This document shows, in pieces, positions 1 through 64,000 of a stretch of 64,000 nt of DNA. Below the pieces are notes generated by a model that was not told where the DNA came from, searched no databases, and saw nothing but the letters and a program-made list of their open reading frames with translations. The stretch is from Lepidurus packardi (taxonomy: Eukaryota > Arthropoda > Branchiopoda > Notostraca > Triopsidae), in contig JAKZAN010000002.1 of NCBI GenBank assembly GCA_023053545.1, positions 976,375 to 1,040,374 on the forward strand, given 5' to 3'. The translations under genes were made by a program, and so were the position numbers. How positions within the stretch are numbered: position 1 is the stretch's first letter; every line of letters begins with the position of its first letter.

Positions 1-2
1 TA

Positions 3-2834
3 TTTGTCAAATTTTTAGAAGAATGGGAAAAATTAATGTTAATAAGCCCGAAAGGGGAAGGTACATGTTTAGCGGGGAGGAACAAACCGTCAACACTGGA
101 TTTATGCTTTGCTTCTAGTAACATATACGACAAGGCACGAGCTGAAGTAGGTGGACTATTACAAAGCGATCATTTGCCTTTGATTATTAATCTGGAGAGT
201 GCCTCTAACAATAGGGACAGGGAAACAACTCAACGTTGGCTCTTTAGCAAAGCAAAATGGAAGGATTGGTATGCAGAATTAGAGAGACTGGATATTCAAA
301 ACCTGACCGAAACGGGGAGGGTAGAAGAAAGATATAAGAATTTCATAGACCAGCTAACTACAGTGAGCAAAAAGCACATTAGACTCTTGGGAGGGAGTAC
401 TAATGGGTCATCGCAGCTCAGAACCAATAAGCTGACAGACAAAATTAGGAAACCTTGGTGGGATGAGAATTGCAGCAAAGAACTAAGCAAAGCTAGAGTA
501 GCATATAGAACGTTGAGACGTAACCCTAGTTCAGAAAATGTTGATAAATGCAAAAGAGCACAATCGCGCAGCAAGCAAACCTCCCAAAAGGTAAAAAGGC
601 AATTCTGGAGAAATAAAGTTGAGAGTTTTGGTATCAATACACCAATGAAAGAAGCGTGGGGATTAATTCGGGCAATGGAAGGTAAGGGTAGAACGCGTGT
701 AAGGAAAATCACCAACCCAACGGGTGAGGTAATAGAAAGCGACGAAGAGACGGCAGAAATGTTTGCACGACATTTTGGCAACTTCTAATCGACAGCACCG
801 GAACTTATTAACCCAGATGTGGATGATGACGTGATAGAATTAGACATCATCGGATATATGGGAAGAAGTAGTGAAATGAAAGAACTGGACAACCCTTTTA
901 CTGTATGGGAATTTACAGAAGTCATTCGCAAACTACCAAAAACTAGTCAGGGAAAAGACATGGTCCATTATACAATAATAGAAAGACTTCCCAACAATTT
1001 TAAACAAGCTTTGTTCAGTATTTATAACTACATTTTGGAGACAGGTGTGATACCCGCTGACTGGAAAAACGCAGTAGTCATTCCCATACCAAAGCCGAAT
1101 AAAGACCCCGCGAAGTGTGAGTCATACAGACCCATATCATTAATATCATGCCTAGCCAAAATTTTCGAAAGGATGATAATCAGAAGAGTAACCTGGTTTA
1201 CAGAAAAGAACCCTATAATGTCTCCATGTCAGACGGGGTTCAGAGTAGGCCGTAGTACAGTGGACCAGTTGGTCAGGATGAAAAACGACTGTCAAACTGC
1301 TTACGAGGCAGGAGGTGTAGCAGTCTTAGTACTAATAGATATTAAACAAGCATACGACGGAGTATGGATAGATGGTCTTCTCAGAAAGATGGGAGAGAGA
1401 GGCATTAGAGGGAAACTACTAACCGTAATACGAAGTTTTTTAAAAGACAGAACCCTCCAAGTCAGAGTGGGTGCACACCTGTCGACAGAAATTCCAATGA
1501 AAAAAGGTATTCCACAGGGATCAGTGATGTCCCCTTGGCTATTTAATATAATGATGGCAGACCTGTCAAGTGTACTAGGACAGGGAAATATATCGATTTT
1601 TGCAGATGATATTGCCCTGTGGGTTTCAGGGGCTGAACTGGAGATTGCAATGACAAAGGCCAGTAATATTCTCGGGGATGTTAACTCGTGGTGTGGAAAA
1701 TGCCAAAAACACGATCTAGTAGTTAAAAAGGTTTACAACAACCGTAGTTCATCATTATGGACATCATTCAAACAGATGTACGAGTCTTATGAAATTGCGC
1801 AGGCAAAAGAAGGAGATTTTTTTGAAAACCTAATTCCCCCTTGGGATTTTGAGGCCACAAATATAGTCAAAGTTATACCACATCTAAGCACGAAAAAAGA
1901 ATTGATAACTGACTGTAAGCAACTTGTGTACGAGTACTTACACCAAATCTACCCCAATCATACCAAAGTTTATACCGATGGGTCCAGAGATGAAGATGGG
2001 CATTCGGGGGCAGGGATACACATAGAAAGTGAAAATTCCTCGGTCGCCTTCGCGCTCCCTCGGTGGTCATCGGTACTGGCAGCAGAACTGTACGCCATCA
2101 AGGAAGCGTTAGCAATTATCGAGAATTCGGATACAAACAAATACCTTATCCTTTCGGACTCAAGAGCTGCACTCAGTGCTATTGCTTCATATGGAAGGAG
2201 GGCCTACTTCGAAATAGTACAAGATATTCAGAATAAAATACGGTTGTTACAAACAAACAACTTTGACATAACGTTGCAATGGGTTCCTGCACATATAGGT
2301 ATCGTTGGTAACGAAGCAGCAGATTCGGCGGCAAGGATTGGAAAAAACTCAAATCAAACAATTTTAAGAGAACTCACAAGACACGAAATCACAACCGTAA
2401 TCAAACAGAAGATAGAACAAAAAGTACTTCAGCGATTAAAAAACAGCTCTTTACAAAATCTTGTTCAATCTGCTACAAACATCAGGCCAGCACCCTGGTT
2501 ATTGCACAAAAACAGGAAAATGGCAGTAGTTCTTTTAAGACTGAGATGTGGTCACGGAAGAACAGGAGCATGGCAGCATAGGTTCAAATTAAAAAGAAAT
2601 AGCGCATGTGATAGATGTGGCGAGAGAGATGATACGGTGGAACATAAGGTTATGAAATGTCTGTATAACTCAATGGAACGTGAATTCCTCAAGAATAAAA
2701 TGATTAAAGAAGGAATGGAATTTAAACTCGAGAACATTCTGGGGTTTGGCAAACTTACGGAACATAAGCAATTTTTAGCACAATCATATTTGGCGGACTT
2801 CATAAGAATAACAGGGCTAGTTGATCTCATCTAA
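3..2834 (+). pseudogene. LINE ORF2: endonuclease (partial), reverse transcriptase, RNase H; one stop and an internal deletion
   Basis: The frame runs from base 3. The endonuclease end shows the SDH motif (LLQSDHLPL). The RT shows SYRPISLIS, GIPQGSVMSP and the catalytic FADD near nt 1600. RNase H shows YTDGS near 1970, then a Glu-containing helix, SDSRAA near 2155 and HIGIVGNEAAD near 2290. A Cys/His region (CDRC...H...C) follows. An in-frame TAA at 786-788 interrupts the protein; the related copy at 27847-30783 reads through here, so this looks like a nonsense change. Just after the FADD block, near nt 1695-1715, about 170 residues of RT thumb and linker present in the related copy are missing without loss of frame. 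The protein cannot work as a normal LINE polyprotein. Confidence 0.85.
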
Positions 2835-2982
2835 GTAATCGGCTCGGTGATGGTCTAAACTCTATCACCTTTTCTTACCATGCACCTTCTTAGGCACGCC
2901 CATTCCAATTAAATTATGTAAATTCGTGCGTGGACCAGGGAAGACAGAAGGAGTAGACAGCGACATCAATTGGGAATGCTGC

Positions 2983-3016
2983 AGACGACGATGCGATGAC
3001 GATTCGCCTGTCGTCT
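2983..3016 (+). other. 3' stem-loop of LINE 1
   Basis: AGACGAC at the start pairs with GTCGTCT at the end, around a GATGCGATGACG-like loop region. It is followed by a CA/AAG-rich tail. A similar hairpin ends the related LINE at 30887-30926. In several LINE groups a 3' stem-loop is what the reverse transcriptase recognises; that role here is inference. Confidence 0.6.
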
Positions 3017-3042
3017 ATAACAACACAAAGAAGAAGAAGAAG

Positions 3043-3231
3043 GCGAAGAGGGAGTGAGTCAGAGAGAGAGGGAGCGAGAGGAAAAGCGCGCGAGTGTAAA
3101 AGACGGAGTTACCGTTTTGATTGTTGTAGAAGCCCCGAGCTAAATCCCCACTTTAAATAAACTATCCTATCTAAACTAAACTAAAACTGTGTACACCTTT
3201 TTCCCAGGCCAGTTTCTCCTTTTAGTGTGAA
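3043..3231. other. No gene seen; purine-rich GAGA stretch
   Basis: A GAGAGAGGGAGCGAGAG tract at about 3060-3085 is followed by ordinary AT-rich sequence. I see no ORF or RNA gene here. Confidence 0.5.
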
Positions 3232-3572
3232 ATCCGTTAGTGTAAATCACAAATTTACGCTACAATATAATAAAGTTTTATGTTGCAGCCAAAACATAAA
3301 ACTGCAACATAAAACTTTATAATATTAATTCAGTAAATCTGGATAGCTTTTTACAGTTTTATTTATTATTTAGCTGCTCAAAAACCAAAGTTTCCTGCAT
3401 GTTTTTCATACAACTTTCCTTGGCAATGTGGTAAGTCACACAAATCACAACAATCAAAGGACCCAAATTCAATCTTATTTGGCACAAGTCAGACCAAACC
3501 ACGCCCCCAGTCAGTGATTTTCTTGATTTTGACTGGTGATTTTTGATTTTGAATGGTAGTGTGAACCACCCT
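3232..3572 (-). repeat. Fragment of Harbinger-derived miniature element
   Basis: From about 3300 to 3572 the sequence closely follows the right inverted repeat of the Harbinger element at 40693-41041, ending in the outer GTGAACCACCCT. A TTA trinucleotide follows (3573-3575), fitting the TWA target duplication of this superfamily. On the left only about 30 bp of the inner part of the opposite arm remain (about 3268-3297), so the two arms meet in a small foldback at 3268-3320. It is a non-coding internal-deletion copy with its left outer end lost. Confidence 0.7.
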
Positions 3573-4024
3573 TTACGGAAAGTTTGTTAGCACTTTCGAA
3601 AGCCCCAGGCTAACCCCATGAGAGGAGGAGGTTGGCCAGAACTTCTTGAGACAGCGGGAACTAAGAAAAACGGAGTTAAGCTGTAAATCGATACCAATGG
3701 ACTTGATCGATTTCTTTGCCTTAGCGGAGACCAAGCGGGAAATTTTTAAACATTAATCCGAATTATAACCGGATCATAGAGACCATTTAAAAAATGCACA
3801 TATTTATATAATATAACGAGTATGTATAGAATACAAACAAAAAGTCGATACATGAAAAAAAAGGGGGTGGAGATACAAAAAATGGGTTTTGACATTGCAA
3901 GTATAGGAATTTCCGACATAGGGATACGGAGGATTGATTTTACTCTTTATGTCAATTTTAACATTTCAAACATTTTGTAAAAATTTCAAAATTATAAGTC
4001 AGGTAAATTTAAGGATTATACATG
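3573..4024. other. No gene seen
   Basis: AT-rich sequence with no supported ORF. It lies just downstream (minus sense) of the stop of the P-like transposase at 4025, so part of it may be the 3' flank of that element. I could not identify the terminal repeats of the P-like element. Confidence 0.4.
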
Positions 4025-4543
4025 TCAGTTTCCACTGAATATGGTGCATTTCTTGTTCACCTGCCTTAAAGTTCCAGAGTGCGTTTGGCTATTACGGGCG
4101 CGTGCGTAATGGTACAGTCTGGTGTTTAAATATTTTCTTACAACAAGACTAATAAAAAGTCGCCCATGTTTGTCCTGTCCTGACAACTGATTATCATGCT
4201 CGACAAGTGCTTTTAATATATCTCCCTTTTCTTGGTAATTCTCAAACACGTAACTAACGATAGGCTCTTCCAGTCTTTCCACTGCTGGAATACTGGTGGG
4301 TGTTGAGGCTAAGATCGTTCGAAAAAAGCGTTCGCATAAACGACAAAGAAAGTGCACTAAGGCGCTTGGTCTGCAAAGGCCGCTGTTTGTGTTACTGTAA
4401 CTTTTTACAGCTATTAAATCTGTGCGACAGTCTCCAGAAACATTCCGGACACAGGATAAAACTACGGCATTGTACACACGAAAGCGATTTCAGGTCTAAC
4501 AATTTTTTAGCCACAAAACCTCCAACATAAAAGATTACGTCTT
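4025..4543 (-). pseudogene. P-element/THAP9-like transposase, C-terminal part (separated by insertion)
   Basis: Read on the minus strand, the sequence next to the inserted element gives EDVIFYVGGFVAKKLL followed by a CVQC pair. This matches the YxxGFV...C..C signature near the C-terminus of P-element and THAP9-type transposases. A frame change near 4450-4480 then leads into a reading frame ending at 4025 with GLxxPS...C..CE..FR and a final Tyr-rich tail, also typical of that C-terminus. The codon frame joins exactly with the part at 11817-13854 once one copy of the AA/TT target duplication is removed. This shows that one gene was split by the 7.27-kb insertion. Confidence 0.75.
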
Positions 4544-4554
4544 CACTGTAAAAA
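4544..4554 (+). repeat. Left terminal inverted repeat of the EnSpm-like element
   Basis: CACTGTAAAAA, identical as an inverted copy at 11806-11816. The 2 bp outside are TT, as on the right. Confidence 0.8.
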
Positions 4555-4704
4555 ATTATTGTAAAATAACATAGCTTTTATTACGATATTAAGGTAATTT
4601 TACCCGAATTTAGTTGTAATATGACATTACTATGGATTCCTTGTAAAATGGCACAGCTTTCCTTGTTATTGTATGCCAATTTGAGTAGTAAAGTTTACTA
4701 ACCC

Positions 4705-5885
4705 GATTTCTCTGTAAATATATTATTATTATTATTATTTATTGCAACATATAAGGCTTTATAAAGCCTCTTTGTAACTATTTATCTCTACGAAATTGTA
4801 ACGGGTCAAACATTTTTGAGCCAAAATGCTCATCTAGTGATTTTTTAAATGTCTGTGAGGAGGAGGATTCGATCACTTTTTCTGGTAGGCTATTCCATTC
4901 ATCTACGATTCGGTTTTGGAAGGTCCAGCGGCCTACATCTTTGAGGAATCGTTCTGTCTTAAGTTTTAGGATATGGCCACGACAATTGCTTTGGTTGAAG
5001 CACAATATTTGTTCGGCGGACACATTTTCATAATAGGCGTGACACAATTCAAACGCTTCTATCAGGTCACCCCGTAGAAACCTATATGCCAGAGTTGGCA
5101 GGTTCAAGGCTTTGAGTCTATCTGTATAGGAGAGGTGACGAAGATTTCCAGGAAATTTGGTTATTCTCCTTTGAACTTTTTCTAGGGCTTCTAGGTCCCT
5201 GTTGAAGAACGGGCGCGTTACACAGTGGCCGTACTCAAGAATAGGTCTAACGAGCGTTTTATACAGCGTGGACAACATTGTTTTATCCACACAGGTGAAG
5301 TTTCGTCTAATTAGTCCAGCCACTCTCGTTGCTTTAGCCGCAATGCTCGCGTAATGTTGGTGAAAATTAAGTTTTGTGTCAATCAGGACTCCAAGATCCC
5401 GTTCACAGTCGGTCTTGGCAATTATTTCGCCACCCAGGACATAACTACTTGTGACAGATTCATTTCCAATCCTCAGTTGGTGACACTTTGGGATGTTCAA
5501 TTCCATCAGCCATTTCTCCATCCAAAGCTCAATACTTTTAATGTCATCTTGGAGCTTAATCATATCCTCCGGGCAGTTAATTACGTTACTAATTTTGGTA
5601 TCATCCGCGTAAAGAAAGACTGTCGACTCAATTTTGTCTGTTAGGTCATTTATATATATATGTTAAATAGTAACGGACCCAGAACCGAGCCCTGGGGAAC
5701 TCCGCTTAGGACATCTATCACTAAGTCACTGACTTCACCTTCAACACAAACTGACTGCGTCCGATTCGTTAAGAAACTTTTAATCCATTTAGTCAGGGTG
5801 GGTGAGGTACTAGGACCGAGACCGTAGTCAACTAATTTTTGAATAAGTCTACCATAAATATAAGACCAATACTTGTCTTTTTTTA
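4705..5885 (-). mobile_element. 5'-truncated CR1/L2-like LINE remnant inside the EnSpm-like element
   Basis: On the minus strand the sequence encodes RT block GVPQGSVLGPLLF, then YADD near nt 5610, and a long C-terminal region of the CR1/L2/Rex type ending at 4778. It has no RNase H. The short 3' tail holds a hairpin (GGCTTTATAAAGCC near 4752-4765) and an ATT-type microsatellite at about 4722-4741, a common kind of tail in this group. A 2-nt growth of an AT run at about 5652-5662 shifts the frame between the LLFN block and YADD. The 5' part of the polymerase and the endonuclease are missing. Confidence 0.75.
4778..5855 (-). pseudogene. CR1/L2-like reverse transcriptase, C-terminal half
   Basis: The reading frame from 5630 to 4778 is open and contains YADDTK, then MIKLQDDI, ELNIPKCHQLRIG, DLGVLIDTKLNFHQH and RPILEYG, all in the usual order for LINE RT palm/thumb and C-terminal region. 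Upstream, 5640-5855 carries the GVPQGS block in another frame because of a dinucleotide slip. Function would be target-primed reverse transcription, but this copy lacks endonuclease and fingers and is dead. Confidence 0.75.
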
Positions 5886-6669
5886 AAGAAATCGTAATAA
5901 TTTAACCTACCTACTAGCTGTTAAATAACTATTTTACTCTGTAATCGATTTCATTGTGACTCTCTTTGTAAAAAGACAATTCTTATCGTAAATTACACTT
6001 TCTAAGAATAATCTTACTCAAATACTCTTTATAAAATTAAAAGTTCTACTCGTTATTGACTTCCTTCTGACTTTTTTTTCTGAAAATATGCTACTTTTGA
6101 TTATTTTAGAATTTTCACAATAATGTCAGTTGCATTTTCTTTCCACGGAATAACAATGAAATTCTCAACAGCAGCTTTTCTGTAGGACATAAAACGTTCG
6201 AAAACGCATGGAGTTGGGGCACATACTCCATGAGCTAACAATGAAATTCTGTACAGCGTAAGCCTTGCTGTAGGATAGAAACGTTCGAAAAGTCACAATC
6301 CAGGGGTAACGACTCATTTAACCTTGGTAAGGGACAGTTAGTTTTGGAATCGCCAACTGCCGTGTTGTTCAAGCTGTCAATTAAAACGCAGACCATTATT
6401 TTGAAAGAAGTCGTGATTTTTTGCTCCACTTTCCAGAGAAAGGTAAGATTACAACTGATACGATTTTAGCTGAATGAAATGACAAGTCTTCCTTTACCTA
6501 GGCACTTTTCTGACACTGCTATCTTTCTTCTAGCCTTGCATGACACATATTCACTTGTTTTTACCCCCATGCTTTTGTTGTAATAGGTTTGTCAAAATAG
6601 TTATTTGTTTCATTTCTGTATAACTTGACCATGCAATTTTCGTCTCCATATTTCCTCCAAAATTAAGCA
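5886..6669. other. No gene seen; 5' region of the EnSpm-like transposase gene
   Basis: AT-rich, without supported ORFs. There is a short imperfect repeat near 6150-6285 (GAAATTCT...CAGCA...TTCTGTAGGA...AACGTTCGAAAA occurs twice). It probably holds the promoter and 5' UTR of the gene starting at 6670; no clear TATA box was found. Confidence 0.4.
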
Positions 6670-9317
6670 ATGAGGACTTTTTACTGTTGCATTTGCCAAA
6701 AAGTGTGCCATCAGCGCAACATTTTCCACAACCACTTAAAATCGCATGTTTCAAGTGGGACCAAAGAAGCCTTCCCCTGCACTGGTTGCAAATCAGTATT
6801 TAAAACGCAGTCTTCACTGCGGAGACATGTGTCCATTCGGCACAAAGAATTAGTGATTGCTAAGTTTGATTTAAAGTACGAATCTAAGTTTTCAACCGTC
6901 TGTACTCTGGAAGACTGCAAAGAGGCCATTCCTAGCTTGCATCCGCTTCTTAAGCACGTAAAAGCTCATATTAAGGAGGGAAGGCGTGTAACATGTATAT
7001 TTGAAAACTGCAATTTTACAACAGACATGATTTCTTCTTTAACATCTCACATTTCCAAAAAGCATCGCAAATCGCGCTCTCTTTTGCAAATCAATCAAAC
7101 TTATATTCGAGACGAAAATGCGACAGACGATGAACCTAGATTATCGACAGAAGGGCCTGCTAGTTCTTCGGTTGTGTTACGGAAGCTAGATGAGCTCCAG
7201 CAAGTCAGTCATGTCACAGGAATTAGTTTAACGATGTCTTTGGCAAGACTTTACTTACAGATGGAAGTTAAATTCCTCATTGCACAAAGTTCGGTAGAGC
7301 TTATTATAGACAATTACTGCGTCATCGCCAACGTGGCAAAGAAAAATTACACGGAAGAAGCAAAGCTTTGTACGATAGGAAATGGGATTAGCGAAGAACT
7401 AGCCAAAAAGATTTGCAGTGAGTTACAAATGAAAGACCCTACGACCAGTCTTCATGAATCTAAAGGTGAACTAAGTACACCATTTCTCCGGAAGCAATTT
7501 TTTAAGCGTAATTTTTTGTATATAGAACCAGTCGAGTTAAAAGCTTCTTCCGATAGTTTCTATCATTACATACCCATTGACGCCACAATAAGGGCCTTGG
7601 TAACAAACCCAATCGTCCGCGAGAACCTAGCGGGAGACTACAGCACAGGTAGTTGAAACGATATCCATTCTGATATATTCGATGGGTCAGTTTTTAAGTC
7701 TTTACCAAACGAGAGGAGAAAGGGCATTCACGTAATCCTGTATACGGACGCATTTGAAGTTGTTTGCCCCATTGGCTATGCTGTTACGAGGTACAAGGTG
7801 TTCGCCGTGTACATGGTACTAGCTAATTTGCCACCCAGGCTACGGACGAGCGTAGAGCAAATCCAGTTTGTCCTCCTTATTAAAGAAAAAGACTTCGACG
7901 CGGAAAAGCATTTCGGTAGACTTATAGAAGATCTAATCGTACTCGAAGAAAAGGGTATCGAAGTAAATAAGGAACTGTATGTAGTCAATTTGCTGGCGAT
8001 ATTAGGGGATAATCTAGGAAGCCACACGATAGGAGGATTCTTAGAAAGTTTTTCACGAAATGAATATTACTGCCGCTTTTGCCATACCTCGAAAGAAGCA
8101 AGAGCTTCTATGAGCGTCACAAATGTGTCTTTTCAAAGAACTAAAGAAACTTACAAGGCCTCTTTGAAAGAAAAGGAAGAAAATATGCTTGAAAGCCATA
8201 AGGGCATAAAACTTGATTCGCCTTTTAACAAGTTAAAATATTTTCACGTCTGCAGCCCAGGTTTGCCTCCTTGTACCGCTCACGATTTTTTTGAGGGTGT
8301 AGTAGCGTACGATGTTCCCCTATTCTTGAAACACGTCTTGCGTCTCAATTGGTTCACCAAAATATACCTGAACAATCGGATTGAAAACGTAAAATTTCAG
8401 AAGCTTGACAGGAGAGATACACCTAGGCCGTTTAATTTTAGTAAACTCAGGTTAACAGGAAACGCCATTTCCCTCCGCAATTTTCTCCGTTTCGTCCCTT
8501 TTGTTTTAAGAACTAAGATTTTGAATCCAGAAGATCCAGCTTGGCGCTCACTGCTTTTGTTAAAGAAAATAGTAGAGCTTTGTTGTGCGCCCCAAATCAC
8601 TACTTACCAAATTACTCTTCTTAATGTAACGATTCATGAGTATATTTTTAATCGCTTAAAGTTGTTTCCCGATGTACCTTTGAGGCCCAAACACCATTTT
8701 CTCTGCCACTATCCGCAGCTCATTCAGCAGTTCGGTCCCTTATCTAGGTTATCGACACTGCGCTTTGAAACGAAGCATTCTTTTTTCAAAAAGGTAATAA
8801 GAGTGACACGAAATTTTAAAAACGTCACAAAAAGTCTTTCGGAGAAACACCAGTTTCTCCAAGCTTATTTGCACGACTGCGGTCTCTACAAACGTGAGAT
8901 AGTATTAAATGTTAAATTTGAGGAGCTGGAAGCTGGAAACAGAATGGAAGAGTCGGCGACTAGCATGCTTCCGTGTACAGAACGGTGGCTATTCGGGGGA
9001 AGTGCTACGTTCAATGGTACAACCTACAAAAGAGGATTGTGGCTGGCAATTGCCAAGTTAGATCCGAAGTTAGAAGATATTTTCTTGGGAAAATAATAAA
9101 ATTATATGTATCCCAAGACTTAACTACTCTTTGCTTTCTTTTGGAGGCAGTTGTTTTCGAATTTCAAGAAGACCTTGCGTTGTTTAGGTCTAACTTTGGT
9201 GCTCCTGTACAAAAGAAAATTGTCTCCTACTCGAATCTCTTAGATTACAGTACCTTACATGCATACGAAACAATCGATGGGGATTTGTTTATCATGCCAA
9301 AAACAACTTACGTGTAA
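6670..9317 (+). pseudogene. EnSpm-like transposase with N-terminal C2H2 fingers, one in-frame TGA
   Basis: The ATG at 6670 opens a C2H2-rich N-terminus (FYCCICQKVCHQRNIFHNHL, then CTGCKSVFKTQSSLRRHV and two more finger-like blocks up to about residue 135). After nt 7657 the frame continues with YTDAFEVV, GDNLGSHTIGGFLESF with a YCRFCHTS Cys pair, and PPCTAHDFFEGVV. These blocks are characteristic of the large multi-copy transposase-like proteins of animal EnSpm elements. One in-frame TGA lies at 7654-7656. Either it is a nonsense change, or a 43-nt intron (7648-7690, GT...AG, frame-keeping) removes it; the DGSVFKS sequence inside makes a nonsense change more likely. After the stop at 9096 a 1-nt-shifted frame continues to 9317. 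No other cause of death is visible. Confidence 0.65.
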
Positions 9318-9423
9318 AACCGATTCGCTATTTTTTATTATTTTTATTACAATGTAACTTTCTCGTATAGAACTGTCCCTTTGTTTCCCGTGGTTAAAGT
9401 TAAATAAGACATTCGCTTTGAAA
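9318..9423 (+). promoter_or_regulatory. Intergenic region before the SAM-domain gene
   Basis: About 100 AT-rich bases separate the two element genes, which lie in the same direction. I see no strong core promoter motif; co-transcription or a compact promoter are both possible. Confidence 0.25.
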
Positions 9424-11111
9424 ATGGAAACATTCCTGAGAGAAACGCTCGGAGACCTATCGGAAGATTTTTATTCATTGGCGAACGAAAAATTGGCGGA
9501 ATTGGGGGTAGAAACCAAAGAGGATCTTTTACTGTTGGATAACACCGTGCTTATGCCGCCGTTTAAGCTTGTACAGCTCATAAAGTTGCGGAAATTAGCA
9601 GAGCCAAGTAAGTATAGCTCAATATGCTATAGCAGATTAATAACAAATATTTTTAGAAACACTGAACTTGAGCGTTGCCAGCTGCGTTCCAAATCGCAAT
9701 TATGTCGTAGATAACTTGGACAGCGCTAGTGAAGACGAAAACTCCTCACAGACGAAAAAAACAAGTGCAGATTCATGGCTTAATGGATCTGACATTCCAT
9801 GGAAGAAGCTTAGTTCTCATGTACTTGATGCATGTAAAGCTGGCAGACCTATTCACGATGAAGCCCTCAAAAGACAAGCTGTTCGACATATCGCGTACGA
9901 AATGGACATCAGAAGCAACGGCAAGGTGTCCTACAGAAACGTTTGTTATATTACCAATAAAATGACCGAGAAATATCCCGCTACTTTCGGCGACGTTCCG
10001 CCCGGTCAATCAACAGTCCCTGAGCATATGCCAACATGCGAAGTCCTAACTCGTGCAGTTTACAACAGGTTGCATAACGAGTACAGCAAGAAAAAAGAAA
10101 CGCCAGATGAGAGTTCGACGCCAAAGAAAAAAAAGCTCAGTGTTTCAACGTTTTACGGCTGCAAGAATCACCAACCTGACTTACCGTCAACCGACACAAC
10201 AGAAAGTCAACAAAGTAAGCAAGAAGAGCTGCAAAGGATGTCTCTGCTAAAACAACAAGATGAAGAAAAAGTACGCCAGTTAATGAAGGAGACGTACTGG
10301 TCCCAGCGTCAGCTTATAGAAGCAGAAGACCGCCAGTCCCTCAGCGAAATACTGAAAGAATTTCCTTTCCTTTCTGAGCCGAAGCACTTCCTCGACCACT
10401 TCGCCCAGCTCGTTGGTAAACCGGGAGTCATCAGTGAAGCCCAGAAGCGACTAGAAAATGAAGCACAATTTATTTGGAAGAGAGCCGAAGAAGACGTTAG
10501 AAGAAATAAAGGAAGCCCGGCGCTCCAGAAGATTTGCGAAAATGTCAAAATACACAACGCTGTCAAACGACATACTCGAGGAATAGTCCACGGAGCCGTA
10601 CCTATAATATCCTGCGTATTCAAGGAATTGGTCGATACCTTTTTTGTGATGGTCAAGGTAATCCGTGGCTTATTTGTTCTGAACTATTCATGAAAAATAA
10701 ATTTCTATATATTCAGGAACCTGATGACTCCGTGGACGCTATACCTACGCACCCCTGCGTTATAGCCCGAGGGGAGAAGCTTATAGACGCTGAGACCTAC
10801 AGTGTAGCTATTGAAAAGAAGGTCCTTTTTTCCTGCGTAGACCTACAAGAGGCAACTTTTGTTGCCTTCGCTGCATATTACGTCTTCTGTCTCAAGTATC
10901 CGCCTAAGATGCAAGCGACGATGGAATTCCTCGAAAGGTATTGTTGCGTAAATTTAACTTCAGAATTAACAAGAATAAATATTTCACACTATTTCACTCT
11001 AGAAACGTATTCCAGATTGATGCGGAAAAAGGAACGAAAGCTGCGAAGTCCAACGACGTGCGTATCCATTCAAAGCTAGCGGATTACAACAACCGGAAAT
11101 TGAAGAAATAA
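9424..11111 (+). CDS. SAM-domain protein of the EnSpm-like element (SAMD3-like), four exons
   Basis: Four exons join in frame: 9424-9607, 9657-10657, 10717-10937 and 11003-11111. The introns are 49, 59 and 65 nt with GT/AG ends (first donor GTAAGT). The product is about 504 residues. Residues 1-62 look like a SAM domain (METFLRETLGDLSEDF, then LxxLGVETKEDLLLLDN and LVQLIKLRKLAEP). A basic, Lys-rich segment (KKKKLS near residue 200), a Gln/Glu-rich predicted coiled coil (QQSKQEELQRMSLLKQQDEE) and a C-terminal domain with VDAIPTHPCVIARG follow. This layout matches multi-copy animal proteins usually annotated as SAMD3-like. No stop or frame break was found, unlike in the neighbouring transposase. 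A role as an accessory protein of transposition is inference. Confidence 0.75.
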
Positions 11112-11805
11112 TTTAAGAGCTATTATGCGCGAGAGCCTGAGTAGCTATCGTAGCGTTAGCGTAGACACTATCTTGTATTTTTTTGTTCATTATTATGTTA
11201 CTGTGTTTTGGGTTATTTTTTTTAAATTTATTTTTACAGATTGAAAATTTATTTTTTTCAGATTAAATTTATTTCAGAAGTGAAGTGTCTTTTTTTCTAG
11301 GAAAATGAACCAAACTTGTTTGTAAGTTTTTTGTGCAGACCGATAGTTATATAATTTTTACAGAACATTCGGTTTCTTTATAATATATTAATTGCATTCT
11401 CACAACAAATTACTTTTAAAATTACAAGCCGCTCATTTTTTATTTAACCGCTGTTGGCGTAAATTTACAATGAACAACTGTAAAAAAGAATACAAAAATT
11501 TGTTGTAACAAAAATAAAAAAATTATTTGTAAAATTAAAACGTTAATAATAATTATCTTTACAACAAAAAGTTTTATTTTACAGCAAGTTTCAAGTAATA
11601 CTTTTACAATATTGTGTTGTATTTTTACCACAAATTGCACTATATGAAATACTATGTTTCACTGTAAATTTACGGATATCATAGTACGTTAAAATACAGC
11701 AAAAACTTGTAATTTATATTATGATAACATATCAGTAAATGTTTTACTGTAAATTCAGGGTGAATTTTGCGCTACTACGAATTTGTCGTAAATTAACCAA
11801 GAAAA
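11112..11805. repeat. AT-rich subterminal region of the EnSpm-like element
   Basis: Many copies of TGTAAA and TTTACA in both orientations, often as TTTACTGTAAA-type pairs (for example near 11470, 11605, 11670 and 11750). Dense short subterminal repeats are where CACTA transposases bind in known elements. No gene is seen. Confidence 0.6.
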
Positions 11806-11816
11806 TTTTTACAGTG
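11806..11816 (-). repeat. Right terminal inverted repeat of the EnSpm-like element
   Basis: TTTTTACAGTG, the inverted copy of the left end, followed by the second TT of the target duplication. Confidence 0.8.
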
Positions 11817-13854
11817 TTCGGCAAAAAGACTGAAGCAATCAGTATCAGAATATTCTAGATACTCGTGGTCCGGTTGTTTTTCAAGACTAGCCAATGCAGC
11901 GAATTTCTCGCGCAGCGGATTACAAATGATTAAATCCTGCTTTTCTGCTTCTTTGCGCAGTTTGTTTGCTATAGAGAAAAGAAACTTGAAGGGTTCTTCT
12001 GGAGTACAGTTACCACTTTCAATAGATTTAATTTCATTCCTAACCAAAAGCTTACTGTAGGCGGAACAGAACTGTGTTGCAGTTGGGTTATCATTAAATC
12101 CCCCTTTGCAACGGATCATTCCGAAAAACATTTCTAAATGATCCTGGCTAAACGCATAGGTGCGCAAATATTGCATCCTACCATTTTCTATCAAGTAGTC
12201 GTACAAACCTCGAACACTTTGCATACAAATTAAAACCCCTAAAAATCCTGTTTTTCGGCCACTGTTCAAAATACAACGCGGCTCTCCGTCGTGTGAATCG
12301 TAAATATACAGCTTTTCAATTAAACTCTCTATTTCTTCAAAGCGGGAAAAAATTCCATTTGAATTTTGTTTCATTAATGCTCCTTTAAATGACGGAGCAT
12401 TAGGAAAATGACTATTTAAAACATCAAAAGATCGTTAATGGCCAAAAGGAACAACTCAGTGTGGGCCGAATCAGCAAATTCATGAATACCATTCACCCGA
12501 CAATGCTCTAAAAAGCTTCCAAGGAAGCTTCCATGGAAGCTTCCATCCCTCATTTAGACAGGACACCATAAAGACTAACGCTTCGCGAGCTTCTGGTAGA
12601 CTGTCGTCGTCGATATGGTCACCCATATCAATTCTACCGACAAATCTTTTTTTGTTCTGGTCATATTCGACGTGATTGCGGATATGCATCTCGTCAAATA
12701 TGAGAGAGCAGTACATGGTTTTGTCTGGGCTTTGTCTTTTCTTTTCTTCCAAAACATAAAGTGCATGATTCGTAAAACCAGGTGAGCCGTCAAGACTTCT
12801 GTACCATTTTGCGATAGTTTTCGGATGAGGCAAAACATTTAGTAGCTTAGTTCTAACATATTCGTAGGCTCACACGGAGTGGAAGTGTAGAGTGGTTGCG
12901 AAAACTTTCCGTTCATCACTAAATTGCAGCCTAGAGCCTTTATTGCCTTTCTTCAGCAAACTGGTCAAATGTGTGCCAGCAACTGTCCCAGACAAGCAGC
13001 TATTTATTGTTTCCACTCCAGCCTCCGATAAGCCCTCTCTTTTTAATTCCTCAACCATTGTCTGTTGATCATTAATTTTTACCGAAGCTCTTCTATTTCT
13101 CATTCTAAGTGCACAAATATGCCTGTGTTTTGTTTTTTGCTGAACTTGTTGAAGTTGAAGCTGTTTTAACAACCGTTCCTGTTGCTTTATTGTTAGTGGG
13201 AGGATAATTTTATCATCCAGCCTTAGCTTTTTAGGTCGACCAGGTCTTAAAAACTGGAGCTTGCGCTTCACTGTCGAGCGAATTTTTTTCTTTGCTAAGT
13301 GAGTCGGTTTACAATCAAAGGATAATAAATTGCATGGTGTAACGCAGCTGCGATCCGTAGGCCACAACTGCTCGCTTGAGCCTTCAATCCGATCACTGAC
13401 CATAACCAATTCATCGAGTAGGTCAGGGACCTGATCAGACTGAGCTAAACTGCAATCTAAGGGGCACTCTGAAAAACTCGTACTTGGACGATTACTTTTA
13501 GCGTAATTATGGTCTAAGGTACAAGTAGTCGCAGAAATTTGGGACGTATTTACATAACAACCGTCAGTATGTTTGGTACCAATTCGATAAAAAATAGTAG
13601 GCACCACCCCGTCTTTGAGCAAACGCTTTTTTTTTCACGTAAACAAAACTATCACTCGCAAAGTGTTTCGAGCAAACTTTTTGACGAGAATCACAAGGGT
13701 CCAAGACACAGCTTACGTGCCCATCTAACGCACTTCTCCACTTAATAAGCTTATCACTCGACTTCGGTAGTTTGTGGAACCTAACAGAGCTATTCTGTGA
13801 TTTCTTGAGAGGAACCTTGTTTCCACAGTACTTCACTATGCACACAGCCGGCAT
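11817..13854 (-). pseudogene. P-element/THAP9-like transposase, N-terminal and central parts
   Basis: Translation starts at 13854 with a THAP zinc-finger DNA-binding domain: MPAVCIVKYCGNK, then VRFHKLPKS, KWRSAL, and VCSKHFxxDSF with the C2-CH ligands. A frame slip in a run of A/T near 13625 separates it from a long linker (13622-12870). The transposase core follows at 12833-12480 (LIFDEMHIRxHVEYD, RFVGRIDMGDHIDDDSLPEAREALVFM). Part of the catalytic region is then replaced by a small repeat insert, and the C-terminal block 12374-11817 (YLRTYAFSQDHLEMFFGMIR, CKGGFNDNPTATQF) follows. The gene continues at 4543-4025 beyond the inserted element. Normal function would be DNA cut-and-paste transposition; this copy is dead several times over. 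Confidence 0.8.
12513..12545. repeat. Tandem GGAAGCTTCC palindromes in the P-like gene
   Basis: Three adjacent AAGCTTCCA-type units form overlapping HindIII palindromes. They encode a stuttering WKLPWKLPWKL and are followed by loss of the expected catalytic segment, so they mark the edge of a deletion with filler DNA. Confidence 0.6.
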
Positions 13855-16404
13855 TTGTTTCCTAAAAAGGGTATGTCAAAAACACTTACTATTATTCACG
13901 ATAAATTTCCTCAAATATACTGGATTACGAAAAGAGACCACCAAACTACCAATTTGTGTGATAAAATGTGTGATAAACTGTGATATAAAATGAGGCGGAA
14001 AAACATACCAGTTTCTCTAGACGAAACACTACAATTTGGATTGAGATGTAGTTATTAATAGACACAAGGATAGTCGAATATATGTAGTCAATGCAGGGAT
14101 GTAATCAACAAGCACAACACATCAGAAACAATGTTAAAATGGACGACGAAGACGATACAATTGCTAAATCAGGAATGCAGCTCCAAGAAAGTAGTTCCCG
14201 GATTTTGCTGCTTTCATTCAGCGGGGAAAGTTTCCTTTCTAGAGAAAGTACTCGAAAGAATATCAAGTGAAGCACGTACTAAACAGGACAATAATAAAAT
14301 AACAAGTAAATCCTTAAACTGAATGTATGGCATTTCCATGATCAGAACAGCCGTTTCCAACGTGAATTGCGCCTATATTGTGATAAATAATTATTTCCGT
14401 ATTACTGCCATTAGCCCAGATATTACAAGTTCTGACTTGTAAAAAAATTGCATTTTACATCAGATATAAACTGAAATTATAATATTTGATTAAGCGCAAC
14501 GATAAGATCACATTAGTCACATTAGTCCTAAAAAAGTACGTGTTCAATACACCAAGTTCTCAAATTCGTATATACCGCTGCTGGTTGTAATTGATTCATG
14601 TTTATAATATTGTATTGCCATTTGAGAAGTTCTTAGTCAATAAGCTTAACCAACGATATCGATCTGTAATGTACAGCCAATCAGCGACAAGGACTTGCAT
14701 CGCAATCTTACAGCCAATCAGCAGCAAGGACTCCCTTATGCAGTCCTTCCTTTTCGCTGCATTTTGGTGTAACAGACTTCTGACAGGGACCTTACCCCCT
14801 TGGGAAGCTCATATGAGCTAGGGAATCGATTTATCCATATTGCGATCGATTTACGTTTGAAACTCATTTTTATATTTCCCGCCATAAGCAAGGGGTTGGT
14901 CAAGCAGGTCTAATCAATCCTGTCATTTCAGGTAACTAGCCAGCAGCTTCGAAAAGTGGTAACAAAAGGACAATAAGGAAGGGGCTGCATGTTCCCTCAA
15001 AGTATATCTTTACTCTGTGAACTATACTGACACCGTGGAGCAGAAAATGTGGTTCTACAGGTTTGCTTTACTTTCAATTAATAGAACAAAATATAGTAGA
15101 GTCGCCAAACAAATCGTCATCGCCAAATCCCTTGTCACCAGTTCATGTTTTTAAGTCGCCAATTTTTGGGAAAAATCGCCAAGTCTGGCCACACTGGGCT
15201 CATTCAGCCAGTGCTACGGTATTCACAACATTGAGGGAAAAATAAGTAGAAGACCCAATCACGCGTTGTGGGTATTATCCATAACACTACAGTAGCGCCA
15301 CCTAAAGATTGCAGTTGTCGAAACGGTATCTTCTGATCACCTGCCTGTGTGACGGCTGCGCCGTGGCAAAACTGAAAAACTTAGCGACCATTGCTGTGGC
15401 CGGTTCTCGAATCTTTGCTAGGAAGATTTTGGATTAAACGTAATTCCTTTATGCTACAAACGAGTTTTTTCCATGGCTATTTCATGCCCTTGTATTCCAT
15501 GGGTTAGATTTTGGTGGATATCCATGCCCACATATTCTATGGAAATTTTTCCCTGGCTGTCCATGCCTTTTTGCCAACGGTAGATATCACATAATTGTTT
15601 TCCTTCTATTTTGTATCTATTCCATGGAAGATTTTTCCGTGCCAATCCAAGCCTTTTTACCCATGGAAGTTTTTCCCGAGGCTTTCCATGTCCACGCTGC
15701 TGTCAGCGTGGACGTTGACAATTTCGGGAATATATTTTTGTTTAGTTGCGTCAAATCTTGTATTTGCCTCCAACCTTAGTTAACCTTGGTTATGTATATA
15801 ATGGTACATAATGGTATATGTATATAATGGTATATAACGCTTATGGTATAAATAGTTTTCTAACAAAAGGCGAACTTAAAAGTAAACAAAATTTAATTCG
15901 AAACATAATAATACGTAGTTTCATAAAAATATCATAGACTTTCATAAAATTCAACTACTATAACCACAATATAAAGGTTTTCACAGTATGGTAACTGGGG
16001 GTATCTTCCAATGTAAAGGGATTAAAACGATTTTCTCGGTCTCAAGAGGGTGTGGGGGTAACAAGGAACATAGGAGGGATGGATTCACAGACTTGCCCAT
16101 CCTACCCCAGAAGTAGGTATTCCAAATCTACTAAAAAAGGGTTCGAAAAGAGAACAAAACATTCACAAAACGGGGGACTGGTGACCTTTCTCTCTAGGGA
16201 GTTTGGGGCTGACGTAAGATTCGATAGCATTGCGCGAATTCGAAAGTTTTTCTCCCAGAAATGATTATGCTGGATCTTGGTATTAAAGTCTTACGGTAAT
16301 CTCTTTCACTTCACATTGCTTGCTAATCCGTAAAGAAAGGCACGCACTTTTTACGTTCTACTGTTTTTAATTTCACATAAATAACGTCGTCTCATCGTCG
16401 AGTA
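13855..16404. other. No gene seen; contains degenerate repeats
   Basis: No coding frame of this 2.5-kb stretch shows a recognisable protein. A pair of short direct repeats (TACAGCCAATCAGC) lies at about 14672-14725. A degenerate minisatellite lies at 15456-15695 and a TATAATGGTA-type repeat at 15790-15850. The left part may hold the 5' flank of the P-like element. Confidence 0.4.
15456..15695. repeat. Degenerate minisatellite with CCATGG/CCATGCC core
   Basis: About four imperfect units of 50-65 bp share TTCCATGG, ATTTTTCC and CCATGCCTTTTT blocks. Divergence between the units is high. Confidence 0.45.
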
Positions 16405-17983
16405 TAGGGAAACCACAGTGGGCTAATCCTTACCCGTGGGATTAATTAAAATTTGCTCGTTCGAACCCGCTCCTCTCTAAAACCAAACCAAAACTAAGGA
16501 AAGTAGAATCCTAATTTCTCCGAGGTGGGGTTATTTTTGTGAAAGGTAATATTACTAGTCTATATCATACTTGCATGTCAGATTCTAATAAACATGGCTC
16601 CTCATCTGACATCAGACAAAAAGGGAGAAACTCTTGGAATGAGAAATAGTGGTATTTCGATAAAACAAATAGCGTTGAGGTTAAATGTAAGCAAAGCAAC
16701 AGTGCAAAGGTGAGTTAATCGGAAAGAAAACGAAGGAAAAGTGGAGAGGAAGGTAAGAATGAAAATGTTTGTTAAACAAAATTTTCAATGTAATATTGTA
16801 GGTTGGCTCTGCTGGTCCAGAAATATTAAGCGTAAATGAGAAAATCAACTTGATTGCTGCTTCCGTAGCATATCCAACTTTGCCAATGAGAGAACTTGTT
16901 CAACTTTCTGGCCAGGAACATGATATTTCAACGCAAACAGGATCCAGAATTCTGGCGAAAGCAGGTATCAGATCTCGAAGACCCGCTAAGAAATTTATTC
17001 TGTCAGAGCGACACAAAGAAGCTAGAGCTCGGTGTTGCGAACAATTCCGAAATCGGGATTATGAATATTGGGCAAGTGTTGTTTTTTCGGACGAAACAAC
17101 AATTTCTTCTGTTTCCAACAAACCTAATATAGTTTATCGCGAGGTAATTACTACTTCGGCTAATAAGATTCATCATCACATCAGTTGCACAATTTCTTAG
17201 AGAAACAAGCGCTATAGCGATGAGATGCTGAGGGACAGTTGTCGAAGTGGGAGGTTTTCAGTATCTGCGTTTGCCTGGTTTTCTGCTACTACTGGATTTA
17301 GTTCTCTTACGAGAATCACAAGAAAATTTAATGCGGAAAATTATGTCGAGATTCTTTCTCAAGAACTTCCCGTAATGCGCGAAGCACTCGGTGATGCCTT
17401 GGTTTTTCAGCAAGACAATTCACCTGTGCATACAGCAAGATCAGTTAGAACGTACCTTACTGAACAAGGCATTACGCTTCTACCACATCCTCCACTATCA
17501 CCCGATCTCAACCCATAAAGCATGCCTGGGCCATGCTGAAGCGAAGGGCTAAAGTAAAATTTCTATCAATTAAAAAAATCACAGTGTTTTTTTAATAGCA
17601 CTTCGACCTTACGCGGAAAAGAAGAACTCTGGGTTCAAGTCCTTCGTGTATGGGATGAAATATTGGAAGACCCTGATTTTTGGACCACATTAGCAGAATC
17701 AATGCCAAGAAGGTTGGAGATGTGCCGTGATAACAATGGAGGCATTACAAAATATTAAGAGGAAAAGCCAGCAGCTCACTTTCAATTTTTTTTTGGGGGG
17801 AGAGGTGTTTGGCAAGAGCATTTCTGTAAGTGTATTTTCTCTGTTCTACAGCCCAGGGTTAAAACGGATTCCGCTTTCAAAACGTTTCGGTTTGGTTTTT
17901 AGACAGGAGACCTACAAATCGGTTCGTTAAGCAGTCTTTAATTAATCCCACGGCTAGGGGATTAGACCACTGTGGTTTCCCTA
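16405..17983 (+). mobile_element. Tc1/mariner-like element A, 1.58 kb
   Basis: The terminal inverted repeats of about 48 bp begin TAGGGAAACCACAGTGG at 16405 and end with the mirror sequence at 17983. TA is present on both sides (16403-16404 and 17984-17985). The transposase gene inside lies in the plus direction and is broken. It is related to element B, 27 bp downstream. Confidence 0.85.
16594..17758 (+). pseudogene. Tc1-like transposase of element A, interrupted by introns and stops
   Basis: It starts MAPHLTSDKKG with a helix-turn-helix (ISIKQIALRLNVSKATVQR), then an in-frame TGA, then an intron (about 16751-16801). The middle exon holds RPAKKFILSERH and the first catalytic Asp in VVFSDET. 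A second intron lies at about 17142-17200. The next exon carries the second Asp (FQQDNSPVHTAR) and SPDLNP. Just after this a base loss gives a stop at 17516-17518 where IEHxW with the third acid should follow. It ends with CRDNNGGITKY at 17758, the usual Tc1 end. It is non-functional. Confidence 0.75.
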
Positions 17984-18010
17984 TACTCGTTTTTTTTGGA
18001 AGGTATAGTA

Positions 18011-19770
18011 CAGTGCTGAGCAAAGAAAACGAGCCACCTAAAACCACAGAGGTCTAATCAGGCCTCTCGAGGCTGATTTACCCTCATTAGTTGGCGAAAG
18101 CGATTAAAGCAATCGCTTACAAGGTGAAAATAGGCCAAGGAATGTTACAATGCAAAATAAGTGAGATCCACTATTGGAAGTATAGAAGTAGCCTGTTGGC
18201 TTCTTTTCCAGGCTGCTTGTCAATCTCTGAGGAGAATGTCCTAGATTTTGTTGGGCTGCGGGGTAAAGAAAATTTTCCACGGCTTGTTCCCGGACATGAG
18301 TTGTCGTTTTGGCCTAAGCTGTTTTCCTGGGCATATAGGGGCAACATAACAGTTTGTAGTCAGTTTGAATGTGGAAATGGCACCACATCTTACTAAAGAA
18401 CAGAAAGGTGTAATTATTGGGATGCGAATGTCAGGATCGCCTTTACGAGAAATAGCGAGAATAGTTAATGTGAGTAAAGCGACCATTAGTAAGTGGATGC
18501 AGCGATACTCTGATGAAGGCACAGTGGACCGAAAGGTAAAATACTTCTTTAAAGAAAAAATATATTTTAAAATCGTATTGTATTATAATTAGTTCGGATC
18601 AGGTCGGCCACTTGTTTTAAACGATGAGGGAAAAATAAACGTGATTGCGGCAAGCGTGTCCAACCCAGCAGTCGATATGTCAAAAGTTATAGATATGGCT
18701 GGTGTGAGTGCCTCCAGATTTACTGGCTACCGTGTGTTAAAAGAGAAGTAGGGTTACGCTATAGAAGGCCAGCACGTAAATTCCTGCTGTCAGACAGACA
18801 TAAGGAAGCAAGGATGCGTTTTTCTGAGAATTTCGTCAATGTTAATGAAAACTACTGGATGGCAGTCGTTTTTTTTTACGAAAGCACTATTTAACCATTA
18901 TTTGCACTATTTCGTCCGAACCAAATGATCCAATTCGCGTTTACAGAGAAGTAGGAAGTTAAATTGTAAAGAGTAATTATAAGCAGCAGTTTTTACAATC
19001 AAATTTTCTTTTCGTTAGAAAGGTCAACGATTTTCAGAGCAAATGGTTCGCGAGAATGGTAGGAGCGGAAGGTATTCTGTTTCAGTATTTGCGTGGTTTT
19101 CAGCGGTGACCGGGTTAAGCCCGCTAATAAGAGTACCGAAGAATTTTAACAATTACGAGTATCGAGAAATTTTGGCGAGCGAAATTCCAGTCATGCGCAC
19201 GCTTATAGGCGATACATTCGTGTTTCAGCAGGACAACTCGCCTATCCATATGGCGAACACGGTTAAAAACTGGCTTCGGAAAGAAGGCGTGACACTTTTA
19301 CCCCACCCACCCAGGTCGCCAGATCTTAACCCAATTGAGCATATCTGGAGTATGTTGAAACGAGAAATTAAGTAATATAAATATCCTTGATTTTAAACTC
19401 CACTAACATGTCCTTATTAGCCAATCCAACATTAGAAACGCAGATACGCTTTGGGAAGAAGCTAACCGAGTATGGGAGCAATTAGCCGATAATTCTGACT
19501 TCTGGCTTAAGCTCGTGGACTCCATGCCACGGAGACTGTCTGGGTGCATCGATAACAATGGCGGCATTACTAAGTATTAATAGATCACATGAACAATTTG
19601 GCAATTTGAACAGTTTTGGTGATAAAACTTTCGGTTAAATTCTTCCTCGAACAATACAATTATTAATAGTTGGTTTAAGCTCTTGCACTACCTAATGAAG
19701 GTTAATCAGCCTCGAGAGTCCTGATTAGACTTCTGTGGTTTTCTGTGTCTCAATTTTTTACTCAGCACTG
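18011..19770 (+). mobile_element. Tc1/mariner-like element B, 1.76 kb
   Basis: Ends CAGTGCTGAG at 18011 and CTCAGCACTG at 19770, with inverted repeats of about 80 bp and flanking TA (18009-18010, 19771-19772). Inside is a transposase gene with the same exon layout as element A, so both come from one intron-containing lineage. Confidence 0.85.
18377..19580 (+). pseudogene. Tc1-like transposase of element B
   Basis: Exon 1 (MAPHLTKEQKGVI, ISKWMQRYSDEG) ends at about 18534 with a GTAAAA donor. Exon 2 from about 18595 starts FGSGRPLVL but meets a stop at about 18750. The exon from about 19020 to 19372 is clean and contains VFQQDNSPIHMANT and SPDLNPIEHIW, the second Asp and the third acidic region. 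The last exon (about 19422-19580) ends with GCIDNNGGITKY. The first catalytic Asp region near 18870 is damaged (FFYESTI in place of the usual SDE motif). It is non-functional. Confidence 0.75.
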
Positions 19771-19779
19771 TACATATAT

Positions 19780-20160
19780 TCCTCCTTTCAAATACAGCAT
19801 CAGTCTTGACCTGAACATCGCGAATGCTACAGAGAAAAGGGGAAAGAAAGTATCTTTAAGGTAGTCTACTAGACAGTTTCTTAACTTATATTGACGTTCT
19901 GGTTCAATTTTCCATAATCCTAATACATTTTCCATGTTAAAGGTTACTCCGATCTGTTCTACTCTTCTCCTCCATTATTCTCTTTCGTATCCGTATGATG
20001 GGCAATACAGCAACCTGTGTTCCACTGTGTCTGTTGTTCCCTACAGTTTTCACAGATATCTGTGTCTTTAGGCTTAAATCTCTTCGTCCACCAACCCAAC
20101 TTTGCATGTTTGCTTCTTATTCTTAAGAGCGATACGGCTACTCTTCTATTCAAAGTTATA
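19780..20160 (-). pseudogene. 3' remnant of an I-like LINE
   Basis: Minus-strand reading gives RRVAVSLLRIRSKHAKLGWW and KDTDICENC, the same C-terminal Cys/His region that ends LINE 1 (2510-2640) and LINE 2 (30470-30600). Only this end is present. Confidence 0.7.
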
Positions 20161-20485
20161 TTAATAGGACTATTTTTATTTATTTAGTTTGTTATGATAT
20201 ACATTGTCTGAATAAGCGTTACTACAGCCTTTCGATTAAAAGTATTTCAATACTTAAATACTTGGCAGAAAGTGTTTTACCCAATGAACTGCAGCTAAAG
20301 CGTTTAGATTTCTTTCACCCTTTTGCGATTTACCTAATTATGAAAGCTCCCTAATAACGTTTTTATTTCCGCTGCCGTCAATATACAGGATAACTATCTC
20401 ATCACAGGGAGATTTATCAAGCAGAGATTGATAATATCAAGCGAGATTTACGTTAAAACATAATTTTTAAAAGATGAAGTAAACT
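20161..20485. other. No gene seen
   Basis: AT-rich sequence between two LINE copies. It ends with AACTACCAT, the left target duplication of the next LINE. Confidence 0.5.
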
Positions 20486-20508
20486 AACTACCATAACTAA
20501 CTTCATTC

Positions 20509-21860
20509 ATGGAGGATCAACAAAGTGTACCACCTGAAACTTTCACATACCTGTGTACTGGGTGTGATAAGCCATTCAAGAAGGGCCATCATGCCCAAAA
20601 ACATTGTGACAAATGTACGCCAAGAAGAAGGCACAGTGTCGGGGAATTTATGCCGGGCCTACCAAGAGAAAAGAAGTCTTTATAATCCAAGAATCGGATA
20701 ATCCGTCCAAACAGACAAAAAACGACTGTTCTCAACATCCGTCCTTTTCCAACATCGATGTTGACGTGGCCATCCAACAAAATGCCAACCTTCAAACCCA
20801 AACCAACCCTGAAGTTTTTGAGACAATCTCAAGAACATTAATTAAGCAACAAGAATCGATTGACAGTCTAACGAAAGCTACTGTCCAACTGAAAAACGAG
20901 TTAACAAACATCAGACCTCTTGCCGAATTAGTTCCAACTCTTTTAGAAGAAATTCATCAGTTGAAAACTATTCTAAAAGCGAATCAAGGAATCTCAACCA
21001 GTGGCACAGATAAAGTCCCATCTTTTGCCAAAATTGTGAAGAGCAAAGCTCCAGTCAATACGAAAACCGCAACTATCAAACAGCTTCCATCTATTCCCGT
21101 AGTTGTAGACAAAAACATGGAGTTTTCCATTATTATCGAACAAGAGCACGAAAACAAAAGGAATGAGTCATTTAACAGGAAACAGCTTCTTGAAACCTTC
21201 GAAGAGGATCTGACAAACGTGGCGGCCGATATCCCAAAACCAGCTCTCATTAGGAAAACGAACTCAAACAGACTTCAATTGATTTTCTCCTCACAAGAAG
21301 AAAAGCAAAAAGCAGAACCACGCCTGAGTTCGATTAACCTCCCTAAGTTGGGCCCTGTTCATACGATAAAGAAAAAAGAAAATAACAAGATAGTTGTTCA
21401 CCAAATACCTCGATGCGTAACGGTCCAAAACATTGCAAAGCACCTCACTGAAAAGAATGCCATACTAGCTGGTAACTCCCTCAAAGACTCAAACATCAGC
21501 TGGCTAAACCCCAAAAGCGAAAAAGCGTTCGGGTCCTTAGTCATTGACGTCATCTCAACGGACTACAAAGCTAAAATACTCGGCCAATCTTATCTTCTCG
21601 CTTTCAACCGAATTGCCCCTGTCGAAGAATTTATTTCTTTAGCCATCCTTCAATGCTTCAAATGCCAGAAGTACGGTCATATGGCCACCAGATGTCCATC
21701 GACGACACAAATATGTGCGAAATGCTCCGGCCATCACTCACTTAAATCCTGCGTCTCAAACAATACAAAGTGCGCAAATTGCAATGGGAAACACGCCTCT
21801 ATGTTCAAAGAATGCCCCATACGCCAAGAATTCCTCAAAAATCTGTCAAAAGCTAAGTAA
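20509..21860 (+). CDS. LINE 3 ORF1: gag-like zinc-knuckle protein
   Basis: The open frame from the ATG at 20613 gives 415 residues. An upstream ATG at 20509 opens a short N-terminus with a CTGC...CDKC Cys motif that is one frame off, so a 1-nt shift near 20615-20640 probably trimmed the original start. A predicted coiled coil lies at about residues 65-115 of the 20613 frame. An RNA-binding-like region follows, then three CCHC-type knuckles at the C-terminus (CFKCQKYGHMATRC, CAKCSGHHSLKSC, CANCNGKHASMFKEC; nt 21655-21815). Its role would be to coat LINE RNA. The stop TAA is directly followed by the ATG of ORF2. Confidence 0.8.
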
Positions 21861-24800
21861 ATGCCGCGTCAAAACTTGAATAATGAGGTTCGTAATCCCC
21901 CAACCAAAGCAAATCCGACACGCATTTTAATACACAATATAAGAAAGAAAAGTGACCAACTACTTGAAACGGTTAGAGAAGCAGGAGAAAAATTTGTAGA
22001 TGGGCTAGTTATAATAGAACCCCCACAAAAATTTACTAGTCAAACCTTCCAAAGCTACCATGTATACTCTCAAACAACGGATTACAAAGGGGTACTTACA
22101 CTCAAAAATCCGAGAGCACCCCAACTGAAAATCCTAGAAGTTAATGAGTTATATTGCATAATTAAACTCTCTCCAAGAAGAAACCTCTCCCCTTTTATTA
22201 TAGCAGGCATATACCGGAGACACACACAAAACACCGAAACCTTACTGGAAGAGATTTGGGACAAATATTCTAAAACGTCGCCTTACCTAATTTTTACTGG
22301 CGATTTCAACGCTCACCATTGGGCATGGGAAGGAAAGACACCAGATAAAGCGGGAATGCAAGTATACGAATTTATTCAAAAACACAACTTAGTAATTTTA
22401 AATGGTTGGAATGAAGCAACTTACATTAATGAAAAGGGAAGCTCCTCAACAATTGATTTAACCTTTTCAACGATGACATCTCTACCTTTTCTAAGTCATT
22501 CGCTAGTTATAAACAACAACTTCATCAATGAATCTGACCACGAAGCCGTCCTTTTGGAATTCGACTTCGCTACTCAAAATGATAACCCCTGGAAATGGAA
22601 CTACAAAAGAGCAAATTGGAAAAAAATAAGCTCATCGCTGACGACAGAAATTAAAAACAATTCTTCATTCGTTAATATCAATAGTACAAAAAAAATTGAC
22701 CGAGCGGCTAATCTTCTAACGTCGACACTCTCAAACGCCATAGAACAATTTATTCCTAAGATTTTTTTAAAAAAAAAACAAAATCCTTGGTGGTCCTGTC
22801 AACTATCTCAACTACGCCGAGAAGCAGCCTCACGTCTAAGAACATTCAAATCTTTCAGAACTCCTCAAAACGAAGTCCTCTGGAAAAAAGCACGGAATCT
22901 TTATACGCAAAAATGTCGAGAAAACAAAAACAAATATTGGGAAAATAAACTTTGGAACCCTGATAATAGAATATTATGGAATTTGGATAGAAAAAGACGT
23001 AACCAAAAGAACGTAACCTGCCTTGACCAACTTACAAATGAAAATGGGTTAGAATTTGAAAGCCAAACCTCTAAGTCAGATTACATAGCGACAAAATTTT
23101 TCACCACTTCCAAACACACAGCGATAACTAATTACAAAGCCCTACCCTATACTTCAAATTCGCCAACTATATCATACGAAGAAGTCTCAACAATTGTTAA
23201 AAGTCTGCCTCTCACCAAAGCACCTGGTCACGATAACATTCAACCCATCGTGATTAAAAATTCATGGAACGCCATAGGGGAAACAATAATTTCACTTTTT
23301 AATGCCTCCATTAAATACTCCTACTTCCCCACCGACTGGAAGGTTGGCAAAGTAATCCCCATCCCTAAACCTAATAAAACAGAGTATAAAACATGCAAAA
23401 GCTTCCGTCCGATCACTCTATTGGCGGTAATGGGAAAAATCCTCGAAAAAATAATGACACAAAGGATCCTACAACATCTTGAATACAATCGACTCCTATC
23501 AGACCACCAATGGGGTTTTCGCACGTCACGCTCTACAACTGACGCTATGATAGATTTAAGCGACCAAATTCTAAATGGCTTCGACCGACAAAAGGTCACA
23601 TCAGTCCTCCTATTAGATATAGAAGGGGCTTTTGACAATGTCAACCATAAAAAACTTTTACAGATTGCAAATAAAAAGAAAGTTAACCCCTTCATTATAA
23701 ATTGGCTGAAAAGCTTTCTTTCAGATCGACAAATCTATGTACAAATTGACAATTCAATAAGCCAAAGATACTTCATATCCAAAGGAGTCCCTCAAGGCTC
23801 CCCTTTGTCTCCGATTTTATTTTTGCTCTATATAGATGGAGCCCTGAAATTACTTAAAAGCAAACGTATCCAAATAAGTGCTTTCGCTGACGATTTGCGT
23901 TTAGCTGTTACAGGTTCCTCTGGACAAGTTAATGTCAAACTGCTAAAAAATGCCATCAACGCACTAGAGAAATGGAGTATGAGTCTAGATCTAAATTTCA
24001 ACCGGAACAAAACAGAACTAATACATTTTTCGAGAAGACACGTACCGGATACAACTACACTTAAATGGGGAGAAGTCGTCATTACTCCACAGACGCAAGT
24101 CCGATATCTTGGCCTCATCTACGACAATAGACTAACTTGGAAGAACCACGTCGCGAAACTTTCATCCGAAGTTAATCAAATACTACAGCGAATTTCAAAA
24201 CTGGCACACGACTACAAAGCAATTCGGAATAATCAATTAAGAACACTTATTTTAGCAACGGTATATTCAAAGATCTTTTATGGACTGCCGGCTTGGTGCA
24301 ACCTTAATATAGCTAACTCATCCCCGCTTAAACATATTCATCGCCAAGCTCTAATTTTAATAACGGGAGCTCTGAAAACATCCCCAACAACAGCACTTGA
24401 AGTAGAAAGTGATATCTTCCCTCTAGAGCTTATGGCAAAACAACGAATTACCAAATACGGACTTACTAAACCTCAATTATCCCAAATGAACGTCGTCCCT
24501 AAGCACCCTAGGTATGTTCCTTGTTCAAGTCGAATAAACACCTATGTGTCGTCTTTGAATATTCCAAGTTCAAGTAAAACAAAAAGCTTAGAACTAAAGA
24601 ATATTTTTCGCCAAATATGGATTAAAAAATGGAATGAAAACCCCTCCACACTTAAAAAATTAGGTATATTTCCGGACCCCAATCCAATCTGCAAAACAAA
24701 CTTAGATAGGTTCACAATTTCTACCATGATCCAACTACGTTGTGCCCATTTTCCAACATTAGTCTACCTCCACAGAATTAAAAAAGTGGATAAACCTCTG

Positions 24801-25019
24801 TGCCCATGTGCTGCCCACGTTAAACAAGACCTACAACACATTTTTTTCCAATGCAGATGGCTAAATAAATCAAGAGCGATACAAATAAGAGAACTCTCTA
24901 AACTAAAGATCCACTACAATGCCGAACTTTTCCTCCGTAATACTAAAGCATTCCCAGCAATCATTTCTTTCATAAAAAGTGCTATGTCCATCCTCAAGGA
25001 GGAAAGGGCCACATTATAG
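21861..25019 (+). CDS. LINE 3 ORF2: AP endonuclease and reverse transcriptase, 1,052 residues
   Basis: The frame is complete. Endonuclease motifs are LIHNIRKKS, VIIEPP, TGDFNAHHWAW, SSTIDLTFST and ESDHEAVLLEF within about residues 1-235. RT motifs are KAPGHDNIQP, SFRPITLLAVMGKILE, VLLLDIEGAFDNV, GVPQGSPLSP and FADD at about residue 674. A Cys/His end (CPCAAHVKQDLQHIFFQC) lies near residue 975. There is no RNase H. It would perform target-primed reverse transcription. The start directly abuts the ORF1 stop (TAAATG), suggesting translation by termination and restart. All catalytic residues I can recognise are present. Confidence 0.9.
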   Translation: MPRQNLNNEVRNPPTKANPTRILIHNIRKKSDQLLETVREAGEKFVDGLVIIEPPQKFTSQTFQSYHVYSQTTDYKGVLTLKNPRAPQLKILEVNELYCIIKLSPRRNLSPFIIAGIYRRHTQNTETLLEEIWDKYSKTSPYLIFTGDFNAHHWAWEGKTPDKAGMQVYEFIQKHNLVILNGWNEATYINEKGSSSTIDLTFSTMTSLPFLSHSLVINNNFINESDHEAVLLEFDFATQNDNPWKWNYKRANWKKISSSLTTEIKNNSSFVNINSTKKIDRAANLLTSTLSNAIEQFIPKIFLKKKQNPWWSCQLSQLRREAASRLRTFKSFRTPQNEVLWKKARNLYTQKCRENKNKYWENKLWNPDNRILWNLDRKRRNQKNVTCLDQLTNENGLEFESQTSKSDYIATKFFTTSKHTAITNYKALPYTSNSPTISYEEVSTIVKSLPLTKAPGHDNIQPIVIKNSWNAIGETIISLFNASIKYSYFPTDWKVGKVIPIPKPNKTEYKTCKSFRPITLLAVMGKILEKIMTQRILQHLEYNRLLSDHQWGFRTSRSTTDAMIDLSDQILNGFDRQKVTSVLLLDIEGAFDNVNHKKLLQIANKKKVNPFIINWLKSFLSDRQIYVQIDNSISQRYFISKGVPQGSPLSPILFLLYIDGALKLLKSKRIQISAFADDLRLAVTGSSGQVNVKLLKNAINALEKWSMSLDLNFNRNKTELIHFSRRHVPDTTTLKWGEVVITPQTQVRYLGLIYDNRLTWKNHVAKLSSEVNQILQRISKLAHDYKAIRNNQLRTLILATVYSKIFYGLPAWCNLNIANSSPLKHIHRQALILITGALKTSPTTALEVESDIFPLELMAKQRITKYGLTKPQLSQMNVVPKHPRYVPCSSRINTYVSSLNIPSSSKTKSLELKNIFRQIWIKKWNENPSTLKKLGIFPDPNPICKTNLDRFTISTMIQLRCAHFPTLVYLHRIKKVDKPLCPCAAHVKQDLQHIFFQCRWLNKSRAIQIRELSKLKIHYNAELFLRNTKAFPAIISFIKSAMSILKEERATL

Positions 25020-25178
25020 TCAGCTATAATTGACCCACATGTGAAATGTAATAACAAATAATGGTTTTTTGTGTTACTAATTGTGTAATGCTACCAATCT
25101 TGTATGCATCGTTAGATAAGCCGCAAAGAGCAAATGCTCACGCTGGTTCTAAATACAAAAAAAAAAAAAAACTACCAT

Positions 25179-25319
25179 GCGTTCACTGAGTTGCTGTCAG
25201 GATGGCTTGAAACTGAAACTCGAATTGGACCACTATTGTGGCTGACAGCTCGCTGATAACCAAGTCTTCGCAGAATTGATAAAAATTTCGCCATCCATGT
25301 CAATTTTTGGTTAACGTCT
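25179..25319. other. Short unassigned segment between two LINEs
   Basis: One open frame reads FTELLSGWLETETRIGPLLW, which looks protein-like (possibly part of a BEL gag), but it is too short to assign. Confidence 0.3.
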
Positions 25320-25971
25320 CCGCTATACACCAAGAACAGAGAAAAACAAACAACAATGCCTGCGCCTGACTATATCATGAGATTTCTGCCGAAAAGTGCA
25401 TACGGGATAAAGCTCAAACTCAAATCCCGCTGTAGGAGGAGCGTCGCAATCCGCTTCAAACCGCACACGAGCCTCAATAGCTTCGTTCGAACCCCGAATT
25501 GGCAAACCCTGCTCAGAAAAGAAATAACTCGACGACATGTTTAGAAACATTTTATGGAATATCCGAGAGAGTACCAAGGGAGGTAAAACAGAGGTAAGAG
25601 TCGAGGGACTAAAGGTCAATGTCAGATTAGTCTCTAATGCAGAACACCAGCTTCCCATGACCCTGCAACCTCCCCGAAACTCCACTTTTCGAAAAGTAGA
25701 CATAAAAGTAGAAAAGTCCGGCACGACGCGACACGTCTGCTTCCGTCACAGATAAAACGCACAACAGGGCGATGGTGTACGAGACACAACTGTTTGTGAC
25801 GTCTTTTGCGTGCTCCTGCTTTACGAGTTTTTTTTCTGTGTGCTTTTCGCGTTAATTGGTTCTTTTTGTTCGCTAAAGTGTGAGGCACTCGTGTTCATAA
25901 CTGCTTCATTAAGTGGCTAAGTGTATGGTGACTTCTTTACTCATAATCTAGATAAAACCCATAGGTCTGTT

Positions 25972-26796
25972 ATGGCCTTTTCTCTGGCCAGGTCACCAGT
26001 GAACTCGCCCATGGGCGAGGTTGACCAACAAACAATGGAGCCAGAACCTGAAAGTGAACTCGTCCAAGACCACTCAAACATGATGTACTGCATGACCTGT
26101 GCAACCCAGTTCGAAAGAGAAGCGCCGACGGCAAGATATTGCAAACCTTGCCGTAACAGGAGGAGCTCCACGCAAGCGAAGAGACCGCCTCCCCATCCAA
26201 GGATGCTGGCGCCTTTAGAAAACGCGCCAACTCGCTAGAAGATTCCAACAAGGACCTGGGTGTTACTATGAGTGTTACTCATTCCTTGAAGAATGCGTAG
26301 AAGTGCTGACACCTGAAATTGCAGCTCTCAGAGTGGAAGTTCGAGAATTGAAAGAAGACAAAGTCAGCAAAGATCAACTTCGCGATATGATTTCCGCTCA
26401 GTCGGCCCAAATTGCTATCCTTACCGACGCAGTACAACGACTTGAAGATCGAGTCAAGACTCCCCAAGTTGGTCCTCAGGTGGATGCTCCTAAAGAGGTG
26501 TCCTATGTCCAAGCCTTGAAAAAGGCAAGAAGCGAAAGCAAAACCCACGCGGAAGCCTCTACCTCGGCTAGTCAAAAGAAAAGTGCGATCCCCAAGGCAC
26601 CAGAGGAAACTCTCCTCATCGAACAGCTTGACTCTAATAAGAAAAACTTGGTTCTTTCCCGAAAAGATCTTTTGAAGGTGGTGGAACAAGACCTTCAAAA
26701 TCTGAATCCTGATACCCTACAATAGACGAAGCCGATTTTTACGACGAAAATCCAGTCAGGGATCCTTATTGTTATGAAGCAGAGTCAGCAGTATAG
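25972..26796 (+). pseudogene. LINE 2 ORF1 (gag-like), frameshifted and internally deleted
   Basis: The N-terminus MAFSLARSPVN leads to a Cys motif (YCMTCATQFE...RYCKPCRNRR) like the one at the start of LINE 3 ORF1. The frame breaks at 26238. A second frame (26303-26725) encodes a predicted coiled coil (EVRELKEDKVSKDQLRD, ILTDAVQRLEDRV) and the start of an RNA-binding-like region. A third frame ends at 26796 with DEADFYDENPVRDPYCYEAE. The CCHC knuckles expected in this protein are absent, so the middle or end was deleted. Confidence 0.65.
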
Positions 26797-26974
26797 AAGT
26801 CGCCAAAATAAAGGGGTAAGCCAGGTAGAGTGCAGGGAAATCAACATGAGAGAAAGTTAGAAAAATTATACCAATAATAGTGAGTGAACATAGCTGGGAA
26901 GAAAAATGCAGGGAGATGGTAGCTTTGGTAAAAGAACTTATTAGTGGGGGAGACCTAATCACAGCAATGCTAGA

Positions 26975-29900
26975 ATGGGGTGCCCTTTGAACATCTTGAT
27001 GTGGAATGCCCGAAGCCTCAATCTGCATCTCAGCGGATTATGTGCATATATAAGCGAGATGCAGTAGACACCAGACGTAATATATATATGTGAAACATGG
27101 ATGAAAGAAGGGATGAAGGCAACAATTTTTGGATATGATTGCCACAGAAAAGACAGGACAGACCAAAGAGGAGGGGGCATTATGTTTTTCGTCAAACGGG
27201 GAATAGAAATTGAATGGGCGCCAATGAATTCTTTCACAGACGGTGTCCTGGAGATAGGGTGCGTAAAAGTAAAATGGGAAAACCAAATTATATATCTAGT
27301 CGGAATGTATTTGCAGGTACAAGCAGAGAAAAAAATAACCAAAGATGAATACAAATTTTATATGTCCCAGATTGGGTCTGACGAAGAATGTCTTATGTTT
27401 GGTGATTTTAACTCCCACCATAATTTGTGGAACGGGGGAAATTTTAATGACTCCAGAGGGAACACTCTGTGTTCGTTTTTAGAAGAGTGGGAAAAGTTAC
27501 TGCTAGCCTCCCCACAGGGCGTCGGCACGCATGTATCCGAGAGGGGTGCGATTACGACCATAGACCTGGTGTTTGCGTCAGCAAACATATATGACAAGGT
27601 AAGAGTCCGAACAGGGCCAATGCTACAGAGTGACCACCTACCTATTGTGATAGAAGTAGAAGGAAAAAAGGGGATGATGATAAGAGAAAGAACTCCGCGA
27701 TGGGATTTTAAAAAAGCAAACTGGGTGGAATGGAGGCGAGAAATGGCGGAAGAAGACATAGAAGAGGGCGTTAGCTGTGGAAGGGTAGAAGAGAGATATA
27801 AACGGTTTATTGACACGCTCATACAAATTACAAAAAACATGTCCCATTGAGAGAGGGAACAATTAGGGCGAAAGATACAGAAGGGGGCAAACGGAAAGGA
27901 AAGATAAGGAAACCATGGTGGGACGAGAATTGTAGCGAAGCAGTGAGTATTATGAGAACAAAATACAGAATACTGAAAAGAAGTCCCACCGCCGGAAATC
28001 TTACAGATTACAAAAAAGCAAAAGCGAATTGCAAGAGAATAACGCAGGACAAAAAAAGATCCCACTGGAAACACAAGGTGGAGGGTTTAGGTAGTCAAAC
28101 AACAACTAAACAAATGTGGGAACTCATTAGAAAAATGGAAGGGACAACTACGAAAAATATAGAAGGGGAGGCTCTTTCTTCAGGGGGTCAGCTCATACAG
28201 CAAAACAAAGAAAAAGCGGAAATATTGGTGAAGCATTTCGCTAAGATTCAAAGCGAGAGTACAGAAACACACGCAACCGAAACGGAAGTCCTACAAATGC
28301 AATATGAAATAGACAGTATGATCTATGATAAAAACTGCACGGACGAATTTAGTAGACCCTTCTCAGAATGGGAAATAGAGGTTATTTTAAAAAAGACACC
28401 AAAGACGAGCCAAGGCAAAGATCTGGTCCACTACAACATGTTAGGAGAATTACCAAGAAACTGGAGGCGTGCTTTGAAAAATCTTTTTAATTATATATTG
28501 GAGAAGGGCACAGGACCTAAAGAATGGGGTAATGCAGTAGTTGTACCGATATTAAAACCAGGTAAAGACCCTAAGGAAATTAAATCATATAGGCCCATAT
28601 CGTTAATATCATGCGTCGCCAAAGTGTTTGAAAGAGCACTAGTTAAAAGATTAAACTGGGTGTCCGAAAAAAGAGGATGGTACTCACCGATACAGACAGG
28701 GTTTAGAAGAGGACGCAGCACGATTGACCAGCTAGTCAGGCTGAACAACGAAGCGCACCGAGTATATAGAAGAGGAGAGGTCTTAATCGCGTTATTTATA
28801 GATTTTACCGCAGCATTTGATTCAATTTGGATAGACAAACTTTTATATAAAATTGGTCAAAAAGGTGTAAAGGGTAAAATTTTAGGGTTCTTGAAATATT
28901 TCTTAAATAACAGAACGATGGAAGTGAGAATCGGGAGCAGCAATTCCAATCAAAAAGAACTAAAAAGAGGAATCCCTCAGGGGTCGGTGATCAGCCCCTG
29001 GCTCTTTAACATGATGTTGTCAGACTTTCCAATAAAGGTTGGGGAAACAGGGGCTTCGCTCAATGCTGATGACGCAGGAATCTGGACCAGCGGGTTAGAC
29101 TGTGACTCGGCGATGGGGAGAATGATAAATGTTGTAAGGGAAGTGGAAAAATGGTGTAAGGAGAACGGGTTGGAAATATCCACAGATAAAACGAAATATT
29201 TGGTAATTACAAGAAAACGTAAAGCGGAGAGCAAAAATAAAATAAAAATCAATGGAAGCGAAATAAAAAGAGTGGAGAGCGCCAGATTCTTAGGGATTGT
29301 GTTCGATAGAAGACTTAGCTTCAATGAACAAGTAAAACAAATAAGAGAAAAGGGAATGAAGACTGCAGGTATTTTACATAAATTAGCGGGGAAGACTTGG
29401 GGGGGAGATATCAATATTTTACTCACGGTATACAAAAATCTTATTAGGTCAAAATTAGAATACGCAAGCTTCATATACAAGAACATTAACTCTAGGAAAC
29501 TAGAGGTACTAGAAACGGTACAGAACAAATCATTAAGGATTATACTTGGAACAACGAAGACAACACCGATTGGGGTGCTGCATTGTGCCTCAGAAGTTTT
29601 ATCACTACAGAAAAGAAGAATTTTACTTGAACAAACATATTTTAACAGAATGACAGAATGTCACAGGAATGACCCCGTAGTAAAAGAGATAGTGGACAAG
29701 AATTCCCTGTTTTGGGAAAGTGTGTCCGAAACGAAAAACAAAAACAAAATACCTTATGTCATGCAAGGAGATTATTTTAAAAATTTGTTACCGCCCTGGG
29801 AATTCAAAGGTCATCAGATAAAAACCACGATCCCGGGAAACAGCAAAGAAAAGTGCAATCAGCAAACAGTGCAAGAAGTTTTAATGTTTTTAGAGAAGGA

Positions 29901-30783
29901 GTATGAAAATTTTAAACGGGTTTTTACGGACGGATCAAAAGATACTGAGGGAAACTCGGGATGCGGAGTTTACATGGAGGAAATGGGGGAGACAAGATCA
30001 TACGCATTAAACAAAGCAACGACAGTAATGGCTTCCGAATTGCACGCGATAATACAAGCGATAAGGTGGATTGAGGAAAAGGAGCCGGATAATTACGTCA
30101 TACTGACGGATTCAAAATCCGCAGCACAGCTGCTAGATAGCTGGGGGAACCGTTCATATTTTGGTCTTACACAAAAGATTCAAAACAAAATGAACGACTT
30201 AAGGACAGACGGGTACACAATAAGGATCCAGTGGATGCCGGCACATAGAGGGATCAGGGGAAACGAAATGGCGGATGGAGCGGCAAAGGAAGGAAGGTTG
30301 ACAGGGGAAGAAATTAATCACAAAACAACATGCCAGGAGCTGGAATCAATAACGAAAAGGAAAGTCGAAAAGGACTACATAGAAGAAATAAAGACAAGAA
30401 CAGCACAAAAAATGGTTCAGAACACGTACCAGTTCGGGACCAACAAATGGATAAACAGCAGGAAAAGAAGAGAAGCCATTGTTTTACTACGAATAAGGTG
30501 TGGACATGGGAGATTCCGGTCATGGCTACACCGCTTCAACATGACCGAAGATGACACATGTCGTTACTGTGAGGAGGAGGAAGAAAGCCCGGAACATTTA
30601 GTAATGAGATGTGAGAAGTTTTCAGAAAAAAGGGAGGAACTCAAGAAAAAACTAGAAGATAGTAAAATAGCCTGGAGATTCGAAACTATAACGGCACTGG
30701 AAGGCGGAAAGAAAGATCAGTACATAGCACAAAATTGTCTTTTAAAATATTTAAAAACAACCGATATCATAACAAACATATAA
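26975..30783 (+). pseudogene. LINE 2 ORF2: endonuclease, reverse transcriptase, RNase H; two breaks
   Basis: The endonuclease starts with LNILMWNARSL (26990) and shows ICETW, GDFNSHH and QSDHLPIVIE. A TAG near 27068 and a 1-nt loss near 27843 interrupt the frame. From 27847 to 30783 the frame is open (978 residues) with KIRKPWWDENCSE, SYRPISLIS, FTAAFDSIWID, GIPQGSVISP, then NADD near 29060 (the usual Phe before ADD is Asn). RNase H has FTDGSKD, ASELHA, LTDSKSA and HRGIRGNEMADGAA. A Cys/His end (CRYCEEEEESPEHLVMRC) follows. It is otherwise the best copy of its family here. Confidence 0.85.
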
Positions 30784-30886
30784 GTACACAGAGGAAATAT
30801 CAGTGAATATGTGAAAAAATAAAAAAGAAGAGAAGAAGAAAAAAAAAAAAAAAAAAAGAGAAAAGAAAAAAAAAAAACAGAAAGCC

Positions 30887-30926
30887 GAAGACGGTAATGC
30901 GACGCGAACGCGACGTTGGCCGTCTT
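30887..30926 (+). other. 3' stem-loop of LINE 2
   Basis: AAGACGG pairs with CCGTCTT around a GC-rich loop (TAATGCGACGCGAACG). It is followed by AAAAAACCAAAAAACAAAC-type tail repeats. It is like the hairpin of LINE 1. Confidence 0.65.
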
Positions 30927-30960
30927 AAAAAACCAAAAAACAAACAAACAAACAAACTCA

Positions 30961-33900
30961 GCTATGACGAAGTTCTGGGAACTGGAAACCAAGGGTATCT
31001 CCCAAGAACCTCTCGACTCCATCTCTAGGGATCCAATCAAGACTCGCATTCAAAACAGCATTACTTTCGACGGCGAACGCTACACTGTCGCACTCCCTTG
31101 GAACGATTCGAGGTCCAGTCTCAGTGACAATTTCGAGCTTGCAAGTCAGCGTCTTAACTCGACAATGATTCGTCTGAAGAAAAGTCCCCTTTTATTTGAA
31201 GCCTACAATGAAATCATTCGCGATTATGAGAAGAAGGCGTACGTAGAACCCGTTCCTGTGGTGCGGCACCATCCCTCGCAAGAAGGGCCTTTAATCCATT
31301 ATTTGGCTCACCATCCCGTCGTGCGTCCAGACAAAAGTACAACCAAGGTCCGAATGGTATTTGATGGTTCCGCCCATATCCCTCAAGGGCCTTCCATCAA
31401 CGAATGTCTCTTTCCTGGACCCAATCTGACCCCTGACCTTGTAGAAATTCTGCTGCGGTATCGCGCCCATCGTTACCCATTTACAGGTGACATTGCCGAG
31501 GCCTTCCCGCAAATTTGCATTGCTTCAAAGGACCGAGACTCCCTGAGATTCCTGTGGAAACGGGACAACGAAAATTCCTTCGGACTAACTGCCTATCGTT
31601 GGAACCGGGTTCCCTTTGGACTAACCTGTAGCCCTTTCTTGTAAGCGGTTACCCTTCAACATCATTTCGCGAGCCTTGAATCCCAATTCCCTGAAACAAT
31701 CACTTTACTATGTCGTGATACTTACGTTGATGACACACTTACGGGTGCTCAAACCCGCGAAGAAGCCCTTCTACGGATAACAGAAGCTAGAATAATCTTC
31801 GCGAAGGCCGGGATGAACTTTAGAAAGATTTGCACTCCTGATACGGAACTACGCCAGCAAGTTTCTGAATTGTTTGAACCCCGAGACAATCCCAATTCTG
31901 ACAAACTCCTCTCTCCCACGCAAGATGGCCGTGTTTTGGGGCTGTTATGGAACTTTGAAACGGATTCTTTTCATTTTGACCCAAGCCCATTGGTGGAACT
32001 TTTAGAGAAATATTCCCCCCCTTATTCCAAACGAATCGCGTTAAAACTTGTCTCCAAGCTCTATGACCCCCTCGGATTCATTAGCCCTGTAACCTTTATT
32101 GCCAAATCTTTCCTGCAAACCCTTTGGGTGTTAGAATGAACTTGGGATGACCCTCTGCCCAAAGCAACTGCTGAATCATTGTTCCAGTGGGTCACTGACT
32201 TACGAAACCTAAGAAACCGTCAAATCCCACGTTTTTACGGTTTCCCAGATGAATCTCCCACGCTCCATGTTTTCAGCGACGCAAGTGAAAAGGGATACGC
32301 CACAGTCGCATACATTCGCGTGGTGGAATCCGGAAATGTTCGGGTTTCATTATTAGGAAGCAAAACACGCATAGCACCCTTGAAAATTGTTTCAATACCT
32401 CGGTTGGAACTCCTTAGGACAGTTTTAGCTTCGCGATTTGGCACCTTCCTCCGTCAGAGCCTTGCCCCCCTCTTTGGAGAGCTTCGCATCACCTATTGGT
32501 CAGATTCACAGGTCGCCCTTTACTGGATCAAAAGTTCGCCTCAAAGATGGAAACCGTTTATAGCTAATCGTGTTCAGGAGATTCAAAATTCGACTGATCC
32601 TTCAACCTATAGATTTTGTCCGGGTAAACTCAACCCAGCAGATATCGCCTCCCGAGGAAGAAGCGCATCATTGTTGAATCAAGAAGCCGTTTGGTGGACT
32701 GGTCCTCGATGGTTAAAGGAACCCGACGAGAATTGGCCAAAATATGATTCTTCCCTAAGGCCTGCCTCACAAGACTTCTCTAAGGAATTACGAAAGAATA
32801 CAACCGTCATGTCCGTTGTTTTCCCCCCACATTCCCCTGCATTGATTCCCTTCGAACGATTCAGTTCTTTATCCGCTGTTATAGCCGTTACCGCTTGGAT
32901 TTTTCGTTTCATATTTAATTGGCGAAATCGGGTGGACAAGCGTCAGAAGGGACCTTTAACGACTGAAGAAAGAATTGCTGAGCGACGACTTGTTTCTCAA
33001 ATCCAAGAAGGAAGTTACGCAAAGGAAATTCAAGTCTTGAAGTCTAGCCAACGAATTTCGCCTTCTTCTCCATTTTACGCCCTAAATCCGTCTTTGTGCC
33101 GCAAGGAGGGTATTTTGCGCGTTGGTACTCGTCTCAACGATTCATTTTCAGCACCCATCCTGTTACCAGCAAACCATTACTTCACCCAGTTGGTTGTGCG
33201 GTACTACCATTTGACTAACTGCCATGCCGGACCTCGAGACACGTTAGCTCTCATACGGTATCATTACTGGATCGTCACCGGCAAACAAGTCGTAAAGAAA
33301 ACTCTCAAGAATTGTATCACTTGTAACCGGTATAATGCTCTACCCTACGCCGAACCTTCGGGCTCCCTTCCGGCGGATAGAATCACCCCTACAATTCCCT
33401 TTGAAGTTTGCGGTACCGACTTTGCCGGTCCCGTTTTTCTGAAGTCGTCCCTTGAACCCGCCAAGGCTTATATCTGCCTATTCACCTGTGCGGTGACACG
33501 TGCCGTGCATCTAGAATTAGTACCGGATTTAACGACTCCTAGCTTCATCTTGGCGTTCCGGCGTTTTCTGTCTCGACGCGGGTATCCCCGAGTCATCTAT
33601 TCAGACAATGCCTTGACGTTCAAGAAGGCTAATAAGGATTTACAAGAACTTTACCATCGAATCCGCGATTCGGAAGTTCAAACCTTTTCCGCGCTTTACC
33701 GAATTTCCTGGAAATTTATTGCTGAACGTGCCCCTTGGTGGGGAGGATTCTATGAGCGTCTAATTCGAAGTGTAAAGCTTGCGGTAAAGAAGGTTCTGGG
33801 TAGGGCAAGTGTGGGACTCGACGAATTCCAGACGGTACTGTGCGAAGTCGAAGCATCCCTCAATTCGAGACCCCTTACATCTCTATATGACGATCCTAAG

Positions 33901-34316
33901 ACGATCCTAAGGAATTAGATCCCCTTACTCCAGGACATTTTTTGATAGGAAAACCCTTGCTATGTCTACCACCTTTGACACCTAAGGAGAACGCTTTTAC
34001 ACCTACAGCCCGGGAAGCTACTAGACGCGCTGCTTATCGTGAGAAGCTCATGGATTCATTTTGGAAGCGATGGACAAGGGAGTATCTTCCTGAGTTATGG
34101 AAGGGTGTTACGCCGAAACGACAAAAATCAGTAAATCTCAATGATTTGGTCATTATTCGTGAAGATAATGTCAAACGCCAACATTGGAGTCTTGGACGCA
34201 TCAGTGAACTACATCCGGGACGTGACGGCCGAACCAGGAGTGTGAGCCTCAAGACAAAAAAGGGCTGTGTAACCCGCCCTATTACCCGTCTGTACCCATT
34301 ACAATATTGCGAATAA
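30961..34316 (+). pseudogene. BEL/Pao pol: RT, RNase H, integrase; two stops and an 11-bp duplication
   Basis: One frame runs through YTVALPWNDS, VRMVFDGSA, FTGDIAEAF and the YVDDTL active site (31725). RNase H begins at LHVFSDAS (32266) with a later YWSDSQ. Integrase has an HHCC finger (about 33170-33330) and the catalytic acids in GTDFAGP, YSDNAL and the Glu of GGFYERLIRSVK. Two stops lie in this frame: TAA at 31642-31644 and TGA at 32137-32139 in place of a Trp. At 33889-33911 an 11-bp tandem duplication shifts the frame, so the C-terminal DUF5641-like domain (LIGKPLLCLPP to 34316) is out of phase. It would copy RNA into DNA and integrate it, but it is inactive as read. Confidence 0.85.
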
Positions 34317-34355
34317 TTTGTAACTCGGATCAAATCCTCCTTACAAGGTGGGGAG

Positions 34356-34654
34356 TGCTGTGATTCATGGAACCCAAAATGTTTGCCTGTATATTTAATT
34401 AACCTTTCTGCCCCCTTTTCCTTGACCCCTGATCCTTGAACCCTGACTTATTTACTCCGCCCTTCGACCCTTAGGTTAGATCCGCTTGCTATGTATGTTG
34501 TGTATAAAAAGGAAGTGAATTGTTGGTGTAGAGTCAGTACAAAACATAACTTCTACTAAGCTGGGGTTCTATCCAACCATTTGATTCGGTAGCTAGAACA
34601 GAGACAACAACTCCTTAAAACGCTGGGCCAACACTTGCAGGCTCTCGGGCCTAA
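34356..34654 (+). repeat. 3' LTR of BEL/Pao A, first part
   Basis: It starts TGCTGTGATTC after the purine tract and has a TATA-like TGTATAAAAAGG at about 34501. It is interrupted by the Harbinger element; TAA at 34652-34654 is the target duplication. The rest is probably 37922 to about 38053 (AATAAA at about 38013, possible CA end). Without a 5' LTR the end cannot be proved. Confidence 0.6.
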
Positions 34655-35389
34655 TACCTAGGCTAGACGGGACGATTTAATGATAATCAACTCCGACTAC
34701 CTGAGTTAAACATGTTTAAGTGAGTCGTCTAGAAACAACAACATTAACGCTAATGTAATCAACTGTTAATGAAGGTTCTGATTTAATGAAGTTGGCACAA
34801 GTTCATTAACTATGACCAACATTAGCTAATGTCTAATTAAAGCCCCGTCTAGACAACTTACCTGATTAAGTTAGGACTAGGATGACAAAATAGCATTTCT
34901 TAGCTTCATAAAACGTTTTTCTCATATAAATATAAAAAAGAACCAATACGAATAAAAACCGGAATCTTTTCTCCGGTCTCTTTTCTAGTGTAGGCCTTAA
35001 CTGATCGCGAATGCACGCAAATAATGTTGTGAAAAAAAATCATCGGCCATACGTGAAAACGTCATTTTTTGTCGTTCGAATGGACTTTCTGTCGATAATG
35101 TGTTTAATTATGTGAAGGTTAACACTAATAAAGCATTGGAAAGATTTGAGCTTGGTAAAACACATTTCTTCGCTTCGGAAAAGTCTACTTTCCTAAAACG
35201 AACAACACGGATCTGAAAGAAAGGATCCCCTTTCACTTCCATATTTTTTTCTCCTTAAAATATAGTAAAAGTGCTACTCGGACTCGGATATAAGGGATCC
35301 CTCTCGACACTTACTGCCTGCATATGAAAGCGTAGAAAGTACTACATATAGCATGGTGTTTAGCCTATGGCTCACAGTAGGCGAGCACC

Positions 35390-36377
35390 ATGGCTTCTCA
35401 AGATTCTTTAAAAGAAAGAAAACGCTCATCCAATTGGGTTGATTCTGAGTTGTCAGCTTTGTTAAACATTTGGCAAGAGAGTTACGAGGATCTGCGCCGT
35501 GCAAAACGCAATAAGCCTATTTTTGAGTCCATGAGAGGGTCTTTGGAAGGTGTTGATGTCGTCCGTACGGTGGATGAGATATCAGTGAAGTTGAACAATC
35601 TGACACAAACGTACAGGTAATCGTATTTTCTTCCATTGTGAACGAAACGTGAACTAATTTGAACTTTCTTTTGTCATTCGCCAGAAAGAACAAAGTAAAA
35701 TGTACCTCTACAGGTTGTTCTCCAAGCTCATGGAAGTGGTACGATGCCGTTAACAGCATTATTGGCCGAAGTCCATGTAACGACGTTTCAAGGGTAGATG
35801 ACTCGATTGTTCATGGTCAGGAAGAGTCTACCACACAGTCCTCACAGTCTACCGTGCCTAGTTTGCAAGTATCCGTTTCCGATTCGGATATAGAAATTGA
35901 TGTTGAAGAGAGCGTCGAAGTGCGCAGAGATGAGGAACACGAACGACTATTGGAGTCTGCCGTTGGTGGGTGTCGACGCCGTGACAGAGGTAAAGCTGTG
36001 GAGCCTGGACCTTCTAGAACCTCAATCCAAAGAAGAAAGCAACGTGCTTCGACCCAGACCTCTGTTGCCAGGTGCCTTTCTTCCGTTGAGAAGCTAATTG
36101 AAAACAGCGATAAAACAGCTTCTGATAAAGTTGACCAGGCAATTCTAAGCTTAGTTCAGAATATTGAAAAAAAATGGAAGAAGATTTGGCTTTGAAACGT
36201 AAAATTGTAGCGTCTATAGACAATACTCGCCCTGACCACGTTTATTCCTCTCTCCCTTTTCCTTCAAGTTATTCTGTTATTGGTTCTCAATTTCAAAGTA
36301 TGCCATATCCCTTTCCTTACAATTTACGGCAAAGTGATTCAAATGTAATACCACCACCACCATCCCCAGGTTCTTAA
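35390..36377 (+). pseudogene. Harbinger 2 Myb/SANT-like accessory protein
   Basis: Exon 1 (35390-35618) starts MASQDSLKERKRSSNWVDSE and encodes a SANT/Myb-like helix set (SELSALLNIWQESYEDLRRAK...IFESM). A GTAATC donor and CAG acceptor at about 35685 join it to KNKVKC...WKWYDAVNSIIG. An acidic region (DSDIEIDVEE) and a basic stretch follow. The frame meets a stop at 36195 after an A8 run; with one more base it would continue as MEEDLALKRKI to 36377. The partner proteins of Harbinger bring the transposase to the nucleus and bind DNA. The A-run slip is the only defect seen and could be a sequencing error. Confidence 0.7.
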
Positions 36378-36391
36378 GGGTTTCTTGGGTT

Positions 36392-37460
36392 TTATAGGTG
36401 AATTGGGTTGTCATTAAAAAATTCCACCATTGCGGAACGAACTTGCTCTGCTCTTATTGCTGCTTCGTTACGAAAGGTATTGGGCCTTGTTTGCTCGCTA
36501 AACTCAGCATCGCAATCTTCTGCGGGCACGCCAAATTTTTCGCACATATTGTGAAGGGTACAACAAGCTTTGGTAATGAGGTTAATTATACTAATAAGAA
36601 ACTCCATTCGTTTATAAGTAATTCGCCAGCGCATCTTTAGTCTTCCAAAAGCATTTTCAATTACCCGTCGAGCGCGAGACAACCGAAAATTAAAATGTTT
36701 TTGCTCCTCGGATAACCTGGTTGTATCACGATATGGCTTCATTAGCGTTGGCAACAGTTGGAAAGCTCCGTCTCCTAAAATGTGAGTTGGTACTCGTACA
36801 TCGCTAACATACATGGAAGAATTCAAACGCTCAAGGGCCAACACCTTCTCGTAGAAACGTGAATTTTTGAAAATGTAGCTGTCGTTGTTCCGTCCTGGAG
36901 CCCCAACGTTTATATAGGAAAACCTATATTTCGCGTCGCACATTGCGAATAGAATTACGCTATAGAAGCCTTTATAATTGTAGTAATCAACAGCTTCTTC
37001 CTTAGGAGGACAAATCGGGATATGGCAGCCATCGATTGCACCAATTGCAAGTGGGTAATTCCACATCGCTGAGAAATCATTGGCTAAAATGTCATATTCC
37101 CTTTCGCTCTCGGATAATTTGATAAATTCGGGCATGAACACGTCGACGACAGCGTGACAAAATTCGTAAAGTATGTAGGGTACAGTACTTCTTCCAATTC
37201 CGAAAAGATGTCCGACAACGCGTAGTTCTGCTGCTGATGCAAGCGAAAAAACAGCAACAGCTACTCTCTTTATAACCGGAATAGGTCATCTCATAATCGT
37301 TGTGTTTTTTTTCAGTACAGGGCGTAGCCGGTCGCAAAGGTACGTAAATAAGGCTCTTGAGGTACGGAAATTTTGTCGGAATGTAACTTCTGACATTGTT
37401 GGCACAATCTTGAGCCACCACTCTCCAGAAGAAACGAGCGATTATGGCCTAGGTACTAGG
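36392..37460 (-). pseudogene. Harbinger 2 DDE transposase, one in-frame stop
   Basis: On the minus strand the frame runs GEWWLKIVPTMSEVTFRQNF, RALFTYLCDRLRPVL, then a TGA at 37288-37286, PIPVIKRVAVAVFSLAS and LFGIGRSTVPYILYEF. The catalytic core holds GAIDGCHI (first Asp), ILGDGAF (second Asp) and RRVIENAFGRLKMRW (Glu). It ends at 36392. The TGA sits where related proteins usually have Arg, as expected of CGA to TGA. The rest looks complete, so this copy is nearly functional. Confidence 0.8.
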
Positions 37461-37921
37461 AAAGATGGTTATAACAAACTATTTTTCTGAATGTACTACT
37501 TATCTCTTTACCTTTACAAATCAGGAGACTGCTTATTAATGAAAGTATAGCTTTTAATTGCTTGTCTCTCCTATTTCTCGCTAATCTTTTGCGCAAGATA
37601 AGCAGCTGGACTAGAATTAAAGTTTCTCCAAGAAAACTTGGAAAAACAACTTCACTTAAATGTGTAAACGGAAACACGTACATCGTTTACGGTTCAAAAT
37701 ACTTTCTGATAGGAAAGCGACATGAAAAATACTTTTTGACAGAAAAGTGTTCATGTGAAGGTAAAATATGTGAAGATGTAGCCTTAAGCATAGGATTACG
37801 CTCAATGAAAGTGACCTTTCAGTTTGTCGTCTGGACACTCAACAACTATTCCCCGTTCTGGGACGACTTGATCAACATTAAAAGTTAATGATAATTAGCG
37901 TCCCGTCTAGCCTAGGTATAA

Positions 37922-38500
37922 CGCATCAAACCCCACCTTGGCCCGCAAGACAAATTCGAAGAGGAGCCTCTTAACGTTCGAGAGCCGACCAGCCAGGAAT
38001 GATGCAGAAATAAAACTCAAAGAAGCTCAATTCAAAAGTCTTGGCCGGTCAACAATAAGCCAAAGCCGCATGTCATTACGAATTATGATTTTCCTTTAAA
38101 AATCTCTTTTTTCGTTTTTTTTTTAAATATTTTGTTCACGAATAAATGAATTCATTTGTTGTTTTCTTTAGACATGCGAGAGCAATGCGGGAAAGCAAAG
38201 TTGCCCTTGTCAACCAAAGAAATCTACGACGAAGTTTGGCCATAGCTAAACACGCCAAAGTAATTTTGATACACTGAAATAGCTAAACATGAATTAAAAA
38301 AATATTAAAAACTTATTTTGTGAAATAGGCGTAGGTGGCTGGTTGGCGTGACGCCGTTTTTGTGCAAACCATGCGGGTTTCCCTCCATTTGAACTAGTCG
38401 ATGGACGTCTCCCGAAGTTGCCAGAAGAAAACGCTTATCCATGGCAAGAAGAGACACCCGAATCCTACTAGCCAAGAATGACGCAGAAATAAAACTCTTA
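37922..38500. other. BEL LTR remainder and unassigned sequence
   Basis: 37922 to about 38053 probably completes the interrupted LTR. A 30-bp stretch (GCAGAAATAAAACTC and its left neighbour) occurs at about 37987-38020 and again at about 38464-38497. No gene is seen. Confidence 0.4.
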
Positions 38501-38527
38501 AGGGTGGACTCACACTGGAGTGCCTAA

Positions 38528-38867
38528 AGGGTGGTTCACACTACCATTCAAAATCAAAAATTACCATTCAAAATCAAGAAAATCACTGACTGGGGGCGTG
38601 GTTTGGTCTGACTTGTGCCATTCAAATAAGATTGAATTTGGGTCCTTTGACTGTTGTGATTTTTGTGACTTGCTTCATTGCCAAGGAAAGTTGTATGAAA
38701 AACATGCAGGAAACTTTGGTTTTTGAGCAGCTAAATAATAAATAAAACTGTAAAAAGCTATCCAGATTTACTGAATTAATATAATAAAGTTTTATGTTGC
38801 AGCCAAAACAACTTGCGCTCAACGGCACCGGCACGTTTTCGGGATAAAAAAAAGCAGGAAAAGCAAG
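38528..38867 (+). repeat. Left inverted repeat of Harbinger 1
   Basis: Highly similar to the inverted 40693-41041, with only small indels such as a repeated GACTTGGTCT on the right. It includes the 5' UTR of the MADF gene, so both genes probably share promoter sequence. Confidence 0.85.
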
Positions 38868-38878
38868 AAGAAAACAAA

Positions 38879-39872
38879 ATGCAAGACTCGGACAAATTTC
38901 GCTTAATTGAAAGTGTCCGGAATTATCCCGCTATTTATAGGCTTTTGTGTACCGAGTACAAAGATGCTTCTGTTAACAAAAATTGCGGGGAAAAAGTCAG
39001 CGATGAAGTTGGTTTTCCAGGTAAGCATATAATAATATCCTCCAAATTCCTTATATTAAACGTTCAATTGCAGCGCCTGCTTGCAAGTCCACGTGGGAGG
39101 TTTTGCGGAACAATTATATGCGAGCTAAGCGAGCTGTTAAAAACATCCCAAGTGGGAGTGCTGGTACAAAAAAGAAACCTTGGATATTTTTGGAACCTCT
39201 ATCATTCGTAGACGACTATCCATCCATGGAATACGTATAATGGACGTAGCTGGCAATTTTACGAACTAATCTTTATAGGACCACTTCCAACTTTGAGGAT
39301 GAACTATATTACATCGAAGAAAGTAGTTCAGAGCAATGTACAACTCCTGTTCCGTTTTGCCAAACTCCGGTTTCCTTGTGCTCTATTTCATCGGAAGACC
39401 ATCAGGAGTTGTCTTGTAAATCATAAACCATAAACCTCATTTGTTGTATGTCAAAAAAATTTTATTCATAGCTGCTAGTCGGATTAGTACACCCACTACA
39501 TCACTGGCTGACGTTGAATCTGCTAGACAACTGGGTTCCCGTAAGTCTCAGTTCATTGCCTGAATCTAAAACTTTAATTATTCACTTTTAGGCAAAAGAG
39601 TCAAACTTACAGCAACTTCCACCATAGATCGGTTTGTTTCTTCGTCAGAAAACAACTCGAAGAAACTAACTGAAACGGCGTGTGCCCTATCAGCCTCCGT
39701 GGCATCTGCTTTAGCTGGAACACGAACTCTGTCCGATTCAGAAGCATTTGGTCAGCACATTGCGAAACAACTGGAGCGATTAGATGTTACAACCAGGGCA
39801 ATGGCTATGTTGAAGATGAGCGAGATTGCTTTCTTGGCCACAATTGGTGAACTTACACTACAGACGCCATAA
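38879..39872 (+). CDS. MADF-BESS protein of Harbinger 1
   Basis: The ATG at 38879 lies just inside the inverted repeat. Exon 1 (38879-39020) reads DKFRLIESVRNYPAIYRLLC. An intron with a GTAAGC donor (39021 to about 39073) leads to the rest of the MADF domain: STWEVLRNNYMRAKRAV, then PWIFLEPLSFVDDY. A second junction near 39233-39281 and a third intron (about 39540-39592) lead to an acidic region and a C-terminal helix (ERLDVTTRAMAMLKMSEIAFLATIGEL) resembling a BESS motif. It ends at 39872. MADF-BESS proteins bind DNA and partners; in Harbinger elements they replace the Myb-like helper. The exact second junction is unclear to me. Confidence 0.65.
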
Positions 39873-40052
39873 AATTTTGTGAATAGCGAATTACAACTTT
39901 TTAAAGAAAACATCTTGTTGTACATTAAATTCTTTCGATGTGTCGGACATGTCGAAACGAAAATGTAGAATCGAATTTTTCTATCACATATTCTTGATTG
40001 TATTCTCCTCCTTCGTACGAGCAGTGACAAGTATGCACTATTTGTACGCGGT

Positions 40053-40638
40053 CTATGTGACAATACGAAGCTGCCATGGGACAGCGCCTGCTTCATTGCA
40101 GAAGAAATTTTTCAGCTCATCTCTGATTTCACCAGCTTTTTTCTGGTACCGGTTGGACATGTTCGTCGCCATATTATCCAGACTTTCTTCAGCAGCTGCA
40201 GCTCGCCAGTCACCCGGGATTATTTCGTGCGTTTCAGGGTTTTCTCCGTCCACGAACGATGGGGGACAGTAAGCTCTGGTTGTACTCTCACGCTGCAAAA
40301 AATTATGCATGGAACAGCAAGCCAGAATCACATTCCTTGTATTCTTCAGTGAACAGTTGATCTCTGTTTTTAGGACACGCCAACGTGCGACAAGTATCCC
40401 AAAGGTATTTTCAATGATTCTTCGCATAAATTAACTTCGCAAACACGGTGGTGAAGTTCCCAGAAATTTGCCGGTCCAGAAGGAATGGACGCACCCACAA
40501 AACTCTCCGTTTTTTCCGTCTTTGCCTTTCAAGTTCACGTTCAGTTACTTTCCCAGCTACAACGTTATCTCCATGAACTTGAGCTGCCAGCAATAAAGCA
40601 AAAGCTGCCACTGCACTCTGCAAAATCAGTTTGTTCAT
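40053..40638 (-). pseudogene. Harbinger 1 transposase, core deleted
   Basis: The ATG at 40638 lies shortly after a CAG acceptor-like site. The N-terminal part has a hydrophobic helix, then ELERQRRKKRRVLWVRPFLL, the usual start of Harbinger transposases, up to FTTVFAKLIY. It then jumps in frame-shifted fashion near 40437 to RRIIENTFGILVARWRVL, the block with the catalytic Glu, and ends at 40053. The whole region with both catalytic Asp is missing. This copy can move only with a transposase supplied from elsewhere. Confidence 0.8.
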
Positions 40639-40692
40639 TCTTTTTCCGAGTCCTGTAATACGAAAAGAAAATATAGGAAACGAAAACCTAAT

Positions 40693-41041
40693 CTTGCTTT
40701 TCCCGCTTTTTTTATCCCGAAAACGTGGCGGTGCCGTTGAGCGCAAGTTGTTTTGGCTGCAACATAAAACTTTATTATATTAATTCAGTAAATCTGGATA
40801 GCTTTCTACAGTTTTATTTATTATTTAGCTGCTCAAAAACCAAAGTTTCCTGCATGTTTTTCATACAACTTTCCTTGGCAATGTGGCAAGTCACACAAAT
40901 CACAACAGTCAAAGGACCCAAATTCAATCTTATTTGAATGGCACAAGTCAGACCAAGTCAGACCAAACCACGCCTCCAGTCAGTGATTTTCTTGATTTTG
41001 ACTGGTGATTTTTGATTTTGAATGGTAGTGTGAACCACCCT
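40693..41041 (-). repeat. Right inverted repeat of Harbinger 1
   Basis: Mirror of 38528-38867. The miniature copy at 3300-3572 is also this arm. Confidence 0.85.
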
Positions 41042-41195
41042 TAAGCCCTTAAGGATAGACACCTCACAGACACCAACACGTCTACCTGTCGTGAGCAGGA
41101 GGTAGAGGCGGAGACTAGGTATTAGTAGGATGTGGCGAAAAGAAAGAAGGAAGGGATACATTTTGTAAACAATTGCTATTTGCAAATAGTAAAAC

Positions 41196-42484
41196 ATGTA
41201 TGACGATCTTGAAGCACTCATTGCAATTCTTGGTATCGCCTTTATCTTAATTCGTCACAAAAAGAAGAGACGTGTGTGGCAAAGGTCTCATTGTGGTTAC
41301 GAAAACCGTCGACGGTTTGGGCAATATCACACTTCATTATCGAACTTTCGACAGAAAGATCCCGCTATGTTTGCTTCCCACTTGAGGCTGAGCACCAATC
41401 AGTTTCATAAGTTGCTAAACAAGATTGGACCAAAAATAACGAAGCAGGATACAAACTTTAGGAAAGCGATTTCAGCCGGTATGCAATCTCTTTCTCTTTT
41501 TGTGATTTTCCTTTATAAAAATTATAACTGTGATTTACCATGTAATAGAAAAACGGCTCGCGATAACATTACGATACCTTGCCACAGGGGAATCTCAAAC
41601 ATCTATCGCAACTTCATACGGAACCGGCGATTCTACGGTCTGTGAAATTGTTCGTGAAGTTTGCGATGCAATTTATGAAAGCTTAGCAGAAGATTACTTG
41701 CCTAGCCCGCACACATTAAACTGGAGGAAGATCGCGAAGGGTTTGAAAAAAATGGAATTTTCCGAACTGTATTGGTGCTTTAGATGGCAAACACGTCGAA
41801 ATCCAAGCACCACCAAATTCTGGGTCTGAGTATTTCAACTACAAAAAGGATTTTAGCTTCGTAATGCTTGCAATGTGTGACGCGGATTACTGCTTCACAA
41901 TGCTAGACATTGGAGCAGTTGGAAGAGAGAGCGACGGGGGCATATTTGCAAGATCGCAATTCTTCAAAGTTCTATAAGAAGAGAAGCTCGGAATACCACC
42001 ATCTAGAAAACTCAGAAATGCTCAAATGGTTATGCCTTATGTTTTCGTGGCCGACGAAGCCTTTCCATTGGATTACCAAATGTTACGACCATACCCAGGA
42101 AGGGGCACTGGTCGATTATCTGACAAAGAACTCATTTTCAACTATAGGCTTTCAAGAGCACGAAGAACAATAGAAAATGCTTTTGGAATTTTGTCAGGAC
42201 GGTTTAGAATACTCAGGACCAAATTGAATGCTCTACCGCATAATGTTGTAACACTTGTTAAAGCTTGTGTTGTACTCCATAATTTCATAACTAAATCTGA
42301 GAAAGAAAACTGTATAACAAATGTCGAAGAGAGTTCCGGCAATGTTTCCCAGGAGAGAGATACCATAACGTCAAATGACAGAAGTTTATTAGCTGCTGCT
42401 TCTGTTAGGGACCATTATGCCGATCATTTTCTGAAAGAGGGGTCTGTTCCTTGGCAGTATGACTATGTTACTAGAACGTCATGA
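41196..42484 (+). pseudogene. Harbinger 3 transposase, one frameshift and one stop
   Basis: Exon 1 (41196 to about 41479) starts MYDDLEALIAILGIAF and includes KKKRRVWQRS and MFASHLRLSTNQFHKLL. An intron ends with AG at 41548. Exon 2 reads EKRLAITLRYLATGESQTSI and CEIVREVCDAIYESL. In the A7 run at about 41747-41753 the frame shifts; the core continues with [12 protein letters not shown] (first Asp), meets a TAA at 41976-41978, then MPYVFVADEAFPL (second Asp) and RRTIENAFGILSGRF (Glu). It ends at 42484. Catalytic residues remain but the gene is broken. Confidence 0.8.
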
Positions 42485-42659
42485 AGCACGAAAATAGTTG
42501 TATATGACGTATTTCGTACAGTATATTATATGTCTGGTTTAAACCTTGTCTTACATGAAAATATATTGAGAAAATATATCCATCAACTAGTTAATTCGTT
42601 CCAAGTTATGGAAGATTTTTTTTTATGAATTCAATACCGGAAAAGCAAAAGGAAGTTAT

Positions 42660-43045
42660 TCAGGTATCTTCAGAAATCGATGTGGGCACACCAGCTATCC
42701 TTGTAGCTTCTGCCTCTAACATCATCTTCTCCATGTGCCAGCAAATATAATCTGACTCTGAACGTGGTAACGCTTTCAGTCTCCTCGTGTATCTTCTCAT
42801 GAAATGAGCAAGCTCATCTTCTATCGAGTCACTGTTGGTCATCTTCGACTTAACAGCTAACAAGGTGTCGGGCAATAGAGATTCAAGTTGCGGTTCTGCC
42901 TTCTTCCTCTTCACAAGAGTTGTTGCGTTTTTGAAATTAGGCACTGCAAGGTTATTACGTACAACACCATTAGATAAATTTCCCCCTGAAACCGTGCTCA
43001 ATCCGCCATTGTTGTGGAACCCAATGTCGAACCAGGGAGCCGCGC
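42660..43045 (-). pseudogene. Helper protein (MADF-BESS-like) of Harbinger 3, C-terminal part
   Basis: The minus frame is open from about 43045 to 42660: APWFDIGFHNNGG, then KKAEPQLESLLPD and DELAHFMRRYTRRLKALPRS, a BESS-like helix pair. The N-terminal MADF domain is lost at the BEL junction. It converges with the transposase, as in the other Harbinger copies. Confidence 0.5.
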
Positions 43046-43069
43046 TCCGTCGACAAGGTGTGAGTCAGT

Positions 43070-44775
43070 CATGTCGGACAACTCGCACAAAACATCTGAA
43101 GTTGCGGACATTGTAAGCCAGCTGTCGCAACAAATTAGTAATTCTCTTGCAAAGACTTAATGAAAACGTCTTCAACCGGACGAAAGCCCCCAAAACAAGT
43201 GAAACAGAGCCGGTCCCAAGCGAAGCATTAACGTATAAAGGTCGAGTCTCCGAATGGCTCGACTACCAGGAACCAATCCGCGAAGCCCCAGACGCGTGGA
43301 TCGATGTTTATGTCAGCGGGAGGGAATCACCGGTCAAAGCCAGCTCCGGTTGTTCGAAACATTCGGGAGTTGATTTGGAGCCGTATTCTGGGTCAGCACT
43401 GGAATGGTTCCAGTGGATAGACCTTTTTTATTCTTTGGTACATCTCAGCCGAAAAGGCCCTGGAGAGAAACTAGCCATCCTGCGTCGCAGCTTACGGGGA
43501 GACTGTATGAACATTGTTTACGGTCTTGGCGGGGGCGAAGACGCGCACAAGGCAGCGCTAAGTCGGCTAAGGGAGAATTGCGGACGTCGCGACGTGATGA
43601 GAGCAGCTCATATCCTAGCCTTGGATAAGCTCGAAGTTGGAAAGAGCTCGACCGAGTTTAAGAGGTTCGCGGAGCGTGTCCGTACCCACCTTTTTGACCT
43701 CAGCCGCATCGGGGGTAGCAGTCAACGTGATATTATTGTGCGCGTCACCGCAAAGCTGTCAATCCAAGACCGTCTCGCCTGGAATGAAGGTTGCTCCTCA
43801 GGTATTTTCCTTCATGAGCTGGATCGATTCGGTACATGGCTTTGTGGACGCGCCGCAGCCTACCAGAATGCTTACGATATTGCAGCAGAACAAGAAAAAT
43901 CTAGCAAAGAAGCCGACAAAAGGATCAAAGGTCGCAGCAACAATGCCAATGTCGAACCAACGCGACCACCGAGGATCACAAGCTGCTGGAACCGTGGAGA
44001 TGAACACAAGCTGGAAGATTGTTCCGAGTTTCAGTCCTTGCCGGACAACGAGAGACAGAAGTTTGCAGAAGACAAGAAGCTATGTTTCTCCTGCCTTCGG
44101 GGGAGGCACATGACGCGAGATTGCAGGACAGGCCGGGAATGTGGCATCAACGGATGTAAGAAACGCCATCACCGCCTTCTGCATCGTAACGAGCGAGTGG
44201 ATGATGCGTTGTCCGTACATGCGACACAACGCAATCGTGAAGCAGTAGCCTTGGGTGTCATAACTGTACACGTAGTGGACTCCAATGGAAAGAAAATTCA
44301 AGCAACCATGTTAATCGACGAAGGGAGTAACTCATGCCTTATTAAAGATGCTTTCCTTCGACGTCTAGGGTTCTCAGGAGAGAGTTACGGGTTGAGGCTT
44401 CATGGGGTTGGCGGAAAAAGTGGGGACTACCGTACGCAGCAAGTAGAGATCCAGATTGAAGGGGAAAGCGGTCTGCTGCCGATAGTAGTCAATTCTATAC
44501 CAAAGGTATGTGAAGCTACTGACAAAATCGAGTGGGTAAGACTGAAGGAGAAGTGGACCCACCTGAAAGATCTGCCACTGCACAACTCGGGAGGAGAAAT
44601 ACACATCCTTATTGGCTCCAATTACCTTCACTTGCTTACCCCAATGCCAAATGCCCGGAGCCATTCGTACGGACTTTGGCTGGGTGGCGAGGGGTGTAGT
44701 CGACCCGGATGGACAACAGAGTTCCCGCGTCAACCTCCTCCGGATTGCCCACGGAACCCTGGACGATACGTTTAG
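43070..44775 (+). pseudogene. BEL/Pao B gag and protease
   Basis: A start at 43070 (MSDNSHKTSEVADIV) is put out of frame near 43150. The long frame 43147-44775 continues. It has a DUF1759-like gag region (LEWFQWIDLFYSLV, KLAILRRSLRGD, about residues 85-230), a zinc knuckle (CFSCLRGRHMTRDC) plus a second Cys/His set (CGINGCKKRHHRLLH), and an aspartic protease with MLIDEGSNSCLI. IDEGS is the usual BEL active site. The frame then ends; RT goes on in another frame from 44612. Confidence 0.75.
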
Positions 44776-47675
44776 GGCGTTCTGCGATACCGAGTCGTTT
44801 GAAACCGAATATTACGGCGGGCCTGTTTTCTCCAAAGAAGACCTACGAGCTGTCGAGATCGTCAAGGAAGGGACCAGGAAGTTAGCCTGTGGTTACGAAG
44901 TCGCCTTACCTTGGCGTGAAGGAGAGCCCAACCTTTCCTGCAACCGCAAAATGGCCGAACAACGTCTCGCGGCGCTCCAACGGAAATTCACAAAGGATAG
45001 GGAGTACGAAGCCGACTACAAGAACGCTATAAGGAAGTACGTTGATCAGGGGTACGCCCATAAGGTCACAGCAAAAGAGGAACTCGATCACCCTAACCAA
45101 TACTTCTTGCCACGCCATGGTGTGTATAAGAAGCCCGCCACGAAAAAGAAACTGCGGGTTGTCTTCGACTCCGCAGCTAAGTACGAGGGCAAGTGCTTAA
45201 ACGAAGCACTAATTACAGGTCCCGTCTTGCAGGCTGAAATTCCAGTGGTGTTCTGTAAATTCCGAGAATATGATGTAGCCTTTGTTGCTGACATCGAAGC
45301 GATGTTCAGTCGGATACGTCTCCTTGAAAGAGATGCCCAGTATCACCGCTTCCTTTGGGAGGAAGAGGATTCTAAGGTTATCAACGTCTTCCAAATGGAT
45401 CGCCTAGCCTTCGGGGACAGTTGCTCGCCATACACACCGTCCGGAAGATAGCCGAGGACTTCGAAACAAATTTCCCTGAAGCGGCGTTGGCTCTACGTCA
45501 AAATATGTATATGGATGACTACATAGACAGCAGCGCAACGGAAGATCGAGCGGTTTCAATTATCCGAGGAGTTGTGGACCTGTTACGCCACGGAGACTTC
45601 CCTTTGGGGAAGTGGGTAACCAACTGCCAACGCATTCTTTGTCCCATAGGGGGAGGAGAAATTGATTGTGGAGCGGTGAACGATGAGGAATCTTACACCA
45701 AAGTTTTGGGTTAGTGTGGATACCCTCACGAGATGTTTTAGCATCGGGAATAGCCGAAACACACGGGGTCGTGTTCACTCGACGAGGTCTACTGAAGACC
45801 CTGGCGGAGGTGTTTGACCCCATGGGGTTCCTAGCACCATTAACTGTCAAAGCGAAAATTAAGCTACGAGAGTTGGGTCTTAGTGGTTTAGGTTGGGATG
45901 ACGATATCCCGACAGGTGTGAGCAGTGGTGGAGAGAGTGGTTGCTGGTACTTCAAGACTTCAGACGAATAGAAATCCCGAGATGCTTGTTTCCTAATGAA
46001 GACTCCGTAGACAGAGTAGAATTGCACACGTTCGGGGATGCCTCACAGGAAGCCATCGCAGCAGTTGTCTACACACGAGTGTTGTATAAAAGTGGCAAGG
46101 TTCGCAGTAACATCGTCATGGCGAGAACGAAATTAACACCCCTCAAAAATATTTCGGTTGCGAAGGCTGAGCTAAACGCAGCTCTGTTGGGAGCTCGCCT
46201 AGCAACATACGTGGGGAAAGCTTTACGAAAGACGATTGATCAGAGATTCTTCTGGACAGACAGTTCATGTGTAAGGAACTGGATCCGGGGAACTTCGTCC
46301 TATTACAAACCCTTTGTGAGCAACCGCATTGGCGAAGTTCAAACACTGACGAGCCCCGAAGAGTGGCGTTACGTACCAGGCAGTTCAGTTGCAATACGAG
46401 TGACATTGCGACGAGATCGAGTTTGACCGTTGATCGGAACGATATGCTGTCTTGGTGCAGAGGGCCCAAGTTTCTGTTTGAAGATGAAGAAACGTGGCCC
46501 AAAGACATCCCGTGGATTGTTAATCCGGATAAAATGAAACCTACGTGCGAAAATCGTTGTTTAGTAGCATCAGGAGCCCCCGAAAACGTGGACTAGGACA
46601 GCGTAAAACCGGAAGATTGTGCCACATTCAGTGATCTGACGGAACCATTGAAGAACCTCCTTAAGGTGTGCCAGCAACAAGAGTTCAACCTTGAAATTGG
46701 AAGATTGCGCGAGGGGACCAACGTGATAGGAATTCGAAGATTTAAAATCCGTTTCTCGACTCGGATGGATTATTACGGGTGGGTGGGAGATTAAACTCAG
46801 CCGATCTCCCGTACGAGAACAAACATCCAGTGTTGCTGCCGGCGAAACACGCGATGACCGAGCGGATAATCCAAGAGTACCACAGTAGGCTTTTACACGC
46901 GGGAGTCAATCACGTTTTAGCCCACCTAAGGGAAACATATTAGATCGTTAATGGTCGTGAAGCCGTAAAACGAGTTCGGCGTAGTTGTAAAGAGTGCAAA
47001 GTCGAGGTAGCTCGACCCGCAACGCAACTCATGGGAGAACTCCCACCCAAGCGGCTCGAAATCTCACCCCCGTTTAAGCGGGCTTTGTACAAGATACTGA
47101 CGATGGAGAAAGATAAGAAGGGTCGTATAACTGAAGAGATCCTGAGAACTTTACTGTCCGAAATCATGGGGTTTTTAAACGGACGTCCACTAATGTATGT
47201 TAGCTCTGACCCTAAAGACATGCGAGTTATAACACCGAACGACTTCCTAAACCAAAGATCGTCATCCAATTTTATTCCGGTGGGAGAAGTAACTACTGAA
47301 AACCCCCGAAAACTGTACAAGTATCTCCAAAGGGTTACTGCCACGTTGTGGGACGAGTGGAAGAAACAGTATCACCCCACCTTGACCCGTCGCGCGAAGT
47401 GGCGCACAAGGCAACGTGACTTCCAAAGGGGTGATGCCGTTCTCGTGTTAGAACCTAACTTAGTCCGTGGGAAATGGTTACACGGACGTATCACCGAAGT
47501 TGTCCGAGGAACCGATGGTCTTGTACGTTCCGCGATGGTAGAAAGGGATGCCGGAGTCTATCACCGCCCGATTCACAAGCTCGCCCTCCTCGACCCCGCT
47601 GAAGAAAATTCGGAGCAGCTCGTCGGATTGCCGAGAAGCTGCTCGGGGGGGAGTGTTGGTGCGAGCGAAACCTGA
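44612..47675 (+). pseudogene. BEL/Pao B pol, several frameshifts, integrase core missing
   Basis: RT spans 44612-45451 (YEVALPWREGE, LRVVFDSAAKY, FVADIEAMF) and continues after a shift with YMDDYIDSS at 45508. Then come LLKTLAEVFDPMGFLAPL, and RNase H with LHTFGDAS and WTDSS (45941-46426). The HHCC finger at about 46790-46990 is in decayed frames. At about 47060 the reading jumps from PPF directly to KRALYKIL. The part with the catalytic Asp residues of integrase is absent, although its C-terminal helix and the DUF5641-like domain (to 47675) remain. It is inactive. Confidence 0.75.
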
Positions 47676-48121
47676 GTTTACCGCTTGGATGTGCAATCTA
47701 GGAGATTGGCCAGTCCCCTTCTTTCTTCCTTTACTAATTGCGAACAGATTGAGCAGGCAAGGGATAGGGGGGACTTGGCCGTAGGCATTCCAAGAAAAGA
47801 AACGTTTTTTTCCTTTCTTTTGCAATGGTGATGGTTTACCTCTTTATGTATGAGTAGTGTAAAAATAGCAAGCCAAAGAGAGGGAGAGAAAAAGAACTGC
47901 GTAGTGAGAATTCGAGTAAAAGTGACGTGATCCTCATTTCTATGTCAAGAAACAAAGTTACGATGAGTTGTTTTTCCTTCTCTTTAGCACAATACACTCC
48001 AGAATTTCGTCTTACCAATTAAAATACCCGAGCCAGAGATTTAACTTGTTCCGTATTTCCAGTCGGTCTCGACAACAGCCCTGCTTTGTACACTAAATAA
48101 ATGAACATTCCGTTATTAACA
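47654..48121 (+). repeat. 3' LTR of BEL/Pao B, 468 bp
   Basis: TGTTGG...TTAACA with inverted TGTT/AACA ends, preceded by a polypurine tract, with a polyadenylation signal near the end. The next sequence is a LINE scrap. Confidence 0.65.
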
Positions 48122-48218
48122 AAGGTAAGAATGAAACGCGTTTAGAGAAAATCAACAACCCAGCGGGTGAGATAGTAGAAAGACAAAAAGAAATGGCGGT
48201 AATGTTTTCGAAGTTGTC
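48122..48218 (+). pseudogene. Fragment of an I-like LINE
   Basis: It follows the LINE 1 sequence at 681-775 closely (AAGGTAAG, GAAAATCA, GGGTGAG, GTAGAAAG, AATGTTTT) and then stops. Confidence 0.65.
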
Positions 48219-48313
48219 GACAGTTGTCGAAGTGGGAGGTTTTCAGTATCTGCGTTTGCCTGGTTTTCTGCTACTACTGGATTTAGTTCTCTTACGAGAA
48301 TCACAAGAAAATT
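48219..48313 (+). pseudogene. 95-bp fragment identical to Tc1 element A
   Basis: Every base matches 17234-17328 of Tc1-like element A. It is joined directly to the LINE scrap on the left and to the 5' flank of the OTU gene on the right. Confidence 0.85.
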
Positions 48314-48345
48314 GATGGATTGGCTATCACAACCCTTCTTCTAGA

Positions 48346-48374
48346 CCGCGGCAACCGCGGCAAACCGCGGCAAT
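48346..48374. repeat. Short CCGCGGCAA tandem repeat
   Basis: Three ACCGCGGCAA units occur in a row, an unusual GC-rich island about 80 bp upstream of the TATA box of the OTU gene. It could be a binding site cluster. Confidence 0.4.
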
Positions 48375-48449
48375 TCGCATAAAAGCGGGTTCAGCCATGT
48401 TAGGGGAGGGGCTAGCGATCCGCTGCGAGGGTTGCATGCCGCAGCACAC

Positions 48450-48490
48450 TATATAAGGTGGTTGCATTGAACCATTCTTCCTTCAGTCTG
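48450..48490 (+). promoter_or_regulatory. TATA box and TCAGT initiator of the OTU-MULE gene
   Basis: TATATAAGG lies at 48450-48458 and TCAGTC at 48483-48488. The spacing of about 31-35 bp matches an arthropod core promoter. The transcript would have a 5' leader of about 160 nt rich in T with ATTATTT/CTTTT repeats. Confidence 0.6.
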
Positions 48491-48645
48491 TTCTGTGTTT
48501 CCCTTTTTTCCCTTTGACTTTTTTCTTGGATTGATTATTTAGTTCTGTTCTTCTTTAACCCGGATTAATTTTTTTTCTCTTAACCCTGGATTAGATTATT
48601 TGACTTTTTTCTTCTAACAGATTAACCCTTTCTCTCTTTACTAAT

Positions 48646-51600
48646 ATGAGTAAATCAAGGGCGCAGTTTTTTAAAAATTGTCTACGCGATCTTGAACGTA
48701 GAGCAAATTTGCCTGCGTCGGCCTACGATAGTTCTTCAAGAGCGCCCATACTGATTAGTAACGAACATTTTGAGAAGTTTAGGCAGGTGTGTTTTTCACA
48801 GAAAACAGAGTTCGATGCTTACCCTCTCCCGAAGCGTATGGCAATATGGCAATCTCAGAGTTTTAATATTGACCAAATGGACACAACTGCTTCCAGTACT
48901 TTGCCCGAGCGTTTGAGCGAATGTTTAGCTTTGTGCAGCAATGGAGATGGGAATTGTTTCTACAATTCCGCTTCTTTGTCTTTGTTCGGCAACCAAAGGC
49001 ATGCCGTTGAGTTGCGCTGCCGAGTTGTGGTCGAATTAGCAACCAATTATGAGTTGTACTCCAGGGAGTCGGCAGGATACCTCTCGATGAAACAAATTGG
49101 AACCCTAGTCGAGTACTCAGGATTCACTTTCGACCGTGTTAAATTCACGGGCGTTGACTCAGTGTGCCCTACAGGTATTCCACCGGCGGAAGACTGTTTT
49201 AAGTACTATTCCATGGAACACGCCAGGGATCGGGAATATTCGAGCATTATTGCATTCCCAGCTTTGGCTAATGTTTGTAAGATAGCCGTGGAGTCAGTTT
49301 ATCCGAAAGCGGATGGAATCAGAGCATCTCATCAAGCGAATTTTTTAAACGAGACGTTTTCACCAAGCGGTGCCGTTTCCTCTGAAACTATTCGAATTTT
49401 GTGGACTGGGCTTTTCGCAAACTTCACGAAGAAGGAAAATGGACGTTTAGTCCCTCCAACATCCTGGAATCCCATTCATTTTGTGCCTGTGATTGAGCGT
49501 GCTAGTCAGTCACCCCTCTTTTTGTCAGAGAACTGCACTCTTCCGGTTCTTGATGTGGTAGAAACTGCGTCAGTTATTCCCAGTCATCCAATTGAAACTG
49601 CAAATGTGATAACACCTGTTGCAGTTTCTTTTTGCAGCTCTATGCAAAATAGTAGTAGCGCTGTTAGTTCAGGGCTTCGCGAGTCGTTCTCGCATGAAAA
49701 TTCAAGCTCAGATTTTGAATTGTCTGTCCCAAAAGCTTTTGCCGCAAATAATGGAGAGCACGAAGAAAATGTCACTAAAGCCATTTCATCGAATGGTAAA
49801 ACACCTGGTGTGAAGTCAGGCAGAGTAGTATCTCATACCAAGCAAGGGCCTTCAAAATTTTCGTGCAAGGGATGTGAAACTACGTTCAAAACAAATCAAA
49901 ATTTGGAGAATCACATAAACAAGCGCTGCAAGTTTCAGCTAGGAAAACAAAGCTCTAGTCAGATTCTGCTTGCCGAGCAAGAATCTAAGGGCTTTACGTG
50001 CAAAGACTGTAAAACCGTTTTCACAAGGAAGAGCAATTTGAAGTTGCATATAGAAAGGAAAAGATGTAGCAAGTCTAGTTTTGAGTGCCCGCAGTGTAGT
50101 TTGCAGTTTTCTAGAACAGACATGCTCACCCGTCATGTAGAATTAGTTCATTCTCTTGAATTAGGCTCTAGTCAAATTTTGCTTGCCGAGCAAGGATCTA
50201 AGGGCTTTACGTGCGAAGACTGTAAAACCGTTTTCACAAGGAAGAGCAATTTGAAGTTGCATATAGAAAAGAAAAGATGTAGCAAGTCTAGTTTTGAGTG
50301 CCCGCAGTGTAGTTTGCAGTTTTCTAGAGCAGACATGCTCACCCGTCATGTAGAATTAGTTCATTCTCTTGAATTAGGCTCTAGTCAAATTTTGCTTGCC
50401 GAGCAAGGATCTAAAGGCTTTACGTGCAAAGACTGTAAAACCGTTTTCACAAGGAAGAGCAATTTGAAGTTGCATATAGAAAAGAAAAGATGTAGCAAGT
50501 CTAGTTTTGAGTGCCCACAGTGTAGTTTGCAGTTTTCTAGAGCAGACATGCTCACCCGTCATGTAGAATTAGTTCATTCTCTTGAATTAGAAGGAACACG
50601 TACTTCTGAGGAGATACCCTTAATTGGCCCGGTAGACAAGGAGCATTCCTTAAACGTGATTTCAGTTGACAAGCAGCAATTGCACATCTTAGTCGAGTTA
50701 GATCAGTCAGAGCCGACTTACGACCCAGTAATAAATTCTGCGTTTCAGAGCAGTGTTAGTGGTAGCGTGTCTGCTGATACCATTAATTGCAGTACTTTAG
50801 TCATCGATTCTGACGACGAATTCTGTAACGTTGCTAGAAAAAAGAGAAAGCTCGAACAGAAACCAAGAATAATTTGCTATCACCCTGGCTGTGAAGAGAA
50901 GCTGTCACATCTGACGTCTTATGTTAAGCATGTTAACAATAAACATGGTTTGTCCTGCCAGCTAGAGAAATTCAGTTTTTCTAACGAGAACAGTTTCATG
51001 TCGTGGAAAACAGAGATCGAAAGAAATGCTTGTGTTAGTTTCCGTAATCGAAGGGGAGCTCGGAAGTGCACTAGTTACAGTATAACAACCTACGTGTGCA
51101 ATCGCTCTCTCTCGTATAAAAATCGGGGTACAGGCAAACGTGCCTTGAAGCGACTAAAGTCTTGTTGTACGGGTGTCCGTTGTACCAGCTTTATAACTGC
51201 GCTAGTATCGCACCTTACAAAAAGAATTAAGGTTACATGTTGCCTAACTCATGTTGGCCATGATCGTTTACCAGGTCGTTGTCGCCTTCATAAGGGAACA
51301 GAAGAAGAATTACAACATAAGCTTATGATCGGAATCCCTAAACGCAAAATTGTTGAGAGTTGTATGGCAGAACCCATCACCAGTGATGTACTTTCTAGGG
51401 ATCAGGCCGTTACCATGAAAGATTTACATAACATAGCTCAGAAAAACCCGAGCGTTTTCCGGAAACATAAGATCGATTCTGAAAGGGTTGACTTGTGGAT
51501 CCAACAAATGGCAACAGAGGAATATAATCCGGTATTTCTGTATAAAAAGCAAAACGTTGCAGATGAAGGTGTTGCAGAATTAGGTGTTGCAAACTTTGCT

Positions 51601-53092
51601 CTAGGCATTATGTACGAGGATCAGCAGGAAGCCTTAAAGAAGTATGCCCATAAATGTATATGCATAGACAGTACTTACCAGGTTAACCAGTATATGTTTG
51701 TTTTGACAACGCTTCTAGTCTTGTCTGAAGATCGATCGGGTTATCCGGTTGCTTTCCTTCAAAGTGATAGAGAGAATAGAGAAGTATATCGTTTATTCTT
51801 TTCCAAAATTAAAGAAAAGGTTGGTAGTATTAAAACTTTGGAATTTATGAGTGACATGGCAGATCAATTCTGGCTTGCCTGGAAAGATGTTTTTGACGTT
51901 TCGATTACCACCAGGCGCATTTGCATTTGGCATGTAGAAAGAGCGTGGCACAAAAGATTGCACGATCATCCCCGTGCGGACACGGAAGTTATCAACAACA
52001 TTCTGTCTCTACTCGGCCATTTAATCCGGATTAGAGAGAAAAGTATCTTTCAAAGACGTTTGCAAGCTTTCCTGACGTACGCAGAAGAACACCATCCAAT
52101 GTTCTTGGCTTACTTTGTTGAATATTATGTTCCGAGAGAAAGTGAATGGTCAGGTTATAACTGTGAACAGATGCTAGTTAGAACGAACATGACTGCGGAA
52201 GCATACCATAAAGAATTGAAATATGGTGTGATGAAAAATAAGAGTAATAAAAGACTTGACTCACTAGTTGAAGATCTCGAGAGATACACAAAGAAGAGAG
52301 CTTATAAGGAGGTTTTAATTCGTCAAAGAGGCTTGAGTACAAATACTATTGTGGAAACTAACCGCCGGCACAAACGATCCGATACGATTAAAGATGAAGA
52401 CGTAATTGTTCTGGGGAAAAATGCATGGAAGGTCAAGTCTCAACAACAGGCGGATACGTATTACGATGTTGTTCGCTTTTTCGACGAATTGTGCGAATGC
52501 ATTAATAGATGTGGATTTTGCGGAGCTTGCAGGGAAGTATTTTGGTGCTCGTATGACGATTTTTATAATTATCATTTCGTCTGCAAGCATATCCATAGAG
52601 TTACCCCAGTTTTAAGTGACAATCTGCGTCATTCACGTGTCATAGGAGCGGCATTAGTAGAGCAACAGATCGCTGAAAATGCCCAGCTAGAAAAGTTAGC
52701 TAGAACAACTAAACCGCCAGCCGTTTCCTTGGCAAACATTCGTAGAGACTTGCGCGAGATTCNNNNNNNNNNNNNNNNNNNNNNNNNNNNNNNNNNNNNN
52801 NNNNNNNNNNNNNNNNNNNNNNNNNNNNNNNNNNNNNNNNNNNNNNNNNNNNNNNNNNNNNNCGAGAGAAACAGCTCAATCTTATCTGATCCATTCCAGT
52901 GAAAAACACAACCCCACAACAGGCAAAAACAGTCCAGCAAAAGTTATAGGAGAATTGATTTTACGGAAATGGATCGAGAAATGGATAGTCACCTTGCCCC
53001 CTACTCAACAGGTTCTCCAGTTTCGGAACTCGGAGATAAAATTGACACTAGTGTGTATTATTGTTGCAAAACGTTCTCCGGAAAAAGAATGA
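48646..53092 (+). CDS. OTU protease, C2H2 fingers, MULE transposase and SWIM fusion protein
   Basis: One exon is open from the ATG at 48646 to the N gap at 52763. Residues about 95-282 form an OTU-type cysteine protease: GDGNCFYNS with Cys104 and NPIHFVPV with His278. Residues about 400-650 hold one finger plus three tandem 71-residue repeats with two fingers each (FTCKDCKTVFTRKSNLKLH and FECPQCSLQFSR). Another C2H2 (CYHPGCEEKLSHL) follows near residue 745. From about residue 1000 a MULE-type core is seen: CIDSTYQVNQ (Asp), FMSDMADQFW (Asp) and NMTAEAYHKELKYG (Glu). A SWIM-like FWCSYDDF...VCKHIH lies near residue 1300, with Tyr in place of its second Cys. After the gap a frame stays open to 53092 but runs into a miniature element from 53029. 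It could be a MULE transposon protein or a captured copy. No terminal repeats were found. Confidence 0.8.
49951..50589 (+). repeat. Three tandem 213-bp units inside the OTU-MULE gene
   Basis: Units 49951-50163, 50164-50376 and 50377-50589 differ at only a few positions. Each encodes 71 residues with two zinc fingers. The frame is kept, so the array extends the DNA-binding part. Confidence 0.9.
52763..52862. other. Assembly gap of 100 N
   Basis: Exactly 100 N, a placeholder of unknown true length. The coding sequence cannot be followed across it. Confidence 0.99.
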
Positions 53093-53310
53093 CAAATGGG
53101 TGTAACTCGAGTTGAAATTGTTGTTGGATTGGAAATGAATTAGTTTAGGTTAGAGGTTAGGTTATAGGTTTGCTTAGGTTAGGTTAACGATTCTCATCAA
53201 CGAAAGTTGATGAGAAACATTAAAACTTGCACTTTCACTCCACCAGCTGAAAAAAATAAAAATTCATTGTTAGACAGTGACACACTAGTGTAAATTTTTA
53301 ACTCCGGGAT
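53029..53310. mobile_element. Miniature inverted-repeat element with TTAGG-like core
   Basis: CGGAGATAAAATTGACACTAGTGTG on the left mirrors the right end around 53282-53308 (cacactagtgtaaa, then ttaactccggg). The 230-bp interior holds several GGTTAGGTTA-like pieces (53147-53192). No ORF. It overlaps the presumed 3' end of the OTU gene. Confidence 0.55.
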
Positions 53311-53315
53311 ACATT

Positions 53316-53909
53316 ACGTACAGTACTGAAATTAAGTATCGTTCCTATGGTTTTCGAAATTGACCAATCACAGCGCTTTTCCACTGTTTGGATGGGTTTT
53401 TACATTGCTTGCCTACTTCTACGCTCAGGTAGGGTTCTCAACAAGTCCCTCCTAGTCCCCAGTTAATTAAAGAGCAGGTCAGTCAATTAAATGCTCCTTA
53501 GTAGCGAAGCTAATCCCTTTTCCCTGACAAACAAAAGGTCAAAGCAAAGAAAATGCTGGCGACCATCAATCCAGAAACTTTATTTTTCATCAATAGCTAG
53601 TATGACCCCCCCCCCCCGTTCTCCCGACACTCTTCCAATCTCCTAGGCATGGTGGTGATGGTCGCCAAGCATTTTCTTTGCTTTGACCTTTTGTTTGTCA
53701 GGGAAAAGGGATTAGCTTCGCTACTAAGGAGCATTTAATTGATTGACCTGCTCTTTAATTAACTGGGGACTAGGAGGGACTTGTTGAGAACCCTACCTGA
53801 GCGTAGAAGTAGGCAAGCAATGTAAAAACCCATCCAAACAGTGGAAAAGCGCTGTGATTGGTCAATTTCGAAAACCATAGGAACGATACTTAATTTCAGT
53901 ACTGTACGT
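53316..53909. repeat. Foldback palindrome, arms of about 254 bp
   Basis: 53316-53568 is repeated inverted at 53656-53909 almost without change; I see single-base differences such as CTGGCG against CTTGGCG. An 87-bp loop with a run of C lies between. The outer ends read ACGTACAGTACTG and its mirror. A transcript would form a long hairpin. Confidence 0.9.
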
Positions 53910-54310
53910 TGGTAACTAAATCCGGAGAACGTGTTGCCCCTACTAGATCTAAACATAGTGCCATCTACCAAAGGCATTTTCAAACTGCGACAAGATCCAC
54001 AATATCAAAGACAAGAACCAGGACATCAACCTTAATCAGACAGATAGAACCACACATTTCCCGACTAACACCTTCACCGCGTAAAGAAAACAAATAACAC
54101 GACATGTCCCTGCAAGGCCCACGAAAACAAGACCTGGTACACGTATTCTTCAAATGCAGACTTGTAAACAGACACACCAATTTTATTACGAGATTTAGTT
54201 AGACTTAAACTCATTTTATCCCACAATCCATTTTAACCGACCCAAGGGTTTAGCCAGCAGTCAAGACTTGTACATCGTCAGCCCTAATAACCCTATGTAA
54301 GACTTAACCC
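53910..54310 (+). pseudogene. 3' remnant of a LINE 3-type element
   Basis: It contains TCPCKAHEN and, one base shifted, QDLVHVFFKCRLVN. This matches the CPCAAHVKQDLQHIFFQC end of LINE 3 ORF2 at 24800-24850. The rest is 3' UTR-like and decayed. Confidence 0.6.
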
Positions 54311-54547
54311 CAGACGACCCCAGCTTCCTAACACAAACTACAAATATACTTTATGTTCATCCAAACACAACTAACTCAACCGTGAATACGTATGCATACA
54401 TGAATATTATATGATTGCGTGAAGAGCAAAAGTAAATTAAAAATAGTCCTATAATAATTTAAGCTACCACTAATGCAAGTGTGGAGATTGAATGTTTTGC
54501 TGATGTACGAATGTTTGATCTAGCCCATGTAGTAGCATAAAAAATCA
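54311..54547. other. No gene seen
   Basis: AT-rich sequence. It lies downstream of the stop of the ubiquitin-protease exon (minus) and may contain its 3' UTR. Confidence 0.4.
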
Positions 54548-54788
54548 TTAGGACGGCAACGAGCGACGCTCACGCCTAGGTAAAAAAATAGTTCCATTAG
54601 ATGATACCTGAGGCAAATCATTAGCCAAATCAAGGCCTTTACGTTCATCAAAAAGCATGTAAGCTGACTGAGCTTGGATCCAGGCAGGGTTGACTTCCCT
54701 GCACGAGTAGTCTTTGTAGCAGTACCACTTATTTTGAGGATTCCATGCATAGGCCAAGTAATGCCTTCTCCAACATGATCGAATGATA
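54548..54788 (-). pseudogene. Last exon of a ubiquitin carboxyl-terminal hydrolase (USP), 1-nt frameshift
   Basis: Minus-strand exon after a TTTTGCAG acceptor. It encodes SFDHVGEG, then after a missing base HYLAYAWNPQNKWYCYKDYS and EVNPAWIQAQSAYMLFDERK. This is the His-box end of USP enzymes (HxGxxxGHYxAY...WYxxxD...AYxLFYxR). The tail ends with LPRRERRSLPS at 54548. USPs remove ubiquitin from proteins. The catalytic His is present, but the 1-nt loss just before it breaks the frame. This is either a sequencing error or a sign of a dead copy. No upstream exon was found within 1 kb. Confidence 0.65.
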
Positions 54789-55886
54789 CTGCAAAATAAA
54801 ATCATATTAATAACCTAATAACAATACACTAAGAAAACGATAAGACAAATTAACAACACGGAACTCAGTTGACTTCCACGTGGACGGGGAACAGTTAAAC
54901 GGGCGTTTTAGCGTGAACAGCTCAACAGGATGGCTTAGCGGGCCACTCGAAAACGGCCTTCCATTTAACTACGTTTAACTACTGTGGTGAATTTTCGTGT
55001 GGGGAATTGTCATTAGAGGGCAGTTGTGGTGAGTTTACAGGATCAGCAAAAACAGGTTTTGGCTGTGGGGAATCTTCTCTTACCCCATAGTAGAACTCCG
55101 GACGATCGCTAAGCCCGCCCCTAAGCTTGACGGGCGTTTTACTGTCAACACTCGTTCAACTCAGAAATGTGAACGGCGACCTGCAGAACGTCCGTTGTAT
55201 TGTCAACGAGAGTTTTCCAACAGAGGAACTGGTGAACGGATTAGTTCACAATAAAACGCAGCCTATATGACGCCTTTCCGGAGGATCGAACCTGCCAAAA
55301 GCTTACCCATCTGACCGCTAACCTTTCTATGGCGTGCTGTGGGTATGAATAAAGCAGTTTCTGTCTGGGAACGTGAACTAATGAATACTGAATTCAACTG
55401 ACATTGTCCATCAAGTTAACGTGATGTTGACGTTTCTTCTATTTAGTGTAGTTCCCAATTACTGCATGTTATTTTTTTCTTTACCCAGGGATTAGGTTAG
55501 GTTTGGTTTGGTTAACTAAGGTTAGGAGACTCGCTCCAAAAAAGCATCAAAAGGAGCACCTAAATGCCGGAAGCTGACTACTTGTGAATGTCGTACGGAA
55601 AGGAGTCTATAAACTCACCATAATTCTAATACACCTGCAAATTCTAAGCTTCGTACTAGCTTTCTTTGACAGGAGATGGCAAATCAGGCTTGAGGAAATT
55701 TCCTCCGAAGGCGTCATTTTAGCCTCTTGTATAAAACTGGTAGCAAAGCATATAGTAAGGACATATGTAGTTATCTACTGTATTGTTCACCGATTTTACG
55801 CTGATTTAATCACTACTCTACAAAAAAATTTCGTTTAGCAAATTCGTTTAACTGTAAATTTCTTTAATTGTAAGTATCTGTTATAC
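54789..55886. other. No gene seen between the USP and TMED exons
   Basis: It contains two similar stretches with ACGGGCGTTTTA (about 54898 and 55130), suggesting an old repeat, and GGTTAGG-like pieces at about 55492-55530. No coding exon of the TMED C-terminus was seen here. Confidence 0.4.
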
Positions 55887-56254
55887 GCAAATGGCATAAT
55901 AACCTCCAGTGGGCGAAACTTCTTGATATTCTGACGCCGGTTTCCACTGGTAAGGATGAACAAGCTGCCCCTGCGGATTTCTCACTGCAAAACCTGCCAT
56001 TCCATCACCTCCACGCAATACCTAAAGAAGGGAAAACAAATCTATATGATATCTGTAAGACAAAGAAAGAAAGACGAATAAATGTACCTGGAAACTGACG
56101 TAAATAGTGGCGCCTGCCTGGACACTTTGGTAGTAACATTCTTCTTTGCCCGGGTCAACATGCACTTTATATTCCATAGCGATTCCTGGCGACGCTTCTA
56201 CATTACTCCAATGATCTCCTTCTGTGGATGCAATTGGAGCTTCCTGTTGGCCCC
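55887..56254 (-). pseudogene. Two exons of a TMED/p24 cargo receptor (TMED6/logjam-like)
   Basis: Exon 56254-56088 begins after a TATGTAG acceptor and reads EYKVHVDPGKEECYYQSVQ and GATIYVSFQ. A 67-bp intron (GTACAT...TTTAG) leads to exon 56020-55887, VLRGGDGMAGFAVRNP, VHPYQWKPASEY and SPTGGYYAIC. Together these are most of a GOLD domain of the p24 family, which carries cargo between ER and Golgi. The signal peptide exon and the following coiled-coil and membrane exons were not found. Either the introns are very long, or this is a broken fragment. The reading VLRGGDG best fits the TMED6/logjam branch. Confidence 0.65.
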
Positions 56255-56326
56255 CTACATAATGTAAAAATGCAGATAAACGCAATTAAAATTGGAGCTA
56301 CAAACAACATATGTCTCCCCCTCGAC

Positions 56327-56382
56327 TAAGAATCGCGCTTGTTGTTGCGGTTATGCCCGAGCAGGCCGAACGAACGCTACTA
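56327..56382 (-). repeat. 56-bp sequence shared with the 5' flank of the 5S rRNA gene
   Basis: It matches 62111-62166 at 54 of 56 bases but has no 5S gene next to it. Confidence 0.8.
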
Positions 56383-56732
56383 ATCCGCCGAGTGTAAAAC
56401 GGTCACTGCGATGGACGTTGTCTACGCTTTGAAACGACAGGGCCGCACTTTGTACGGTTTTGGTGGTTAGAATTTGGTTTGTTTTTGCCGTTTGACCCAC
56501 CCCAACGGCCCTTTTCAGGGCCAACAATTGCGTCCCGAAAGCTTACAACTCAAAATATATGGCTATTTCTTGAGCATACTATTTTTAACCGTTTGTCATA
56601 AATTAGTTAAATTTTTAACCAGCGACCTAACCCCTCAAGCTGAATCTCCTAGCGTTGCTGCCCTTTTGTCCGATAAGCCGTCTGGACAGTGCAGGCTCTC
56701 GCTACACGTAACGACCGGAACAACGCTACAAG

Positions 56733-59389
56733 TAGGGGTCGTAATCGATTGGTCAGACATCGATTATTAATCGATTAGTACCGATGATCGATTACTAAGT
56801 TGACTAATCGATTAGTAGTTCTTACACTGACCGAATCTGTCTTCTTGCAGAGCTGTATCCAACTTTTCCCTCATTTTTTACACGGTTTTTGGTGATTGTT
56901 GCAATCCATTGTCCCTTATGGCGTCTTGTAAAGATAAAACACCTATGCAGTTAGTTGCACAAAGTGATTCTGAGTCAGAGAGCCAATCCTCTATGGAAAG
57001 TGAGCTTTCAAAAACACCGGAGCCAGCTACAAAGCGTAGTCGAACGGCTAAGCGCTCGTGGGTCCACCACTACTTTCTCTCCCATCCTACAATGGTAAAC
57101 AAACTAATCTGCACCTACCAAAATTGCAACACTGTTCTTGAGAAGAAAGGTAGCATGTAACATTTAACGATTACGTTTAAAATACAGTGGCTAACGTGCG
57201 CATGTTTAGGAAATACAACCAACCAAATGAACCATCTCCAGTACCGGCATCATCTCAGTAAAGAAAAACATGAAGAAAAAATATCGGGAGTTGAACGCCC
57301 TCTTAGCAGAAATCAAGACATTCGTCAGGCCCTCGCAATTTCTGTTAAAGACGCGCAGCCGTTTACCGATAAGTCTCAAATGCAACATACTCGCCGTTTG
57401 TTGCGCTTTGTAGTGGACGACCAGCAGCCACTTCATATTCTACAGAATCCTCACTTTGATGCATTTTTAAAGAAGCTGAATCCAAAATGGCGAACGCCAT
57501 CCGTCCATTCAGCAAGGCAAGAAATTTTAAATTGCGCCGCTCTTGCAAGAAGGGAACTCAAGAAGATTTTAGAAACGGAAACGAATAAAGTTGCTATGAC
57601 GTCCGATATATGGACGTCAGTTGCAAATGATTCGTATGTCAGTATCACGCTGCACTGGATTTCGGAAATTTTTGAATTTCGCTCTGTTAATTACGCTACA
57701 GTGCAAATTCAAAGCCCCATACAGGGGAAAGTATCGCTGAAGAACTTTCTCACGAGCTTGAAAGACTGGAAATTAAGCACAAGATTATTGCCGGAGTAAC
57801 GGATGGTGCTGCGAACATGAAAAAGGCGTTCGAGGACTTTTATTTCGAAGACATCGAACATTTTGTTTGTGCAGCTCATACGCTACAGTTAGTTGTCAAC
57901 AAAGGGCTGGAGCCATTAAAACTGTTGGTAGACAAGACGAAGGGATTGGTATCCATCTTTAAACGTTCTCCAAAACAGAAAGAGATCCTGGAGAAGGCAC
58001 AACAGCTCGCAAAAATTTCTAACCACCAGCTTAGCGTCATTCAATCTGTAGAAACAAGGTGGAACTCCGAATACGAGAAGCTACAGCGCATTAAGGTTTT
58101 GCAGAATGCATTCCCAATATATGAAGGGCTTATCGGCAATGACTTTAAAAGTAGAAGAGTATATGAAAGGTATAAGCTCGAGTCTCGAGAATGGATGCTT
58201 GTAGAGCAAGTTATACAGATCTTGGAGCCCTTCAGCTACGTGACGGCGGAGCTAGGTGGTGATACGTACAGCACTCTTTCGTACGTCTATCCTACGATTT
58301 TAGAGCTTCATAAGCGGTTAAGGGAGCTCAATGAATCAACGCTGCTGCTCCCAGAAATTGTGAATTGCAGCGAGATTATGCTCAGAGTAATTCAAGACAA
58401 ATGGCTTACCAACGAGCCGAGTAAATTCATTTTACTCGCTTCTGCTCTTGACCCAAGATTCAAGAATCTTGTATTTATCAAACAAGACCAAGAAAAGGAA
58501 AGCATTTGGCAATACATGAGGGAGCAACTGGATATTCTGGTTCTGAAGGAGGAGCCGCAAGTTTTGCACACAACTGAAAACAAACTGGCGCAGTTTTACG
58601 CCTCCTTCGATGACGACGAGGAAACAGTTGACGAAATCTCCCAGTACAGAGTACTGAAAAAAATCAGGATAACTGAAAATCCTCTAGAGTGGTGGAGGAA
58701 TCATTCACCGACCTTTCCTCGCCTTTCTTTGCTGGCACAAATGTTCCTCTGCGTTCCCGCAACATCTGTTTCTTCTGAAAGAAATTTCAGTGATGCGGGC
58801 AATACAATCACGAAAAAGCGGGCGAATCTTTCTCCAGAATTAGTTGATGATCTCCTTTTCCTAAGGAGCTCACTGCGCCACTTTGGCGTTTTCGCTCTTA
58901 GAAATAAGGAGTGACGCGTTCCTGTTGTGTTTTGCAGTCAAAATGATTCAGATCGATGTAATGAGTGTTCCTGCTTTTCCTTGAAGTGTTTCTTGTAAAA
59001 ACTACAAACACTTCATAAGCTATCTTTACGTATTTTTGACAATCATACGTCCACTTGGTGCAAATAAACGGAAATTTTCAGTAAAAAATAGTTCGCTTTT
59101 AAGAAAATGTGACAGTAGTCGCTAACAAAACGATTGCCCTAACAAAGTGCTAATCGTTGAGCTAGTCGTTAGGGAAATATGGACTGCAGTGGTTGATAAT
59201 CGATAATTAATCGTAGTTCAATAATCGATATTAGTAATCAATTTTTTAAAAAATGGCACTAATCGCTAACTAATCGATTAGTAGTAATCGATTAAGAAAA
59301 TTAAGTGCTAATCGTTAACTAATCGGTAATCGAATTTTTTTTCCTTTCGATTAATCGATTAGTGAAATCCTAATCGATTACGACCCCTA
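56733..59389 (+). mobile_element. hAT element, 2.66 kb
   Basis: Ends TAGGGGTCGTAATCGATT at 56733 and its mirror at 59389, flanked by GCTACAAG on both sides (56725-56732 and 59390-59397). Many AATCGATTAGT-like subterminal repeats lie in 56740-56815 and 59200-59385. It carries a transposase gene with one frameshift. Confidence 0.92.
56918..58914 (+). pseudogene. hAT transposase, BED finger to hATC domain, one frameshift
   Basis: Exon 1 (ATG 56918 to 57149) encodes a Ser/Glu-rich start and the first half of a BED finger (WVHHYFLSHPTMVNKLICTYQNC). A 60-bp intron (57150-57209) joins in frame to GNTTNQMNHLQYRHH. The frame 57227-57799 shows the core start (VAMTSDIWTSVANDSYVSIT, first Asp). A 1-nt change near 57715 moves the frame; it continues with AGVTDGAANMKKAF, HFVCAAHTLQLVVNKGL and ends with the dimerisation region WWRNHSPTFPRLS and ATSVSSERNFSDAG to 58914. 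All other family marks are present, so the copy is young. Confidence 0.88.
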
Positions 59390-59756
59390 GCTACAAGTAT
59401 CGGCTAATGGGAAGCACCTACCGCGGTACAGCGAGGAATGTTCCAAAGCAAAATGAAAAATGCAGCCTGAAATCCTCAGATTCTAGTAGTTTACTTGCTT
59501 TTTATAAATGAGGGTGGACTAAAAATTATCTGACGAGCTAATAAACTTTCTTTTAGTTAGTTTGGGGTGACTGGTTATAAAGACAAACTACTGTTGTCAA
59601 CTATACTCAACAACACCCAAGGCTGTTTCCACTGCCAACTAAGTACCAGGGTCGGGCTTAGTCAACTTGTGTCCCAATTGGCGTAAATACTACTCAATCG
59701 AGTTAAATAAACATAACACAATTATTTCAGTCTGAGAAGACGAAAAAGCCAACAGC
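59390..59756. other. No gene seen
   Basis: Unique-looking sequence after the hAT target duplication. I see no ORF or RNA motif. Confidence 0.4.
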
Positions 59757-59824
59757 ACCCGGTGTTCCCAGGCGATCACCCATCCAAGTACTGACCGGGC
59801 CCGACGCACCTTGACTTCCAGGAG
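59757..59824 (-). pseudogene. Truncated 5S rRNA gene (3' 68 nt)
   Basis: The minus strand reads CTCCTGGAAGTCAAGGTGCG to the end GGTGCTGTTGGCTT, two or three changes from the full copy at 61968-62086. It breaks at an A-rich run in the middle of the gene. The internal promoter start is lost. Confidence 0.85.
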
Positions 59825-61960
59825 TTTTTTTTTTTTAAATTTAATTGTATTGCAATTGTAAGCTGAATAATTTTGACTATACGAGGGTTACTACATAATG
59901 GAAGCAAAATGCTCATCGCTTGCAGGTTACTTTCTGTGATACAGGGGGACGCACGGTCGCCTCATTTTTCCTAACAACTTGTCACTGTATTCGCGTTTGC
60001 CCATGGAACAACATTTATTGCCTGCGTTGTTGGCCTCTCTGATGAGTGTGTTCTGGGTTTGATGAAAGTCACAATATTCGGGGAGCCTTATCTCAGAAGT
60101 ACTGGAAGACCTCTACGCCTGTGGGCTTCTTTTGTTTTCTAATTTCTTCTTGGCAGGCTTAAGCTTTCGTCGTTGTTTTGCGTTCGGGTGTAGTTAAATC
60201 TGTTTTTCCATTCGCATGCATTTCTCTCCTGTTTTGCTTCGTTTGGACCACCTATTCCTTGATGGGCATGTTCGGTCTGGCAATGACGAGTATGATTTGA
60301 CTTTGTGGTGGGGGTAATTCTGCATTGAGTATTCAAAGTCGTGTCTACAATTCGCTGCAGTGAATGCCTTTGTTGATGATGTTATGGTGGTTTGAAACAC
60401 TTTTCGTCTCTTAAGCAATCCTGTGTAGGCTTCCGAAAGATGCAACACAATACACGTCCTCTGCTTTTACTGTGGATGCGTCTAGTTGATTGTTTTTCTT
60501 CAAATATGGGACTGTTAGATTTCAGGTTAGTGTTACATTCTGATGGTCTTCATTTGTTCCAGGATTCTACATCTGGCAAATATAAAGGCAAGGGGATTTA
60601 AGGACAAGGGGACAAGGTTGGGGGGAACACATGCTTGTTTAATCAAACAACTTATTGGTAATCAGACAGTTTCTTGAGCCTTCTGTAAGACGCAAATTAC
60701 TCCACGTCTTCTGCTTTTACTATGGATGCGTCCATTAGATTGTTTTTCTTTAAAAATTATTAGATTTCAGGTTAGTGTTACATTTTTGGTGTTTATCATT
60801 TGTTCTAGGATTCTACTTTTGTCAAATATAAGGACAAAGATGGAGGGGACAATTTTTTTTTTTGGTAAGCAAACAACTTATTGGTAATCAGAAAGTTTCT
60901 TGGGAAACAACGTTTCTAGATAATTTAGTTGTTTAGTTAGTTAATTAGCAAATAGGATTTGACCAAGTTGGGTGTTCTACTTTCTTTTTGATGTGGAGAA
61001 GGGGATATAGTTTCTTGGGTATTCCTGAAAACCATGTCGGGATTCAAACAGTTTCTCGGGAACTTATGCTTATTTTTTTATTATTATTTTTACTAAGCAA
61101 ACAACTTATTGGTAATCAGACAGTTTCTTGCGAAACTACGTAAATATTATTATTATTATTTTTTGAGGATAGGATAGGTTCTTTAGTTAGCAAATAGGAT
61201 TTAACAAAGTTGGGGGTTCTACTTTCTTTTTAATGAGGAGAATGGAGATAGTTTCTTGGGTATTCAAAATATCCTCTCGGGAATCAAACAGTTTCTCGGG
61301 AACCTATGATTGTAACTGAAGTTTGTTTCTTTTGTTTTTCTTTAGTAAGCACACAACTTATTAACAATCAGTTAGTTTCTTTGGAAACTACGTTTCTAAA
61401 TATTTTTTTTTTTATTTTTTTAGGGAGGGATAGGTTTTCCTTAGTTAGCAAATAGGATTTAACAAAGTTGGGTGTTCTACTTTCTTTTTAATGAGGAGAG
61501 CGGGGATATAGTTTCTTGGGTATTCAAAATAACCTCTCGGGATTCAGTTTCTCGGTAACCTGCTTCTACAGTTTTTTTCTGATTTTTTTTTTTTACGTTT
61601 ACGATTTTTTTTACGTTTCTAAACGATGTTTTATTCTAGCTGGTAAAAGACCTTTCTGGTAAAATTGGTTATTTCTGTATTTCTTTATTTCCTTCCCTTT
61701 CATCTTCTTGACTGGCCATCGACTTCACTGGGGTTTTGAAATTTTCATATTCATCTATACGCATTTTTTTAACGGAAAGTTGAGTCCCGATTTTTCCCTA
61801 ACTTTTTGGTTAGTTGCTTTGGGTGACCAGAGTGTATGGAGTCTGTTTACTGTTAACTTACTGGGGAGGAATGGCGAAAAAAAAAAGTTTTCGATACCAC
61901 CAATGTGACTTCTAAACTAAGAGAAAAGGGGAAAAAAGGGGGGAGGGATTTAACCAGATA
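59825..61960. repeat. Spacer with degenerate tandem repeats between two 5S genes
   Basis: Two units of about 230 bp with CTTCTGCTTTTACT and GGTTAGTGTTACATT lie at about 60440-60880. They are followed by at least three units of about 240 bp (60860-61090, 61090-61330, 61330-61560) that share AAACAACTTATTGGTAATCA, GTTTCTTGGGTATTC and GCAAATAGGATT. The units share the AACAACTTATTGGTAATCAG block. Poly-T runs are frequent. No gene is seen. This is the layout expected of a 5S rDNA spacer. Confidence 0.65.
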
Positions 61961-61967
61961 AAAGAAA

Positions 61968-62086
61968 AGCCAACAGCACCCGGTGTTCCCAGGCGGTCAC
62001 CCATCCAAGTACTGACCGGGCCCGACGCAGCTTGACTTCCAGGAGCTGACGAGTCTGGGTACATTCTGCGTGGTATGGCCGTTGGC
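61968..62086 (-). rRNA. 5S ribosomal RNA
   Basis: The minus strand starts GCCAACGGCCATACCACG at 62086 and ends GGTGCTGTTGGCTT at 61968, followed by TTTTCTTTT, a Pol III terminator. The length is 119 nt. Helix I pairs GCCAACGGC with the 3' GCTGTTGGC. The 3' half (GTCGGGCCCGGTCAGTACTT, GGATGGGTGACCGCCTGGG) is standard animal 5S. The loop B-helix III part (GTACCCAGACTCGTCAGCTC) is unlike common arthropod 5S but still allows helix pairing (ACGCAG with CTGCGT). The internal A-box region reads AAGTCAAGCTGCGTCGG, two changes from the usual. It may be a lineage type or a variant gene. Confidence 0.9.
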
Positions 62087-62110
62087 ATCCAATATCCATC
62101 GTTAGCCAGC

Positions 62111-62166
62111 TAAGAATCGCGCTTGTTGTTGCGGTTATGCCTGAGCAGGCTGAACGAACGCTACTA
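62111..62166 (-). promoter_or_regulatory. 56-bp segment 25-80 bp upstream of the 5S gene
   Basis: Nearly identical to 56327-56382. Its position just upstream of transcription start suggests either a 5S upstream promoter part or simply a piece of the 5S repeat unit. Confidence 0.45.
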
Positions 62167-63449
62167 GTTCAGACTTGGCTCGTCCCACCTCTCTTGTTTG
62201 TCACATGCGCTACATAGGGCTGCTTTTTGTTGAGGTAGTTTCCTCACTCTCTCACACTGGTAGTTACGCCAGCTACCTCACTCTCACATTGAAGTACAGG
62301 AATCGTATGAGTCGAAGTTGAACTGCAAGTTAAGGGCTATTCGATATCCTTATATCTGGCTGATTTTCTTTCGGGTAAGAATGAGAAGGAAGGCTCTTAC
62401 GGGCGTCAATTTGTCAAGTATCAGCTGAAGTACCTGTATGCTGAACTTGAAATTGTTTCAAAAATACTGGGAAACCACACCTGCTTTAAGGCGGTGAGCT
62501 TGTTTGCCTATCAATAAAACTGTCACTCGACAAAATAGTTAGAGCAAACCCTGAGGTGACGATTAAATGGGTTCGGTTCCCATCAGTCTTCTTGCCAGTT
62601 TAGTGCACTCAGCCAAACACGAAATGCATTATTGGGTTTAGGTAGCCTATGAAAAGTAACAGAGTTTATCTGAGATACCCACCATTCTTCACGATGCGGC
62701 ATTTTATTGTTTTGAAATGGCTATATACCAAGCTCTTGATTTGGTGAACGAGACGCAATGAATGAATGCTGTGGGCAGTTATTGTACGAGAAATTGGTAG
62801 CATGGTGACAGGCAAATGTAAGCATTTATTGATTGTTCAATAATTCGCTAGTTCAAATCAATCAGAACAATACACAAGGACGGGAAACCATATCACGTGC
62901 GTTAAACTGGGGCTTTACTATCCTCGAGGAAAAGCTGGGTTCTGGATGATCCTAATCACATGGATTAACGTTGTATAGACAAAGAAAATTTTCCAAGGAA
63001 AGGGAAAGTAGAAGTCAGGTAGGAAACTTGGAACCAAATAATTGAGGGAGAAACCAAATCAAAAAAAATATTTTTGAATAAAGATGATTTAAGTTACGCT
63101 TCCTGAAAGACGGCCAGTAAAAATCTATCAAGTTGTATCAAAACTTCTATCGACCGCTATCAAGTTGTATCAAATTCGATTCAACTCAAGTGTATCAAAT
63201 TTTTGTGTAGGGTCTCCCCTACACTGCATAAAACTACACAAAGAAAGAGTCAAATTATTACGAAAAGTAAGTATCCTTAACATTCACTTTAACGCAAAGG
63301 AAATCTTCTGCAATCCTAAAACTTCTAAAGCACTGGCACTACGTGCGAAAGAGATGGAAAAAAGTACCCACAATATAATTTATCTTCTGCATATTGATCA
63401 ATCAATCCACAGGGATTAATTAGGAGAGGTGTGGAATTCACCGATCCTA
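62167..63449. other. No gene seen
   Basis: 1.3 kb without recognisable proteins. The 84-residue frame at 63165-63419 starts within sequence without coding features and has no recognised family. Confidence 0.4.
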
Positions 63450-63499
63450 CTTGTGATGAAGTTATAATAAACACAAGTTTATTATAACTTCATCACAAG
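63450..63499. repeat. Perfect 23-bp inverted repeat
   Basis: 63450-63472 (CTTGTGATGAAGTTATAATA and 3 more) is mirrored exactly at 63477-63499 around a 4-base loop ACAA. It sits exactly where the polymerase fragment ends. Confidence 0.9.
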
Positions 63500-63860
63500 T
63501 TTTAGTCAGGAGACAAAAAAGTTTAGGGAGACGAGCTAATGGCAGGGCGACGAAATTAAAACTGTCCATAATGCGCAGTTCCAGGGCTGGGACCCTCATA
63601 TCCATGATTTTCGTGCCAGCGAAAATAATTTCCGGTTCTAGGCCATGTCTCAACAAGTAGTCCAACAGCAGCGTCCCATCGTAGCCCTTGTTCTGTTCTG
63701 AGCTACGGCCGTGTAGCCCTTATGCTGACGACTAAATAACCAATCCCCCAATTCATCCAAGGCAATTATAACCAGGAAACCCACTTCTCGGCCATCAGCA
63801 TACTGAGCTACACAGAATGGGCCACATGCGTCCCGTTTTTTGATCGCACTCGAAATCGAA
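63500..63860 (-). pseudogene. Type B DNA polymerase (DNA_pol_B_2) exonuclease part, Polinton/Maverick-like
   Basis: The minus strand encodes LDELGDWLFSRQHKGYTAVA, then after a frame shift NKGYDGTLLLDYLLRHGLEP, IIFAGTKIMDM and IMDSFNFVALPLARLPKLFC. This is the Exo II-III part of protein-primed type polymerases (HN.KGYDG.FLL.YL, DS.NF...L..LPK.F) found in Polintons and related mobile DNA. The rest of the polymerase is absent: the homology ends at a palindrome on one side and fades near the window end on the other. It is a dead fragment. Confidence 0.7.
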
Positions 63861-64000
63861 CAAAATGAGTTTATCCCAAGCTACACCTACAAACCGCTCG
63901 GCTAAAAAGCATCGGTGGATGTTTCCCACCCATGCCATGTTTATCGCACTGGTCGTAATTGAATCGAAGCAACCAATTCTGGCTCCTAAATCAAAACAAA
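63861..64000. other. Unassigned window end
   Basis: It may continue the polymerase fragment in decayed frames. Nothing firm can be said. Confidence 0.3.

Follow-up and report, generated by a model that had tools for sequence, protein, structure and literature searches.

A broken transposon copy whose transposase is fused with zinc-binding fingers and a putative ubiquitin-removing protease

Introduction

The window (the whole stretch of DNA analysed, 64,000 nucleotides) holds a long reading frame in which motifs of an OTU protease, zinc fingers and a MULE transposase follow one another. A sequence-only reading had offered two explanations for it, a new MULE family or a domesticated gene. The question was which of these applies, and whether the fusion belongs to an element or to this locus. 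The window carries one broken transposon copy; its transposase is joined with zinc-binding fingers and with what looks like a ubiquitin-removing protease. The ORF is read here, with a probability of about 80%, as part of a Mutator-like (MULE) element, a cut-and-paste DNA transposon that is young and present in many copies, not as a domesticated gene. Related copies were sought in the same genome (108.6 Mb, animal-like).

Reading frame and assembly gap

The open frame runs from the ATG at 48646 to 52761 (1372 residues) and is unbroken up to a gap of 100 N (Table 1). Past the gap, from 52863, all three frames contain a stop, and the DNA from there onward had no counterpart in the other 33 loci compared, except for L017, where pieces of a separate inverted repeat matched. 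In its place, other copies continue for ~170 more residues, with a PHD-like finger at the end. The DNA 3' of the gap is not part of the element ORF, and the single frame first described for 48646..53092 holds up to residue 1372 but not beyond. A sigma-70 type promoter scan gave no match; this promoter type is the wrong one for this genome. The spliced-leader sequence SL1 of nematodes had 0 matches.

Table 1. Features of the window copy, in window positions
Feature	Position	Strand	Basis or remark
5' terminal inverted repeat region, starts TGGATTGGCTATCACAACCC, with subterminal CCGCGGCAA-type repeats	48316..48425	+	shared left end
TATATAA, a possible TATA box for a promoter within the element	48450..48456	+	read from sequence
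Transposase ORF, 1372 residues, ended by assembly gap	48646..52762	+	frame and translation
OTU-like cysteine protease domain, limits approximate	48913..49515	+	PF02338 below cut-off; PDB profile matches; conserved Cys/His
Zinc finger region, eight C2H2/C2HC fingers	49855..50955	+	PF00096 E 1.3e-31, seven stretches; eighth by eye
213-bp unit in three tandem copies, with two fingers in each	49952..50590	+	repeat analysis of window
MULE transposase domain	51658..51936	+	PF10551
SWIM-type finger, mutated in window copy (CSC to CSY, residue 1303)	52510..52602	+	alignment of copies
Assembly gap, 100 N	52763..52862	.	sequence; window lacks the PHD-like finger, the minisatellite and the 3' inverted repeat seen in other copies

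The OTU-like domain

The proposed catalytic pair was confirmed in the window frame: GDGNC occupies residues 100-104 (Cys104, codon 48955-48957), and NPIH contributes His278 (codon 49477-49479). The assignment of the domain itself stood in its conserved Cys and His, but not as a clean Pfam match. The whole window protein gave no OTU match at E<=1, and the N-terminal part alone matched PF02338 at E 0.025 with 15.5 bits (cut-off 23.3 bits). PF02338 was matched by all seven members compared, below the cut-off in each (best E 0.0037). In a PDB profile search with the OTU part, the six best matches were all OTU enzymes, the best at an E of only 0.18, and the two alignments printed were in register on the catalytic Cys. 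A single-sequence AlphaFold model of the region had a pLDDT of 33.3, too poor to show any fold. The N-terminal domain thus appears OTU-like, judged by sub-threshold profile matches and the conserved Cys and His.

The low profile scores would also suit an inactive OTU-like relic, or another papain-like fold that binds and does not cleave, as would the replacement of the DGNC Asp by Asn in three divergent families (motif NGNC). This is unlikely, since Cys and His are kept in 28/28 close copies and stand at matching places in 3/3 distant families, and since the top profile matches are OTU enzymes aligned on the catalytic Cys.

Viral contigs were also scanned. The MULE part had no match there, and the sole match to the OTU part, L063, covered residues 7-71 only, had a phage-terminase-like translation and was set aside as chance.

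Zinc fingers, MULE domain and C-terminal fingers

Eight zinc fingers had been counted from the sequence, and this number was recovered as seven Pfam stretches plus one atypical finger outside them, near residue 756. The final ligand is Cys, not His, in four of the eight. Six of the eight derive from the 213-bp tandem unit, which has three copies in the window and between one and four in other loci.

The MULE-type domain lies in frame, as had been proposed: PF10551 matched residues 1005-1097 at E 7.9e-9 with 36.3 bits (cut-off 27.6), and the same model gave 38.7 bits, also above the cut-off, in L013. The window sequence has Asp1008 (codon 51667), Asp1070 (51853), CIWH from 51922 and, outside the Pfam match, a probable Glu1185 (52198) placed by the alignment of copies. 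These four, which we take to be the key MULE positions (Asp, Asp, CxxH, Glu), are identical across the seven aligned loci.

The SWIM-like finger (pattern CxC...CxH) is present in frame but degenerate in the window, where CSY stands against the intact CSC of all five other copies that reach this finger. The window copy is probably non-autonomous, because the gap cuts the ORF and one SWIM cysteine is lost. In other copies the Cys/His pattern of the tail fits a PHD-like finger, with PF00628 at E 0.018 and 0.0077, below the cut-off; their order is OTU - C2H2/C2HC - MULE - SWIM - PHD-like, with a minisatellite after it.

Element ends, target duplications and length

The left end at 48316 is common to 14 loci, the window included; two of them, L007 and L019, share their flank as well. 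The left-end 26-mer had 32 exact matches in the genome, and its reversed control had none. Base 1 was reached by 38 of the 40 loci scored in the left-end search (the best 40 of 83 candidates), and the last bases by 32 of the 40 scored in the right-end search (the best 40 of 107 candidates). In the first loci examined, no inverted match to bases 1-20 was found nearby, allowing up to four substitutions; the 3' end was recognised only once one copy had been extended. Aligned against the 3' ends of other copies, the 5' end shows imperfect inverted repeats of about 100 bp (67 bp at 87-88% in other copies, plus longer similarity); the window copy is without a 3' end. The minisatellite before the 3' inverted repeat consists of 126 bp x 3.1 in L037 and L035, and of 67 bp x 5.1 in L014.

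Target duplications of 9-10 bp were read at five of eight distinct insertions, all five without the MULE core, and were absent at the other three; no core-bearing copy was among those with both flanks read. The duplications measure 9 bp at C1:12449343, C6:6383458 and C2:3410567, and 10 bp at C1:7511000 and in the C20/C6 unit. The inverted repeats and target duplications in other copies that had been proposed as a check were both found, the duplications at 9-10 bp. Copies with both ends paired are mostly 8.2-8.5 kb, and they lack 1.2-1.5 kb of the MULE core. By addition, a core-bearing element free of insertions would be near 10 kb.

Copy number, divergence and selection

The first family search gave 74 matches at 34 places, most of them 87-100% identical (the best 34 of 347 candidates scored), with B-type N-termini at 70-71%. 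In a search returning 100 matches from 99 candidates, counted by row, 44 OTU regions matched over at least 200 residues with 95% identity or more, and about 11 were at 70-71%. Of the 44, 16 belong to the amplified short form of C20/C21/C6. The proposed check of dN/dS was run: pN/pS was about 1 between close copies, so recent selection on the OTU region is not seen, and between types A and B dN/dS was 0.47-0.57 for OTU and 0.16 for MULE, the latter from five differences only.

These data bear directly on the domesticated-gene half of the earlier proposal, in which a host gene would combine a deubiquitinase with a DNA-binding protein of transposase origin. None of the features of domestication (low copy number, immobility, lack of inverted repeats, purifying selection) was found. 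The frame is long and intact, and no stop interrupts the OTU region in 28 copies compared, as a host gene would have it; against this, dozens of copies 95-100% alike are dispersed, mostly with unlike flanking DNA, inverted repeats and target duplications occur, many copies are truncated or otherwise broken, the OTU region of three C20 copies contains a stop, and pN/pS does not point to constraint. A domesticated gene is very improbable, and the MULE half of the proposal is the one that stands.

The fusion is not confined to the close copies. In more divergent families of the same genome OTU and MULE were both matched, with OTU identity at 27-47%; at ten loci the matches lie in an open frame reported at the same length, and both catalytic positions are covered in six of these. 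Since more divergent families also pair OTU with MULE, the fusion is old, which contradicts a recent fusion limited to one assembly, the outcome named earlier as refuting. A MULE recently inserted beside an OTU-zinc-finger gene, or capturing it, would leave the fusion only in this neighbourhood or assembly, and a mosaic copy (L010/L011), in which one frame contains two MULE modules, does recall such joining; with OTU and MULE together in A, B and the divergent families, this origin is extremely unlikely.

Copies without the MULE core

In five of seven distinct types of MULE-core deletion, the frame stays open all the way from the zinc-finger part through to the PHD linker, against one in three expected (P 0.045, calculated by hand; weak statistics). 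A count of 6/7 from alignment end points (P 0.0069) was dropped, since the L017 copy, taken as a whole, is out of frame. One deletion type was found in three different flanking contexts (L022, L023/L036 and L024/L037), so copies lacking the core have probably been mobile. A further amplified version, separate from these and 2.5 kb long, carries the OTU region in ORFs of about 400 residues.

The copies without a MULE core are probably non-autonomous products of ordinary decay that have no role themselves. The neutral pN/pS fits this, as do the out-of-frame types (L025/L038, and L017 overall), the in-frame types broken elsewhere (several, e.g. L036, L037, L021 and L044) and the many other truncations; the excess of open frames and the apparent mobility of one deletion type are harder to reconcile with it. 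On a more speculative and rather doubtful reading, the element repeatedly sheds its DDE core with the frame kept and spreads the shortened copies, and the resulting OTU-zinc-finger-PHD proteins, together with the OTU ORFs of the 2.5-kb version, would compete for the ends and deubiquitinate chromatin or the transposase, acting in trans as self-encoded regulators. The KP repressor of P elements is a parallel among transposon-encoded regulators. The idea is the same, and the version proposed here adds a deubiquitinase effector.

Proposed activity of the element

In a complete element, the DDE domain would cut and join DNA, while the zinc-finger array and the SWIM finger may bind the subterminal repeats. 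The OTU domain could deubiquitinate either the transposase itself or proteins of chromatin or repair, and the PHD-like finger might dock on histone tails.

Comparison with known systems

The sequence-only reading knew of no described MULE with this exact order. The order itself (OTU - C2H2/C2HC - MULE - SWIM - PHD-like) was not found in the literature searched, with Repbase outside this scope, but an OTU within a MULE is known: Table 1 of PMC6446971 gives 'Ovarian Tumour Gene' as the extra motif of the Hydra element MuDR-6_HM (group 14). Compared by its table entry only, MuDR-6_HM is, like the window element, a single-ORF MULE with OTU as an extra motif, and differs in having no listed zinc finger or inverted repeat.

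Rehavkus combines a PHD finger, a minisatellite before the 3' inverted repeat, a 9-bp duplication and one ORF (PMC6446971). The family of the window element has a corresponding set, with a PHD-like finger of sub-threshold score and duplications of 9-10 bp; compared by description, Rehavkus has no listed OTU, C2H2 array or SWIM. MULEs in general are marked by target duplications of about 9 bp (8-11 in Table 1 of PMC6446971). Spectre has C2H2 in common with the window element and differs by 8-bp duplications and perfect 74-bp repeats, Ghost has SWIM in common, and neither is listed with OTU or PHD (PMC6446971).

A cysteine protease of ubiquitin or SUMO type on a transposon protein is likewise described, in PMC2836005 and PMC6431247, for Ginger1 and animal Helentrons with OTU and for Mutators with Ulp1. 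These are other transposon groups, or carry Ulp1 and not OTU, and in Ginger1 the protease is C-terminal, whereas it is N-terminal in the window element. Ubiquitin- or SUMO-removing proteases stand beside transposases of several unrelated superfamilies, with a role in transposition suggested but unproven (PMC2836005, accessible part). The parts of the element are known separately; unusual are their long combination and the copies that keep the protease without the transposase core. Because the family is young and one genome holds copies with and without each module as well as diverged OTU-MULE relatives, comparing these natural copies could test the role of OTU in transposition or its regulation.

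Structure of the window protein

The studied reading frame stays open for 1372 residues, up to an assembly gap that ends it. A single frame from 48646 to 53092 had been proposed in the sequence-only reading; it held as far as 52761, but a stop was met in each of the three frames after 52862. The DNA from 52863 onward had no match in the other 33 loci compared, except that L017 carries parts of a separate inverted repeat (L, loci, and C, contigs, of the window's own genome). The proposed eight zinc fingers were recovered as C2H2 matches in seven stretches (Pfam, E 1.3e-31) and an atypical finger near residue 756, read from the sequence, as was the cysteine that ends four of the eight. Six are encoded by three tandem 213-bp units, of which other loci have one to four. 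The Mutator-like (MULE) transposase domain lies in the same frame, as proposed (Pfam, residues 1005–1097, E 7.9e-9, above the cut-off). The SWIM-like finger is present as CSC...CKH in the five other copies reaching that part, but is broken in the window, where it reads CSY. Since this motif is broken and everything beyond the gap is missing, the window copy is probably not autonomous.

Copies running beyond the gap position had about 170 further residues ending in a CxxC...C-CxxC-WFHxxC...CxxC finger, which matched PHD below the cut-off (Pfam, E 0.018 and 0.0077) and held a stop in L009. As these copies end in that finger, the domain order is OTU-like, C2H2/C2HC array, MULE, SWIM, PHD-like. 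A minisatellite comes after the ORF (126 bp × 3.1 in L037 and L035; 67 bp × 5.1 in L014). No ORF of at least 120 residues was found in the long stretch after this minisatellite among the copies listed; the longer ORFs that did appear are, by our reading, those of a hAT-like neighbor.

Just downstream of the gap lies a perfect inverted repeat that looks like a fold-back element, and the window is crowded with further mobile elements.

Coordinates of the reading frame and of neighboring or related features
Feature	Position	Strand	Description
Left end of element	window 48316		
Transposase ORF	window 48646–52761	+	from ATG
Assembly gap	window 52763–52862		100 N
Inverted repeat	window 53316–53557 / 53668–53909		242-nt arms, 110-nt spacer
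Repeat piece	L017:179–377		78% similar to the 242-nt inverted repeat
Mobile elements	window 819–2834, 21861–25019, 27847–30783, 32179–33918, 36392–37141, 43147–44775, 57817–58914		non-LTR retrotransposons (RT, endonuclease, RNase H), Pao/BEL pieces (Peptidase_A17, DUF1759), DDE_Tnp_4 transposase, hAT C-terminus
Short form (example)	C20:21541–24034		ORF mostly 400 aa, with OTU region
Double MULE frame	L010:1426–4662	-	1079 residues
Double MULE frame	L011:1426–4995	-	1190 residues

Copies, ends and target duplications

With the window protein as query, the genome it comes from (108.6 Mb in 344 contigs) gave at least 74 matches, most of them 87–100% identical to the window copy; these were grouped into 34 places (34 of 347 candidates scored). 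A second subfamily (B; the window type is A) was about 71% identical in the N-terminal part. The OTU-region search gave 100 matches from 99 candidates (figures counted from rows): 44 were at least 95% identical over at least 200 residues, and of these 16, on C20, on C21 and at two C6 places, represent a single amplified short form; about 11 were at 70–71%.

The left end was common to 14 loci including the window, with differing DNA outside it, except for a common flank in L007 and L019. Exact matches of the terminal 26-mer numbered 32 genome-wide, against none for the reversed control; base 1 was reached by 38 of the 40 hits scored (83 candidates) in a 205-bp left-end search. Allowing up to four substitutions, the first 20 bases had no inverted counterpart nearby, but a C16 copy, when extended, showed the left end again, inverted and diverged, at a distance of about 8.5 kb. 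With the right end derived from it, the last bases were reached in 32 of 40 scored (107 candidates). The terminal inverted repeats looked for in other copies were thus found, imperfect, about 100 bp long and with CCGC-GCAA-type subrepeats. The ends were 8.2–8.5 kb apart at six places (C16, two; C1, three; C6, one), 2.49 kb in 15 short-form copies, and 5.6, 6.1, 7.3, 9.2, 10.6 and 13.3 kb elsewhere. The readable 8.2–8.5 kb copies were without 1.2–1.5 kb of the MULE core; adding this back would give an element with its core a calculated length of near 10 kb. Contig C46 starts and finishes with apparently the same copy in opposite orientation (L041, L042), so the assembly seems to break inside the element.

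Both flanks were read at seven insertions and in the 2.49-kb form. Target duplications of 8–9 bp had been anticipated; they were of 9 bp at three (C1:12449343, C6:6383458, C2:3410567), but of 10 bp at C1:7511000 and in the 2.49-kb form, and absent at C16:1819542, C3:838364 and C16:1828892. Three places of the 2.49-kb form, on C20 and C6, were read and had identical flanks, which points to one insertion that was then amplified with a larger unit. Duplications thus occurred in five of eight distinct insertions, all five core-less; no core-bearing copy was among those read. A domesticated gene, the other reading offered earlier, does not fit dozens of near-identical copies, a common left end with differing flanks, and target duplications: the window ORF is part of a transposon.

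Copies without the MULE core

Seven distinct deletions take out the MULE core within the ORF. The distance from a marker before the MULE part to one in the PHD linker was obtained in 19 of 33 loci, some of which are two views of one place; the downstream marker was absent from the data in 8 and the upstream marker in 6. Five deletion types were in frame and open between the markers (L032; L021; L022/L035–L037; L030/L039/L045/L048; L044) and two out of frame (L025/L038; L017). With an expectation of 1/3, the probability of at least five of seven in frame, computed by hand, is 99/2187 (0.045), which is suggestive only. Copies of in-frame types were broken elsewhere in L036, L037, L021 and L044; stop-free from GDGNC to the final SNTN were L032/L018, L035, L039 (minus strand), L045 (both), L047, L048 (both) and L049. 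Among core-keeping copies, L008 and L009 were in frame between the markers, and L010, L012 and L046 were not. A single deletion type recurs at three places whose flanks differ, which makes it probable that copies lacking the core were mobilized by transposase from elsewhere. In P elements, repression by KP is known. Head-to-head pairs of A-type and B-type copies, both core-less, were seen at three places on C1 (L045, L048, L039); the L039 B copy is missing the first part of the OTU region.

Identity, age and selection of the OTU region

Every one of 28 copies (24 A and 4 B) keeps the presumed catalytic pair, Cys104 (GDGNC) and His278 (NPIH). Against the OTU profile PF02338, the N-terminal fragment of the window protein scored 15.5 bits (cut-off 23.3), and the whole protein gave nothing at E ≤ 1. 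Cys and His also stand at the corresponding places in three families 36–45% identical, with NGNC for DGNC. All seven aligned members matched PF02338 (best E 0.0037); some weakly matched NAD_kinase (four) and Peptidase_C65 otubain (four). The seven-member profile had 12 PDB matches at E ≤ 5 (best E 0.18): the six best were OTUD1 and A20, two more OTUD7B, and four unrelated. A single-sequence structure model was useless (pLDDT 33.3). On these sequence comparisons, the domain is likely, though not proven, to be OTU.

More distant OTU-region matches were found at 42–47% (about 12 substantial rows), 36% (three) and 27–34% identity (four loci, two rows each). At ten divergent loci, a MULE match lay on the same strand, 1.3–1.6 kb from OTU, in an open frame of equal reported length (1356 aa in three, 1299, 1234, 1140, 1062, and 698 in three). 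The OTU match covered both catalytic positions in six; at the 1234-aa and the three 698-aa loci only its C-terminal half was in the shared frame, the N-terminal half lying in a separate 167-aa frame at the latter three. The two domains have therefore stayed associated while these families diverged far from one another, which speaks against a recent fusion confined to this copy. In L010 and L011, nearly identical where compared, one frame holds two tandem MULE modules of different families joined through a zinc-finger array.

Between A and B, dS was 0.3–0.7 in OTU and fingers and 0.02 in the MULE core, so modules were probably exchanged. The dN/dS proposed earlier as a check was about 0.5 in OTU between A and B (0.16 in MULE, on five differences). 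Between close copies, pN/pS was 1.05 among 24 A copies, 1.38 in 12 MULE-less and 1.06 in 7 MULE-bearing copies; B copies had too few changes. The OTU region was free of stops throughout the 28 copies, but in three C20 copies outside this comparison it held one. This pattern is that of decaying transposon copies, with no sign of recent selection on OTU.

Comparison with known elements

Beyond the anatomy, the DDE domain would cut and rejoin, the fingers may bind subterminal repeats, OTU could take ubiquitin off transposase, chromatin or repair factors, and the PHD-like finger might bind histone tails. In the portions of the sources consulted, Ginger1 is described with OTU, Ulp1 and PHD, Mutators with Ulp1, and Helitrons with OTU, with a role in transposition suggested for such domains (PMC2836005), and OTU in Helentrons (PMC6431247); the text available of PMC13359780 does not mention OTU, PHD, C2H2 or SWIM. 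Within the part of PMC6446971 consulted, OTU is entered for MuDR-6_HM; Spectre shares C2H2 fingers with the window element; and Rehavkus has PHD and a minisatellite, where other copies of this element have a minisatellite and a PHD-like finger scoring below the cut-off.
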